Made by a program: the position numbers and the translations under genes
DNA from: Bacteroidaceae bacterium
Lineage (GTDB): Bacteria > Bacteroidota > Bacteroidia > Bacteroidales > Bacteroidaceae
Length of the DNA stretch: 54,324 bases
Assembly: GCA_017617335.1 (NCBI GenBank)
Contig: JAFZWK010000027.1
Coordinates: 1-54,324 of the forward strand
Direction: 5' to 3'
Notes under the pieces: model-generated
Seen by the model: the letters and a program-made list of their open reading frames with translations, nothing else
Database searches by the model: none
What the model was told of the DNA's origin: nothing
In this document: piece by piece, positions 1 to 54,324 of the stretch
How the letters are laid out: every line of letters starts with the position of its first letter
Position numbering within the stretch: position 1 is the first letter of the stretch

Positions 1-330
1 GGTACGCTCTACGGCCGTGACGTGATCCAGGGTGTGCTGGTGAAGATGGTGGACTGCATGCGCGAGCTTCTGCTCGAGGGCAAGAAGATCCAGTTGGGCG
101 AGCTCGGCAGCTTCGGCATCGGTCTGAGCACCAAGGGAGCCAACACCGCCGCCCTGTTCACCGCCGAGAACATCAAGAAGGTGAACGTGAACTGGGAGCG
201 CGGCAAGCTCTTCAAGAACCTCCGTGACGACGCCACCTTCCAGCTCGTACCCAGCCGCAAGGCTCAAGAAGATGCGGTAGCCGACGCAAAGCGCCAGGAA
301 ACGTTGCAGCCTGAGGAGGATGGGGACTAA
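1..330 (+). CDS. HU-like DNA-binding protein, 5' end outside the window
   Basis: The reading frame is open from base 1, so the start codon lies upstream of the window. About 109 codons are visible. The sequence resembles the HU/IHF-like nucleoid proteins of Bacteroidetes: a basic segment with the LGELGSFGI turn, then an acidic, Ala-rich tail ending EEDGD. Proteins of this family bind and bend DNA. In Bacteroidales this long HU-like type often sits near amidase and VirE-type genes, but none is adjacent here. A CTAG-rich repeat tract follows directly after the TAA stop. The family call rests on the central HU-like segment; the N-terminal half cannot be judged. Confidence 0.8.
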   Translation, partial: GTLYGRDVIQGVLVKMVDCMRELLLEGKKIQLGELGSFGIGLSTKGANTAALFTAENIKKVNVNWERGKLFKNLRDDATFQLVPSRKAQEDAVADAKRQETLQPEEDGD

Positions 331-333
331 GAC

Positions 334-510
334 CTAGTAGCCCTAGTATGACTAGTAGCCCTAGTATGACTAGTAGCCCTAGTAGAACTAGCAGGACTAG
401 CAGGACAAGTTGACTCCCAGGCCGAGTCGGCCTGGGAGGGACTAGGAAGACTAGGAGGGACTAGGAAGGCCTAGGAAAGACTAGAGGGAACTAGGAAGAC
501 TAGGAAAGGA
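334..510. repeat. CTAG-dense intergenic repeat tract
   Basis: Fifteen CTAG tetramers occur in about 180 bases. The first part is an 18-bp unit (CTAGTAGCCCTAGTATGA) present twice in tandem at 334-351 and 352-369, with a partial third copy. After a central palindrome the tract changes to GACTAGGAA-like units. It begins four bases after the stop codon of the HU-like gene and contains no credible ORF. Function is unknown; it could be a transcript 3' end structure, a protein-binding array or an expanded repeat. Confidence 0.85.
414..438. repeat. Perfect 25-bp palindrome in the CTAG tract
   Basis: Arms CTCCCAGGCCGA and TCGGCCTGGGAG surround a single central G, so the RNA form would have an 11-bp GC-rich stem with a three-base loop. 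It divides the CTAGTAG-type repeats from the CTAGGAA-type repeats. It has no T-run after it, so it is not a standard intrinsic terminator. Confidence 0.8.
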
Positions 511-516
511 GGAAAG

Positions 517-542
517 TGGAGGGGACATCAGTGCCCCCTCCA
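517..542 (+). terminator. Possible terminator hairpin between convergent genes
   Basis: TGGAGGGG and CCCCTCCA form an 8-bp stem with a ten-base loop, followed by an A/T-rich stretch (TTGAACAAATTTT). It lies between the HU-like gene and the convergent OmpA-type gene, where a terminator would be expected. The T-run is weak, so the call is tentative. Confidence 0.45.
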
Positions 543-606
543 TTGAACAAATTTTAAAACCATCGTTTATGAAAAAAACAACACCCTCGCGGGCTTTTCT
601 TTTTAC

Positions 607-1731
607 TTATTGGTCGGCCCGATACTGAACTTCCTTGGTGCGGAATTTCTTGATGCTTACCTTGTCCTTCACGTCCTTGAGCCCTGTTGCAGTAATGATC
701 GTTACTCGGTTCTTGTCGTTCTCGGCAAAGGGTTGGATGGTGTCGCCAAAGTATTCTGCCGTGATGATGGAAGAATCAACGCCTGCGTCTACGAGGGCTT
801 TCACGGCCTTCTCTGAGCGCTGCTGGGAGTAGCCCATGTTGATCTTGGGATTGCCCGTCTGGACGTCGGCGTAGGATTTCAGGGAGACCTTACACTCGCG
901 ATGGTCTTTCAGGAAGGCTCCGATGGCTTTCAGCTGCTCGTCAGGATCGTTGAAGTCGCTCTCGCGGATCTTGTAGAACACGTTCCACGTGATGGTTCCG
1001 TCCTCAACGCGGGGAGTGTAGGAGATGTCGTCGAACCAAACGGTATCCACGCGCGTAGCCCACACTTCTTCCTTTTTCGGCTTCTTGTAACCGAACTTGA
1101 AGGTGAGACCTGCCTGAGCCGTGAATTGGTTGTGGTCGTTTACAAATTTGCGGGTCTTCCCGTTTGCCAGATAATTGTAGTCAGCCTCGAGATTGAGGGC
1201 AAGGTTCTTGCAGAGGTTGAACTCGAGTTGAAGTCCCATCCTCAGATTGTATGCCTTTTTGCCATCCTTGTCGGCAAACTCGATGAGTGACCCTTGATTG
1301 AACAGGTCTAATGCCTCGTCGTTGTTCCAGGCATAGTTCATGCCGAAGCCGCCTATTATGTAGAGGTTGACGGGAGTGTAGTATGAACGTGTGAAAATGC
1401 TTACCATATTGACGAGCAGGTCTGCGTTTCCTGTCACGTAGTTGTAGTCGAACTGCTGTGTGGGAGCGTTCCTGAAGGGAGCGTTGGACTTTGCCCAGAT
1501 TCCGTTTACGCCGATGCGTGCTCCCAGGTTGGGGTTGAAGAAGTGACCCACGCTGATGGTTCCCGTTGGAGCCCAGGTACGTCCGAAGGCGAATTCTGTG
1601 TCATACGTGTTTTGCATGCCTCCCTGCACACTGACGAACGTGTAGGGCGCAATGGGCTTTTCTTCTGTCTGGGCCGTTGCGGTCAGCAGGAATCCCAGTG
1701 TCAGGGCGACTATCATGTAAAGGCGTTTCAT
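607..1731 (-). CDS. OmpA-family outer membrane protein
   Basis: A 374-residue protein with a signal peptide (MKRLYMIVALTLGFLLTATAQ). Residues about 25-215 have the alternating aromatic pattern of an eight-strand-type outer membrane beta-barrel. Residues about 255-355 are an OmpA C-terminal peptidoglycan-binding domain, shown by the segment NPKINMGYSQQRSEKAVKAL and the final NDKNRVTI. The barrel would sit in the outer membrane and the C-terminal domain would hold peptidoglycan in the periplasm. The gene has its own Bacteroidetes-type promoter upstream and is separated from the DUF3256 gene by about 70 bases. It resembles the major OmpA-like porins of Bacteroides and Prevotella. Confidence 0.9.
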   Translation of the reverse strand: MKRLYMIVALTLGFLLTATAQTEEKPIAPYTFVSVQGGMQNTYDTEFAFGRTWAPTGTISVGHFFNPNLGARIGVNGIWAKSNAPFRNAPTQQFDYNYVTGNADLLVNMVSIFTRSYYTPVNLYIIGGFGMNYAWNNDEALDLFNQGSLIEFADKDGKKAYNLRMGLQLEFNLCKNLALNLEADYNYLANGKTRKFVNDHNQFTAQAGLTFKFGYKKPKKEEVWATRVDTVWFDDISYTPRVEDGTITWNVFYKIRESDFNDPDEQLKAIGAFLKDHRECKVSLKSYADVQTGNPKINMGYSQQRSEKAVKALVDAGVDSSIITAEYFGDTIQPFAENDKNRVTIITATGLKDVKDKVSIKKFRTKEVQYRADQ

Positions 1732-1756
1732 GAGTCTATCTTTCTTTGATAATGTG

Positions 1757-1787
1757 CAAATGTAGGGAGTTTTCTTCTATTCGCCAA
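1757..1787 (-). promoter_or_regulatory. Promoter of the OmpA-type gene
   Basis: On the minus strand TACATTTG (1764-1757) matches the Bacteroidetes -7 element TAnnTTTG. A TTG at 1787-1785 lies 20 bases upstream, the usual -33 spacing. It is about 25 bases before the ATG. Confidence 0.7.
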
Positions 1788-1804
1788 CACTTTTCAAGAC
1801 TTTT

Positions 1805-2437
1805 TCAGTTTTCTGGCGAGAAGTCTTTGCCATTCCATCGATAGATGAGCGGATGAGTGTACTCTTCTGCAATTTTCTTTTCCTCTCCAGCCAACTCGTT
1901 TGTCTGCAGGGTGTAGGTTAGCCGAGCTTCCTCATCCTGGTTGGCATCGATGCTGATGAGCGTGAGGTCTCGCAGGCTCATTTGGGTGAATCTGGCTGCT
2001 TGTTTCAGGCTGTCTGGGACGGGGTTCCAGAAATCTTCCACCTGGGGTTGCGGCGCATCTATCTGTATCGGGGTCCAGTCGGAGCGGTAGAAGGTGATGC
2101 GGCTGTCAGGAGTGGGTCCCAGGTATGTGCTGATCAGACAGAAGATGCTGTCCGTTGAAGACAGGAGTCTCATCTGGACAATGCTGCGTCCTGTCATCTG
2201 GATGCGCAGATAGTTCTTTGTCAGATCTGTCATCTCGGTATACTGATCCAAGAGGTTCTTCACTCTCGCCTGCATGTTGTTTTCCTTGAAGTCAATACAA
2301 TCCAAGCGGTTGTTTTCCGTTATCAGAGGAAAGATGCTGTCAGGCGCGGCAGCAAAGATATCGCGGATGGACAGTTGAGCCTGCCCGAAGGTGCATGCGA
2401 ACCATGCGAGTGCAACAAAAATGATTCTTTTCAGCAT
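1805..2437 (-). CDS. DUF3256 family protein
   Basis: A 210-residue protein with a signal peptide ([21 protein letters not shown]). It resembles the DUF3256 family, secreted or periplasmic proteins of unknown function found almost only in Bacteroidales: a conserved start with [15 protein letters not shown] and a middle section describing beta-strands around [13 protein letters not shown]. Its ATG overlaps the end of truA by seven bases, so the two are probably translated from one message together with the upstream endonuclease gene. No catalytic motif is visible. Confidence 0.8.
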
Positions 2438-3198
2438 GATGATGTCTTATTGTATTTTATATCTACCAGAAAGAGTGCGTTCCCAGGCACGCTCTCGCCT
2501 GCCGAGCAACGGTTCTTCTGTTCTATCACGTCTCGGAAATCCTCGATGGAAAGTTTACCTCGCCCCACTTCTATCAGGGTTCCCACGATAGCCCGCACCA
2601 TATTGCGCAGGAAACGGTTGGCGGTAATGGTGAATCTCCATACGCCAGGCTCCAGTTCGTCCCAATGAGCCTCCACGATGGTACACTCGTTGGTTTTTGT
2701 ATCTGTGTTTACCTTGCTGAAGCTGGTGAAGTCGCGATATTCCAGCAGCACCTTTGCCGCCTCGTTCATCCGATGGAAATCGATCTCCCCATAAAGTTGC
2801 CAGCTGTATGAGCGACGGAACGGATTCTTCCTGAGATGCACGAAGTAATGGTACGTCCTACGGGTGGCGCTGAAACGTGCGTGCATGTCGTCGGCAACGG
2901 GTTTCACTTCCTGCACGGCTATGTCAGGGGGGAGAATCTTGTTCAGCTTGTACGTCAACTGAGCGCAATCCAGCGGCTGCCCGTTATCCTCTTCTGAAGC
3001 GGGGAAATCGAAATGGGCGACCATCATGGCAGCATGTACCCCTGTGTCTGTTCTTCCTGCCCCAACCACCTCGATGGACGTGCGAAGCAGCGTGGAAAGA
3101 GCCTTCTGGAGAGTCTCCTGTATGCTCACTCCGTTGGGTTGAATCTGCCAACCATGATAAGCCGAACCGTCATAGGATAAAGTAATAAAGTATCTCAT
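2431..3198 (-). CDS. truA: tRNA pseudouridine(38-40) synthase TruA
   Basis: A 255-residue enzyme that converts uridines 38-40 of the tRNA anticodon arm to pseudouridine. The catalytic motif [11 protein letters not shown] is intact, with the nucleophilic Asp at about residue 51. The N-terminal [10 protein letters not shown] and the C-terminal [14 protein letters not shown] segment are both family hallmarks. Length is normal. I place the start at ATG 3198-3196, which overlaps the TGA of the upstream endonuclease gene by one base (TGATG); a GTG one codon earlier is also possible. The overlap implies translational coupling. Confidence 0.95.
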
Positions 3199-5528
3199 CA
3201 CTTCAGTATGTATGTGCCGTGCCGCAATCCTTTCAGAGCCTCGCTGCGTGGCGCCTTGCGAACCAATACGCCACCTGGTGTGTAGACGCGAACCACCCTG
3301 TCCGTGTCCGCTTCCCCTGCAATGTCGTGAATGCGGGTCGGACGCGAATAGTCGCTCATTTGGACGTCGTCGATGTTGATACGCTTGTTTCCAGTAGCCA
3401 GGTTTTCAAATTTGAGTCGGATGTCACCCTCCATTTTCACTTCAAAACCATATCGCTTCCAAGAGCCGACGATGATATCCTGAGTGACAGGAGTCCACGA
3501 TTCGCCTCCATCCAGGCTATAGCTCACACGAAGTCTCACGCCCTTGTCCTTGTTGTAAAGGCCTGTCCAGAACCATAGCGAGTCACATCCTGTGGTCTTG
3601 TCAGATTCCATTTCCAGACATCCTTCACCTTTCATTCTTACACTCTTGCCGCCATTCCGATTGTCGTCAGCAGCAAGGAGGGCATTGTTGAAAGTCCATC
3701 TGCTGGCATTGCAGTCAACAGAAGCCGTTGCGTATGCTCCCTTGGTACCGTTCTCGAAATCTTCGAAGAATGACTTCTGGCCGTCTACACTGGCGGTCAG
3801 GGTCACGACCTTTTCCTCCATACCAGCTGTGGTCAGCACCATTTCACCCTCGTATTCACCTTCTTCCTCTTGAGCGGACAGTCGGACGAAGAACGTGGGT
3901 GCGCTACCGGCAAGAATGAGCTCGGCAGTCCATTCCTCACCGTCTACGCTGATTTGGAAAGGCGCCTCCACACTCACGTAAGTCACATATTCCTGCACGG
4001 CCATCGCAGTAACGCTGACCAGCTTAGGCTCGCTGTCCTTGCCTGGAACGGTAGTGAAACTGATTTCCATGGGTGTGACGCTGAAGACGGGCGTCGTCTC
4101 TGGCATTTCCACACGCACTTCGTTGCTGCCTGCAACCAGTTCCCCATCGCGGATGATGCTTACCGTATAATAATAGGTAGTGTTCGCCTTTACGCTTTTC
4201 ACCTGATAAGTCGTGTCTGTGGTCGTGTAGGTGGCAAAGTCCGTATGAGTCCCCTTCTCGTCTTTGGTGTAGACCTCCAGCGTGTATTCTGCTCCTGGCT
4301 CATAGTTCATCCAGTTGGCTGTGAAGCGACGATTGTAGACGGTACAGACGATATCGGTAGCCTCGTAGGCAGGGATGCCGTCTACGAAATCTATCCTAAG
4401 CAGATTGCTTTGCTCGTACCCGCTTCCGCTGATAGTGAGGACTGCGCTATAGGAACCTGGATTCTGAGGTGAGATCCTCAGTGGCAAGGCGAAGCCATCG
4501 GTTATCTGAGCGGGAGTCACAAGGGTACCTCCCAGTTCAAACGCTGGATTGTCTGCATTGACGAGAACATCTTCCGTAAAGTTGCGGCCTCTGACAACAA
4601 GATTCGTCTCGTATCCTTTCTTTATGGATTGGAGACCAAAATTCAATTCTGTTTCAGCCTTGGGGACAAACAATTCAGCCGATGACGATTCCTTGTCGAT
4701 GTAGAATGCGTGTGACGTACTGTCGCCCCAAATATAACTGCTCAGGGTGGGATAGTCGATGAAAGGATTGCGGTTTCCTTGTATGCCGTGAACCGTCCTG
4801 TTGCGCTCCTCTTCGATCTCGTCCACAGGATCTTCGCTAGCCCAATCGAGCATCAGCTGGCTGACCTGAGGCTGGAGCACCAGATCTGATTCAGGATTCA
4901 CGGTAAGCAGTCCTTCGGTAGTACACCACAGGTCGCGCATGTGCTGATAACACGTTGCCATGTAGAAGTAAACACGTGCAAAGTCTCCTTTCCACTCGTC
5001 GGCTGGTTCCCATGCTGTAATCTGATTGTTGGGGTTGTAGCTGCTGCTCTTGCCCACCTTGATGGCTCCATTCTCCCAGGAAACTTTTCCGTCTACCACT
5101 CCGATGGGATTGTTGCTCTTGCGCAGATTTGCATTCGCATCACTTGGGAAAAGGTTGAAGAGATCGCAATATGCATTGTTTACAACATGTCCCCACCAGC
5201 TGTTGGCCCAGACGTGCTCGATGTTCATGTTGCTTACCGCTGTCAGGTTGTTGTTGAACTTGCGTAATTCGTTGCTGTAGCGGTCGCGAACGTAGCCTTC
5301 CTCTGTCTGATCCGAAAGGTAGAACCCTTCCCACGTGTATCCCTCTCCCTTTCCTCCGTAGTTCAGAACCTGATCAGGTTGGATCAGGTCATGCAAGGCA
5401 TTCTTCAAGGCAACTCCCTTCAGTCCTTCCACCTGGCGGTAGTAGGACATTTCCTGTGCAATCAGCTGCAGACAGCAGCAGAATGACATCAATAGGGCGA
5501 GTGCCTTTTTGTTCAATTTGCGTTTCAT
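3198..5528 (-). CDS. Large secreted endonuclease I with Ig-like and C-terminal sorting regions
   Basis: A 776-residue secreted protein. After a signal peptide (residues 1-24) comes an endonuclease I domain (about 30-240) with [12 protein letters not shown], the conserved His-bearing motif, and [20 protein letters not shown]. This family cuts DNA non-specifically. The middle holds beta-sandwich segments, including a fibronectin type III-like stretch (about 385-475), and a C-terminal carbohydrate-binding-like module (about 585-735). The end, [19 protein letters not shown] then GTYILK, resembles the C-terminal tails of secreted Bacteroidetes proteins. It probably degrades extracellular DNA. truA follows with a one-base overlap. 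Confidence 0.88.
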
Positions 5529-5608
5529 CTTTCCAAATGGAACAACTCGTTGGGAATGCTCAGCAATGAGGACAAGCTGGTTGTGGAAAAGAAGTGGAAC
5601 AATACTCT

Positions 5609-5821
5609 TTACCTGTTCTTGTTCCTGTTTGCTCTTTTCCGGCGAATGTCAGCTTTCTTTTTTGCCGATCCAGAGCCGTGGGAGCCAGTGACGTATTTCT
5701 TCTTCTTGGCTTTGGTCTTCGTGCCCCCAGTCTCTTGCTTCTTTTCTTTCTTGGGACCTCCACGAAACGTTATGCCGTTCTGGATGACCAAATCAATGTC
5801 GTCTCCTCCGTGGTTTGACAT
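5609..5821 (-). CDS. Small lysine-rich protein of unknown function
   Basis: A 70-residue ORF starting ATG ten bases after the stop of the AICAR transformylase gene on the same strand. The first 20 residues look folded (DIDLVIQNGITFRG); the rest is very basic and low in complexity (Lys, Arg, Gly, Ser), as in a nucleic-acid-binding or disordered tail. No family is recognised. Support is position and strand; a longer ORF on the other strand overlaps it (5550-5999) but looks like a shadow. Confidence 0.5.
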   Translation of the reverse strand: MSNHGGDDIDLVIQNGITFRGGPKKEKKQETGGTKTKAKKKKYVTGSHGSGSAKKKADIRRKRANRNKNR

Positions 5822-5831
5822 AAGTGCGGAA

Positions 5832-7013
5832 TTAGTGGTGGAAAAGACGTATATTGGTGAAAGTCATGGCGATACCATATTTGTCGCACGTCTCTATCAC
5901 GTTGTCATCGCGGACAGATCCACCAGCCTGGGCGATGTATTGCACACCGCTCTTGTGAGCCCGCTCCACGTTGTCGCCAAAGGGGAAGAATGCGTCTGAG
6001 CCAAGGCTTACACCCGTGTTCTGGGCTATCCACTCGCGTTTCTGCTCGCGTGTCAGAGGTTCAGGTTTTTTAGTAAAGAACTTCTGCCATTCGCCGTCTT
6101 GCAGGACGTCCATGTAGTCATCGCTGATGTAGATGTCTATGGTGTTGTCGCGGTCAGCACGCCGTATGCCAGGCACAAAGGGCAGATTCATCACTTGCGG
6201 ATGCTGGCGCAGCCACCAGATGTCGGCCTTTGAACCAGCCAGGCGCGTGCAGTGAATGCGGCTCTGCTGACCAGCTCCGATGCCGATGGCTTGGCCGTCC
6301 TTCACGTAGCAGACGCTGTTGCTCTGCGTGTATTTCAGGGTGATGAGAGCTATCATCAGGTCGCGGCGTGCTTCCTCAGGAAACTCCTTGTTCTGCGTGG
6401 GAATGTTCTCGAACAGGGCTGGATCAGAGAGGCAGACCTCGTTGCGTCCCTGCTCGAAGGTGATGCCAAAGCATTGCTTGCGCTCGATGGGCGCAGGGCG
6501 ATAGGAAGGATCCATCTGGATGACGTTGTAAGTCCCTTTTCGCTTCTCACGCAGTATCTCTAAGGCTTCAGGCGTGTAACCAGGGGCGATGATGCCGTCG
6601 CTGACTTCGCGCTTGATGAGCAACGCGGTAGCTTCGTCGCAAGTATCGCTCAGGGCGATGAAGTCGCCGTATGAACTCATGCGGTCGGCTCCCCTGGCAC
6701 GAGCGTAAGCACAGGCAATAGGGGAGAGAGGTACGCGAATGTCATCCACAAAGTAGATACGGCTGAGCGTCTCGTTGAGGGGTAGGCCCACGGCGGCTCC
6801 CGCAGGCGAGACGTGCTTGAACGAGGCGGCTGCTGGCAGTCCTGTGGCAGCCTTCAGCTCTCGAACGAGTTGCCAACTGTTCAGGGCATCGAGGAAATTG
6901 ATATAACCTGGTCGTCCGCAGAGGACGGTAATGGGCAGTTCACCCTCTTCCATATAGATGCGCGAGGGCTTCTGATTAGGGTTGCACCCGTACTTTAACT
7001 GTAGTTCCTTCAT
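5832..7013 (-). CDS. Stand-alone AICAR transformylase (PurH C-terminal domain type)
   Basis: A 393-residue phosphoribosylaminoimidazolecarboxamide formyltransferase. It transfers a formyl group from 10-formyl-THF to AICAR, the penultimate step of purine synthesis. The catalytic Lys-His pair is in SFKHVSPAGAA (K66, H67). The IMP cyclohydrolase half of classical bifunctional PurH is absent, and the length fits the single-domain enzyme found in Bacteroidetes and Firmicutes. An open frame extends upstream to 7148, but I start at ATG 7013 because the promoter -7 element (7054-7047) lies just before it and MKELQLKYGCNPNQ is the expected N-terminus. Confidence 0.9.
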   Translation of the reverse strand: MKELQLKYGCNPNQKPSRIYMEEGELPITVLCGRPGYINFLDALNSWQLVRELKAATGLPAAASFKHVSPAGAAVGLPLNETLSRIYFVDDIRVPLSPIACAYARARGADRMSSYGDFIALSDTCDEATALLIKREVSDGIIAPGYTPEALEILREKRKGTYNVIQMDPSYRPAPIERKQCFGITFEQGRNEVCLSDPALFENIPTQNKEFPEEARRDLMIALITLKYTQSNSVCYVKDGQAIGIGAGQQSRIHCTRLAGSKADIWWLRQHPQVMNLPFVPGIRRADRDNTIDIYISDDYMDVLQDGEWQKFFTKKPEPLTREQKREWIAQNTGVSLGSDAFFPFGDNVERAHKSGVQYIAQAGGSVRDDNVIETCDKYGIAMTFTNIRLFHH

Positions 7014-7046
7014 TTCGTTTTTATCTTGTTTCTTTATTTTTTTCTG

Positions 7047-7054
7047 CAAAATTA
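7047..7054 (-). promoter_or_regulatory. -7 element before the AICAR transformylase gene
   Basis: TAATTTTG on the minus strand matches TAnnTTTG and is 33 bases before the chosen ATG. Its position argues against the upstream start at 7148. Confidence 0.55.
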
Positions 7055-7200
7055 CGAATAAGCAAGAGATAAGCCAAATAAAACCTGCACAAAGTTCATT
7101 AAGAATCTTAAAACGGCGAGTCGATGGCTCCAGACAGCAGAGTATCATATTGCTCCATAAAAAAACTCCCTAAAAGATTCTGTTTCTTAGATTTTATAAT

Positions 7201-7208
7201 TACTTTTG
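7201..7208 (+). promoter_or_regulatory. -7 element before the beta-helix gene
   Basis: TACTTTTG matches TAnnTTTG, 62 bases before the ATG at 7271. The -33 region has no clear TTG, so the match is moderate. Confidence 0.45.
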
Positions 7209-7270
7209 CCATGTCATTAAAGTTTAACGCTTTCTAACACCCTGGGCGGGAATAAATACAACAATGAAAA

Positions 7271-9805
7271 ATGAACACAGAAAATGAAACAATCTATTTG
7301 GGTCCAACACTTACTTGCAAGTATAGCCGGACATTTGGAACAGCTAAGAGCGAGATGCTCTTTCGAAGTTTCTTTAGGGAAATGTACCTCGTAGGTTTCA
7401 CTTCCAATGGATGCACAGGAGCCAATCCTTTAAATTTTACTATTCGCTTAAGACGACACGGAGAGTCAGGAACTTCGAGTGGATTCATCCAAATGCAAGA
7501 TAGCAGCTACGTCTATTGGCAAGTAGTTGTCCAGACACCAGCTTATGCTTTCCCTCCTTCGTTTCTTGTTGTTGAAAGCCACATGAATGGTTTTGATTTC
7601 AGAGGCTACTTGCTTGTAGACTGGTCTTTGTTCAACAACCCAGAAAATGTCAATTTCTCTAATGGTTATGACCAGATTAATATATCTGAGATAACTATCA
7701 ACGTCAATGCCATTCAAAACATTGAATGCAGTCCTATCATTGCTAATTTAAGACGGAAGGAGAATCTTTCTGCTACATCCTTTACGACACAATTCAACGA
7801 ATTTCAGTGTGTGCAACGTCAGATGCCTACCTACATTCCTTCAGGGAATACTTCAGTGCATACCATTTATGTAAATTCTCAGGATGACTTAAATGGAATT
7901 GCAAACAAGATTGTAGAGAAGGTATCGGAAGGGAAAAAAGTCATCACGATTTTGTTTAAGCCGGGCACATATATGTATAATCAAAAATGTGTGAATTTCC
8001 CTGTACCTGCAACATCAGGAGAACCCGTTACTAATTTCTCTAACATCTCTTTGCATTTCATTGGGAATGGGAGTACTTTGATTGGCAGTACAAAATCATT
8101 TCAAGGAGGGACGGAAACAGAAAGAGGTTATATAAAATACCTTATTGATTCTTCTTATGTAAGTGCTGTACAGGATCATTTATGTAGCGTATACAATTGG
8201 GTAGTGGTTAGCGAGGATGGTTTTTCTGAGGATTTATATGGAGAATTTACTCAGGCTCCCAACTTAGTTGAGGTTTATTTCGACAATTCATGGCACACTT
8301 TAGGTCTTCCATCACTCACCGAATCACCATTATGCAGGATAGCAAGAAAAGAATCTGTTGGCTCAACTGTTGGCAATATCACTCAGAATGCGATATTTAA
8401 GGACACCTTCATACAGATATATGCATGGTACCAATCTTATTTCTGTAAAGTACTTGAAATAACCGATGACTACATCTACTTCAAATGTATATCCTCGGAA
8501 GATCTTACAACTATTACAGAAGGAGATAGAAGTGCTTATTCTTTCAATGGTAATCATTTATTTGGCAAAATGCCATGTTATCGTCTGATTAACGAGCCCT
8601 ACAGAAAAAAAGTGTTTATTCAGAATGGCTATTTGTATACGAAAATTCCTTCCTCTAAATTTTACTTGTGTGATGCTGGAAATTTCATTTCGATATCTGG
8701 ATGTAGCTTCAAATCCGTATCGATATCCGGTTTCAACTTTAATGGAAGTGCTTTCATATTAGGGAACGGAAATTGTAAAATAGACCAACGAAACAATGCC
8801 ATAATAAGTTTCAACCAATTGAATTTAGACGAATATGCAGTTGTTTCTGACTGTAGATTCCTAAACATCAAAAGCGACGCTTTCCATGCGAATGAGACCA
8901 GCAATGTGATTTTCCGCGACAATTTCTGTATTAACACGCATCACAGAGTTGTGGAATACAGAAGAGGGAGTAATCTGTACGTTTGTGACAACCGCTTCGA
9001 GAACAGTGCTATTGGTCACAACAACGATGGTGCTATTATATGCTCAGGAGCAGGATACCATATTGCACGTAATTTTATCATGAATTTTTGCTATATGGGA
9101 ATTGGAGTTGGACAACACTATAATCTTTTTTTTGACGACTATGACGCTAGAATAGCAGTCCAAGGCATCGTAGAATACAATGAATTATATAACACACCAG
9201 AATTCCGAGGAAACATAGCGAATTCGCCATTGATGGACGGAGGTGGTATATATACATGGACCATCCACACTCAGTCTATAATCAGATTTAACGTAATAAG
9301 CGGATATTTTGGAATGTATGGGAATCGTGGAATTTTTTGCGACGATGGTACTTTTAACATAAAAATTTACGGGAACCTCATATTGAACAGCAACAATCAT
9401 TTCTGTTTGGATCTTCGGGAATGCATCATTGCGGACTGCTATAATCTTACCGAGCACAAACATAGTGATGTTCAAGAGGATAATAACAGAGGGAATTTTA
9501 TTCTATACAACATATTTGATGGGCGATACAAGTTTCAGGGACGCACCTCGGGTAATTCTGGCACAGCGTTCGATACAAGCAACATAAAAGGGAAGAACAT
9601 ACTCTTGCTGCCCCATCATTATGTTCTTAACGACAATAATACAGATAATGTGGTGGGCAAAATCGCATTTGATTGCAAAGAGGATGATTTTATTATATCT
9701 GGATGCGAAAGCAAAGAATTGTCCCTTCGTGTGCCATTCGATATGTACGAGAAAATTAAAAACTTACCCTTTCCGGAATTTATAATGGCAAGAATAAAGA
9801 AGTAG
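7271..9805 (+). CDS. Right-handed parallel beta-helix protein
   Basis: An 844-residue protein without a recognisable signal peptide (MNTENETIYLGPTLTCKYSR). Residues about 195-280 resemble the start of a pectate-lyase-like fold (HTIYVNSQDDLNGIANK, then LFKPGTYMY and LHFIGNGSTLIG). From about 475 to 710 it shows repeated short strands with Asn, Asp, Ile and Phe ladders (NVIFRDNFCINTHH, NLYVCDNRFENS, IVEYNELYNT), typical of a right-handed beta-helix. Such folds occur in polysaccharide lyases, epimerases and phage tailspikes; no catalytic residues can be assigned. Base composition is clearly more AT-rich than the neighbours, suggesting transfer. The BspA gene begins 20 bases later, so the two are probably co-transcribed. 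Confidence 0.75.
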   Translation: MNTENETIYLGPTLTCKYSRTFGTAKSEMLFRSFFREMYLVGFTSNGCTGANPLNFTIRLRRHGESGTSSGFIQMQDSSYVYWQVVVQTPAYAFPPSFLVVESHMNGFDFRGYLLVDWSLFNNPENVNFSNGYDQINISEITINVNAIQNIECSPIIANLRRKENLSATSFTTQFNEFQCVQRQMPTYIPSGNTSVHTIYVNSQDDLNGIANKIVEKVSEGKKVITILFKPGTYMYNQKCVNFPVPATSGEPVTNFSNISLHFIGNGSTLIGSTKSFQGGTETERGYIKYLIDSSYVSAVQDHLCSVYNWVVVSEDGFSEDLYGEFTQAPNLVEVYFDNSWHTLGLPSLTESPLCRIARKESVGSTVGNITQNAIFKDTFIQIYAWYQSYFCKVLEITDDYIYFKCISSEDLTTITEGDRSAYSFNGNHLFGKMPCYRLINEPYRKKVFIQNGYLYTKIPSSKFYLCDAGNFISISGCSFKSVSISGFNFNGSAFILGNGNCKIDQRNNAIISFNQLNLDEYAVVSDCRFLNIKSDAFHANETSNVIFRDNFCINTHHRVVEYRRGSNLYVCDNRFENSAIGHNNDGAIICSGAGYHIARNFIMNFCYMGIGVGQHYNLFFDDYDARIAVQGIVEYNELYNTPEFRGNIANSPLMDGGGIYTWTIHTQSIIRFNVISGYFGMYGNRGIFCDDGTFNIKIYGNLILNSNNHFCLDLRECIIADCYNLTEHKHSDVQEDNNRGNFILYNIFDGRYKFQGRTSGNSGTAFDTSNIKGKNILLLPHHYVLNDNNTDNVVGKIAFDCKEDDFIISGCESKELSLRVPFDMYEKIKNLPFPEFIMARIKK

Positions 9806-9825
9806 TAAATAAACTGACAACGGAT

Positions 9826-12036
9826 ATGAAAAAGTTTGTATCATTCATGTTATGGATCATCATACCCATCGTATCATTTGCATGGGAGACCGAAAAATTC
9901 GCCATTGGCGATGTAATCTATTCTAGGATAAAAGATAACTCAATCGACTATGTAAGTGTAAAAGGTGCTACTGCGGAAAACATCGTAGTACCCGAACAGG
10001 TTGTCTACGAAGGGAAAAGCTATGAAGTGAGATATGTTGATGACTATGCATTTTATACTTATGAAAATCCTAGTACCGTAAATATCAGATCCATTATTTT
10101 ACCCCAAAGCATTCAAAGTATCGGAACATATGCTTTCTGTGGTACCCTTCTGGAAAACATAGAACTTCCAGATAGAATCACAGGTATTGGTCGTAATGCC
10201 TTTTCCTCATGCCGTATGCTGAAATCTATTCGTTTTCCAGAAATTTTAAAGTATATTGGAGAAAGTGCTTTTGCAGGGTGTTCAAGTCTTCGAGAAATCA
10301 CTATACCGAAAAATCTGACAAATCTTCTGTATCGTACATTCTGGGGCTGTACGACTCTGGAAACCGTAAGCTTTCCAGCAACAGGTTTGGAAATCATCGA
10401 ACAGGAAGCATTTCTGGGCTGCACAAGTCTATCCACCATCAAAGTACCCGAAGGAGTCATTGGTATTGGTAAAGGCGCTTTTAAAGGCTGTGTGAGCATG
10501 TCATCAGTTGTTCTTCCAGAAAGTCTACACTATATTAACGACCAAGGATTCGAAGGTTGTACCGCTTTGTCTGAAATAAATTTTCCTGACAGAATCGCAA
10601 AAATCGGAGATGAAGCATTCAAGGATTGTTCCTCTTTGACCAGCGTCAGCCTCCCCGCGAGACTAACGACTCTTCAATACGCCACATTCTATGGCTGTAC
10701 AAGCTTGGAATCGGTCATGCTTCCCTCAACATTACAGGCCATACTAGCAAACGTTTTTACGAACTGCAAATTGCTGAAAAATATAAAAATCCCAGATTCC
10801 GTACAAAAGATATGGGGAGCATTCGCCGGCTGTGAAAGTCTACCTGTAGAGGACGGCATTAGATACGCAGATTGTTGCGCGATACAAGTAGAAGAAGTAA
10901 AGGCGCACATGACCGTGCGCGAGGGAACACGATATGTTCTTCCTTATGTTTTCGCTGAGTGTACGAATGTTGAATCTGTCAGTCTGCCGGAATCGCTCAA
11001 ATATATTGGCGATAGGGCATTCCGTGGAATGAACCTGACGGAAATAACCATACCTAACGTAACATACATCTCGGATTATGCGTTTGCTGGCTGTAAGAGA
11101 CTCTCTAAGATAAGTCTGCCAGAATCTTGTGAATACATTGGTCCTGGTGCTTTCTCAGGATGCAGCGCTCTGACAGAAATTGACATTCCAGATAACGTGA
11201 TGACCATTGGCAATTGGGCATTCGATGACTGTGAGAATCTCTCTGTTGTCAACCTGCCCAAAGGACTGAAAGAATTAGATTGTTCTGCATTCTCCGGTTG
11301 CAATGCTTTCACATCATATATCTGCCTGCCCCAAGGAATGACGAGTTTTTCAGGGCGGTTTTATCAGTCCTTCAATACGGTACGTTGCCTAGCCCCTCTT
11401 CCACCAACATCAAGTTCAAACACCAGTTTTCTGTTTTCAGAGACCACGACCAATCATGCCATCCTATATGTCCCTGTAGACAGTAAACAGCAATATGCAT
11501 ACGATAAGGGATGGGGGAAATTCTTGAATATCAAGGAAGAGGTCAGCTCTCTGGAAGAAATAGATGACGAAACTGTATATATGCTCAAGAACTGGACGAG
11601 TGGAACTTTTCTGGTGTACGATATTGTGAACGAGAAAGTACGTGAACAGAAAATGGACAATGACCCTTTGGAGACTAACCTGTACAGTAGTTGGATGCTA
11701 CTGCAACGCAACGGCACTTTGTACCTTTACAATATCGGGGTGAAAAAATTCGTGATAGCTAACGAAGCAGGATTCTTTATAACAGATGAAGTTAACGGCA
11801 TCGCTGCGAGCAATATCCGGAACGGCATTTCATTAGGAAGCAGTACTGGAACATGGAGCCTGCTGAAGAATAATACCCTGTTAGCAGACGAAAGGGTGAA
11901 AGACAAATTGACATCCATCAAGGCTATTCTCGGACAGCATGAAATAGGCCTCTTTGACCTACAAGGCCGCATGCTACAGAAGAAACCGAAGTACGGACTT
12001 TATATACAAGGTGACAAGAAAATGTTTGTAAAATGA
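9826..12036 (+). CDS. BspA-type leucine-rich-repeat secreted protein
   Basis: A 736-residue protein with a signal peptide (MKKFVSFMLWIIIPIVSFAW). Residues about 85-510 contain around 17 LRR_5 (BspA/TpLRR) repeats of about 23 residues, each of the form I-x-x-x-AF-x-GC-x-x-L-x-x-I-x-x-P. This repeat class is common on Prevotella, Tannerella and Treponema surface proteins that bind host or bacterial ligands. A second segment (about 570-700) lacks repeats. The C-terminus, FDLQGRMLQKKP then GLYIQGDKKMFVK, resembles a short type IX secretion-type tail, so surface export is likely. It is paralogous to the protein at 52414-54069. Confidence 0.88.
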   Translation: MKKFVSFMLWIIIPIVSFAWETEKFAIGDVIYSRIKDNSIDYVSVKGATAENIVVPEQVVYEGKSYEVRYVDDYAFYTYENPSTVNIRSIILPQSIQSIGTYAFCGTLLENIELPDRITGIGRNAFSSCRMLKSIRFPEILKYIGESAFAGCSSLREITIPKNLTNLLYRTFWGCTTLETVSFPATGLEIIEQEAFLGCTSLSTIKVPEGVIGIGKGAFKGCVSMSSVVLPESLHYINDQGFEGCTALSEINFPDRIAKIGDEAFKDCSSLTSVSLPARLTTLQYATFYGCTSLESVMLPSTLQAILANVFTNCKLLKNIKIPDSVQKIWGAFAGCESLPVEDGIRYADCCAIQVEEVKAHMTVREGTRYVLPYVFAECTNVESVSLPESLKYIGDRAFRGMNLTEITIPNVTYISDYAFAGCKRLSKISLPESCEYIGPGAFSGCSALTEIDIPDNVMTIGNWAFDDCENLSVVNLPKGLKELDCSAFSGCNAFTSYICLPQGMTSFSGRFYQSFNTVRCLAPLPPTSSSNTSFLFSETTTNHAILYVPVDSKQQYAYDKGWGKFLNIKEEVSSLEEIDDETVYMLKNWTSGTFLVYDIVNEKVREQKMDNDPLETNLYSSWMLLQRNGTLYLYNIGVKKFVIANEAGFFITDEVNGIAASNIRNGISLGSSTGTWSLLKNNTLLADERVKDKLTSIKAILGQHEIGLFDLQGRMLQKKPKYGLYIQGDKKMFVK

Positions 12037-12127
12037 GGCACAAATCATACTTTGCGAACATATCTGCCCAGAGCTTTAGTTCTGTGCGAGGGATGTTTTT
12101 GAGAAGTTGACATGTAGGAGAGAAAAT

Positions 12128-12160
12128 AGTCCTGCCTCGTCGAAATGAAGAAGCAGGACT
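12128..12160 (-). terminator. Hairpin between convergent BspA and cydB genes
   Basis: AGTCCTGC and GCAGGACT form an 8-bp stem that can extend with short internal pairs. Read on the minus strand it is followed by ATTTTCTCTC, which would suit termination of cydAB; read on the plus strand it lacks a T-run. Nothing else is seen in 12037-12226. Confidence 0.5.
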
Positions 12161-12226
12161 TATCAACGGGTCTACCAGCTTTTGCTGACTGGCCATTTCC
12201 TTCCTGATCAAATGGAGGTCATGAGG

Positions 12227-13372
12227 TCAGTATAGGTGTTTTTCCCTATCCAGTTCCTCGCGGGTAATGGGTTTCCGATCGATGGCTCGCCAACAGTAGA
12301 AGATGTAGGCTAACACGAAGGGAATAAGCAGGGAAACGATACTCATGACCTGCAATGTGGGCATACTGGCACAACTGTTGCTGAGGTGAAGCGAACTATT
12401 GGGGTCGATACTGGATGGGTAGTAGCAAGTTCCGTTCCATCCTGCCAGCAAGAACAGGGCCGTAACGGTGAGTACAGTACCTGTACCGCTGAACCAGATG
12501 CCGCGACGGAACGTCTTTGAGAGGATAGTGCGCAGGGTGCCGTAGAGTACCAATGCGACGCCCACCAGGAAAAGGACGAGAACCACAGGTTGCTGGATGA
12601 GATTGAAAAAGTATTTGTAAGGTTCAGGCTTCATGATGCCTGCGGGGTCTACGGCCAAGCCTTCCATCGTGAGCAGGCGTCCCAGGAAGGCAAGGAAAAA
12701 GACGAGGAAGAGCGCGGTTTCACCCACCAGTCGCACTGTGGCGCGTGATTCCAGCACCTCGTCGCGCAGGTTATTGATAAAGTATTGTAGTGCCAGAACG
12801 CGAGCCAGGAAGAAAACTGCTAAACCAAGTACCACATTCCAAGGATTTGCCAGAGCTTCCAGACCGTGCCAAGGACTATTCCAGATGGAGACGATGGGAT
12901 TCCCAATCTCGCTTAGGCGAAACTGGTTCACCGTGAATTCTGAACCCGTGAAAAACGTGGCAACTGTTGCTCCCAGAAGGAAGGGACCCATGAAGCCATT
13001 CAGTTGCAGTAAGAGACGATAGCCGCGTTTCCCCAAAACGTTACCCATTTTCGACTGGAATTCGTAACTGACGGCCTGCAAGACGAAGCTTACAAGAATG
13101 AGCATCCACAACCAATAGGCTCCACCAAAGCTGGTGCTGTAGAACAGAGGGAACGAAGCGAAGAAGGCTCCGCCAAAAGTGACGAGTGTGGTAAAGGTGA
13201 ATTCCCACTTGCGTCCTGTGGAGTTAATCATCATGCGGCGCGATGTTTCATCGTAACTGAGGCTCTGGTAGATGGAGTTGCCGCCTTGCACAAAGAGCAG
13301 AAAAACGAGGAGTCCGCCCAGCAGGGAGATGAGGAACCACCAATATTGCTGTAAGAAATCGTAGGTTATCAT
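12227..13372 (-). CDS. cydB: Cytochrome bd ubiquinol oxidase subunit II
   Basis: A 381-residue integral membrane protein with eight or nine hydrophobic segments, matching CydB. The N-terminus DFLQQYWWFLISLLGGLLVF and the segment YEFQSKMGN are typical. With CydA it forms the high-affinity quinol oxidase that reduces oxygen to water in the inner membrane, which lets Bacteroidales respire or scavenge trace oxygen. It starts 26 bases after cydA on the same strand. Confidence 0.95.
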   Translation of the reverse strand: MITYDFLQQYWWFLISLLGGLLVFLLFVQGGNSIYQSLSYDETSRRMMINSTGRKWEFTFTTLVTFGGAFFASFPLFYSTSFGGAYWLWMLILVSFVLQAVSYEFQSKMGNVLGKRGYRLLLQLNGFMGPFLLGATVATFFTGSEFTVNQFRLSEIGNPIVSIWNSPWHGLEALANPWNVVLGLAVFFLARVLALQYFINNLRDEVLESRATVRLVGETALFLVFFLAFLGRLLTMEGLAVDPAGIMKPEPYKYFFNLIQQPVVLVLFLVGVALVLYGTLRTILSKTFRRGIWFSGTGTVLTVTALFLLAGWNGTCYYPSSIDPNSSLHLSNSCASMPTLQVMSIVSLLIPFVLAYIFYCWRAIDRKPITREELDREKHLY

Positions 13373-13398
13373 TTTTTTGAGCTTTTGGAGTTACATAA

Positions 13399-14913
13399 TT
13401 ATGTGTTCTGGGGTGTTGCCTCTTCGATTTGTGGACCTTTCTTGACAACACGGAAGAGAATACCCAATTCGGCCACAAGGAGTAAGGTAAAGATAAGCAG
13501 GAATATGAAGAAGGTGACTCTGACGGACGAGGATTGAAGGGCAGAAACTGCAGCATTAACGGGCAGCAGGTCCTGAATAGCCCAAGGCTGACGTCCTACT
13601 TCAGCGCAGATCCAACCTGCTTGAGAGCAAATGTAAACGAGTGGAATGCACCATGTCGACACGTTAAGTAACAAAGGCCAACGTGTTAGCTTCTTGCGGT
13701 ATTGCAATACTATGATGAGGACAAAGACTAAGCAAAAGAGTGAACCCAGCCCCACCATGATGCGGAATGACCAGAAGAGTAGGCCAACGGGCGGCACCAA
13801 GTCCTTCTTGTCCTTTATGTGGCCGTAGCCGAAATAGGGAAGATTCTCTTGCAGCTTCGCACGCAGGTCCTCAACTTTCTCCGTGCTTCCTTCTGCTTTT
13901 GCTGTACGGTACTGGGTGAGTGCGTCCAATGCGATGGCTCCATGACTCATTTTCTCCTCGGCTGAAAGAGCCAAGGTGCTGTCGGGGAGTTTGTATCCTC
14001 CGTTCAGAATATCGTTGATGCCTGGCACGAAGCCCGTCCATTGGTGAGTAGCAAGGATGGTCAGCATGTTGGGAACTTTCAAGTCGCCCACAAGGGTCAA
14101 AGGCGCATGCTCGCTACCGTCCTCGAGTCCCTCAAAGGCGGCCAGTTTCATGGGTTGGGTCTTTCCGACGATGACGCCCGATGTGTCGCCCGTCAGCATC
14201 ACCAGGGCGCAGGCAACCAGACCGAAGATGCTACCCACTAACATACTGCTGCGAGCAAAGCGCTCCTCACGATGACGCACCAGATACCAGGCGCTGATGC
14301 CTACCACCACGACGGCTCCCGTGAGCCATCCACTCATCACCGTGTGGCAGAACTTTGTGACGGCCATTGGCGAGAAGGCTACCGTGAAGAAAGAACCCAA
14401 AGAGGACATTTCATTCCTTACCGTGTCAGGATTGAACGTCATACCCACGGGATACTGCATCCAAGCATTGGCAACCAGAATCCACCAGGCGGAGATTGTT
14501 GCACCCAGTGTGGTCAGCCAGGTAGAAGCTAAGTGGAATCGCTTGCTCACTTTGTCCCAGCCAAAATACATCACAGCAATGAATGTACTCTCCATGAAGA
14601 AGGCCAAGATGCCTTCTATGGCTAACGGCGCTCCGAAAATGTCGCCCACAAGCCACGAGTAGTTACTCCAGTTTGTGCCGAACTCAAACTCCAGAATGAG
14701 TCCCGTAGCCACACCTACAGCGAAGTTTACGCCAAAAATCTTCATCCAGAACTGTGTCAAGCGTCGCCAATATTCATCGCCGCGCACAACGTAGATAGTC
14801 TCCATGATGCCCATGATAACGCCCAGTCCCAACGTCAGCGGGACAAAGAGCCAATGGTACATTGCCGTCAGGGCAAACTGTGCCCGTGACCAATCGATAA
14901 GTGAAGGATCCAT
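13399..14913 (-). CDS. cydA: Cytochrome bd ubiquinol oxidase subunit I
   Basis: A 504-residue membrane protein carrying the haem ligands and quinol site of cytochrome bd. The N-terminal DWSRAQFALTAMYHWLFVPL includes the conserved His ligand of haem b595. WICAEVGRQPWAIQDLLP (about residue 430) is the signature region next to the Q-loop. The periplasmic loop between about 240 and 355 is of the shorter Q-loop type. It is transcribed after the DUF4492 gene and before cydB. Confidence 0.96.
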   Translation of the reverse strand: MDPSLIDWSRAQFALTAMYHWLFVPLTLGLGVIMGIMETIYVVRGDEYWRRLTQFWMKIFGVNFAVGVATGLILEFEFGTNWSNYSWLVGDIFGAPLAIEGILAFFMESTFIAVMYFGWDKVSKRFHLASTWLTTLGATISAWWILVANAWMQYPVGMTFNPDTVRNEMSSLGSFFTVAFSPMAVTKFCHTVMSGWLTGAVVVVGISAWYLVRHREERFARSSMLVGSIFGLVACALVMLTGDTSGVIVGKTQPMKLAAFEGLEDGSEHAPLTLVGDLKVPNMLTILATHQWTGFVPGINDILNGGYKLPDSTLALSAEEKMSHGAIALDALTQYRTAKAEGSTEKVEDLRAKLQENLPYFGYGHIKDKKDLVPPVGLLFWSFRIMVGLGSLFCLVFVLIIVLQYRKKLTRWPLLLNVSTWCIPLVYICSQAGWICAEVGRQPWAIQDLLPVNAAVSALQSSSVRVTFFIFLLIFTLLLVAELGILFRVVKKGPQIEEATPQNT

Positions 14914-15009
14914 TATGTTGATAATTTAGTAATGTTCAAAATATGTTGTTGCATTTTTGCTTGGATATAATCGTTGAATCGTGTCAAGGTAACTAATAAC
15001 TAATCCCTG

Positions 15010-15213
15010 TCAAGGGTTTTCTAACCTCTGCGCCACATGTTGCTGTTTTTCCTCTGTGGTCATGCCCTGCATAGCGGGATGAAAAAAGAAGAGTCGCAGG
15101 ACGAAGAATATCACAAAGAGTTTCAGTAGAATAAGAGCCCATAAAGTACGCCCTAGCTTCATCTGACGGAAGCCTTCTAGGTAGAAGCGAAAGACAGTAT
15201 TCAAAATATTCAT
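15010..15213 (-). CDS. DUF4492 small membrane protein preceding cydAB
   Basis: A 67-residue protein with one strong transmembrane helix (LWALILLKLFVIFFVLRLFF) and an N-terminal amphipathic segment FRFYLEGFRQMKLGRTLW. It matches the DUF4492 family, which in Bacteroidetes and Campylobacterota lies directly upstream of cydAB. The role is unproven; it may be an assembly factor or small accessory subunit of the oxidase, comparable in position though not in sequence to CydX. It is 96 bases upstream of cydA. Confidence 0.85.
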   Translation of the reverse strand: MNILNTVFRFYLEGFRQMKLGRTLWALILLKLFVIFFVLRLFFFHPAMQGMTTEEKQQHVAQRLENP

Positions 15214-15293
15214 GGTTCCCTTAGATTATAAATAACACTTTCCGATAATCCCTACGGGCATTCTAAAGCGGCCTCAAGGGAGAAATCAGTTTG

Positions 15294-15694
15294 TGGAGCT
15301 GGAGGGGATTGAACCCTCGTCCAAACAGGGAAACATTACGTTTTCTACATGCTTATCCTAGACTTAGTTTTTCGTGCAGCGACAAGACCTAGGCCACCAA
15401 TCATTGCCTTATCCTCTGTTATTTCATCCAGAATGCGAGGCCATTCTTGACTATCCCCGATTTAGCTGTGCCACCTGATCTGGACGCTTCGGAGCAACAG
15501 CTCCAGGGTGACATCTCGTCTCAGCACCTGGTGCCGAGATTAAGCCATCAATCTACTATGCTTCGATCAGGCAGCGAGAGCGTAATTGTTTTCGCCAGAT
15601 AAATTTCTGGTAATCATTGATTTAAGAGAGCGGTCACCAACTCTCTGCATGCTTACATAACACCTCATCCTGCTGTCAAATCCATGTCAGCCCC
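15294..15694 (-). ncRNA. ssrA: Transfer-messenger RNA
   Basis: The 5' end GGGGCTGACATGGATTTGAC and the 3' end CAGCTCC plus discriminator A pair as the tRNA-like acceptor stem, and GGTTCAATCC is the T-arm. The CCA tail is not encoded. The reading frame at 15596-15570 encodes GENNYALAA followed by TGA, the expected Bacteroidales proteolysis tag (the first Ala comes from the charged tmRNA). tmRNA rescues stalled ribosomes and tags the nascent chain for degradation. The capsule locus starts just beyond it on the opposite strand. Confidence 0.97.
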
Positions 15695-15809
15695 ATGAGC
15701 GCATTATTGCAATTTTGTTGGCAAAAATAATGATAATTTCTTAAACCTGCAAACTTTCTTTCCTTTTTTCGAGTGCGCATTACTAATTAGGTCAATAAAA
15801 AGTGATTTG

Positions 15810-15841
15810 TTTGTGTGAGAAAAAAAAAGTCCATTACTTTG
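15810..15841 (+). promoter_or_regulatory. Promoter of the capsule locus
   Basis: TTTG at 15810-15813 and TTACTTTG at 15834-15841 are separated by 20 bases, close to the Bacteroidetes consensus. The expected transcript starts near 15848, about 60 bases before the first gene. No inverted repeats of the invertible-promoter type were found around it. Confidence 0.6.
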
Positions 15842-15878
15842 CAATAATTTTGTGGGAATCGAGTTATATAAGTAGAAT

Positions 15879-15917
15879 ATGATTGAAAAACTTGATACCC
15901 CAAACAATGATGATTAG
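15879..15917 (+). other. 12-codon ORF overlapping the first capsule gene
   Basis: ATG at 15879 encodes MIEKLDTPNNDD and ends TAG at 15915-15917, overlapping the ATG of the phosphoglycosyl transferase gene (15907) in another frame. It could be a leader peptide giving translational coupling, or simply chance. No attenuator structure is evident. Confidence 0.25.
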
Positions 15918-16545
15918 AGAATTAACGATCGATATGGTGATTACCGATGGTATGAGTGTAACAGAGCGTGCTGTGAAGCGTGTCTTTGATTTTATTGTAT
16001 CATTGATTGGACTCATATTGTTATCTCCTGCTTTTCTGGCTGTCTATATCATGCTGAAACGTCAGCATGATGGTCCAGTTCTTTTCCGTCAGGAGCGTAT
16101 AGGATATCATGGTCAGCCTTTTTACATTCTCAAGTTCCGTACGATGCGAATGGATAGTGAGTCTGAGGGAACTCCCCAGTTAGCTCGCAAATCAGATGAT
16201 CGTTTGACCCCAGTTGGCAAGTTCCTTCGTGAGCATCATTTGGACGAGTTGCCTCAACTTTGGAATGTATTGGTGGGTGATATGTCTTTCGTTGGCCCCC
16301 GTCCTGAACGAAGGTATTTCATTGATAAGATAATGGCAGTTAATCCGGATTACGAGTATATCTATCTGATGCGTCCTGGATTAACCTCAATGGCAACTAT
16401 CTACAATGGATATACCGATACGATGGAGAAAATGCTCATCCGATTGCAGATGGATTTGGAATATCTGAAGAAGCGATCACTTTGGTTGGATGTGAAGATT
16501 GTATTTACTACTGTCCGTTTTATTGTTTATGGCAAGAAATTCTGA
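15907..16545 (+). CDS. Initiating phosphoglycosyl transferase
   Basis: A 212-residue enzyme of the small bacterial sugar-transferase family (PglC/WcaJ C-terminal domain). It would attach the first sugar phosphate to undecaprenyl phosphate at the inner membrane. A hydrophobic re-entrant helix (about residues 24-45, VFDFIVSLIGLILLSPAF) is followed by VLFRQERIGYHGQPF, LKFRTMRMDSE and GDMSFVGPRPERR, the family's catalytic and substrate motifs. I use the ATG at 15907; a TTG eight codons earlier is possible. It opens the polysaccharide locus, and the export gene starts one base after its stop. Confidence 0.9.
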   Translation: MMIRELTIDMVITDGMSVTERAVKRVFDFIVSLIGLILLSPAFLAVYIMLKRQHDGPVLFRQERIGYHGQPFYILKFRTMRMDSESEGTPQLARKSDDRLTPVGKFLREHHLDELPQLWNVLVGDMSFVGPRPERRYFIDKIMAVNPDYEYIYLMRPGLTSMATIYNGYTDTMEKMLIRLQMDLEYLKKRSLWLDVKIVFTTVRFIVYGKKF

Positions 16546-16546
16546 T

Positions 16547-19090
16547 ATGATTCGAAAATTCTTACTTACGTTGGCACTCTCTTTGAGTGCCTTTTGTGCT
16601 TTTGCCCAATCCATGTCTGACGATGCTGTCATTCAATTTGTGCAGACAGAGATGGAAAAGGGTTCGAACCAGCAAGCTATAGTGTCGAAACTTCTTCAGA
16701 AAGGAGTTACACCTGATCAGTTGCGCCGCATCCGTAAGAAGTATGAGGCCCAACAGTCTCAATTGGGGGCAGTAGATTTGATGGGGCAGGATAAAGCAAA
16801 ACCCAGTACCAATCGTTTACGTACCAACAAAGAGAAGGCTCTGGACCAGCTTCAGCAGCAGAACGGCTACATGATACGTTCAAAGCGTGAGGAAAATGAG
16901 AATCGTTATAAAACCCGTATTCAGCGTGCGGAAGAACTCAACGCTGAGGCTGGGTTCCTGGATATCGACTCCCTGATCTACTACCAGAATCTTTTCAAGG
17001 ACGAAAGCGAGGTCTTCGGCCGTAATATTTTCAACAACCAGTTCCTTACTTTCGAGCCCAACCAAAATATGGCCACACCTTCCAACTATCGATTGGGACC
17101 AGGCGATAATGTGATCATCGATGTATGGGGCGCAAGTCAAGAGACATTTGAAGGCGTCATTAGTCCTGACGGTTATATTGTCGTGGATGGTGTGGGGCCT
17201 GTCAAGCTGGCAGGACTTACCGTACAGCGGGCCAGGGAAACCATTCGGTCCAAGTTGGGGCAGTTCTATGCAGACTGCCATTTTAATCTCTCGGTAGGTG
17301 AAACTCGTACCATTATTGTTCAGGTGATGGGTGAGGTCAATGTACCTGGAAACTATACGTTGAGTAGCCTCAGTTCTGCTTTTAATGCCTTGTATGCCGC
17401 TGGTGGTATTAGTGATATCGGTACTTTGCGCGACATTAAGGTCTATCGTGCTGGCAAGATCATTGCTTCCATTGATGTCTATGATTATTTGCTCAATGGT
17501 AATACGGCAGGTGATATCCGCTTGACTGACAATGATGTGATCGTTGTGGGTCCGTATGACTGTCTTGTCAATGTTCGCGGCAAAGTCAAGCGTCCCATGT
17601 TTTATGAGATGAAGTCCACCGAGAGTGTCAAACAGGTTCTGAGCTATGCTGGTGGATTCACTGGCGATGCTTATACGGGAAATGTTCGTTTGACTCGAAA
17701 GAAAGGAGCAGAATACAGTATCCATACTATTGACGAGTTCAAGATGAATGGATTCAACGTGGCTGATGGAGACTCGATTTATGTTGACAGTGTCATTCCT
17801 CGTTTCAGTAACATGGTAGAAGTTCGTGGAGCTGTCATGCATCCTGGCCAGTTCCAGCTTGAGGGCGAGATTCAGAGCGTGAAGGGTTTGCTTCAAGCTG
17901 CCGACGGGTTGAGAGAGGATGCTTTTACCAGTCGTGCTGTCATGCACCGTGAAAAGGAGGATTTAACTCTCGAGATGATTTCATTGGATCTGGAGGGTAT
18001 CATGAATGGTTCAGCAGCCGATGTTCCTTTGAAGAAGAATGATGTCCTCTTTATTCCCAGTAAGATTGACATGAATGGAGAGCAGACGCTGAAAATAAGT
18101 GGTGAGGTCATGTACCCGGGAACTTATCAGTATGCGGACAACACCTCCATCGAAGACCTTATTCTTCAGGCTGGTGGTCTGACGGATGCCGCCTCTATGG
18201 CTAAAGTGGATGTCTTCCGCCGTATTCGTAACGACAAAGCTACTGAGAATGAGGAAGTAACAGCCGAAACTTTCAGTTTTTCTCTCAACGATGGATTAAA
18301 ATCTGGGGATAAGAACTTCAAGTTGAATCCTTATGACGAGGTGGTTGTACGCAAGAGTCCAGGTTACAGTGAACAGCAGAATGTTACTGTACACGGTTGC
18401 GTCAATTTTGAAGGTGATTATGCTTTGACCAGTCAGAATTATCGTCTTAGCGATTTAATCAATGCCGCTGGTGGTCTTTCTTCCCTTGCGTATGCGAAGG
18501 GAGCGCGTTTGACTCGACGTCTTACGGAGGAAGAACGTAACCAGCGTGAGAGCTCTCTCCGTATGGCTCAGATTCAGATGTACGAGGAGGCTATGCAATC
18601 AGAAAAGACTTATAATATGGCACAGGCAGATTCTCTTTTGACTCTGAAAATGGACTTGGGTTACACCTATCCTGTAGCAGTCAATCTTGATAAGGCCCTC
18701 GAGAATCCTGGTTGTCCGGATGATATCGTGCTGCGTGAAGGTGACCGCTTGACAGTTCCCCAATACAGTAATACCGTGAAGATTAGCGGTGAGGTTAGCT
18801 ATCCCATCAGTATGAACTACAAGAAGGGTGAGAGTCTGAAATACTATATCAAACGTGCTGGTGGTTATGGGAACCGTGCCAAGAAGAAAGGTGTCTATGT
18901 CATCAATATGAACGGCTCCGTGGAGGAAATCAATCATCATAGTACCAAAGCGATTCAGCCAGGTAGTGAGATTGTTGTTCCTACCAAAACCCAGAACAAG
19001 CGTATGAGTACAGCCGAGGTTATGGCCATCACTTCAGGTGGTGCCTCGTTGGCCAGTGTGATTGTGGCTCTTATGAGTATTATTAAGTAG
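16547..19090 (+). CDS. Polysaccharide export protein with multiple SLBB domains
   Basis: An 847-residue Wza-type outer membrane export protein. After the signal peptide (MIRKFLLTLALSLSAFCAFAQ) and a basic coiled region, residues about 175-260 form the polysaccharide export domain (YRLGPGDNVIIDVWGAS, then GYIVVDGVGPVKLAG). Five or six SLBB repeats follow, each with a V-x-G-x-V-x-x-PG-x-Y core (VMGEVNVPGNYTL, VRGAVMHPGQFQL, ISGEVMYPGTYQY, VHGCVNFEGDYAL, ISGEVSYPISMNY). The many SLBB units make it longer than E. coli Wza. A C-terminal hydrophobic segment (GGASLASVIVALMSII) may span the outer membrane. An upstream TTG in frame is less likely than ATG 16547, which begins the signal peptide. Confidence 0.92.
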   Translation: MIRKFLLTLALSLSAFCAFAQSMSDDAVIQFVQTEMEKGSNQQAIVSKLLQKGVTPDQLRRIRKKYEAQQSQLGAVDLMGQDKAKPSTNRLRTNKEKALDQLQQQNGYMIRSKREENENRYKTRIQRAEELNAEAGFLDIDSLIYYQNLFKDESEVFGRNIFNNQFLTFEPNQNMATPSNYRLGPGDNVIIDVWGASQETFEGVISPDGYIVVDGVGPVKLAGLTVQRARETIRSKLGQFYADCHFNLSVGETRTIIVQVMGEVNVPGNYTLSSLSSAFNALYAAGGISDIGTLRDIKVYRAGKIIASIDVYDYLLNGNTAGDIRLTDNDVIVVGPYDCLVNVRGKVKRPMFYEMKSTESVKQVLSYAGGFTGDAYTGNVRLTRKKGAEYSIHTIDEFKMNGFNVADGDSIYVDSVIPRFSNMVEVRGAVMHPGQFQLEGEIQSVKGLLQAADGLREDAFTSRAVMHREKEDLTLEMISLDLEGIMNGSAADVPLKKNDVLFIPSKIDMNGEQTLKISGEVMYPGTYQYADNTSIEDLILQAGGLTDAASMAKVDVFRRIRNDKATENEEVTAETFSFSLNDGLKSGDKNFKLNPYDEVVVRKSPGYSEQQNVTVHGCVNFEGDYALTSQNYRLSDLINAAGGLSSLAYAKGARLTRRLTEEERNQRESSLRMAQIQMYEEAMQSEKTYNMAQADSLLTLKMDLGYTYPVAVNLDKALENPGCPDDIVLREGDRLTVPQYSNTVKISGEVSYPISMNYKKGESLKYYIKRAGGYGNRAKKKGVYVINMNGSVEEINHHSTKAIQPGSEIVVPTKTQNKRMSTAEVMAITSGGASLASVIVALMSIIK

Positions 19091-19102
19091 AAGTGTGAAC
19101 AT

Positions 19103-20167
19103 ATGGAAGAGCAAAAGAAAGTCGAGTTCGTTATTGATTTAAGAGAAATCGTTCGAACTTTATGGACAAAGAGGAATGTGTTCTTCAAGGTTATACCTGT
19201 CATATTCTTGTTATCGTGTATTTGGATTTTTCCTAAGCCTCGTTATTACAGAAGTGTAGTGAGTTTAGCACCAGAGATGTCCAATGGTGCTTCTATCGGA
19301 TCATTGGGAAGTATTGCTTCCTCTTTAGGCTTTGACTTAGGTGAGATGGGATCGGATGATGCAATATATCCCTTGTTGTATCCTGATTTGTTCGCTTCCA
19401 GCAATTTTATGGTTGGTTTGTTTGATATTCATGTGGTATCTTCGGATAAGGAAGTCGATACTGACTATTATACCTATATGTCTAAGATGCAGAAGATTTG
19501 TATATGGGATTATCCTAAGAGGTGGCTTCGTAAGTTGAAAAGAAGTATTTTTCCTAAAAAGAAGGCATTCTCGCTCAGCGAAGGAAATGGTCTCAATGCT
19601 TTTTCGCTCACGGAGGAGCAATATGGGATTGTCGAAAAGGTGAAGAAAAAGATTCTTTGTAACGTGGATAAGAAAACGATGGTCATTACAATTAACGTAA
19701 CGGATCAGGATCCCTTAATTGCTGCTACAATGGCTGATAGTGTACGTGTTCGGCTGCAAAACTATATCACAGACTATCGTACAAATAAAGCTCGTGTTGA
19801 TGAAATACATTATCAGGAGATGGCTGATAAGTCTTTGGCAATGTATCAAAATTCATGTGCAAAATATGCAAGATATGCAGATAGCCACAAGAATAGTTTG
19901 TTGCAATCTGTAAATACTGAGATTGGTGCTTTAGAGAATGAAATGCAACAAAACTATACTATTTATTCTGCATACATGACTCAATTACAGGCAGCAAGAG
20001 CTCGTGTTCAGGAGCGAACTCCTGCTTTTACAATCATCCAGGCTGCCTGTGTGCCAGTAAAACCTGCTGGACCGAAACGTCTTATTTTTGTCGTTGGCAT
20101 GTGTTTCTTGGCTTGTGTCGTTACGTCGTTATACATTGTGAAGGATCAACTACTTCCCCAATGGTAG
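19103..20167 (+). CDS. Wzz-type chain-length determinant
   Basis: A 354-residue inner membrane protein with the Wzz layout: a short cytoplasmic segment, a transmembrane helix (about 27-43), a periplasmic region with long helices (about 190-320), and a second helix near the C-terminus (about 330-350). The motif PVKPAGPKRLIF before the last helix is the conserved proline-rich segment. It would set polysaccharide chain length. There is no fused tyrosine kinase domain and no separate kinase gene in the locus. It starts 12 bases after the export gene. Confidence 0.88.
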   Translation: MEEQKKVEFVIDLREIVRTLWTKRNVFFKVIPVIFLLSCIWIFPKPRYYRSVVSLAPEMSNGASIGSLGSIASSLGFDLGEMGSDDAIYPLLYPDLFASSNFMVGLFDIHVVSSDKEVDTDYYTYMSKMQKICIWDYPKRWLRKLKRSIFPKKKAFSLSEGNGLNAFSLTEEQYGIVEKVKKKILCNVDKKTMVITINVTDQDPLIAATMADSVRVRLQNYITDYRTNKARVDEIHYQEMADKSLAMYQNSCAKYARYADSHKNSLLQSVNTEIGALENEMQQNYTIYSAYMTQLQAARARVQERTPAFTIIQAACVPVKPAGPKRLIFVVGMCFLACVVTSLYIVKDQLLPQW

Positions 20168-20186
20168 TTTGTAATCTGTTTGATAA

Positions 20187-21704
20187 GTGGACTCATCTCA
20201 ACGGATCATAGTAAATTCATTTGCACAGCAGATAAGGTCTGTTCTGAATGTTTGTCTTTCACTGTATTCCACCCGAATTGTTCTTGAAGCGTTGGGACAG
20301 AGTGATTATGGAATCTATTCGTTGATAGGTGGAGTTGTAGCAATGCTTTCTTTTTTGACAAACGCTATGGTGGTGACTACCCAGCGGCAACTGTCTTTCT
20401 GTCATGGCAAGGGCTTGTTGAAAGATGTTCGTCGCATGTTCTCAAACAGCTTGTTCCTTCACTTTATTCTTGGTGTGGCACTGGCTGTGGTTTTGTCCGC
20501 TGTCGGTCCAATGCTATTTAATGGATTCCTGAAAATTGATGCCTCGCGGATGGAAACATCTAAGATAGTCTACTCGTTAGTTGTCCTGTCTTTGCTCATT
20601 ACATTTCTCACAGCTCCTTTTCGGGCTTTGTTCATCGCCAGAGAGAACATTGTCTACATATCATGTGTTGATGTTATTGATGGCATTATCAAACTTATTG
20701 CAGCCATTTGGCTATTACACTGCCCTTTCGATCGTCTCATTGCCTATGCTTGTATTATTGTCGGCATCATGGCTTTTAATTTCATTGCGCTGGCAGCATG
20801 GGCACAAGTCAAATTCGAGGAAAGTACCCTATTACCCAGACGAAAAGACATCAATCGTCAGTCTCTTCATGAACTGACAGACTTCGCCGGATGGACTGTC
20901 TATAGCCAACTTTGCGTCATAGGTCGTACACAGGGTGTAGCTATTTTATTGAACCGTTTCTTTGGTACTATAATTAACGCTGCATACGGCATTGCCCAGC
21001 ATGTGTTTGGTTCTATTCAGTTTATTGCAATTTCAGTAACCAACGCTATGGCTCCTCAGATTATGAAAGCAGAAGGAAGTGGGGACCGTACGCGTATGCT
21101 TTATTTGTCTGAACTTTTGAGCAAATATGCGGTCTTGCTGTTATCTACGGTAACTATTCCGTTGGTTTTTGAGATGCCTTCTGTATTGAATCTTTGGTTG
21201 GGCGACATACCTGCAAATACTGTACTCTTGTGTCGTTTCATTCTTCTGACGGCATTGTGTGATCAGATTACCATTGGCCTTGGAACTGCCAATCAGGCAA
21301 TCGGACGTATTAGAAATTACTCAATCGTTGTAAATACCATCAAGATACTGACATTGCCGGTCTTCTGGCTCTGTATTCATCTGGATTATTCTTTGGGAAC
21401 AGCCATGTGTGTATATTTAGGTTTCGAGTTACTTTGTGCGCTGATACGCCTGCCTTTCCTTAAATACACGGCAGGGCTTTCCATACGCCATTTTTTCAAA
21501 CACGTTTTTGCCCGAATTTCCCTGCCTCTATTTGCTATAACGGTTGCATGTTGGCTTACCTCTGTCTTTATCCATACGTCTTTCCGTTTTTTGCTTACGG
21601 GCATCGTAGCATTGTTGGCTGCCATTCCTTCTGTTTGGTGTTTTGCCTTGGAGCCCACAGAACGTGTTGTGTTGTTGAGAATGATGAAAAGGAAAAAGGA
21701 CTGA
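20187..21704 (+). CDS. Wzx-type polysaccharide flippase
   Basis: A 505-residue MATE-like/MVF superfamily protein with about 12-14 hydrophobic helices. The N-terminal region (RIIVNSFAQQIRSVLNVCLS, then YSTRIVLEALGQSDYGIYSL) is typical of O-antigen and capsule flippases. It would move lipid-linked repeat units across the inner membrane. The start is GTG at 20187, 19 bases after the Wzz stop; no ATG near the N-terminus gives a better start. Confidence 0.88.
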   Translation: MDSSQRIIVNSFAQQIRSVLNVCLSLYSTRIVLEALGQSDYGIYSLIGGVVAMLSFLTNAMVVTTQRQLSFCHGKGLLKDVRRMFSNSLFLHFILGVALAVVLSAVGPMLFNGFLKIDASRMETSKIVYSLVVLSLLITFLTAPFRALFIARENIVYISCVDVIDGIIKLIAAIWLLHCPFDRLIAYACIIVGIMAFNFIALAAWAQVKFEESTLLPRRKDINRQSLHELTDFAGWTVYSQLCVIGRTQGVAILLNRFFGTIINAAYGIAQHVFGSIQFIAISVTNAMAPQIMKAEGSGDRTRMLYLSELLSKYAVLLLSTVTIPLVFEMPSVLNLWLGDIPANTVLLCRFILLTALCDQITIGLGTANQAIGRIRNYSIVVNTIKILTLPVFWLCIHLDYSLGTAMCVYLGFELLCALIRLPFLKYTAGLSIRHFFKHVFARISLPLFAITVACWLTSVFIHTSFRFLLTGIVALLAAIPSVWCFALEPTERVVLLRMMKRKKD

Positions 21705-21706
21705 AT

Positions 21707-22645
21707 ATGGTGAAAGAAAGCATCTTTGGGTTTCCCTTATTCAAGCGGCTGCGACATGCGCTACGTCCTGTAAGAACTTCCTATGAGTTGCTTGTGGGCA
21801 AATTGTTCCCGAAACGGTTGGCGTCTATACGCTATAAACAAGTATACGGAGTTGCCATTAACTGGAGTAATCCTAAGAACATCGACGAAAAGATCAACTG
21901 GTTAAAATTCTATTCCGACACGTCACGTTGGACACTTCTGGCTGACAAATATAGGGTACGACAGTATGTTGAGGAGTGTGGATTTGGCGATATGCTTGTT
22001 AAGCTTTACGGTAAGTGGGAACAGGCTGCCGATATAGATTGGGAAAGTCTTCCCAATCAGTTTGTAATGAAGACTAATCATGGCAGTGGCGATGTTTTGA
22101 TATGCCATGACAAGCAATTGACAGATCGTAAGTACTGGACGAAGATGTTTGATAAGTGGTTGCATACAGACTTTGGAAGTATGATGGGTGAGCCTCACTA
22201 TAAGTACATCAAACCCTGCGTCATTGCAGAGGAACTGCTTGATGCTGACAAGCAACCTATCGCTTCATCGTCGCTGATTGATTATAAAATATGGGCATTC
22301 AATGGCAAGCCTTCCTATATATGGTGTTGCCTCAACAGAACACCGAAGTCTGTTGAAGTCATTACTTACGATATGCAATGGAACCCACATCCCGAATTCT
22401 CTATTGATACCCCACACTATATACTGACTGATAAGAGAATTCCTCGTCCTAATTCATTGGAAAGAATGCTGTATGCGGCTTCTGTGCTGTCGAAAGGATT
22501 TCCACAGGTGCGTGTGGACTTCTATGAAGTTGACGGCAAGGCCTACTTCGGCGAGATGACGTTCACGTCATCATCTGGGGTCAACTATTTTTACACAGAT
22601 GAATTCAGAAACCATTTGGGAGATCATTGTCAACTGCTTTTATGA
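21707..22645 (+). CDS. ATP-grasp TupA-like glycosyltransferase-associated protein, copy 1
   Basis: A 312-residue protein of the ATP-grasp TupA family, common in polysaccharide clusters and thought to link amino acids or other groups to sugars. Key segments are NPKNIDEKINWLKFYSD, TLLADKYRVRQYV, QFVMKTNHGSGD (nucleotide loop), VIAEELL and PQVRVDFYEVDGKAYFGE, a metal-binding region. The frame is open well upstream, but ATG 21707 follows an AAGGAAAAAGGA stretch, is two bases after the Wzx stop and gives the family N-terminus. The gene ends in an ATGA overlap with the next. It is paralogous to 31312-32217. Confidence 0.85.
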   Translation: MVKESIFGFPLFKRLRHALRPVRTSYELLVGKLFPKRLASIRYKQVYGVAINWSNPKNIDEKINWLKFYSDTSRWTLLADKYRVRQYVEECGFGDMLVKLYGKWEQAADIDWESLPNQFVMKTNHGSGDVLICHDKQLTDRKYWTKMFDKWLHTDFGSMMGEPHYKYIKPCVIAEELLDADKQPIASSSLIDYKIWAFNGKPSYIWCCLNRTPKSVEVITYDMQWNPHPEFSIDTPHYILTDKRIPRPNSLERMLYAASVLSKGFPQVRVDFYEVDGKAYFGEMTFTSSSGVNYFYTDEFRNHLGDHCQLLL

Positions 22646-23898
22646 GATTGAATTTAAGATTTGATATTTTAAATCTGAAGAGGATCCTATGGATATTGGT
22701 TCCCATCATGGTGTTTCATGCTTCATTGACACTGAATGTCTATGAGAGTTTAATGCCCCTGTCCTATCTGTTGCAGTTTCTTGATATCCTTTTTTTCCTT
22801 TTCTCTCTCTATCTTTTTATAGTCCATCCTTCTTTAAGTCAGTTTGATTTCCTGATGGTTGGATACATTATCGTGATGATAGGAATTACTGCAATAGCAT
22901 CAACGGACTTGAAGAATATGATTTATGTAGCTGTAGATGTTCTCTTCATGGTCACATTATTCAACTATTGTAAAGATGGGAAGATGCCACTTCTGTTGAA
23001 AATACTTTCTCTTTCTCTATCTGTATGTGTTTACATTAATTTTATAGTATTGATTACGGACACATCATGGATGATAGTAGATGATAAGAATATTTTTGGA
23101 TATATTCTTGGAGATAATTATAATCAAGTGGTATCTCGCATTATTCCAGCCTTGCTTTGCAGCGTTTTGACTTCAAAATATGGATTTCTTTGGAAGGTCA
23201 ATAGTGTTGCTACTTTTCTGACAGGATTTATAGGAGTTTTATTTCTTGGATCAATGACTGCAACTTCAGGATTGGTGTTGTTTGTGCTTTTCTGTGCGGT
23301 ACCCAGTCTCTCTCTTAAGCGAATTGGAGTTTGGGGGATGTTCTTGTTTTATGTTTTTTTTCAGATTGTTGTTTGTTTTAATGGTACAGGTTTACAGAAT
23401 AATGATTTGGCAGTCTACATTATTGTTGATGTCTTAGGAAAAGATATTACTTTTACACACAGGACAGAATTGTGGGACGCTGCAATACACGTCTTTACAG
23501 AATCTCCTTTGTTTGGTAACGGTTATGTTGATAGAGATTGGTATATGAGTAATATGAGTAGTTTGGCAATGGGACCCCATAATCTCATTTTTTATATCAT
23601 GATATCCGGTGGCATTGTTCTCTTGGCTGCTTTTCTTTGTATGTTTGCCATGGCAATAACCAGATGTGTGAAATCTACAGAGGTTTCTCGCCGCAAATTG
23701 AATTTGTTGTTTGGGCAGGCAGTCTTTTTGTTCATGCAGACGATGGAATACTATCCGTTCTTTTTTAACTTCCTCCTTCTTAATTTGGTATATTATTATG
23801 AGGAGTTTGGTATGGAGAAAAAAGTGCATCTTGCAGTTTCTTCCCCAGTAAGCAACCCCATTAATGATGATTATGGAAAAACAGACACAACCGAATAA
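22642..23898 (+). CDS. O-antigen polymerase-like membrane protein (Wzy)
   Basis: A 418-residue membrane protein with about ten hydrophobic helices. The motif LFGNGYVDRDW followed by GPHNLIFYIMISGG is characteristic of the Wzy/O-antigen ligase family, which polymerises lipid-linked repeat units in the periplasm. ATG 22642 overlaps the TGA of the preceding gene (ATGA), so I prefer it to the TTG five codons earlier. Composition is AT-rich, as is usual for this gene type. Confidence 0.85.
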   Translation: MRLNLRFDILNLKRILWILVPIMVFHASLTLNVYESLMPLSYLLQFLDILFFLFSLYLFIVHPSLSQFDFLMVGYIIVMIGITAIASTDLKNMIYVAVDVLFMVTLFNYCKDGKMPLLLKILSLSLSVCVYINFIVLITDTSWMIVDDKNIFGYILGDNYNQVVSRIIPALLCSVLTSKYGFLWKVNSVATFLTGFIGVLFLGSMTATSGLVLFVLFCAVPSLSLKRIGVWGMFLFYVFFQIVVCFNGTGLQNNDLAVYIIVDVLGKDITFTHRTELWDAAIHVFTESPLFGNGYVDRDWYMSNMSSLAMGPHNLIFYIMISGGIVLLAAFLCMFAMAITRCVKSTEVSRRKLNLLFGQAVFLFMQTMEYYPFFFNFLLLNLVYYYEEFGMEKKVHLAVSSPVSNPINDDYGKTDTTE

Positions 23899-25078
23899 AA
23901 TTGCCATTATTGCAGTTACCTTCAATCGCATAGATAGTTTGCAACGTCTTCTCGCGTCTTTGGAACATGCGCATTATACAGAAGAGGTTTCTTTGATTAT
24001 CAGTGTAGATAAGAGTGACATTGACGAGGTTGCATCTTTTGCCAATCAGTATTGTTGGCCTCATGGAGAGAAAATGGTTGTCTTGCAACCCCGCAATTTG
24101 GGCCTTCGAAGTCACATGTTATCTTTGGGACAACATTTTTCAAAATTCGATGCTTTGGTGGTCTTGGAAGATGATGTCTCTGTTTCTCCCGCATTTTATG
24201 ATTATGTTAAAGCCTGTTTCTCTCGATATTCCGATGACGATCGTATTGCCGGAATAAGTCTTTATGCGCATGCTGTTTGCAATCAGAACGACCTTCCTTT
24301 CATCCCTGCAAAATCAGAATTTGATGTTTATTTTATGCATTATGCCGCCTCGTGGGGTGAGGTGTGGATGAAAAGGCAATGGTGTGCATTTTATGAATGG
24401 TATCAAAGTCACAGTGACGAGTTTTATTTGGACAATCTCCCGCCTTGCATTAATCGATGGCCTAAAACTTCCTGGTTAAAGTACCACATACGCTATTGTA
24501 TAGAGACGCAAAAGTACTTCGTTTACCCATATTCCAGTTATTCAACGAACAACGCTGATTCGGGAGTACATTTTCACTATTCAGACACTTTGTACCAATC
24601 TGTATTACAGGTAACTCCCCAAACAGCGTTTCGATTGCCTTCCTTGGATGAGTCTATCATCCGATATGACGGTTTCTTTGAACCAGAATATTTAGCTCCA
24701 TATCTTTTCGTGGACGATAAAGATTTATGTGTAGATTTATATGGAATGAAGCATCCCAATCTGTATCGACGTTATCTCTTGTCCACCCAAAGTCATCCTT
24801 ATCGCATAGTTCGGTCTTTTGCATTGGAATTGCGTCCAATAGAGATGAATATTATCCAGAACCAGCAAGGTCAAGGTATTTGGCTTTATGACACAACGGA
24901 ATCTGCTATTGCCCCCAAGGTTGATGCATATCAAAGATATTATTACTTGTATGGTAAAGCTTTTTATCGAGCAATTTTTATGCTGGGAGGATGCAAAATC
25001 ATCAAATTACTATTGGATTTGATTGCTTATAAATTAAATAAAGTATTTCATTGGCATTTGCCATGCCATCTTAATTGA
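23864..25078 (+). CDS. GT-A glycosyltransferase (family 2 or GNT-I-like)
   Basis: A 404-residue protein with the GT-A fold: IAIIAVTFNRIDSLQRLLAS at the N-terminus, SLIISVDKSD, and the metal-binding LEDDV at about residue 101. ASWGEVWMKRQW is a probable acceptor region. It is slightly longer than simple family 2 enzymes. The first ATG (23864) overlaps the Wzy gene by 35 bases; ATGs at 23867 and 23873 are alternatives. It is the last gene before the inverted-repeat element. Confidence 0.85.
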   Translation: MMIMEKQTQPNKIAIIAVTFNRIDSLQRLLASLEHAHYTEEVSLIISVDKSDIDEVASFANQYCWPHGEKMVVLQPRNLGLRSHMLSLGQHFSKFDALVVLEDDVSVSPAFYDYVKACFSRYSDDDRIAGISLYAHAVCNQNDLPFIPAKSEFDVYFMHYAASWGEVWMKRQWCAFYEWYQSHSDEFYLDNLPPCINRWPKTSWLKYHIRYCIETQKYFVYPYSSYSTNNADSGVHFHYSDTLYQSVLQVTPQTAFRLPSLDESIIRYDGFFEPEYLAPYLFVDDKDLCVDLYGMKHPNLYRRYLLSTQSHPYRIVRSFALELRPIEMNIIQNQQGQGIWLYDTTESAIAPKVDAYQRYYYLYGKAFYRAIFMLGGCKIIKLLLDLIAYKLNKVFHWHLPCHLN

Positions 25079-25151
25079 GGAATGATTTCCTAAACATTCT
25101 ATCTCTCTCTTAACCGTCTCCGACTAATGTCTTTCGCTTTACTGTAATGAG

Positions 25152-25275
25152 TATACTATACTTTTTGGGCCACCAAACTGCAAAACTGCCACCTTTGATG
25201 TGTAATATGCTTATTTCCTGCACGTTAGAAGGGTGACAGTTTGGGTGTAGGCAGATTAAAAGGGTGTAGGTTTTA
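25152..25275 (+). repeat. Left inverted repeat of a 3.0-kb element
   Basis: This end aligns without gaps to the reverse complement of 28055-28178. Shared blocks are TATACTAT at the outer end, CTGCAAAACTGCCACC (25178-25193), TGCTTATTT, GTTA, GGTGACAGTTT (25232-25242) and GGTGTAGG. From 25178 inward about 69 of 97 positions agree by hand count. The inner end overlaps the last codons and stop of the VirE-like gene. Confidence 0.85.
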
Positions 25276-27379
25276 CATAGAATTCGCTGCCTTTTCTGGA
25301 TCGTCGGTAGGGAATTTCCTGATGTCCGCGTAAAGAACGTCCAAAACTGTTGGCGGCAGGTACCTGAAAGGCGGAACCGGCACGTTGCTTGATGGCGAGC
25401 AGGATTTCGGTGGTCGTCATCCATTGGCCATCCTTGGCATTGCCCGTGGGAATTGTGAAGTACTGATAGAAGAATATCTCGGCGCTGCTCAGCATCTGGA
25501 AGCGGCTGTTGTGTTCCATGATAGCCTGCGTCTCCGCATCGTCAAACCAGTAGCGGGTTCCAGCGTTGAGTTCGGCTTGTGCCTGCGCATAGAGTTGGGC
25601 GTAGTTGGGAGTTTGGCTGACATTGATGTTGCCTGTGACCTGCACGCCAAGGAAACGGCGAGAACCGGTGGGGTCGGCAAGCACGTCAGAGATGTTTGTC
25701 GTGGCGATGAACGAAGCCAGTCGGGGTACCTCCTCTGTGTGGGAGGCATAGGGGCGTTTCACCTTTACCGATGGAAGTTGCAGGATGTTCTTCAGGAACC
25801 CTTGTTGCTTCTGAGGCGAGATGCGATTGAACTCGTCGAGATTGATGAGCAGCATCTGCGACATGGCCAGATGTACGGGTCGTTCCTCGGAGAGCGACAG
25901 GTTGTCGGTGTAGCCCCATGCGCGAAGTTCAGGAGGCAGCAGCGAGCGGCAGAAAGCACTCTTGTGCATGCCTTGTCGCGAGATGAGCAACGGGACGATA
26001 GCATTTCCGTAGCGTCGATCGCGCCCCTTCCATTGCGCCACCATTGCCAGGAACCACGTGTGGAACCAGTCGGCCCACTGCGACGCGTTGTCAGTGGGCA
26101 CGGTGGCAGCGAGGGCGCGGATATGATCGCGTCCGTCCCACGTACTGCACTCGCGGAACAGGTAGTCGTCAATGGGGTCGAAATCTCGGATGCGTGTGGA
26201 GTGAACATAGCGCTTCACGTCGCGGTTCCATACGTTAAGTCCCGCTATCTGTAAATCGGTGGTGAACGTGTTGATGACCTTGTCCGTGACGGGACGCCAC
26301 GGCGTGATCCATGTGTGGTTGGCGCGATATTCTGTGTATCCCATTACGGTGTTGTATCGGAATACGTACCGGTTCTCCATGCGTCGGATGACTTGTTGCA
26401 TCAGCGATTCTTTCAGTTCGAGTGGTGGCTGCTGTCGTCGTCTGGCGTTTTCTTCATCATATACAGCGCTGACGAGCGTGCGCACGAAATCCTCCGTCAA
26501 CCCTGGCTTGTCCTTGAAGATCAAGTGTCGCCACAGGTGGCAAACCGCTTCTTCCTCTGGCCACCCCATTCCGTAGAGCTCTGTGGCCATGCCTGTGATG
26601 AAATCCTTGAACCAAGTGTTGTCTTGATGTTTGGGAGGACTGATGAGTGCCATCACTTTCCGCGCTGCCTCGTCGTATGCACGTTCGTAGTTTTGATAGG
26701 CTGTCATGTCGATTTCTTCGAAGTTGCGTTGCTCTGGCAGGGCGAGCAGATGGGCATCGGCATCATCATTGTCTGTAGCGAAGGTCGCACTGTCTGTGAT
26801 GCGGAGTGGTACAGCGGCGGTGTTCGTGAGCGGTTGCTCATCAAGCGGTAATAAGAAGAAGTGGCGCAGGGAGGGTATCATGCGTGTGACATGAACGGGC
26901 AGGAGCGCATCGTAGATGGGCACCACACTATGGTAGGCATGAGCATAGAACGTCTCGACATCCTGTTCTTCGACAGGTAGCGAGCCATCGGGGCGCGCCA
27001 CGCTGACAAGGATGATTACCTCTGTGCCTGTAGCTCCTATGAAGGTGGCAAACGTCGAAGGCATTGCCATGGCAGCTTGTTTCACGTCGTTACAGAGTGT
27101 GTCGCTCATAAGTTGCCGTACTTCCAGGACGACGAGGCCATTGAAACGGGCAATACCCAAGGCTCCATTTTCCTGACGGCGAAGCTCTGCGGCGGCATAT
27201 ACGTGAGGAATCTCGCTATAGCGGCGATAGTGTTCGGCCCGTTCTGGTGTGGTCTTGTTGCGGAAAAGACCGATGAGGGAATTGTTGGCATCCGTGCCGA
27301 TGCGCTCGAAAAATTTGGTTGCCTCCCACTGTTTGAAGTGTAGGTTGCCTTTGTCGTTTTTGATGGTTGAGAAACGCAT
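25256..27379 (-). CDS. VirE_N / VirE-type P-loop primase-helicase-like protein
   Basis: A 707-residue protein of the Bacteroidetes BT4734/VirE group. Residues about 10-165 match the VirE_N region, related to archaeo-eukaryotic primases; the acidic pair expected after the hydrophobic strand appears as LVVLEVRQL, so activity may be lost. Residues about 380-600 are the VirE P-loop domain: ISRQGMHKSAF (Walker A, K473), LLINLDEF (Walker B, D515-E516) and DPTGSRRF (arginine finger). A DUF3874-like tail follows. It would handle nucleic acid, perhaps as a replication helicase. ATG 27379 is preferred to the in-frame start at 27490 because MRFSTIKNDKG is the expected N-terminus. Its last codons lie in the left inverted repeat. 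Confidence 0.85.
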   Translation of the reverse strand: MRFSTIKNDKGNLHFKQWEATKFFERIGTDANNSLIGLFRNKTTPERAEHYRRYSEIPHVYAAAELRRQENGALGIARFNGLVVLEVRQLMSDTLCNDVKQAAMAMPSTFATFIGATGTEVIILVSVARPDGSLPVEEQDVETFYAHAYHSVVPIYDALLPVHVTRMIPSLRHFFLLPLDEQPLTNTAAVPLRITDSATFATDNDDADAHLLALPEQRNFEEIDMTAYQNYERAYDEAARKVMALISPPKHQDNTWFKDFITGMATELYGMGWPEEEAVCHLWRHLIFKDKPGLTEDFVRTLVSAVYDEENARRRQQPPLELKESLMQQVIRRMENRYVFRYNTVMGYTEYRANHTWITPWRPVTDKVINTFTTDLQIAGLNVWNRDVKRYVHSTRIRDFDPIDDYLFRECSTWDGRDHIRALAATVPTDNASQWADWFHTWFLAMVAQWKGRDRRYGNAIVPLLISRQGMHKSAFCRSLLPPELRAWGYTDNLSLSEERPVHLAMSQMLLINLDEFNRISPQKQQGFLKNILQLPSVKVKRPYASHTEEVPRLASFIATTNISDVLADPTGSRRFLGVQVTGNINVSQTPNYAQLYAQAQAELNAGTRYWFDDAETQAIMEHNSRFQMLSSAEIFFYQYFTIPTGNAKDGQWMTTTEILLAIKQRAGSAFQVPAANSFGRSLRGHQEIPYRRSRKGSEFYVKPTPF

Positions 27380-27461
27380 GATGTAGAATAAAGTGTGTTG
27401 GTTGGAAATTGAATATCGAGGATTGTGTTGAGAGGGTTCTTGCGACGTGTTGTGATGCCGT

Positions 27462-27499
27462 GTCCCACGTGTGGGACGAGAGAATCCCACGTGTGGGAC
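27462..27499. repeat. Two adjacent CCCACGTGTGGG palindromes
   Basis: GTCCCACGTGTGGGAC (27462-27477) and TCCCACGTGTGGGAC (27485-27499) lie seven bases apart between the two genes of the element. Each has 6-7-bp arms around GT. In RNA they could form two small hairpins between the cistrons; in DNA they could be an operator. They are separate from the terminal repeats. Confidence 0.75.
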
Positions 27500-27514
27500 A
27501 TGCTGTTGCTACGC

Positions 27515-27946
27515 TTAGGGAAAGTAGTATTGTTCGTTGTAGTTGTCAAACGGTTCGTCGCTTTGGTAGCCGAAGCTCTGCAGGTGGCTGATGACGCGTG
27601 CCTGCTGTTCGGGCGAAATGTCATATTCGCCATCGCGATACCGGTAGTATTGGGAGCGGCTTCCAAAGATGTCAAACAACCCTCTGCGTATGTCGCTGGC
27701 AAGGCCTGTGCTTCTGGAAGCCAGCAGGCGTTTCATGCCGCGGGCAATCCGGACGGGTTCCTTTGTGGCAAAGAGGCGGCAGCGGTCGTCTTGGCGGGCG
27801 GCGGGAAGGACGGTGGCGTGATGGGTGAGGTCGGGGGGTGCCAGCTGGGCTATGGCATAGCGCAGGCAGTTGTTGGAGAGCGGACAGTCGTGTTGGAAAC
27901 AGATTGCCCAATCATGGGGTGCGAGGGAATATGTCAGGTCTTGCAT
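27515..27946 (-). CDS. Small DUF6078-like protein partnered with VirE
   Basis: A 143-residue protein. The N-terminal part has closely spaced Cys residues (CFQHDCPLSNNCLRY), which may bind metal. The C-terminal part has DIFGSRSQYYRYRDGEYDISPEQQARVISHLQSFGY, which reads like a small helical domain. It resembles the DUF6078 proteins encoded beside VirE-type genes in Bacteroidales; that name is from memory and unverified. It is the first gene after the internal promoter, and the VirE-like gene starts 135 bases later. Confidence 0.6.
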   Translation of the reverse strand: MQDLTYSLAPHDWAICFQHDCPLSNNCLRYAIAQLAPPDLTHHATVLPAARQDDRCRLFATKEPVRIARGMKRLLASRSTGLASDIRRGLFDIFGSRSQYYRYRDGEYDISPEQQARVISHLQSFGYQSDEPFDNYNEQYYFP

Positions 27947-28021
27947 AATGTTGAGTTTTATGGTTAGAAATTCATACTTCGTTTTGATGTTGGCAATGAT
28001 CTTAGCTTGCTAATTGTACTG

Positions 28022-28052
28022 CAAAGATAATAAGAAAATCTTGAATTTGCAA
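28022..28052 (-). promoter_or_regulatory. Promoter of the DUF6078-VirE operon
   Basis: On the minus strand TTG (28052-28050) and TATCTTTG (28029-28022) are separated by 20 bases, an excellent Bacteroidetes promoter. The -33 box directly abuts the inner end of the right inverted repeat, so a protein bound to the repeat could control it. The leader is about 70 bases. Confidence 0.75.
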
Positions 28053-28054
28053 GT

Positions 28055-28178
28055 AAAAACCTACATATTTTTTATTAACCTACACCAAAACTGTCACCTT
28101 GTTAACCTATTATAAATAAGCAAGATAGCATGTATTGGTGGCAGTTTTGCAGTTTTTTCGAGAAAAGTACATAGTATA
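28055..28178 (-). repeat. Right inverted repeat of a 3.0-kb element
   Basis: Reverse complement partner of 25152-25275. It contains AAACTGTCACC (28088-28098), GGTGGCAGTTTTGCAG (28137-28152) and ATAGTATA at the outer end (28171-28178). The two 11-bp motifs face each other with the same 38-base spacing as at the left end. No target-site duplication is visible outside the repeats. The remainder of 27947-28350 holds two promoters and no gene. Confidence 0.85.
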
Positions 28179-28298
28179 AAGAAATGGCTGGATCTTTTGA
28201 CTGACCGAAGTTCTCTCATTTGAGGGAAGCAGTTATTGTGTTAAGAGGGGTATTGCAAAACAAAAGTGTTCTAATTTTGCTGTTTAAAGAAAAAGAAG

Positions 28299-28306
28299 TA
28301 CCTTTG
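28299..28306 (+). promoter_or_regulatory. -7 element of the second capsule segment
   Basis: TACCTTTG with a TTTTG 19 bases upstream matches the Bacteroidetes promoter. It lies 120 bases outside the right inverted repeat and 44 bases before the GT4 gene, so the downstream capsule genes do not depend on read-through of the element. Confidence 0.65.
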
Positions 28307-28350
28307 CAGGTCAGTAGATGCTTTTGCTCTACTTTAATTGAATAAATGAC

Positions 28351-29538
28351 ATGAATGTTCTTTTCATCTCTCAATACTATCCGCAAAGCATCGCCAAGAA
28401 ATGCCAGGACATTTCCAAAATTGGTCTTAACTGGGCTGCACACAATCTCTCAAAAGCCATCATTCGTGGATTTGAGGTTTGTCAGCAGGATTTTCATGTA
28501 ATCAACGTGGCTCCCATGAGTTCTTTCCCAGCATTTGCCAAGTCGCCAAGAGTACCTGGATGTGAGGATGACAATGTGCAAAGCTTGCCATACATCAACG
28601 TGGCATATTATAAAAGGAAGGACACATACAGAAAGGTTGTAAATGCTCTATTCTCTTGGTGCAGAAAGACTGAAGGTAAGAAAATAATTTTTTTCTACAA
28701 TTTCAACTATCTGAATGCCATCATTCCAATAAAAGAGGCTTTCCCTGATGTAAAGGCTGTACTGCTTGTTACTGATCTTCCTGAGTACCGAGTGCGTGAG
28801 AATAAATTTCTCAGCCAAATCAATGAATTGATATCTCCAGAGAAGAAAGCGAGAGAGGGAGAGAGATTCAACTATGTGGATGGGTATGTGTTGCTTGCTT
28901 CGAAAATGAGGGAACGCTTGCCAATGGAGGGAAAGCCTTGGTTGCTGATGGAAGGAATCTACAACGATGAGGCTGCATTGGACAAATGCAGCAAAGATCC
29001 GCATAAGGTACTGATGTACACGGGAAATTTGGGAGCTCGCTACGGAATTCGTGTACTTTTGGATGCTTTTCGACTCATAGAGGATAGTGATTACAGACTC
29101 TGGGTTAGAGGAAACGGAGAACTGACATCCCTTGTGAAAGAACGCGCCCAACAAGATTCCCGCATTTTGTATCTTGAACAGATGAGCCGCGAGGAGCTTA
29201 TGAAGAGAGAACAGGGCGCAACGCTGTTGGTCAATCCTGTACTATCCTCTCAGGAATTCACACAATTCTTCTTTCCTTCCAAAACGTTGGAATACATGGC
29301 ATCAGGAACACCGACCCTGGTGGCAAAACTTTCTTGTATACCTTCTGAATATTATGAGCACCTTTTCTTTTTTGAAGAAGAGAGTGCGGAAGGTTTAGCG
29401 GCAGAAATATGCCGTATCTGTGAGATGCCCGAACAGGAACGGAATGATTTGGGACAAAAAGCATCTGCTTTTATCTTGAATAAGAAGTCTCCCAAGGAGC
29501 AGATTTCTCGAGTGATAGAATTCTTTGATTCTTTGTGA
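28351..29538 (+). CDS. Family 4 glycosyltransferase
   Basis: A 395-residue GT-B glycosyltransferase. The N-terminus MNVLFISQYYPQSIAKKCQD is the acceptor-domain start. The C-terminal domain has VLMYTGNLGARYGIRVLLDA, the loop that binds the donor phosphate, and the E-x7-E-type region FFPSKTLEYMASGTP. It would act on the cytoplasmic face of the inner membrane to extend the repeat unit. It begins a second plus-strand segment of the capsule locus with its own promoter. Confidence 0.88.
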   Translation: MNVLFISQYYPQSIAKKCQDISKIGLNWAAHNLSKAIIRGFEVCQQDFHVINVAPMSSFPAFAKSPRVPGCEDDNVQSLPYINVAYYKRKDTYRKVVNALFSWCRKTEGKKIIFFYNFNYLNAIIPIKEAFPDVKAVLLVTDLPEYRVRENKFLSQINELISPEKKAREGERFNYVDGYVLLASKMRERLPMEGKPWLLMEGIYNDEAALDKCSKDPHKVLMYTGNLGARYGIRVLLDAFRLIEDSDYRLWVRGNGELTSLVKERAQQDSRILYLEQMSREELMKREQGATLLVNPVLSSQEFTQFFFPSKTLEYMASGTPTLVAKLSCIPSEYYEHLFFFEEESAEGLAAEICRICEMPEQERNDLGQKASAFILNKKSPKEQISRVIEFFDSL

Positions 29539-29556
29539 TAATGCAACAGGTTTTTT

Positions 29557-30474
29557 ATGGAAAGATGTGATATTGCAGTTATCCTTACATGCTACAACCG
29601 GAAAAACCTTACGGTTGCCTCTTTGAGCAGTCTTTTCCAGGCTCGTACATTATATAATGAGGGTAATGAAAGGCAACTGTTTTTGTCTGTATATCTGACA
29701 GATGATGGATGTATGGATGGTACCGCTGATGCGGTCCTGACAGAGTTCCCAAAGGAAGATATCCACATTGTTCAGGGGACGGGCTCTTTGTATTGGGCTG
29801 GCGGTATGCGATTGGCATGGAAAGAAGCTTTGAAGGATAGAAAAAAATGGGATTTCTATCTTCTGATAAATGATGATACCATCTTATGCTCTGATGCTTT
29901 TGTTGAGTTGTTCCGAACTCATCAGTATGTTATTATGCGTCATCATAATGCCGGTCTATATTGTGGAGCCTGTAGTACTTTTGATGGTACGGCTTTCATC
30001 TTTGGAGGAAAGAAATATAGAAAAGGACTATTGGGAAAGGCGGTTACGGTGGTTCCTGATGGTACTCCTCTCCCATGTTTTATGACATGTGCAAATGTTC
30101 TGATGGTTTCCGATAATGTCTTTGAAACAGTGGGGATGCTTGATGAGTATTATACACATACTAATGCTGATTGGGCGTATGGAATTGAAGCAGTCAGACA
30201 TGGTTTTCCCGTATATGTGACAGGAAAAGTCTGTGGCTTATGTGAAAATGATCATCCCACCGAAATTATGGAAGCAGAGAAAATTATCTCAATGACTTTG
30301 GCTGAACGGAAGGCTTTTTTCAATCATCCCCTAAGAGGTACTAAGGATCGATTATATTTTATGTGGAAATACAATAAAATTCGTTTCTTTGCATTGTTCT
30401 TCGCAAGGAAACTTAATATATATTTCCCTCGGATTTATTATCGATTAGTCCCTTATCGCCCAAGCGAATCATAA
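29557..30474 (+). CDS. Family 2 glycosyltransferase
   Basis: A 305-residue GT-A enzyme. ILTCYNRKNLTVASLSSL at the N-terminus, TDDGCMDGTAD, the metal-binding LLINDDT (about residue 105-111) and NADWAYGIEAVRHGFPVYV match rhamnosyltransferase-like GT2 proteins. It starts 18 bases after the GT4 gene and is the last plus-strand gene of the locus; the GH16 gene converges on it 31 bases further on. Confidence 0.88.
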   Translation: MERCDIAVILTCYNRKNLTVASLSSLFQARTLYNEGNERQLFLSVYLTDDGCMDGTADAVLTEFPKEDIHIVQGTGSLYWAGGMRLAWKEALKDRKKWDFYLLINDDTILCSDAFVELFRTHQYVIMRHHNAGLYCGACSTFDGTAFIFGGKKYRKGLLGKAVTVVPDGTPLPCFMTCANVLMVSDNVFETVGMLDEYYTHTNADWAYGIEAVRHGFPVYVTGKVCGLCENDHPTEIMEAEKIISMTLAERKAFFNHPLRGTKDRLYFMWKYNKIRFFALFFARKLNIYFPRIYYRLVPYRPSES

Positions 30475-30505
30475 AACATCTTCTGGTAAAGGTCTTGGAG
30501 TAGGT

Positions 30506-31315
30506 TTAGCTTCTCTGATACACCCTCACCCAGTCAAAGCGAGTCTCAAAGGTCTTTCTTGTGTTGGGGTAGGGTAGAGCCTTCCAGCGGCCATTGCCCA
30601 CAGCTTGGTTGAGGATGAGGAAAAACGGGTAGTCGAAGGTCCAGACATTTTCCTCAAGCAGTTTCTTGTCGTCAGGCTTTGGATAAATGCCTGTCGTCTC
30701 GCCATCAATGGTCCAAAGTATATAGCCTGGCGTCCATTCTATGCCGTAAACGTGCCACTTGCGTACATCCACGTCCTTGTTGAAACTAGTCTTCAATCCA
30801 TGCTTCGGGTTCTTTTGTGTGTACTGCGAGTGTAGGGTGTGTGATGCTTTTTTCTGGTTGCTGAACACTTCCACGATGTCTATCTCGCCATAGAGGTCGT
30901 CACGCTGGTTGTGTGTCTTGAACATCCATGCGGCGGGAAAATTACCTGGAATGAAATTGGTCTTCATCCGTACCTCAACCTTGCCATATTTGAATTCAAA
31001 CTTGTTCATTGTGTTAACACCGCCAGTCAGCATCTTTGCAGTGTCAGAAGGTTCTGTCTTGTTGGGTACGGCACGGCACACCAAACAGCCGTTCTTGATA
31101 AAAACGACTTTGTCTGACTGGCTGTTCCAGCGTGCCCACTGGCTGGGGTTGCGTTTGGCGCGGTTCCACTTGGTAGGATCAGGTTGACTGCCGTTAGGCA
31201 AGTTGAACTCGTCGCTGAACACTAGTTTCCATTCCGTATTCTGGGCCTTTAACGGAGTGGTGTCAGCTGATAGGAACATCAGTCCAATAAACATTAAAAG
31301 TATATTGCTTTTCAT
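30506..31315 (-). CDS. Secreted GH16 glycanase
   Basis: A 269-residue glycoside hydrolase family 16 enzyme (laminarinase/beta-glucanase type). It has a signal peptide ending near AQN and a single GH16 domain with the catalytic motif E-I-D-I-V-E (E144, D146, E149) and the preceding PAAWMF segment. All catalytic residues are present. These enzymes cut beta-1,3 or beta-1,4 linkages in glucans or galactans. Its ATG overlaps the TGA of the TupA-like gene by four bases, tying it to polysaccharide synthesis; it may trim or release the locus product, though a role in nutrition cannot be excluded. Confidence 0.9.
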   Translation of the reverse strand: MKSNILLMFIGLMFLSADTTPLKAQNTEWKLVFSDEFNLPNGSQPDPTKWNRAKRNPSQWARWNSQSDKVVFIKNGCLVCRAVPNKTEPSDTAKMLTGGVNTMNKFEFKYGKVEVRMKTNFIPGNFPAAWMFKTHNQRDDLYGEIDIVEVFSNQKKASHTLHSQYTQKNPKHGLKTSFNKDVDVRKWHVYGIEWTPGYILWTIDGETTGIYPKPDDKKLLEENVWTFDYPFFLILNQAVGNGRWKALPYPNTRKTFETRFDWVRVYQRS

Positions 31316-32217
31316 GATTCTATACTAGGGATAGTTACTCGTTTTCCCATCTCAAGCAGATATTCTGGTTTATAGTAGTCCATCATTCCCCCCAGAGAGG
31401 TAAAAGTCAACTCTCCAAAATAAGCTTTCCCGTTTACCTCGTAAAGGTCGACTCTTACTTGCGGAAATGGCTTTGACAAGGTTGCGGCGATGCTAATCAT
31501 CTCGGCAAGGCATTGGGGACGAGGTAAGGCCTTGGAGGGTATTGTTACATGAGACGAAGCCTTCATGTTTTCCGAATGGCGGTTCCATCTCAAATCATAA
31601 CAATCTACAGAGGTATGATAGCCGTCGGCCTGACGTTCCGAACAAGTAAGGAAAGAATATGGCTCACCATGGAAGCACCACAGCTTGTAGTCCACGAGCG
31701 ATGTCTCGCCATCGCCACACGGCAATAGCTCCTCTGCCAGAATCATAGGCTTGATGTCACGGTATTGTGGTTCGCCAGACAAGGCACCAATGTGCTTTGT
31801 GTCAAGCCAGCTCTGAAGACGAACACGTAGTTCTTTCCAATCCTCATCGCTCATCTTCTCCTTGTCTATCTTCACGTTGGTCCCTTTTCCATCGCCATTA
31901 TTGGCTTTCAGGATGAATTGCTGAGGCAGTTCGTCAAAAGGAATGTCGTCTACTTTTTCCCATGCTCCATACAACGGAATGAGAATTGACTCCAGTCCAC
32001 ATGCTTTTACATATTCATGTACTCGATATTTATCAGCAAGTTCCGTCCATTTCGAGGTGTCAGTAAATAGTTTCAGATAAAGAATCTTTTCGTTTAAATC
32101 CTTTGGATGTTTGAAATTGGGCAAACGACCGAAACGCAAGAAATAGCGTAACTTTACTGTAGTGACAGGGAATTTCTCTAATATTATTGCAGCAAAGTGT
32201 TGTATAACTTTATTCAT
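31312..32217 (-). CDS. ATP-grasp TupA-like protein, copy 2
   Basis: A 301-residue paralogue of the protein at 21707-22645, sharing DLNEKILYLKLFTD, ELADKYRVHEYV, QFILKANNGDGKG, MILAEELL and PQVRVDLYEVNGKAYFGEL. It is a likely ATP-dependent ligase acting on a sugar intermediate. I start at ATG 32217; an upstream in-frame TTG at 32256 would overlap the preceding gene. The GH16 gene overlaps its stop by four bases. Confidence 0.85.
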   Translation of the reverse strand: MNKVIQHFAAIILEKFPVTTVKLRYFLRFGRLPNFKHPKDLNEKILYLKLFTDTSKWTELADKYRVHEYVKACGLESILIPLYGAWEKVDDIPFDELPQQFILKANNGDGKGTNVKIDKEKMSDEDWKELRVRLQSWLDTKHIGALSGEPQYRDIKPMILAEELLPCGDGETSLVDYKLWCFHGEPYSFLTCSERQADGYHTSVDCYDLRWNRHSENMKASSHVTIPSKALPRPQCLAEMISIAATLSKPFPQVRVDLYEVNGKAYFGELTFTSLGGMMDYYKPEYLLEMGKRVTIPSIES

Positions 32218-32236
32218 TAATGAAAAGGTAGAAGGT

Positions 32237-33022
32237 TTACCTGCGGATGTTTGCAATCCAGTTAATTGCCCTCTTGGTCAGGTAGGTGGGCATAAAGATG
32301 AAAAAGAGGTATAGATAGGAGAAGGGTACTGAGTATCCGAAAACGAACTGATACACTTTAGCGTTGTATTTGACGAGCTTTAGCTTCTTGCTACTGATGC
32401 CCTCAGGAGTCCTGCGATAGATGGCCAAGGGTTCCACCATACCGTATGCTGTCTTGCACTGCTTCATAATGGTCAGGAAGAGAGCCCAGTCTTGACGTTT
32501 ACGGATGGTTGGCATGAAGAATTTGCCATATTTCGTAGTATCGTAGATGGCGGTCAGGCAACCTATCTTGTTGTCATGCTTCAGGTCTGTCAGACTTAGA
32601 CGAGAAGGAGCAATCACGATTCCTTTATGCTCATCGTCAGGACCGCAAATCAGGTAGCTGGAGAAACAAAGACAGCATTGATGCTTCTGCATATAGGCAA
32701 CCTGCTTTGCCAGCTTTTCGGGGAACCAGCGATCGTCGCTGTCGCAGAAGGCAATGTATCGTCCACGAGCTTCTTTTATGCTATTGTTGCGGGCATATCC
32801 AGGACCATTGTTCTCAGGCATTAGGAAAATGCGCACGCGCTTATCTCGCTCTGCATAGCTGTTCAACAATGCAAGGGTCTCTGGATCGGTAGAATGGTCG
32901 TCGGTGATGATGAGTTCCAGATTCTTGTAAGTTTGACTCAGTACACTGTCTATGCTGGCGCCAATATATCTACTGGCGTTGTAGGATGGCATAATAACAG
33001 ATACTAGGTCTTTTTTCCTCAT
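32237..33022 (-). CDS. Family 2 glycosyltransferase
   Basis: A 261-residue GT-A enzyme with a complete set of motifs: VSVIMPSYNASRYIGASIDS, ITDDHSTDPET, GPGYARNNSIKEARGRYIAF and the metal-binding CDSDDRWFPEKL (about residues 93-104). The end has a hydrophobic stretch (FSYLYLFFIFMPTYL) that could anchor it to the membrane. It is first in a minus-strand trio with the TupA-like and GH16 genes. No clear TAnnTTTG is seen in the 91-base gap upstream. Confidence 0.88.
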   Translation of the reverse strand: MRKKDLVSVIMPSYNASRYIGASIDSVLSQTYKNLELIITDDHSTDPETLALLNSYAERDKRVRIFLMPENNGPGYARNNSIKEARGRYIAFCDSDDRWFPEKLAKQVAYMQKHQCCLCFSSYLICGPDDEHKGIVIAPSRLSLTDLKHDNKIGCLTAIYDTTKYGKFFMPTIRKRQDWALFLTIMKQCKTAYGMVEPLAIYRRTPEGISSKKLKLVKYNAKVYQFVFGYSVPFSYLYLFFIFMPTYLTKRAINWIANIRR

Positions 33023-33113
33023 TGCGCGTGTTTTATATTAAAAACGTGTAAAGCTGGGAAAAATTGTGTAGGTGGGCAAGAAAATTTTATATTTCTTTGT
33101 TAAATGATTGAAA

Positions 33114-35780
33114 TCATTCTTGTGACGTCGTTTTCATGTGAATATCCCGTTGAGGGAATGGAATCTCTATGTGGTTATCATTCAGTGTGTTGTAGATAAC
33201 TTCCTTGATGCGGGCCGTCAACATGATCTTTTCCTCCACCAGCATCCAGATGCAGACTAACAGGTCGACTGAACTCTCTCCAAAGTCTGAGAACATGATG
33301 TTGACAGGAATGTTCACGTTAGTGATGTACTTGCCAGCTGCGTTGCGTTCCTTGCAGATGGGAGTAATGGCATCTGTGAGCAGTTGGCGTACTTCTTGGA
33401 TGTTTGATCCGTATGCCACTCCGATGGGAATCTTGATGAGTTCGTAGCGATGGTTCCTGGTCAGGTTCTTGAAATTCTTACTGAAGAGCGCACTATTGAG
33501 GAATGAGATGACGGAACCATCGGCCGTAACAATCTGTGTACTCTGATAGGTGATGCTTTCCACCTTGCCGCTGATGCCGTCGCATACGATATAGTCGCCC
33601 ACGTGCAGACGACCTGCCATTAGGTTGATTCCGTAGAAGAAGTTCTCAAGGATGCTTTGCATTGCGAATCCCAAACCTGTTGCCAGACCTGCACTCACGA
33701 TAGAGATGCCGCTCTTGGGAACCTCCAGAATGACGAGTGAAATGATGATGTAGAGACCCCAGCAGATGATGCCTATGATGTTGCGTGCCAATGTCAGATT
33801 GTAGGTTTGATTATCCTTGATGGTCTTGCGGCGGAAGTAACTGTAGAAACTGCAGATGATGTAGTTGAGGTAACGGAAAATGAACCACATGGCCACCACT
33901 ACACAAATACGGTAGAGCGAGATGCGTATCAGATTGGTCTGATGCACGATGTCCATGAAGAAGATACGGTGACAGATACTCGTCATCTCGAAGGTCTTGG
34001 CAGCCCAGAAAATGCTCACCAATACTGAAGCGACCGCCATGATGGGAACTAACGTCCGATTGAAGAGGTCGTAGAACCAAGTTTGGGTGACATATTCCCC
34101 ACGTCGCATCTTGTCCATCATCAATTTCACGTCTGCGCTGATGTCCTTTCCTGCCTCAGCCTTCTTCTTCAGGTCAGGTCGCACGTGATAAATAAGGTAC
34201 CGCTTCTCGAACATTTCCATTAGGTCATACATGCACGTAATGGTCATGATGGCAGCCAACTGGAAGGTCCACCATACCATGATCTGCACGGCTAATAAGC
34301 AGTAGCCAGCCCAAGCGGCAACGGTGGAGATGATCATGGCAGCTGTAGTCAGATGGCTGTACACAACGTCCAGCAAGGGCAAACCTTCTCGATGCCGCCT
34401 CGACAGCACCAGTTGCCAGATAGTGAAGCCTAAGAGGATGGGTGGAAAGAGCAGATTCACGAGGGCGTTGGGAATCAGTACGATGCGGAACAGGATGACG
34501 ATGAAAGCCAGCAGCATCAGAGGCATGTAGATGATGGCAGCGTGACGCATCTGCTCGCCTTTCAGTCGTATATAGAGGCTCAAGAAGATGACTTCCAGCA
34601 GCCAAGCTATGTTGATGATGAGTCGAGTGCCCATCTGGATAAAGTTGCGGTCTGTAAAGGTGCGGACAATCATCACGATGATGGCAAAGAGAGCAATGCC
34701 TACCACGTTGTTGAGCATTTCGCGCTTCAGCTTGAAGTCCTTGCTTCTCCACTTCTTAGGCAGGAACCATCTCAGGGCGACGTAACTCAGCACCCATGCG
34801 ATGGCGAGATACATCACGAGGAACACGCTGATGAATAGCACAGAAGCACCGCGCCACTCCGAGAAGATTGCGCTGTGTCCTGCAAAAGGCTTGTACTTGT
34901 TTTCCCAGGCACGTTCTGCCCTGCGGAGTTGTATGGGTAGCCTGAACAGCATGGAGAAGTAGTTTTCGCTTCCGTTCTTGAAGATATTGTCCTGCAGGAT
35001 CTTGTATCGACTTTGGGCGAACGAGTTGAGTTCCAGAACTTTAGTCCTTACGCTCTTGTAGTAAGAGTTTTCTGCCTCCATGCTCTCCAGGAAACACTGC
35101 AGATTGTCTCGAATGCCTTCTGCATACTTCAGGCAAGCAAAGCGATCCTCCAACTGCTGACCACTCAGATATAGAGGCATGTTAGGTTCTCCTTCCTCTA
35201 TTTCCTCCTCGTTGACATTCTCGTGGGGCAGAGGGGGCATCATGGCGGCAGTCAGGGTGCTGTCGATTGGCTTTGAGATGCCCTTCTTGTAGGATAGAGA
35301 ATCGATGGCTTGCAGCAGAATGCTGTCGCTGGCGCTGATCACGCTGTCATTATCAGCTATGACAGGAGGCATGCTCTTTAGCGAGACGATCAGGGAATCG
35401 TAGCGCTCCAGCTCAATCTTTATTCCGGCAATGATCTTGTCGTATTGGTTCATCTTGCCGTTTTGGTTGTTCAGCTCCATGTACAGATTAATCGCCTGCT
35501 GGCAAGCATAAGCCATATCGAAGGTGTTCTCTGTCGACTGCGAGTAGAGCATCAGGCTTATCTGTTCACATTTGTGCATGTAGCTTACCAGTCGCTGATG
35601 CTGTGCCGTACCCTGCTGCTCATACATCGCCATGAATTGCTTTTGCTTCTCGTGGTTCATCTGTAACTCAGCCCTCAGCACTCCCAGCGTTCTGGCCAGA
35701 TCCTTCTCTCTCAGCACCGCTTGGACTTGTACCACACACAGTATCGTCAGCAGTATCGCCACTATCTTTCTTGTCTTCAT
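33114..35780 (-). CDS. MscS/MscK-type mechanosensitive channel
   Basis: An 888-residue protein with a signal peptide, a long periplasmic coiled-coil region (about 25-290), about ten transmembrane helices (about 315-690) and an MscS domain. The pore helix GLATGLGFAMQSILENFFYG and the following AGRLHVGDYIV are well conserved. Such channels open under membrane tension and release solutes on osmotic downshift. The large N-terminal part resembles MscK-like proteins. A promoter lies in the divergent gap with 35916. Confidence 0.88.
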   Translation of the reverse strand: MKTRKIVAILLTILCVVQVQAVLREKDLARTLGVLRAELQMNHEKQKQFMAMYEQQGTAQHQRLVSYMHKCEQISLMLYSQSTENTFDMAYACQQAINLYMELNNQNGKMNQYDKIIAGIKIELERYDSLIVSLKSMPPVIADNDSVISASDSILLQAIDSLSYKKGISKPIDSTLTAAMMPPLPHENVNEEEIEEGEPNMPLYLSGQQLEDRFACLKYAEGIRDNLQCFLESMEAENSYYKSVRTKVLELNSFAQSRYKILQDNIFKNGSENYFSMLFRLPIQLRRAERAWENKYKPFAGHSAIFSEWRGASVLFISVFLVMYLAIAWVLSYVALRWFLPKKWRSKDFKLKREMLNNVVGIALFAIIVMIVRTFTDRNFIQMGTRLIINIAWLLEVIFLSLYIRLKGEQMRHAAIIYMPLMLLAFIVILFRIVLIPNALVNLLFPPILLGFTIWQLVLSRRHREGLPLLDVVYSHLTTAAMIISTVAAWAGYCLLAVQIMVWWTFQLAAIMTITCMYDLMEMFEKRYLIYHVRPDLKKKAEAGKDISADVKLMMDKMRRGEYVTQTWFYDLFNRTLVPIMAVASVLVSIFWAAKTFEMTSICHRIFFMDIVHQTNLIRISLYRICVVVAMWFIFRYLNYIICSFYSYFRRKTIKDNQTYNLTLARNIIGIICWGLYIIISLVILEVPKSGISIVSAGLATGLGFAMQSILENFFYGINLMAGRLHVGDYIVCDGISGKVESITYQSTQIVTADGSVISFLNSALFSKNFKNLTRNHRYELIKIPIGVAYGSNIQEVRQLLTDAITPICKERNAAGKYITNVNIPVNIMFSDFGESSVDLLVCIWMLVEEKIMLTARIKEVIYNTLNDNHIEIPFPQRDIHMKTTSQE

Positions 35781-35823
35781 AGATTTCTCCAGATTTCTTT
35801 CGACTTTTTTTTAATTAATGTTA

Positions 35824-35891
35824 CAAAGGTACATAATAATTCTTTTTTTGGAAAACTTTTTTGCCTATTTAGAAAGAAACATGTATTTTTG
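35824..35891. promoter_or_regulatory. Divergent promoters for the channel and CarboxypepD_reg-like genes
   Basis: TACCTTTG on the minus strand (35831-35824) serves the channel gene, and TATTTTTG on the plus strand (35884-35891) serves the gene starting at 35916. Both match TAnnTTTG; the 136-base gap contains nothing else. Confidence 0.65.
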
Positions 35892-35915
35892 CTTTGAATT
35901 CAAAGGAAAATAGCT

Positions 35916-36752
35916 ATGAAAGAAAGGATGTTTCATTTTATTTTAGCCCTCACCTTCGTTGCCTCGTCGTTTGCGGAGACCCGTATCACTGGCTTGGTTC
36001 GCAGCGAGGGAGAGCCTATTGCAGACGCCATCGTGATGGAGATCAACAAGGATCATCGTATCCTTCATCAGACTCGAACAGATTCCCAAGGGCGTTACAG
36101 CATTGTTTTCACCAACCCGCAAAAGAACTCTATCCGCGTGTTGGCAGCTGGATATTATCCCATCACCCACAAATTGCGCGAGTTCACTCACGTTACCGTC
36201 AATCTGACTCCCAAGGAGCATTCCATCAACTACGACACGTTGCCAGGACGTCATAAGGGCGTCCAAACCAACAAACTCTTTGTAGGGCGCGTAGGTGATG
36301 GGACTCGTCCGCAGATTTCTCGCCTCGAGATCGTGTCAGATACGCTTTTCAGCCTCATCGTTCCACTCCGCGTGGATGCTCTTGTCGATGATTATCGAGC
36401 TGGCCGCAACGTGATGTTTCTGGGAGATGGAGACGAGCTTCTTCTCACGGCTCGCAATGGGATGGATGTCAGGCCCATAGAGGGAGATCCAGAGGATATT
36501 GCCGACAAGATCCGCCCCATCAATAACAATGTTCAGATTGTCAATGGGCAATCTCCCAACGTATACACGAATAATTACGTATATCCGCGTTTCCTCATCC
36601 CTCGCGCCCAGCTCTTCTCGCTCCTCGAGAATGCCAGCCGAGTGCGCCGCATAGCTTTCGATACCGTCCACGCCGACAACTATTGGCTGCTTTATCCCTC
36701 TGAGGAATTCGAGTCCGAGCTTCAGCGTCTCATCTATAAATTGATGAAGTAG
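35916..36752 (+). CDS. Secreted protein with a carboxypeptidase-regulatory-like N-terminal domain
   Basis: A 278-residue protein. A signal peptide (ending near FAE) leads into RITGLVRSEGEPIADAIVME and TRTDSQGRYSIVF (about 22-90), the CarboxypepD_reg-like beta-sandwich also found at the start of TonB-dependent receptors. The C-terminal 180 residues have no recognised family. No plug or barrel follows, so it is not a truncated SusC by length alone. It is likely periplasmic or outer membrane associated. Confidence 0.65.
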   Translation: MKERMFHFILALTFVASSFAETRITGLVRSEGEPIADAIVMEINKDHRILHQTRTDSQGRYSIVFTNPQKNSIRVLAAGYYPITHKLREFTHVTVNLTPKEHSINYDTLPGRHKGVQTNKLFVGRVGDGTRPQISRLEIVSDTLFSLIVPLRVDALVDDYRAGRNVMFLGDGDELLLTARNGMDVRPIEGDPEDIADKIRPINNNVQIVNGQSPNVYTNNYVYPRFLIPRAQLFSLLENASRVRRIAFDTVHADNYWLLYPSEEFESELQRLIYKLMK

Positions 36753-36786
36753 GGGAGGCATAAGGATGTGGCAAAAAAGACAACTG

Positions 36787-36852
36787 TTGTCTTTGCAATC
36801 TCAACGTGTTGTCTTTGCGATTTCAACACGTTGTATTTGCGGTTTCAACGTG
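36787..36852 (+). repeat. Three 22-bp tandem repeats
   Basis: Units at 36787-36808, 36809-36830 and 36831-36852 share TTGtcTTTGC, then a variable pair and TCAAC with CGTG or CACG. A degenerate fourth copy starts at 36853. The junctions CAACGTGTTG and CAACACGTTG are near-palindromic. They fill much of the gap between two plus-strand genes and contain no gene. Confidence 0.75.
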
Positions 36853-36913
36853 TTGACTTTTTCCGATTCATTTTTTTTCGTCATCTTTATGTCTTGTTTT
36901 TGGAAAAAAGCCG

Positions 36914-36921
36914 TAACTTTG
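36914..36921 (+). promoter_or_regulatory. -7 element of the PI-PLC-like gene
   Basis: TAACTTTG, with a TTG about 17 bases upstream; 75 bases before the ATG at 36997. Confidence 0.5.
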
Positions 36922-36996
36922 TGCAAACTATTGTGGCTGGGAAAGAATCTGTTTTCTGCCCCAGAGTTGATATAATATAATGAATAAGGAATAAAG

Positions 36997-38232
36997 ATGA
37001 GACATATCAAACAAGCCTTCGTGACCATAGGAATGATTCTCGCTAGCCAAGGATTGTTTGCGCAAGAAGCAGGGGGCAGTAAAGATTACAGCGGAAACTG
37101 GATGGGACGCATTCCAGACAACACGTATGTGGCAGCACTTTCTATTCCAGGCTCCCACGACTCCTCTACAGGCAGCGGATGGGTAAGTGCCTCTGAGTCA
37201 TTGGGTGAGATGTTTGCACGCACCCAGGATCTCACTATCGGTGAACAGTGGAGCATCGGAGTCCGTGCCTTTGACATGCGCCCCGCTGTCTACGAGGATC
37301 ACCTGAACCTTAATCATGGCATCTGCGCCACCAAGTTACACTTCGAGGAGGTTCTCTACCAGTTGCGCGACTCTCTAATCGCCCATCCTTCGGAGTTTAT
37401 TGTTATCCACATGCGCCACGAAGAGGAGGGTGACGTGGTGGACGATCCCAACCACGCCATCTACAACGCTCGGATTCAGGAATTGTTCAAGAGCGACGAG
37501 CTGAAGGATTACATGGTGAACTTCAAGCGCGCTCTTCGCCTCTCGGAGGTTCGTGGTAAGATACTCGTACTGAGTAGAGACAAGTATGCCTCTCAGCCTA
37601 TTGGAGGATTCCTTAACAACTGGACAGGTTCGGCCGATTGGTCGCGCCGCACGCAGGTGACGGTGACTGGCCCTGGGACTTCTTCCTCCAGGACTTCTCC
37701 CATTTATATTCAGGACTATTGGGAGACCTACAAGGAAGGAACGATGGCCATCAAGTTGAATGCCCTGTTGGAACTGCTCAAATACGGCAGTTCTCATAAG
37801 AACAGGGTTGCCTCGTCTATTGTCTGGTATCTTAACTTCGCTTCCGCTTATTCCAAAGTACTTTTCGACAACGGGCTTAGTGAAGGCTACCGCGACAATG
37901 CGACGTATACCAACAAGGCAGTCATCGATTATCTCACGGATGACAGTCACGTGGCAGGCCCTACAGGAATTGTTCTGATGGACTATGTCGGCATGGATGA
38001 GTCGGCAGGTTATGCTACGATGGGAGCTACAGCGGTGAAGGCAATCATTGCCAACAACTTCAAGTATCTGGAGGACATGGGCGAGACTTCCATCATTCAA
38101 CCAGAATCTTCATCCGAAAAGACTGTTGTCGATGCATGTTCTCTCACAGGAATGCATCTGTCTGCTCCTTTGCCTGGCTCAATCTGCATTCTTCGATATA
38201 GCAATGGCACAAGCCAGAAAGTCAGGTTCTGA
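36997..38232 (+). CDS. Secreted phosphatidylinositol-specific phospholipase C-like protein
   Basis: A 411-residue protein with a signal peptide (ending FAQEAG). The PI-PLC X-box domain (about 40-330) has SIPGSHDSS with catalytic His 54, GVRAFDMRP, and the second catalytic His 107 in LNLNHGI. The family cleaves phosphatidylinositol or GPI anchors; bacterial members are secreted. The end (MHLSAPLPGSICILRYSNGT) looks like a short C-terminal tail similar to other secreted proteins in the window. It is transcribed alone. Confidence 0.87.
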   Translation: MRHIKQAFVTIGMILASQGLFAQEAGGSKDYSGNWMGRIPDNTYVAALSIPGSHDSSTGSGWVSASESLGEMFARTQDLTIGEQWSIGVRAFDMRPAVYEDHLNLNHGICATKLHFEEVLYQLRDSLIAHPSEFIVIHMRHEEEGDVVDDPNHAIYNARIQELFKSDELKDYMVNFKRALRLSEVRGKILVLSRDKYASQPIGGFLNNWTGSADWSRRTQVTVTGPGTSSSRTSPIYIQDYWETYKEGTMAIKLNALLELLKYGSSHKNRVASSIVWYLNFASAYSKVLFDNGLSEGYRDNATYTNKAVIDYLTDDSHVAGPTGIVLMDYVGMDESAGYATMGATAVKAIIANNFKYLEDMGETSIIQPESSSEKTVVDACSLTGMHLSAPLPGSICILRYSNGTSQKVRF

Positions 38233-38276
38233 GATTAGACCTTAAGGAAAGTTTGAAAGGCCGATAAGTTAACCTT

Positions 38277-38450
38277 TCAATACCAGCCACTCTTACTTAC
38301 GTTTCCGATTTCTTCTTCCTCATCTTCCTCCCAGTTCCTTCTTTTGGTCAGCTGTTTGCCGTTACCTAATGAATTGTGGATAGGGAGCTGCATGATGTCC
38401 TTATCATAAACAAGGCTTTTGATTACAGGATGAACATATATCTTTTTCAT
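38277..38450 (-). CDS. Small 57-residue protein following a secreted protein gene
   Basis: An ORF too short for usual length cut-offs. It begins MKKIYVHPVIKSLVYD and ends with an acidic run (WEEDEEEEIGN) and SGWY. The pattern, MKK-x-Y-x-x-P at the start and a Trp/acidic end, matches a numerous class of small Prevotella and Bacteroides proteins of unknown function that I know from general experience. It starts 38 bases after the stop of the Ig-like protein on the same strand, so co-transcription is likely. Confidence 0.65.
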   Translation of the reverse strand: MKKIYVHPVIKSLVYDKDIMQLPIHNSLGNGKQLTKRRNWEEDEEEEIGNVSKSGWY

Positions 38451-38488
38451 ATCAATTTCGGAATTTAGAGTTTTTGTGTAGCCGTTGT

Positions 38489-39961
38489 TTATTTAACCAC
38501 GACTTTTTTGCCGTTTACAATGTAGACACCCTTCTGCAGGTTCTTGGCGTTCACGCGTATGCCAGAAATTGTATAGGCCACGTTGTTGGAATTGGGCTCA
38601 GGAATCACATTGCTGATATTGTTTGGCAACATGTCAAAACCAAAGCGATAGAAAGGAACATTCCCTGCTACCTCGGCAGGAACAGCGAGATATGCCTTGT
38701 GAGGACCGCTTTTGAATGCTTTGCCTTTCTTTTCCATGAAGTAGAAGCCAACTTCATCTTTATCATTTTGGCTCAGAGCGTAAAACAGGTAGCTTTCGCT
38801 CTCATCTGGACCAACAGTCTCTGCGCAATCGTCGAAGCCCCTAAGCATGTTGTCAGGATCGGCTGTACCACCGGTTGCCTTCTCAAACATGTAAACACCT
38901 TCAGCACCCTTAAGCACAACAGCCATACCAGCTGGTATCACGGATTTTGCATAGTAGGTCTTGCTGATTTCCAGACCATTCGTTATAGCCGTGTAGGTGT
39001 ATGCTGTCACACTACTGGGTACCTTGAGGGTTTTCTGTCCATAATACATTGTGGCATAGCCAGCAGAAGTTATTTCAATCTCCTCATACTCGCGGGTCTC
39101 ACGGTAGATGCGGACTTCTGACACAGTGCTGGAAGTCCCCTTGTAGCAGGAGAAGCGTGTATCATTTTTGTCGTAACCCAGATAGTTCCTTTCTTCCCCT
39201 TCAGCAGTATTGAATTTAATATCTGCATTGCCCATATTATTGATTTTGATAGTGGCTTTTGCGCCAGCTTCGGTAGCGGCCTCAGTTGTACTAAGGTTGT
39301 TGCCTCCACCAGGAGCAAAGAGATATCCCATTGCGTCACCATTAGTTACCTGGAATGTCCAAGTGCCCTCTTGTCCACCAAGCACAATGTTGGCCACTTC
39401 TTCTGTAGACGTAATAGTGAAATTATCTTCAAGTTTAACATTAGCACCTGTTCGGTTATTCATCTGTTGATTAGTACTGATTGCATAGTCGTTGGTTGGG
39501 CTGACGATGATGATGTTGTCACCTGCCTTCAGAGTCTTGGCGCTGGTTACAAGTTCATAGTTCTTGGCTACAAACGGCTTGACGACTTTCAGTGTGTAGC
39601 TTGCGTTACCCTCCTCGAATGCAGTTGTAGCATCACTGTGAGCCTTGATGGTGGCTTCACCAAGAACCTCCTTGACAATCACCTTACCATTGGTGCCAAC
39701 TGTGGCTACATCGTCATTGGTTGACGAATATGTCACGGCCAGTTGGTTGGGATTGCTCAGAGTAGGCAGGTCGCTTGGTTTGCTTACACCGATGATCCAT
39801 TTGAACTCCTTGGCTGAGTAGGCCAATCCTGCAGGTTCCTGTGTGCTCGGAGTGCTCGGCTTCTCGTATGGCATAGTCACGGTTTCATAATTGGCGGCCA
39901 TAGACGCATTGAACATTGCGCAAAGCAGTGTTAGTAAAAGTGGTCTAAGATTTTTTACCAT
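38489..39961 (-). CDS. Secreted protein with a bacterial Ig-like domain
   Basis: A 490-residue protein with a signal peptide (about residues 1-22). Residues about 50-120 resemble a group 2 bacterial Ig-like domain (LAVTYSSTNDDVATV, then GKVIVKEVLGEATI). The middle is beta-rich with no known family. The end, GIRVNAKNLQKG then VYIVNGKKVVVK, is a typical short C-terminal export tail of Prevotella secreted proteins. An open frame runs to 40069, but ATG 39961 begins the signal peptide. The transcript start implied by the promoter leaves an untranslated leader of about 100 bases. Confidence 0.75.
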   Translation of the reverse strand: MVKNLRPLLLTLLCAMFNASMAANYETVTMPYEKPSTPSTQEPAGLAYSAKEFKWIIGVSKPSDLPTLSNPNQLAVTYSSTNDDVATVGTNGKVIVKEVLGEATIKAHSDATTAFEEGNASYTLKVVKPFVAKNYELVTSAKTLKAGDNIIIVSPTNDYAISTNQQMNNRTGANVKLEDNFTITSTEEVANIVLGGQEGTWTFQVTNGDAMGYLFAPGGGNNLSTTEAATEAGAKATIKINNMGNADIKFNTAEGEERNYLGYDKNDTRFSCYKGTSSTVSEVRIYRETREYEEIEITSAGYATMYYGQKTLKVPSSVTAYTYTAITNGLEISKTYYAKSVIPAGMAVVLKGAEGVYMFEKATGGTADPDNMLRGFDDCAETVGPDESESYLFYALSQNDKDEVGFYFMEKKGKAFKSGPHKAYLAVPAEVAGNVPFYRFGFDMLPNNISNVIPEPNSNNVAYTISGIRVNAKNLQKGVYIVNGKKVVVK

Positions 39962-40066
39962 AATAGTTTTGTTTTGTAAAGTGATATTTGATTGAAGCTT
40001 ATTAAAGTAAGGCCTTTTGTATGGCGTATGTGTTGTTACATTGTCGCGCAAATAGACTTTATGCCC

Positions 40067-40074
40067 CAAAGATA
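40067..40074 (-). promoter_or_regulatory. -7 element of the Ig-like protein gene
   Basis: TATCTTTG on the minus strand, 106 bases before the ATG. The 39962-40212 gap otherwise shows nothing. Confidence 0.5.
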
Positions 40075-40212
40075 GTAAAAAATGCCCATCCCTTTTTTAA
40101 TAGGGTGTTTAAAAAAACTTAAAACAAGAAGGGAAGAACTCTTTTTCGTGTGAAATATAGAGCAATAGTTCTTTTATTTTTATCTTAAGTCAGCCCCTCT
40201 TCAACATTCTCG

Positions 40213-41571
40213 CTATTCCTTGATTTTAGCAATGAGATCCTGTGGAGAGACGAGAGTCTGCTCGCCTGTCTGCATGTTCTTAAGCGTGATTTTACCAGCT
40301 GCAATCTCTGTTTCACCTGCCAAGGCAACGTAGGGAATCTGCTTTTGATTGGCGTACTGCATCTGCTTTTTCATTTTGGCTGCGTCAGGATAGATTTCAC
40401 TGCGGATGCCTGCTGCACGTGCCTTTGCCAAGATGGGCAGACAGTAATCTGTTTCTATAGAGCCAAAGTTAATGAAAAGAAGTTGGGTGTCCGTGGTGAC
40501 CTCCTTGGGATACAGATTAAGCTGATTGAGTACGTCGTAGATGCGGTCTGCACCAAAGCTGATACCTACGCCGCTGATGCCTGGCATACCAAAAATGCCT
40601 GTGAGGTTGTCATAGCGTCCTCCACCTGTAATGGAACCAATCTCCACATCGAGGGCTTTCACTTCGAAGATGCAACCTGTGTAGTAGTTGAGACCACGCG
40701 CAAGAGTGAGGTCAAGCTCTACCTGAGCTTGCAAATCAGTCAGTTTAGAGAGTACATACTCTACTTCTTCAATACCTTTCAGTCCTATCTCGCTTTGGCA
40801 AAGGACTTGGCGCATGGTGGCAATCTTCTCGGCATTGGTGCCACTGAGTTGGATGATAGGTTGCAACTTCTCGATAGCTTCCTCGCTGATACCATTCTCG
40901 CGCAGCTCTGCATTAACGTTGTCGAGTCCAATCTTGTCGAGTTTGTCAATAGCTACAGTGATGTCTACAATCTTCTCGGCCTCGCCTATGATTTCAGCAA
41001 TGCCTGAGAGGATTTTGCGATTGTTAATCTTGATGCAGACACGGATGCCGAAACGAGTGAAAACAGTGTCGACAATCTGCATCAACTCAACTTCGTTGAG
41101 AAGGGAATCTGATCCCACCATATCGGCATCGCATTGATAAAACTCGCGGTAACGTCCTTTCTGGGGTCGATCGGCACGCCATACAGGCTGGATCTGATAA
41201 CGGCGGAAGGGTAGGGTGAGTTCCTCGCGATGCTGCACTACGTAGCGGGCAAAGGGAACGGTGAGGTCATAACGCAACCCCTTCTCGCAAAGCTGGGCAG
41301 CTAAATGTCCTGTGGCGCCTTGCTGTAGATCGTCGGAAGAAATGCCGCGAAGGAAATCGCCACTGTTGAGAATTTTGAAGAGCAGTTTGTCACCCTCCTC
41401 GCCATATTTTCCCATCAGGGTGCCGAGATTCTCCATTGCAGGAGTTTCGATTTGTTGGAAACCATAAAGAGCATAAACCTGACGGATTGTGTCAAAGATA
41501 TAGTTGCGGCGTGCCATTTCCTGAGGACCGAAGTCACGCGTGCCTTTTGGGATGCTGGTTTTTTGTGCCAT
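40213..41571 (-). CDS. hisS: Histidyl-tRNA synthetase
   Basis: A 452-residue class II aminoacyl-tRNA synthetase that charges tRNA-His. Motif 2 ([20 protein letters not shown]), the histidine-binding loop [12 protein letters not shown] and GGGRYDNL are intact, and the C-terminal anticodon-binding domain is present. ATG 41571 is chosen; the in-frame TTG at 41598 overlaps the promoter. The promoter is TAACTTTG at 41603-41596 with a TTTTG 19 bases further upstream. Confidence 0.96.
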
Positions 41572-41595
41572 ACTTTTTTTCTGAATTTGCGGGTG

Positions 41596-41603
41596 CAAAG
41601 TTA
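41596..41603 (-). promoter_or_regulatory. -7 element of hisS
   Basis: TAACTTTG on the minus strand with TTTTG 19 bases upstream; 24 bases before the ATG. Confidence 0.65.
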
Positions 41604-41719
41604 CGGAAAGTCAAGGGAAGAACAAAAGGAATGCATTCTTTTTTCTTCAGAGACGCAATAAGTTCGCCATCTGTGATGGCAAAGTTACTGCAAAATGAGG
41701 GGAATACAAAAAAAAGAAT

Positions 41720-41727
41720 TATCTTTG
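41720..41727 (+). promoter_or_regulatory. -7 element of the zinc-hook protein gene
   Basis: TATCTTTG, 20 bases before the ATG at 41748. No clear -33 TTG. It supports the downstream start rather than the long open frame that reaches 41436. Confidence 0.55.
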
Positions 41728-41747
41728 CACATAAAAATATTCCATCG

Positions 41748-44417
41748 ATGAGTATATTCAGTAAAAAAGAAGATAAAGTCACGCAACCGGCTCAACTTGT
41801 TCAATCCACCCCCATTCCTGCAGAAGTAAGGCGGATATCCAAGAACCCGAATCTGATGAGTGAGCAACAGGTGCAGCGAACCCGTGAGGCCCTACGACTG
41901 GCTGAGACAAAGTTGCAGAATGCAGAAGAGAGTCTGGAGCACCTGAAAGGTCAGCAGGATTGGCTGCGTCGTTACAATGAGTTAAAGATTTCGCTGAATC
42001 AGGAGAATACCCGCTTGTATGAACTGAAGAAACAGCAATCAAGCATGGCAGAAGACATCCGTGCGTTGGATCGCTATCAGACTTTTGAGACCATTCAGAG
42101 TGACTTCCTGCGCATGAAGTATCTGGAACAAGCTTCGGCAGAAAACAAGCGTAACCGCAGTGTCTTAGATCGCGAACAAGAAGAGGCGCTGCACAAGTGG
42201 GAAGACCAGCAGAAGATTCAACAGCAGATGACAGAACTGCGTGAGCAAGCACAGTCTCACCTTTACCAATCGATGGATCAGATAGCGATGGGACACAGGG
42301 TGACGGGCGCCTTGGAGGCTCTGCAAGACAATCTGGTACATTTGAATGACACCATCAGTGTACTTGCTCAGGATCAGAAGAAGACGTCTCAAGAGATTGA
42401 GGAAAAGACAACGGAGCTGAACACGTTGAACGAGAAGATTGAGCGTCATCGTTCGGCACGACAGAGCATAGAGATACATGAGAGGATGGTTTCCCACGGC
42501 GAAGCCGTCTTGATGAAACTGGATCAGTTGCACGAGATAAAGAACAACATTGCAGATTTACGTACCCAACAGACAGATAGCTTACGTCGCCAGAATGAGG
42601 AGAACGAATTGCTGGGTCGCATATTCTCCCAATTTCAGGAAGTGGAGGGTCGCATGCAGAGCCTGAACGACGAAATACATGTTCATCGTGGCAGCATCAA
42701 GGGACAGAACAGCTTTGCTCTACAGGAACGTGCCATGCGATTGAAGAGCCGTCATCAAATGCTCCTCTCTGCCCAATCCCTATGGAACCGTATCTCTACA
42801 GGCTACAATCTGATAGAAGAGAAATCAAAATTGTTGAATGCCTTACGGTTGCACATCGAACAAGTCCAGAAGAATATCCGTGAACTGGACACTGAGGTGA
42901 GTCGACTGAACCGCCTTTCAGACGAGAAGCGATACACTTATATGTTAAGCAAAAGCCAGAGTGTGATACAACTGCGTTCGGACTTAAAGGAGGGAGTACA
43001 GTGCTCCGTTTGTGGCGCCACACATCACCCTTACCATAGCGACACGATGTTGGAACAAAGCAAACTCATAGGGGATTTCAAAACGGAATATGACCTGCTG
43101 GAAGCTGAGGCACGTGGGAAACGTGTACAATTGGAGGATATGAAGTTGGATTTGAATGCCACTCAAGCTCGTTACGAGACAGAGGAGCAGGGAATGATAA
43201 GTGTCAGACGAAGGCAGGCAGAGGATGTTAAGGAATGGCGTATCTATGCCACATTGGACAAATCCTTTCACGACTGTTCATCGAGCACCAATATGGAAGG
43301 CCGTCAGTTGATGTTGCGTCAGTTGATAGAAAACACGACGCGGGATGCGGAGAGTGCTCAAAACGAACTGGACACCTTTACCTATCATCAGGACACCATC
43401 AATGAACTCTCGGAGAAACTCTCAGTTCAGGAACAGCGCAAGACGGAATTGGGCGTTCGTATGAACGAAGTGAACACGGGCTGTCAGGTGATGGCTGGTC
43501 ATGTGGAGCGCATACAGGTCCAACTCGCTAATTTGAACGATGTCTATAGTGACCTTTATGATAAACTTGACAAGATGATAACTATCCCTGACTGGTATCG
43601 TGAGTGGAATCAGAATCACGAGGGATTGAAACTGAAAATCCAGCAGTTGATGGATAGTTGGGATAACCTAAACCATCAGATCAATGAAGAAAAAAGCCAA
43701 CTGAAGATAGGTCATACAGAACTGGAGGGGCTGAAGATGGAGCAGACGCTTCGCCAGACTTTTCTGGATGCTGTCCAGCAGCGGAAGGAGAACTGCCAAA
43801 ATGCTATTTCGGAGCAGAACAAGAATTATGACAAGGCGTTAGGTAAGAATGATGTGAAGGTCTATTTTGACCAACTTTACCAGCAACTGGCAAAAGCCAG
43901 AGCAGACGAGGATCGTGAGCATAAGTTGACTCACGATATGATGAAGGAAATCAGTCAGATACGTGGACGTCATGATGCGTATGTTGAGATTGGAGAGGTG
44001 TTAAGTGACGAATGTGCCCAAAAGCGTTCTGTGATTGATCTTTGGATACGAGGATTCAATACTCAGCATCCTCCTGTACAGTATGCAGAACTGGAGCGTG
44101 TGTTCATGGAAGACAGGGATTGGTCTGGCGTACGTGAGAAGGTCTTGCGCATACAGGAAGAGATGACCATCTGTCAAGCTATGGTAGACAGCATGCGGTC
44201 GCGGTTGATTGCCTTACAGGCAGAAGGTGGACGTGCAGCAGTTGGAGAAGGTGGTGACATCCAGTCAAACTTGGTAACTCAACGTGACATGCTTGAGACT
44301 CGACGAAGAGAGGCCATGATGCAGGTGGCTCGGTTGACGGTTGCTCTGGAAGACAACGAAAAGGCTCGTCAGTCGCTCTCATCGGAATCGCTTAGCGAAG
44401 AGAGGCCCAAGGATTGA
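41748..44417 (+). CDS. Coiled-coil zinc-hook protein without ATPase heads (SbcC-like)
   Basis: An 889-residue protein that is almost all charged coiled coil. At its exact middle is a zinc-hook motif, QCSVCGATHHPYH (C419, C422), like the hook of SbcC/Rad50. SbcC has a Walker A lobe at the N-terminus and an ABC signature plus Walker B lobe at the C-terminus; I see none of these here. The N-terminus is MSIFSKKEDKVTQPAQ and the C-terminus ends LSSESLSEERPKD. The open frame continues upstream of the ATG without adding a head. It may be a structural dimer linked by zinc, perhaps with DNA-repair or chromosome functions. Its 3' end overlaps recQ by 49 bases. Confidence 0.7.
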   Translation: MSIFSKKEDKVTQPAQLVQSTPIPAEVRRISKNPNLMSEQQVQRTREALRLAETKLQNAEESLEHLKGQQDWLRRYNELKISLNQENTRLYELKKQQSSMAEDIRALDRYQTFETIQSDFLRMKYLEQASAENKRNRSVLDREQEEALHKWEDQQKIQQQMTELREQAQSHLYQSMDQIAMGHRVTGALEALQDNLVHLNDTISVLAQDQKKTSQEIEEKTTELNTLNEKIERHRSARQSIEIHERMVSHGEAVLMKLDQLHEIKNNIADLRTQQTDSLRRQNEENELLGRIFSQFQEVEGRMQSLNDEIHVHRGSIKGQNSFALQERAMRLKSRHQMLLSAQSLWNRISTGYNLIEEKSKLLNALRLHIEQVQKNIRELDTEVSRLNRLSDEKRYTYMLSKSQSVIQLRSDLKEGVQCSVCGATHHPYHSDTMLEQSKLIGDFKTEYDLLEAEARGKRVQLEDMKLDLNATQARYETEEQGMISVRRRQAEDVKEWRIYATLDKSFHDCSSSTNMEGRQLMLRQLIENTTRDAESAQNELDTFTYHQDTINELSEKLSVQEQRKTELGVRMNEVNTGCQVMAGHVERIQVQLANLNDVYSDLYDKLDKMITIPDWYREWNQNHEGLKLKIQQLMDSWDNLNHQINEEKSQLKIGHTELEGLKMEQTLRQTFLDAVQQRKENCQNAISEQNKNYDKALGKNDVKVYFDQLYQQLAKARADEDREHKLTHDMMKEISQIRGRHDAYVEIGEVLSDECAQKRSVIDLWIRGFNTQHPPVQYAELERVFMEDRDWSGVREKVLRIQEEMTICQAMVDSMRSRLIALQAEGGRAAVGEGGDIQSNLVTQRDMLETRRREAMMQVARLTVALEDNEKARQSLSSESLSEERPKD

Positions 44418-46231
44418 CGCACCACGTTGACAAACATTTGTCCGTATTTTTGTTTTTTGTATTCTCCGATTCCACTCACATCACCAAATTGTTCCACTGT
44501 GGTAGGCCGTACGGTAGCTATCTCGTGGAGCACTTTATCTGATAATATAATATAAGGTGGAAATCCTTGCCGTTCAGCAAGCTCGAATCGTAGACGGCGC
44601 AGTTTCTCGAAAAGAATGGGATCCTCCAATGGAATAGGTTCAACGGTAATCTGAAGGTTGAGATGTTGCTGTAGTTTCTGTTGCAGTTCACCCTTCTTCA
44701 GTTTGCGGCGAGGTACTTTCTCTTCCTTGCGGATAACTACCAAGGTCGCTCTCTTGTGACCATAAAGAACTTCATTACCTAAGTCGGTGATGTGCAGGTG
44801 ATTGTATTCATCGTATTTTATTTCCACATATCCCAATTGTAGCATTTGCAACAGATAATCATTCCAGTCGCGCAGGGGCACATCACGTCCCACTCCATAG
44901 GTCTTCAGATTGGCATATCCATGAGTTTTCACTTCAGGCGAATAGATGCCGCAAAGTATGTCCGCCGTTGTGCGCATAGTGATCTCCTCACCTGTCCGGC
45001 TGATGGCACTTAAAGCTTTCTGTATCAGAACGGTGCCATCGAATTGCTGGGGTGGATTCTTGCAGACATCGCAGTTGCCACAATCGTGTCCATTCTCTTC
45101 ACCAAAATAGTTGAGAAGGATTCTGCGGCGACAGATGTTTGCCTCAGCATATTCTCGCATGCGACTGAGTCGCTCGATGTTGATTTCTCGCTGACCGCTT
45201 TCATGAGCGAAATGGGTTAATTGTATGATATCAGCCACAGAATAGAAGAGCAACGTGTCGGAGGGCAGTCCATCGCGTCCGGCACGCCCAATCTCTTGAT
45301 AGAAATTCTCGATACTCTTGGGTAGATTGTAGTGAATGACAAAGCGAACGTTGCTTTTGTTGATTCCCATTCCGAAAGCGATGGTAGCACATACTACTTG
45401 GACACGGTCGTTGATGAAATCTTCTTGTGCCTTGTTCCGCTCCTCAGAATTGAGCCCAGCATGATAAGCCACAGCAGTAATGTGATGCTCGCACAAGTAT
45501 GTAGCCATCATTTCAGCATTCTTTTGACTCATGCAGTAGATGATTCCACAATCATTAAGATGATGGTTCATGAACTCAAGAATCGTTTGACGTTTCTGCC
45601 TTGCATCCAATCCGCGTCGTACATCAAGTGACAGATTAGGACGATCGAAGGAGGATATGAAAACTTTGGCATCAGGAATTTGCAGTTGCTCCAAGATGTC
45701 GGTTCGGGTTATTTTGTCTGCTGTGGCTGTAAGTGCCACGATGGGCACGTGGGGCAGTTGTTCGTGTAGAATGCCCAGACGAGAGTATTCGGGACGAAAG
45801 TCATGCCCCCATCCAGAGATGCAGTGAGCCTCATCAATAGCGAAGAGTGAAATTCCCGTGTGGTCAGAAAGAATTGGTAGCTCCATCATGAGTCTCTCTG
45901 GCGAAATGTAAAGTAGTTTTATCTTTCCTTCCATACATTCCCTACGGATGATGGCATTCTCAATTTCCGTAGCGGAACTGTTGAGCGCACGGGCAGCAAT
46001 TCCATTGGCAACAAGTGCTTCCACTTGATCTTTCATCAAGGAAATAAGTGGAGATACGACGATGGTAAGACCAGGCAGCATCAGGGCAGGTATCTGATAA
46101 CAAAGGCTCTTGCCACCTCCCGTGGGCATCAGTACTAATGCATTACCGCCTTCGAGTATGTGTTGGATGATTTCACGTTGCTGAGGACGGAAACTTTCGT
46201 ATCCAAAATATCGTTTTAAAGTGAGAAACAT
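44369..46231 (-). CDS. recQ: ATP-dependent DNA helicase RecQ
   Basis: A 620-residue 3'-5' DNA helicase. Walker A PTGGGKSLCY (residues 36-45), DEAH box (133-136), the RQC zinc cluster around GHDCGNCDVCK (about 375-390) and a C-terminal HRDC domain (about 525-600, PPYIILSDKVLHEIA) are all present in normal order. It unwinds recombination and stalled-fork intermediates. Its promoter is TAACTTTG at 46262-46255. The 3' end overlaps the convergent zinc-hook gene. Confidence 0.94.
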   Translation of the reverse strand: MFLTLKRYFGYESFRPQQREIIQHILEGGNALVLMPTGGGKSLCYQIPALMLPGLTIVVSPLISLMKDQVEALVANGIAARALNSSATEIENAIIRRECMEGKIKLLYISPERLMMELPILSDHTGISLFAIDEAHCISGWGHDFRPEYSRLGILHEQLPHVPIVALTATADKITRTDILEQLQIPDAKVFISSFDRPNLSLDVRRGLDARQKRQTILEFMNHHLNDCGIIYCMSQKNAEMMATYLCEHHITAVAYHAGLNSEERNKAQEDFINDRVQVVCATIAFGMGINKSNVRFVIHYNLPKSIENFYQEIGRAGRDGLPSDTLLFYSVADIIQLTHFAHESGQREINIERLSRMREYAEANICRRRILLNYFGEENGHDCGNCDVCKNPPQQFDGTVLIQKALSAISRTGEEITMRTTADILCGIYSPEVKTHGYANLKTYGVGRDVPLRDWNDYLLQMLQLGYVEIKYDEYNHLHITDLGNEVLYGHKRATLVVIRKEEKVPRRKLKKGELQQKLQQHLNLQITVEPIPLEDPILFEKLRRLRFELAERQGFPPYIILSDKVLHEIATVRPTTVEQFGDVSGIGEYKKQKYGQMFVNVVRQSLGLSSLSDSDESD

Positions 46232-46254
46232 AACGGCAAAAACAATTCACTTTG

Positions 46255-46262
46255 CAAAGTTA
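46255..46262 (-). promoter_or_regulatory. -7 element of recQ
   Basis: TAACTTTG on the minus strand, 24 bases before the ATG. Confidence 0.6.
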
Positions 46263-46308
46263 ACATTTTTTTATCTCTTTTTTGGATACATTGTTTAAAA
46301 AATAGTTA

Positions 46309-46316
46309 TATATTTG
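46309..46316 (+). promoter_or_regulatory. -7 element of the AraC-DPP III-AlkD operon
   Basis: TATATTTG, 23 bases before the ATG at 46339. The -33 spacing is not ideal. Confidence 0.5.
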
Positions 46317-46338
46317 CACCAGAAAGAACAAGAAAATT

Positions 46339-46824
46339 ATGGGAAAATACAATCTGACAGAGAAAAAAATGCGTGCTCCCCTCTACCGTTCATTGCTTAA
46401 TCCTGAGATGGTGGAAAACATGTACCAAGCGATTATGGCAAAGTTTGTCGTAGAAAAAAAGTATCGTAATCCTGAGTATAGCGCCCAGAAATTGGCAGAT
46501 GAACTGAACACGAATACCCGTTATATCAGTGCAGTCATCAATTTGAGGTATCAAGACAATTACTCGCAGATGGTAAATGAATTCCGTATCAAGGACGCCA
46601 TGTATCTGCTCAAGGACAAACATTCGCAAAAGATGACTATGGAGGACATTGCTCTGACAGTAGGTTTTTCCAACCGTCAGTCTTTCTATGCAGCTTTTTA
46701 CAAGCGCACGGGTATTACTCCTCGTGAGTATCGGCAGAAGAATATGGCTCAGATTGAGACGCAGTTGAATGACCGCAGGAAACGTCTGAAAGAATCGCGT
46801 GCCAAGAAGAAGATGGAAGAATAA
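46339..46824 (+). CDS. Small AraC-type DNA-binding protein
   Basis: A 161-residue protein consisting mainly of an AraC/XylS helix-turn-helix domain (about residues 50-135): LADELNTNTRYISAVINL is the first helix-turn-helix and MEDIALTVGFSNRQSFYAAF is the second, with the usual F-x-x-x-TG-x-TPREYR after it. There is no sensor domain. It would act as a transcription regulator. The DPP III gene starts immediately after its TAA with no gap, so the genes are translationally linked. Confidence 0.85.
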   Translation: MGKYNLTEKKMRAPLYRSLLNPEMVENMYQAIMAKFVVEKKYRNPEYSAQKLADELNTNTRYISAVINLRYQDNYSQMVNEFRIKDAMYLLKDKHSQKMTMEDIALTVGFSNRQSFYAAFYKRTGITPREYRQKNMAQIETQLNDRRKRLKESRAKKKMEE

Positions 46825-48789
46825 ATGCAAAGTGAAAAGATTTTCCAGTTTGCAGACGAGCGTTTTGCTGATTTGCAAATGTTGAGATATCAGGTCCCGG
46901 GTTTCCAGGACCTGAATCTTCGTCAGCAGGTATTGGCCTACTATCTGAGTGAGGCTGCTCTTTGGGGACGCGATATTTTGTGGGACCAGAATTGTCGCTT
47001 TAACCTTCGTTTACGTCAACTCCTTGAAACGGTTTATACGGATTTCCAAGAAGAACGGGACACCCATGAGTTCAAGGAATTTTGCATCTATCTGAAACGC
47101 GTGTGGTTCTCCAACGGAATTCATCATCATTATGGGAGCCAAAAGTTTCATCCTGGCTTCACGTCCAGTTTCTTGCGTCGTGCTGTACTTTCAGTACCCG
47201 CATCGAAGTTGCCACTTCGCGAGGGACAGAGTGCAGAGGAGCTTTGCGATGAGCTGTTTCCTGTCATCTTCAATCCTGAGGTATGCCCCAAGCGCGTGAA
47301 TCAGACCGAGGGAGAAGATTTATTGCTGACCTCGTCCTGTAATTATTATCAAGAAGGATTCACGCAAGTTGAGGCAGAAGGATTCTATGCTTCCCTGAAA
47401 GCCGAAGGCGATCCTGATCACCCCATCATGTATGGCATGAACAGCACGTTGATGCGTGATGAAGAGGGGCATCTTTATGAGGATATCTGGCGTTCGGGTG
47501 GTAAGTATGGAGTGGCGATTGACCGCATCATTTCCTGTCTGGAGCATGCGATTCATTATGCCGAGAATGTCCAACAGGAAGAAGTCATAAAGAAATTGAT
47601 AGACTTCTATCGGACAGGCGACTTGAAGGTCTTTGATGCCTATACAATCTTGTGGGTTGGAGAAACGAGGGGTGAAGTGGATTTCACCAACGGATTCACG
47701 GAGGTTTATGGTGACCCGTTGGGTTTGAAAGCCAGTTGGGAAGGCTATGTGAATTTTGTGGATAAGCAGGCAACGCATCGTGCCCAGTTGTTGAGCGAGA
47801 ATGCTCAGTGGTTTGAAGATCATTCCCCCGTAGATCCCCGTTTTCGTAAGGAGGTGTGTCGAGGCGTGTCAGCCAAGGTGATCAACGCTGTCATCTTGGG
47901 TGGTGATCTTTATCCCAGTAGTGCCATAGGCATCAATCTTCCCAACAGTGACTGGGTGCGTGCCGAGTATGGAAGCAAAAGCGTGACGATAGGGAACTTG
48001 ACGCACGCTTATAATCAAGCCGCCAAGGGAAATGGTTTCCGAGAGGAGTTCGTCATCAACGAGGAAACGTTGGATTTGCTGAACCGTTATGGCGAGGTAT
48101 GTGATGATCTTCACACTGACCTGCATGAATGTTTAGGACACGGAAGTGGAAAGTTGCTCCCAGGTGTGGATTCTGATGCCTTGAAAGCATACGGGAGTTG
48201 CATCGAAGAGGCGCGTGCTGACCTTTTTGGCCTTTATTACTTGGCCGATAGGAAACTGGTAGAGTTGGGACTTGTTCCTGACGAGGAAGCCTACAAGGCT
48301 CAGTATTATAGCTACTTGATGAATGGACTGCTTACCCAGATGGTGCGTATCGAACCTGGCCACGACATTGAAGAGGCTCACATGCGCAACCGTGCTTTGA
48401 TTGCCCGCTGGACACTGGAGCACTATCCTCAGGCTGTCCAATTGGTAGAGCACGAGGAAAAGACTTATGTGAAGATATTAGATTATACCTTGTTGCACGA
48501 GGCGTTTGGAGTCTTGTTGGCTGAGATTCAGCGAATAAAGAGTGAAGGAGACTATGAGGCTGCACGGATACTTGTAGAGACTTACGGAGTTCGTATTGAT
48601 CCCTCGCTTCACAGGCAGGTGCTGGCTCGCTATAAAAAACTTAATTTGGCTCCCTACAAAGGATTCATCAATCCGCGCTACGAGGTGGAGCGTGATGAAC
48701 AAGGCAACATAACAGCTGTGAACCTTACCTATGGAGAGCCTTACGACGAACAGATGCTGCGCTACAGCAGAGATTATAAAACCTTATGA
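46825..48789 (+). CDS. Dipeptidyl-peptidase III family metallopeptidase (M49)
   Basis: A 654-residue zinc peptidase. The M49 motif HECLGH (H434, E435, H439) and the second zinc site EEARAD (E461-D466) are both present with normal spacing. There is no signal peptide, so it is cytoplasmic. The family removes N-terminal dipeptides. Many Bacteroidetes homologues are annotated as dihydrofolate reductase or DPP III. It begins at the base after the AraC stop and ends in an ATGA overlap with the next gene. Confidence 0.9.
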   Translation: MQSEKIFQFADERFADLQMLRYQVPGFQDLNLRQQVLAYYLSEAALWGRDILWDQNCRFNLRLRQLLETVYTDFQEERDTHEFKEFCIYLKRVWFSNGIHHHYGSQKFHPGFTSSFLRRAVLSVPASKLPLREGQSAEELCDELFPVIFNPEVCPKRVNQTEGEDLLLTSSCNYYQEGFTQVEAEGFYASLKAEGDPDHPIMYGMNSTLMRDEEGHLYEDIWRSGGKYGVAIDRIISCLEHAIHYAENVQQEEVIKKLIDFYRTGDLKVFDAYTILWVGETRGEVDFTNGFTEVYGDPLGLKASWEGYVNFVDKQATHRAQLLSENAQWFEDHSPVDPRFRKEVCRGVSAKVINAVILGGDLYPSSAIGINLPNSDWVRAEYGSKSVTIGNLTHAYNQAAKGNGFREEFVINEETLDLLNRYGEVCDDLHTDLHECLGHGSGKLLPGVDSDALKAYGSCIEEARADLFGLYYLADRKLVELGLVPDEEAYKAQYYSYLMNGLLTQMVRIEPGHDIEEAHMRNRALIARWTLEHYPQAVQLVEHEEKTYVKILDYTLLHEAFGVLLAEIQRIKSEGDYEAARILVETYGVRIDPSLHRQVLARYKKLNLAPYKGFINPRYEVERDEQGNITAVNLTYGEPYDEQMLRYSRDYKTL

Positions 48790-49334
48790 CAATCGACGAA
48801 CAAATACGGGATATCAAGAAGGAATTCCGATCCAGCATGAATGGTGTCCTCTCAGCCAAGATGCGTGAGTCTGGGATGCCTTACAAGGTAATCTTTGGAG
48901 TGGAATATCCTCGTTTGGTCTGCATAGCTCAGGAGTTTACTCCTGATAGGCGACTTGCTCAGGCTCTATGGAATGAGGATATCCGTGAGAGTAAGATTTT
49001 AGCCACTTTGCTGATGCCGCCCAAAGCGTTCCTTCCAGAGATGGCTGACATCTGGGTGGACGAGACTCCTACGGCAGAAGTGGCTCAGATAGCAGCCATG
49101 AATCTCTTGTGGCGCCAATCATGGGCTTCGGAGGCTGCTTTCCAGTGGATAGCTTCCGACAATCCGATGCGTCAGTTGTATGGATTTCTCATCATGGCTC
49201 GTTTGTTACAGGCTGGTGGTCAACTCAACGAGAAATCTCTTGCCGAACTGCGTGATCAGGCATCTTCTTCGCTCCCTTGTGCTGATTTGAATCTCAGGAA
49301 GGCGATTCGTGCGGTTTTGGATAGATTGGGATAG
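48786..49334 (+). CDS. DNA alkylation repair protein (AlkD-like)
   Basis: A 182-residue all-helical HEAT-like protein. The pattern MPYKVIFGVEYPRLVCIAQE, LAQALWNEDIRESKILATLL and AAMNLLWRQSWASEAAFQWI matches the DNA alkylation repair (AlkC/AlkD) family, although it is shorter than typical 220-residue AlkD. Family members excise N3- and N7-alkylated bases. ATG overlaps the DPP III stop by four bases. Confidence 0.8.
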   Translation: MTIDEQIRDIKKEFRSSMNGVLSAKMRESGMPYKVIFGVEYPRLVCIAQEFTPDRRLAQALWNEDIRESKILATLLMPPKAFLPEMADIWVDETPTAEVAQIAAMNLLWRQSWASEAAFQWIASDNPMRQLYGFLIMARLLQAGGQLNEKSLAELRDQASSSLPCADLNLRKAIRAVLDRLG

Positions 49335-49382
49335 TTTCTAAAAAAACTATCCTCTATTGTTATTCCTTACAAATAAAATCAC

Positions 49383-49390
49383 TATCTTTG
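49383..49390 (+). promoter_or_regulatory. -7 element of the Fur-family gene
   Basis: TATCTTTG with a TTG about 23 bases upstream; ten bases before the ATG, so the leader would be very short. Confidence 0.6.
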
Positions 49391-49399
49391 TGCCTGAGA

Positions 49400-49897
49400 A
49401 TGGATACGAATGGCAGTTTATATGTTCAAGCGAAGACCCAGCTGACAGAATATCTGGAGAAGCGACACATGCGCAAAACTCCTGAACGGTTTGAAGTCTT
49501 AGGAGCCGTTTGTCAGATGGATGACATCTTTTCCATTGAGCAGCTGAGCGAGAAGATGCGGAAGGATTCATCCTTTCAGGTCAGCAGAGTCACGCTTTTC
49601 AATACGTTGGAAACATTTGTGGATGCCCAGTTGGTTATCAAGCATACATTGCAGCGGGCTTCTCTGTATGAGAAAAGCATCGACAAGCGTCCGCGTGTCT
49701 GTATGGTGTGCCACCAATGCGGTTTGGTTAAGCGTTTAGAGAAGGTCGAGGTAACAAGATTCCTGAATGAGATAAAGACCCGTCAGTTTTTTGTTCGCCA
49801 ACCCGTCTTGTATCTTCACGGACTCTGCCGCAAATGCGAGATGGCAAGGCGCAAGGAGATAAAAATGCGAGAAAAGAAACTTACAACAAAGAAATAA
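49400..49897 (+). CDS. Fur-family transcriptional regulator
   Basis: A 165-residue Fur-like protein. The N-terminal winged-helix (RKTPERFEVLGAVCQMDDIF, then VSRVTLFNTLETFVDAQLV) is followed by two CxxC pairs, CMVCHQC and CRKC, the structural zinc site. The HHHxxC stretch common to Fur and PerR is replaced by KRPRVC, so metal sensing may differ. It would bind DNA as a dimer. The ATG at 49400 is preferred to the TTG at 49388, which lies in the promoter. purA follows 13 bases later and may share its transcript. Confidence 0.85.
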   Translation: MDTNGSLYVQAKTQLTEYLEKRHMRKTPERFEVLGAVCQMDDIFSIEQLSEKMRKDSSFQVSRVTLFNTLETFVDAQLVIKHTLQRASLYEKSIDKRPRVCMVCHQCGLVKRLEKVEVTRFLNEIKTRQFFVRQPVLYLHGLCRKCEMARRKEIKMREKKLTTKK

Positions 49898-49910
49898 GAC
49901 TCAGATTTAT

Positions 49911-51179
49911 ATGGTAAAAGGTAAAGTGGATGCTCTACTCGGCATCGTTTTTGGAGATGAAGGAAAGGGAAAGGTAGTGGATGTTTTCACTCCTAAATAT
50001 GATATTGTAGCTCGTTTCGCGGGTGGTCCCAATGCAGGACATACCATTATCTTCGAGGGTAAGAAGTTTGTACTGCGCAGCATTCCCAGCGGTATCTTTG
50101 ACAAGGATAAAGTGAATATCATAGGCAATGGATGTGTCATCGCACCTGACCTTTTCATGATTGAAGCACAGGAACTGGAAGCTGCTGGCTACAACTTGCG
50201 TGGTCGCTTACACATCAGCAAGCGTGCTCATCTGATTTTGCCTACTCATCGTGTGCTGGATCGTGCTTATGAGGCCGCTAAGGGAAAGAATAAAGTGGGT
50301 ACGACAGGCAAAGGGATCGGTCCCACGTACAGCGAGAAGGCCAGCCGAACAGGACTTCGCGTGGGTGATATCCTGGATAATTTCCAACAGAAATACGAGA
50401 CGCTGAAGGCCCGCCATGCTCAGATACTCCGCGATTTGAACTACGAGTATGACATTTCTGACGAGGAAAAGAAATGGCTTGAAGGTGTGGAGTATATGCG
50501 TGGTTTCCAATTGACTGATACGGAAATCGAGATCAACAAAGCGTTGGCTGAAGGCAAGAACGTACTGGCAGAGGGCGCTCAGGGCACGATGCTCGATATC
50601 GATCATGGAACCTATCCTTTCGTCAGCTCCAGCAATACCGTCAGTGGTGGTGTCTGCACGGGTTTGGGTGTTGCTCCCAATGCGATTGGCGAGATCTTCG
50701 GAATCTTCAAGGCCTATAGCACTCGCGTTGGAAGCGGACCTTTCCCTGTGGAACTTTTCGACGAGACAGGCGACAGGATTCGTGAGATAGGTCATGAATA
50801 TGGAGCTGTGACAGGACGCAACCGCCGTTGCGGATGGGTGGATCTGGTGGCTCTGAAGTATGCCATCATGATCAATGGCGTGACTCAACTCATCATGATG
50901 AAGAGTGATGTGCTGGATGGCTTCGATACGATCAAGGCATGTGTCGCCTACGAGAAAGATGGTGTGGTGACTGCCGATATGCCTTATGACACAGAGGGGT
51001 GGCAGGCCGTCTATCGTGAATTGAAGGGATGGAAGTCTGACTTGACGAACCTGACCAGCGAGTCGCAGTTCCCTCAAGCTTTCCGCGACTACATCTCCTT
51101 TCTGGAGCAAGAGGCAGGAATCCCCATCACCATCGTCAGCGTAGGTCCCGATCGCGCTCAAACCATCGTGAGGGGATAA
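49911..51179 (+). CDS. purA: Adenylosuccinate synthetase
   Basis: A 422-residue GTP-dependent enzyme joining IMP and aspartate in AMP synthesis. The N-terminal GTP loop FGDEGKGKVVD and the catalytic segment GGPNAGHTI are intact, and GTTGKGIGPTYSEKASR and RCGWVDLVALKYA fit the family. Length is normal for the bacterial enzyme. It probably shares a transcript with the Fur-family gene. The convergent TPR gene ends 35 bases later. Confidence 0.97.
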   Translation: MVKGKVDALLGIVFGDEGKGKVVDVFTPKYDIVARFAGGPNAGHTIIFEGKKFVLRSIPSGIFDKDKVNIIGNGCVIAPDLFMIEAQELEAAGYNLRGRLHISKRAHLILPTHRVLDRAYEAAKGKNKVGTTGKGIGPTYSEKASRTGLRVGDILDNFQQKYETLKARHAQILRDLNYEYDISDEEKKWLEGVEYMRGFQLTDTEIEINKALAEGKNVLAEGAQGTMLDIDHGTYPFVSSSNTVSGGVCTGLGVAPNAIGEIFGIFKAYSTRVGSGPFPVELFDETGDRIREIGHEYGAVTGRNRRCGWVDLVALKYAIMINGVTQLIMMKSDVLDGFDTIKACVAYEKDGVVTADMPYDTEGWQAVYRELKGWKSDLTNLTSESQFPQAFRDYISFLEQEAGIPITIVSVGPDRAQTIVRG

Positions 51180-51214
51180 GGGAGAACTTCTTTCAAGGAC
51201 AGGAATCCAAAACC

Positions 51215-52039
51215 TTATTTGTTGCTGCACTCCTGAACGAGTACAGCAACTTCTTTTTCGTCTGCTCCGTACTTCACGGCTTGAGTGAAGTCTGCCTTGG
51301 CGAGTTTCTTTTTCTTCATACTCAGGAAATAGGTGCCGCGAGCGATGTAGTAGTCAGCATTCGTGGGCTCCAGTTCGATGGCTTTGTTGAAGTCGTGGAG
51401 GGCGACCTCGTGTTGTTGCCGTTCCTGTTCCATGCCGGCTCTTGTCGCGTAAAGTTGAGCTTGATTGGGATAGAGTTGAATGAGGGCATTCATCTGCTCC
51501 ATCGCCTCGCGTGGACGATTGTCCTTGTCGTTGAGCAGGACCAGTCCCAGTTGGGCTTTCACATTGTTGGGCTCCAAACGGATGAGGTGCTCATAGTCGG
51601 CACGTGCCTGTTTGTAGTTATGCTCCTGCATGTAGATGTAGGCACGGAAGAAAAGAGCCTCAGGGTGGTCAGCATTCAAGTCCAGCACATCGTTGTAGTC
51701 CACCAAAGCTCTCTTCTCGTTGTCCATCCGCATGTAGAGCGAGGCACGATTGAGCAGGACGCTCAGCGTGGTAGGCGATATGTTGTGAGCCAGCGAGTAG
51801 GATTCCAGAGCCTCCTTCAGCTCCCCTCGTCGCTCCTGAATCTGTCCGATGTAGTCGAAGAGGATAGCGTTCGATTTAATGGAAGGATCTTTCTCCAGAG
51901 CTTTGCGGAAGAATGCTTCTGCCTGATCCAGGCTGTCCTTTTGCAGGGCATCCATCGCCATCTTCACGTACTCCTGGTAACTCTGTGCCTGCACCAGTAT
52001 GCTGCTGCAGAGAAGTAAAAAACAAAGAAAATGCTTCAT
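51215..52039 (-). CDS. Periplasmic TPR protein
   Basis: A 274-residue protein with a signal peptide (MKHFLCFLLLCSSILVQAQS) and about seven tetratricopeptide repeats filling the rest; each has the helix pair pattern (A-x-x-x-Y, then A-x-x-x-A-x-x-x-P), for example YKQARADYEHLIRLEPNN. TPRs mediate protein contacts; the partner is unknown. ATG 52039 is chosen because the promoter -7 element lies at 52055-52048, downstream of an earlier in-frame start at 52078. Confidence 0.85.
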   Translation of the reverse strand: MKHFLCFLLLCSSILVQAQSYQEYVKMAMDALQKDSLDQAEAFFRKALEKDPSIKSNAILFDYIGQIQERRGELKEALESYSLAHNISPTTLSVLLNRASLYMRMDNEKRALVDYNDVLDLNADHPEALFFRAYIYMQEHNYKQARADYEHLIRLEPNNVKAQLGLVLLNDKDNRPREAMEQMNALIQLYPNQAQLYATRAGMEQERQQHEVALHDFNKAIELEPTNADYYIARGTYFLSMKKKKLAKADFTQAVKYGADEKEVAVLVQECSNK

Positions 52040-52047
52040 CTCGACTG

Positions 52048-52055
52048 CAAAGGTA
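52048..52055 (-). promoter_or_regulatory. -7 element of the TPR gene
   Basis: TACCTTTG on the minus strand, eight bases before the ATG, implying a very short or absent leader. Confidence 0.6.
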
Positions 52056-52160
52056 AGGAAAAAGGTGCGGATTCCCAATCAAATTAACGAAGTTTTCATG
52101 TTGCTTAACTTCTTCTATTGGTGCCGCGCGTTTCACCATTCGGCTGTTCAATGATTCGGG

Positions 52161-52186
52161 ATGTCAATGTAAATTTGCATTGACAT
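52161..52186. repeat. Inverted repeat in the 52040-52413 gap
   Basis: ATGTCAATG and CATTGACAT form 9-bp arms around TAAATTTG. A short T-rich stretch follows on the plus strand, but no plus-strand gene needs it. It could be an operator or the terminator of the BspA gene. The rest of the gap shows no gene. Confidence 0.5.
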
Positions 52187-52413
52187 GTTTTCTCCCACGC
52201 CGACTCCATGTTTCTGATGTCTCGCATCATTTACTTGCCGTCATTCGGTAAATCGCAGGATTTCTGCAGACACTGAAATTTCAGCCCGGCTATTCGTTCC
52301 CCTTTGTCCTCTGATTTTGCCTCCAAGACGCGAAAAAAACGACTGTCTTTTGTCCTAATTGTCACGCTTGGGGCAAAATTGAGGATTCTTCCCGTTCATT
52401 ATCAATTATTTAA

Positions 52414-54069
52414 CTACTTCATCATCACCCTACCGTCCTTGATATAGATTCCCTTCGCTGGCTTCTGCTCCAGCCTGCGGCCTGAGAGGTCGTAGAGGGC
52501 GGAGGAAGTGGGCTGGGGCATGGGAGCGGAGAGGATTCCGCTGGGATTGTCTGCCACCTTCTGGGCCGTGATTTTGCCGAAGCCGCTCCAGGGTGCCGTC
52601 TCACGGAACTTTTCCACCATGTCCTCAGGCACATGCAGTGTGGCATTCTCGATGGGCGAGTGCAGGAATAAGCTGTTTTGTGCGTATTGTGGTGATACCT
52701 CAGGGAGGGTGTGCGTGTCGTAGTACACGTCCTTCAGCGACTGGCAGAAGCCGAATGCAGCTTCATAGAAGGTGATTGCGCTGGAGGAGAACTTCACGGT
52801 GGAGAGATTGTTGCAGCCTTGGAAAGCTCCCAAACCGATCTCTCGCAGGCAGTTGGAACTCTCCACTTGCCGCAGGTCGCTTTCCGAGAAAGCATTCTCG
52901 CCTATTATCTCCACCTGATTGAGGTCAACATAACTCAACCCCTTGCATCCATAAAAAGCGTATCTGGGTAGCTTGGTTATTCCATCGGGTATGGTCAAGT
53001 CTACCACCTCTTCATCACCAATGAAAAGGTGTGCCCCATACAATGGACTTCCCTCAAATGAAGAAATGGAGCACCACGCAGCCAAATCAGAGATAATCAC
53101 CTTTTGCAGGTTACCAGAGAAAGCAATCATGCCAAAGGATTTCAGCGAGGGGGGAATCTTTATCGAAGTCAAGGAGCAGCCTTGAAAAGCTGCTGGCCCA
53201 ATGGATTCCAGATTGTCAGGGAGTTCCACAGAGAGCAGCGAGGAGCATCCATAAAACACTTGTTCAGGGATTTCCTTCAGGTCGGAAGGCAGCTTTATCT
53301 CCTTCAAATTCTCACAACCGTAGAACAGGAATTCTCCGATGGCTTCCATCCTCTCGGGAAAGGTGACAGCTTCCAGATTATGGCAATTACTGAAGGCGGC
53401 CCAGCCTATCGACTCCACACTTTCGGGAATCTTCACCGAGACCAGGCTCTGGCATCCATAAAAGACATTGTCGCAAACTGTGGTCACGCCCTCTGGGATG
53501 GTGAGTTCGGTTATCACATTCCCGTCTCCGTCACACAGCGATGCCTCTTTGTAGAATTCGGAAGGCACCTTCCGCCATGCGATGCCGGTGGTAGGCGTTA
53601 TGTAAACCCCACACCAGGCAGCCAGGTCAGGAATCTTTATGCTGGAAAGATTCTGACAACCCTCGAACACGGCACCGTGAATGAATGATATCCCTTTGGA
53701 AATCCTAACGGAGGTAAGGCTGGAGCAGCCACGGAACGCATTTTGCTCTACTCCCCTTATCCCGTCGGACATGTAAACCTCCGTGAGACCGGTACATCCT
53801 TGGAACGCGCCTTCTCCTATATACATGACAGGATAGGTCTCACCCCCAGATTCCACACTTTCAGGGATGACTACACTGCCTGCATACGAGTGGGCTTCAG
53901 ATGATGTCACTTTCGCCACCTTTGCAGTAGAGGACAGATTGTAATAGAAGTCACCTACTTTCACTTTCTCCACGTCATACGTGTTCTCGTCGTACCTCTC
54001 TTGCCATGCGAGGCACGCTGTCTGCCAGAATCCTGCGCAGAGCAGCATAAATGAAATGAATCGTTTCAT
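52414..54069 (-). CDS. BspA-type leucine-rich-repeat secreted protein
   Basis: A 551-residue protein with a signal peptide (MKRFISFMLLCAGFWQTACLAW) and about 13 LRR_5 repeats (about 70-470), some interrupted by IPDLAAWCG segments. It is a shorter paralogue of the protein at 9826-12036. The C-terminus YDLSGRRLEQKPAKGIYI then KDGRVMMK is the short export-type tail. It follows the serpin gene by 15 bases on the same strand, so they form one operon. Confidence 0.88.
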   Translation of the reverse strand: MKRFISFMLLCAGFWQTACLAWQERYDENTYDVEKVKVGDFYYNLSSTAKVAKVTSSEAHSYAGSVVIPESVESGGETYPVMYIGEGAFQGCTGLTEVYMSDGIRGVEQNAFRGCSSLTSVRISKGISFIHGAVFEGCQNLSSIKIPDLAAWCGVYITPTTGIAWRKVPSEFYKEASLCDGDGNVITELTIPEGVTTVCDNVFYGCQSLVSVKIPESVESIGWAAFSNCHNLEAVTFPERMEAIGEFLFYGCENLKEIKLPSDLKEIPEQVFYGCSSLLSVELPDNLESIGPAAFQGCSLTSIKIPPSLKSFGMIAFSGNLQKVIISDLAAWCSISSFEGSPLYGAHLFIGDEEVVDLTIPDGITKLPRYAFYGCKGLSYVDLNQVEIIGENAFSESDLRQVESSNCLREIGLGAFQGCNNLSTVKFSSSAITFYEAAFGFCQSLKDVYYDTHTLPEVSPQYAQNSLFLHSPIENATLHVPEDMVEKFRETAPWSGFGKITAQKVADNPSGILSAPMPQPTSSALYDLSGRRLEQKPAKGIYIKDGRVMMK

Positions 54070-54084
54070 AATCGCATTTTTAGG

Positions 54085-54324
54085 TTAATTGTTAATAATT
54101 TTCTTTCCATTCTGGATATAGATTCCTTTCTGGGGTTTCTGCTCTAGCCTGCGGCCTGAGAGGTCGTAGAGGGCACCTTTGTTTGCTTCGCTTCTCTCAT
54201 CCGAACGCACGAGGTCGCTGATGCCTGTCGTGCCGTCGCCCAAATATTGGCCGATGAAGAAGATGGCACCAGAAGACCGCTCGCTGATGATATACAGGAA
54301 CGGACGTGTCGCGTGGAAGTTGTA
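54085..54324 (-). CDS. Serpin family protein, C-terminal part only
   Basis: Seventy-nine codons up to TAA at 54085-54087 run off the right edge. FHATRPFLYIISERSSGAIF is the serpin signature region near the C-terminus, and FIGQYLGD follows it. Serpins trap serine or cysteine proteases; the reactive loop just precedes this segment and is not visible. After the serpin end there is a further tail, ALYDLSGRRLEQKPQKG then IYIQNGKKIINN, nearly the same as in the adjacent BspA protein. Confidence 0.82.
   Translation of the reverse strand, partial: YNFHATRPFLYIISERSSGAIFFIGQYLGDGTTGISDLVRSDERSEANKGALYDLSGRRLEQKPQKGIYIQNGKKIINN

Follow-up and report, generated by a model that had tools for sequence, protein, structure and literature searches.

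The question raised by positions 25152–28178 of the window (the whole 54,324-nucleotide stretch of Bacteroidaceae DNA analyzed here) is how a 3.0-kb unit framed by two long inverted ends and encoding a VapE-type protein came to lie there, among genes taken as a capsule locus, and what might move it. A preliminary description had proposed a unit that is either mobile or invertible. We give an even chance to the reading that it is a full member of a small mobile element family in Bacteroidales, for which we coin the name "VapE elements", with VapE predicted to be an iteron-recognizing replication helicase that mobilizes DNA carrying its ends. A family that carries a DNA-unwinding enzyme and no recognizable cutting-and-pasting enzyme looks like an undescribed one; a literature search whose coverage excluded bioRxiv and most subscription journals, and whose results were often off-topic, turned up no account of VirE/VapE genes framed by inverted ends.

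The ends comprise the following features, the iterons being putative:

25152..25275, plus strand (outer to inner along plus): left inverted end, 3' of vapE, 85/124 identity to the right end; relatives have the same placement relative to vapE
25178..25193, plus strand: left-end member of the outer repeat pair CTGCAAAACTGCCACC, exact in both ends (0 expected)
25232..25239, plus strand: inner iteron GGTGACAG of the left end, from the sequence; relatives read GGTGGCAG
25244..25251, plus strand: inner iteron GGTGTAGG of the left end, from sequence and alignment
25263..25270, plus strand: innermost iteron GGTGTAGG of the left end, from the sequence, overlapping the last codons of vapE
28055..28178, minus strand (outer to inner along minus): right inverted end, 5' of the DUF6078 gene, 85/124 identity to the left end
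28079..28086, minus strand: inner iteron GGTGTAGG of the right end, from sequence and alignment
28091..28098, minus strand: inner iteron GGTGACAG of the right end, from sequence and alignment
28137..28152, minus strand: right-end member of the outer repeat pair CTGCAAAACTGCCACC, exact in both ends (0 expected), from the end alignment

The earlier claim of imperfect, ungapped inverted ends of about 124 bases proved exact to the base: without gaps, 25178–25274 and the reverse complement of 28056–28152 are identical at 69/97 positions and the whole ends agree at 85 of 124, with TATACTAT as the outermost tip on both sides. Shuffling one arm 20,000 times yielded a top score of 42/97, and the gapped local alignment of the pair scored 102, compared with 37 or less in 200 shuffles. 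The two exact occurrences of CTGCAAAACTGCCACC in the window fall one per end, and across 20 aligned ends this outer repeat pair is invariant except for the last base in one end; the TGTAGG of the innermost left-end iteron is likewise invariant in all 20. Rfam gave no match. Terminal hairpins were considered and rejected: a specified structure over the 20 ends was 80.8% paired, against 80.4% in shuffled sequences and 37–47% in slid versions, and showed no covariation. Folded as single strands, the window's own two ends were no more stable than shuffles (z of -0.5 and -0.3), whereas those of relatives were stable in 4/4 cases (z of -9.3, -7.5, -5.1 and -3.3). Of end secondary structure, we keep only the dyad of repeats. 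The outermost tip TACT(A/T), noticed by eye in the window's subfamily, was dropped because a count over 39 elements showed no enrichment: 10 of 78 ends carry it, against 13.2 in shuffles.

Between the ends lie the following:

25256..27379, minus strand (stop codon 25256–25258): vapE, 707 aa, with PrimPol-like (BT4734-like_N), VapE helicase and DUF3874 regions, from Pfam, the PADLOC PrimPol model and the PDB relative 7pds
27463..27498, no strand: a pair of TCCCANNNNTGGGA palindromes at a spacing of 22 bp, in the stretch separating vapE from the DUF6078 gene
27515..27946, minus strand: DUF6078 gene, 143 aa, PF19555 with an E-value of 1.2e-32

Pfam domains thus bear out the two genes first described as a DUF6078-like and a VirE_N/P-loop protein, and both run, as stated then, against their neighbors, on the minus strand between flanking long ORFs on the plus strand. 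An internal promoter, for which consensus scans are the whole basis (7 promoter-like sites against 2.5 expected), was not confirmed. The window VapE scores above both Pfam domain cut-offs of the BT4734-like/VapE protein family, with 60.7 bits for BT4734-like_N (PF08800; gathering threshold 22.4), which we take to be the domain formerly named VirE_N, and 99.8 bits for VapE-like_dom (PF05272; gathering threshold 25), and it also matches DUF3874; NCBIfam gave no match to this protein. Its closest solved relative by sequence is 7pds, "Similar to D. nodosus vapE" (E-value 2e-18), and relatives at 33–35% identity bear the NCBI label BT4734/BF3469 family protein. The VapE helicase residues G470, K473, E516, R574 and R575 are invariant in 47 sequences. 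According to one source, BT4734-like proteins are an archaeo-eukaryotic primase family with the acidic motif hhhDhD/E (PMC5862659). Motif I of the window protein is VVLEVRQ, with E-V-R in place of that acidic pattern, and 4 of the 64 rows listed (L044, L069, L074 and L082) carry an acidic residue at each position; the primase-like domain of the window VapE is degenerate, as judged from its sequence.

The family-library scans took in these two proteins, with which the remaining ORFs of the unit overlap. They recognized no nuclease family in either and no HUH domain among the Pfam matches; no transposase or integrase was seen in the window unit, whose two genes are DUF6078 and vapE. The element also stands out in composition, with a G+C content of 52.6% against 38.3% and 42.8% in its flanks. 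The TCCCANNNNTGGGA palindromes form the only such pair in their own genome, and of 39 loci with ends, 11 have 22-bp palindrome arrays upstream of vapE, where 0.0 were expected. As an element-exclusive part, the array was rejected: copies of it are scattered through 17 of 139 genomes and frequently lie away from ends. A search of viral contigs with one palindrome-array pattern gave 0 matches. The DUF6078 gene and the array are probably regulatory.

Evidence that the unit arrived at its present position comes from an empty site, as had been hoped for among relatives. Genome G054 carries the same locus, colinear at 81–82%: window positions 18524–25114 match 3–6598 of its locus L114 at 81%, and 28257–33530 match 6731–12001 at 82%. 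Between these two matches G054 has 132 bp and the window 3142 bp, so that by this comparison the unit is an insertion; the exact joint in G054 is hidden by divergence. Empty sites were found for 1 of 15 elements, with few candidates scored per genome. Among the elements without one are 7 screened in a further round; none was recovered for L128 either, or for L062 in a plasmid collection. A flanking repeat of L123 was tried as a guide to the exact joint and was not decisive. Target-site duplication was not detected over 43 elements, whose tips are uncertain by some bases, the mean longest direct flank match being 5.72 against 5.27 in mismatched pairs. The empty locus, this duplication test, and the recurrence and gene-less copies described below support the earlier proposal that the unit is mobile while having no transposase, no integrase and no visible duplication of its target. 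Its alternative, an invertible unit, gained no support: no inverted copy was seen and no invertase was recognized among the two window proteins.

The arrangement recurs widely. In a sample of VapE loci that includes metagenome-assembled genomes, the downstream end matches its own upstream end, inverted, at 39 of 85 loci tested, a score counting as significant above the 99th percentile of 3000 mismatched pairs; by class, these are 26/60 loci with full-length proteins, 13/24 that match only the VapE part of the protein and 0/1 other. The preliminary description had held that virE loci without such ends would speak against the unit, and such loci do occur: 46 of the 85 have no significant pair, including 16 tested loci adjacent in the tree listing, one of which (L023) scored higher under laxer settings, and a clear pair is absent in the close homologs L002 and L006. 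As for a constant distance from virE-type genes, which the preliminary description had suggested looking for, a 500-bp search places the start of the downstream end 0–124 bp past the vapE stop in strong-pair loci. The ends are built of short repeats whose letters vary between elements and agree within one element, and very divergent VapE genes are each flanked by a matched pair of their own. End-bearing units span 1.5–3.3 kb; the smallest (1.48–1.73 kb; L096, L093, L097 and L103) contain no other ORF longer than 69 aa between the left end and vapE, and these four and L081 have none of that length beside vapE. Of the two dependences suggested earlier, on the unit's own nucleic-acid enzyme or on a host recombinase, either may apply, though this tie between ends and vapE favors a role for VapE.

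Copies without an intact vapE were also recovered. Two-ended copies of 0.5–0.7 kb occur in four genomes (G119, G136, G138 and G016): L120 and L123, with no detected vapE match, L128, which keeps the last ~50 vapE codons, and L134, which keeps ~20 codons near the gene end. The same genomes hold full elements of the same subfamily (L020, L004, L003 and L137, in that order), G119, G136 and G138 having been equated with the genomes of L020, L004 and L003 partly by sequence. One-ended copies are dispersed (L121, L122, L126, L129, L130 and L132), and in Bacteroides finegoldii three (L150–L152) occur beside L062. Strain TSDC17.2-1.1 of that species has a full element at about 37.4–40.0 kb of NZ_OY725909. 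Ends lacking genes, as an ordinary intergenic repeat, had likewise been named as evidence against the unit; they exist, but as paired internal-deletion derivatives or end-plus-array units. They share the genome with a full element of their own kind in G119, G136, G138, G134, G016 and B. finegoldii, and no such element was seen in G019, G127 and G003. We read the gene-less copies as non-autonomous copies, not an ordinary repeat.

In the mechanism that we propose, VapE would be a self-loading replication helicase that recognizes the end iterons, comparable to Rep of staphylococcal islands. It would copy the end-bearing DNA using its degenerate primase-like domain or, in proteins lacking this domain, a host primase, and may copy the gene-less derivatives in trans. 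Were the element freed as a circle, its ends would meet and make up a single origin with iterons to either side of it. Joining of the copy to the chromosome could fall to host repair or to a recombinase acting in trans, either of which would suit the lack of target duplication. We extend this only tentatively to a class of elements with a replication helicase as the sole enzyme, in which VapE would bind matched iteron arrays at both ends and copy the element and its gene-less derivatives in trans, the products being joined without any transposase, integrase or target duplication of their own; the repeat code would diversify in step with its VapE under an unchanged layout, and members of 1.5 kb would amount to two ends and one helicase gene.

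A possible, if rather unlikely, alternative is that the ends belong to non-autonomous elements that depend for movement on a transposase or integrase from another locus, with vapE as a passenger or a helper (for example, in replication or copy-number gain). Inverted ends with gene-less copies are typical of such elements, and no nuclease family was recognized in either window protein. However, vapE is the sole gene common to the units and keeps the downstream end close behind its stop in strong-pair loci, divergent VapE genes are each matched to their own ends, and no duplication of the target was detected.

It is improbable that the unit is a minimal phage satellite, amplified by VapE and iterons on helper infection and relying on the helper for integration and packaging. 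The replication module of SaPIs pairs a Rep helicase with iterons that it recognizes immediately downstream of its own gene (PMC7581432). SaPI and SCCmec modules (Rep, Cch2) resemble the present units in combining a gene for an initiator-type helicase with iterons just behind it, which here are putative, as is their binding; here, by contrast, there are two iteron clusters in inverted orientation that make up the unit ends, and no integrase or Ccr-type recombinase was seen. VapE homologs also occur in 164 phage records, including Bacteroides and Cellulophaga phages and fecal virome contigs. Yet the window unit, with its two genes, has no integrase, packaging, capsid or helper-interference gene such as SaPI/PICI satellites carry, searching the viral contigs for the end pattern together with the protein gave no match, and the dispersed gene-less copies resemble transposition. 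A phage origin of the ends was rejected, the sole exact viral-contig match to the end motif (L133) lying inside a methyltransferase-like gene at an estimated chance level. Still less probable is a static locus, in which the ends would serve as regulatory sites flanking a vapE operon and homologous recombination of larger DNA would be the operon's sole means of spread: the pairless loci, the palindrome array upstream of vapE and the single window copy in its own, 62% complete genome would fit, but the segment absent from G054 is the unit between the ends, and ends and internal-deletion copies are dispersed across several genomes.

Returning to VapE elements, their terminal inverted repeats, 1.5–3.3 kb size, and full and internally deleted copies are shared with insertion sequences and MITEs, whereas the units examined have no transposase or target duplication, end in iteron arrays and may add a 22-bp palindrome array. 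Parvoviruses such as adeno-associated virus have palindromic, repeat-bearing termini and an adjacent initiator that includes a helicase domain (Rep/ITR). The analogy lies in repeat-bearing ends beside a helicase initiator; here no nicking domain was found and the window ends are not stably folded. HUH elements (Helitrons, IS91, IS200-IS605) insert without target duplication, and Helitrons carry a helicase; the present ends differ in being long inverted repeats, and the Pfam matches include no HUH domain. VapE/VirE-type genes are usually annotated merely as virulence-associated. BT4734-like/VapE is known as a protein family, and the portions of the sources covered say nothing of ends made of inverted iterons, of copies that lack the gene or of a unit resembling a transposon. 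If an end-bounded vapE is a mobile element, this would explain many of these genes, which are common in the group (in a genus sample, 69 of 101 genomes match the window VapE protein), and Bacteroidales genomes would gain an unnamed class of dispersed repeats. It raises the question of whether transposition can be driven by a replication helicase that has iterons but lacks a nuclease; single-gene members with matched ends would then offer a simple two-component system for reconstruction in a laboratory commensal.

As to how ends and protein correspond, end similarity tracks overall VapE protein similarity (Spearman 0.36–0.41), with no single domain standing out; partial correlations gave no answer when used to pin repeat recognition on one VapE domain. 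Separately, matches to a TTTAATGTTTAA-type stretch overwhelmed the L087 end search, which was set aside except for a second copy noted in G058.

The ends of the vapE unit at 25152-28178 match as the preliminary description had them: positions 25178-25274 align without gaps with the reverse complement of 28056-28152 at 69 of 97 bases, and both tips read TATACTAT. Over their whole length, the left end (25152-25275, 3' of vapE) and the right end (28055-28178, 5' of the DUF6078 gene) agree at 85 of 124 ungapped positions. The best of 20,000 shuffles reached 42 of 97, and a gapped alignment scored 102 against at most 37 in shuffles. The inverted-ended vapE unit is confirmed, and between its ends lie:

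25256-27379, minus strand: VapE protein, 707 aa, with BT4734-like_N, VapE-like and DUF3874 domains
27463-27498: a pair of TCCCANNNNTGGGA palindromes at 22-bp spacing, in the intergenic stretch that separates the DUF6078 gene from vapE
27515-27946, minus strand: DUF6078 protein, 143 aa

The N-terminal part of the VapE protein matches the PADLOC PrimPol model and the remainder matches PHROGs phage DNA helicase and primase families, while NCBIfam returned no match. The unit has a G+C content of 52.6%, against 38.3% and 42.8% in its 3-kb flanks. Within its own genome (62% complete), the protein is single-copy and the end sequence is confined to the two window copies.

Empty sites in relatives were sought by joining 170 bp from either side of eight elements and searching the joints against 139 genomes of the genus. 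One such site, a check proposed at the outset, was recovered in genome G054, where the sequences on either side of the window element meet. This locus (L114) is colinear with the window over 18524-25114 (81%) and 28257-33530 (82%), with 132 bp between the blocks versus 3142 bp in the window, and each flanking gene has its counterpart there as an open reading frame; the exact joint is unreadable because the intergenic stretch is too diverged. This comparison shows the window unit to be an insertion. The other seven elements of this batch and seven more gave no empty site among the matches listed (1/15 overall), and sites were likely missed since few candidates per genome were scored.

We assembled 89 distinct VapE loci, with 12 duplicates removed, and tested the 85 with enough flank, taking for each the highest-scoring inverted match that pairs the 2500 bp upstream of the gene with the 250 bp downstream and comparing it with the 99% level of 3000 mismatched upstream/downstream pairs. 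Among loci encoding a full-length protein, 26 of 60 exceeded this level, as did 13 of 24 matching the VapE part only (mostly ~400 aa; two longer), from which the primase part is missing; the one other locus did not. Homologous loci without such ends, which the preliminary description had named as evidence that would refute its reading, do occur: in 46 of the 85 no pair reached significance, among them 16 tested loci that adjoin in the tree listing, and the close homologues L002 and L006 show no clear pair. The downstream end keeps near the vapE stop, at 0-124 bp in strong-pair loci (500-bp downstream search), and in end-bearing loci 69-1680 bp separate the upstream end from the gene. The bounded units span 1478 to 3314 bp (median 2833); vapE is the sole sizeable gene in the smallest (L093, L096, L097 and L103), as is a vapE with a PrimPol part in L081, also among the smallest. 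The printed ends are arrays of short repeats (iterons), some at ~11 bp spacing, whose letters vary among elements (GGTGGCAG, GTTGCAGAT, GACCTAAC, CATATACC, ACCTCC, GTGAGGGATG and others) and agree between the paired ends of any one element. Of the window subfamily's ends, 20 align gaplessly over 96 bases, three further ones of different length being excluded. By sequence, then, the window element is assigned to a family of end-bounded VapE units. A 21-base core match at 3418-3438 of L133 (IMGVR_UViG_3300032246_002821) falls within a methyltransferase-like gene, encoding GGSFAVF, and was taken as chance.

Ends also occur away from intact genes. The window left end has matches in at least 13 of 139 genomes, its own included, a lower bound because at most six candidates per genome were scored. 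Three fetched loci of the window subfamily are short two-ended copies, namely L120 (~0.6 kb), L123 (~0.5 kb) and L128 (~0.6 kb, with vapE reduced to its final ~50 codons); in each of their genomes (G119, G136 and G138) a full element is present as well (L020, L004 and L003, respectively). A second subfamily supplies L134 (0.67 kb, genome G016), which keeps ~20 codons from near the vapE end and shares its genome with a full relative, L137, the ends being 88-94% identical. Gene-less copies, both these and the one-ended ones below, are what action on the ends in trans would predict. Six loci read by eye (L121, L122, L126, L129, L130 and L132) show one end followed by a palindrome array, and in further loci a single end stands without any vapE match across the 2-4 kb retrieved (L127, L131, L135, L136 and L138-L144); several of these sit at contig edges. 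In Bacteroides finegoldii TSDC17.2-1.1, three end-plus-array units (L150, L151 and L152) accompany the full element L062 on records filed as plasmids, which miaA and similar genes suggest are pieces of chromosome. The window's genus and B. finegoldii share this make-up, which would fit an array that delimits the other side of a mobile unit. On these comparisons, mobility of the VapE elements is well supported.

Of the 39 end-bearing loci, 11 have palindrome arrays at 22-bp spacing, in other letters, upstream of vapE, where shuffles predict 0.0; of the 46 loci without a significant pair, 5 do (0.05 predicted). Such palindromes are retained in the short copies L120, L123 and L128, and those of Bacteroides are of the CACGGCCGTG type. 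TCCCANNNNTGGGA arrays at this spacing are scattered as a repeat through 17 of 139 genomes (the window's own, G016, G119, G134 and 13 others), with as many as 16 pairs in one genome; some lie away from ends, and the repeat is partly independent of VapE elements.

As stated in the preliminary description, the window unit has no recognisable transposase or integrase, and in single-gene members there is no space for one. Nor was target duplication seen: the flanks of 43 elements share a longest direct match of 5.72 bases on average, versus 5.27 in mismatched pairs. Five residues of VapE are invariant in 47 aligned relatives: G470 and K473 of Walker A, E516 of Walker B, and R574 and R575. Among proteins of solved structure, 7pds ('Similar to D. 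nodosus vapE') is nearest (E 2e-18). PMC5862659 places BT4734-like proteins among the archaeo-eukaryotic primases, as a family belonging to no clade, and gives primase motif I as hhhDhD/E; the window protein reads E-V-R, and its primase part may therefore be inactive. For SaPI (staphylococcal island) Rep helicases, PMC7581432 places the recognised iterons directly downstream of their own gene, and reports that Cch2 binds its origin via the C-terminal domain. The downstream end of a VapE element occupies the same position, but a second, inverted copy lies at the unit's other limit. Because of this placement and the inverted copy, we propose that the motor would be VapE-driven replication from the ends, and that in a circular form the two clusters of iterons would meet to make a single origin. 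On this analogy, the best reading is VapE as the putative mover. An attempt to name its DNA-binding domain gave no answer, and one to support a terminal hairpin in the ends failed. We found no literature account of these ends or gene-less copies, weak evidence of novelty because preprints and most subscription journals lay outside coverage.

Several neighborhoods were also recorded. Related elements in two genomes (L005 6229-8766 and L020 6502-10142) have the same chloride-channel-like neighbour on one side and differ on the other, where the genes look, by eye, AbiE-like or AAA/DUF4435-like; this site is possibly a hotspot for defence-type genes. By eye, a DUF6078-like frame in L097 apparently lies just outside the right end, whereas in the window it is inside the unit. 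In L022 (Prevotella vespertina) and L024 (P. denticola, vapE frame split), which have a short matched end pair, a DUF6078-like and a VapE-only gene adjoin a DinD-like gene, again by eye.
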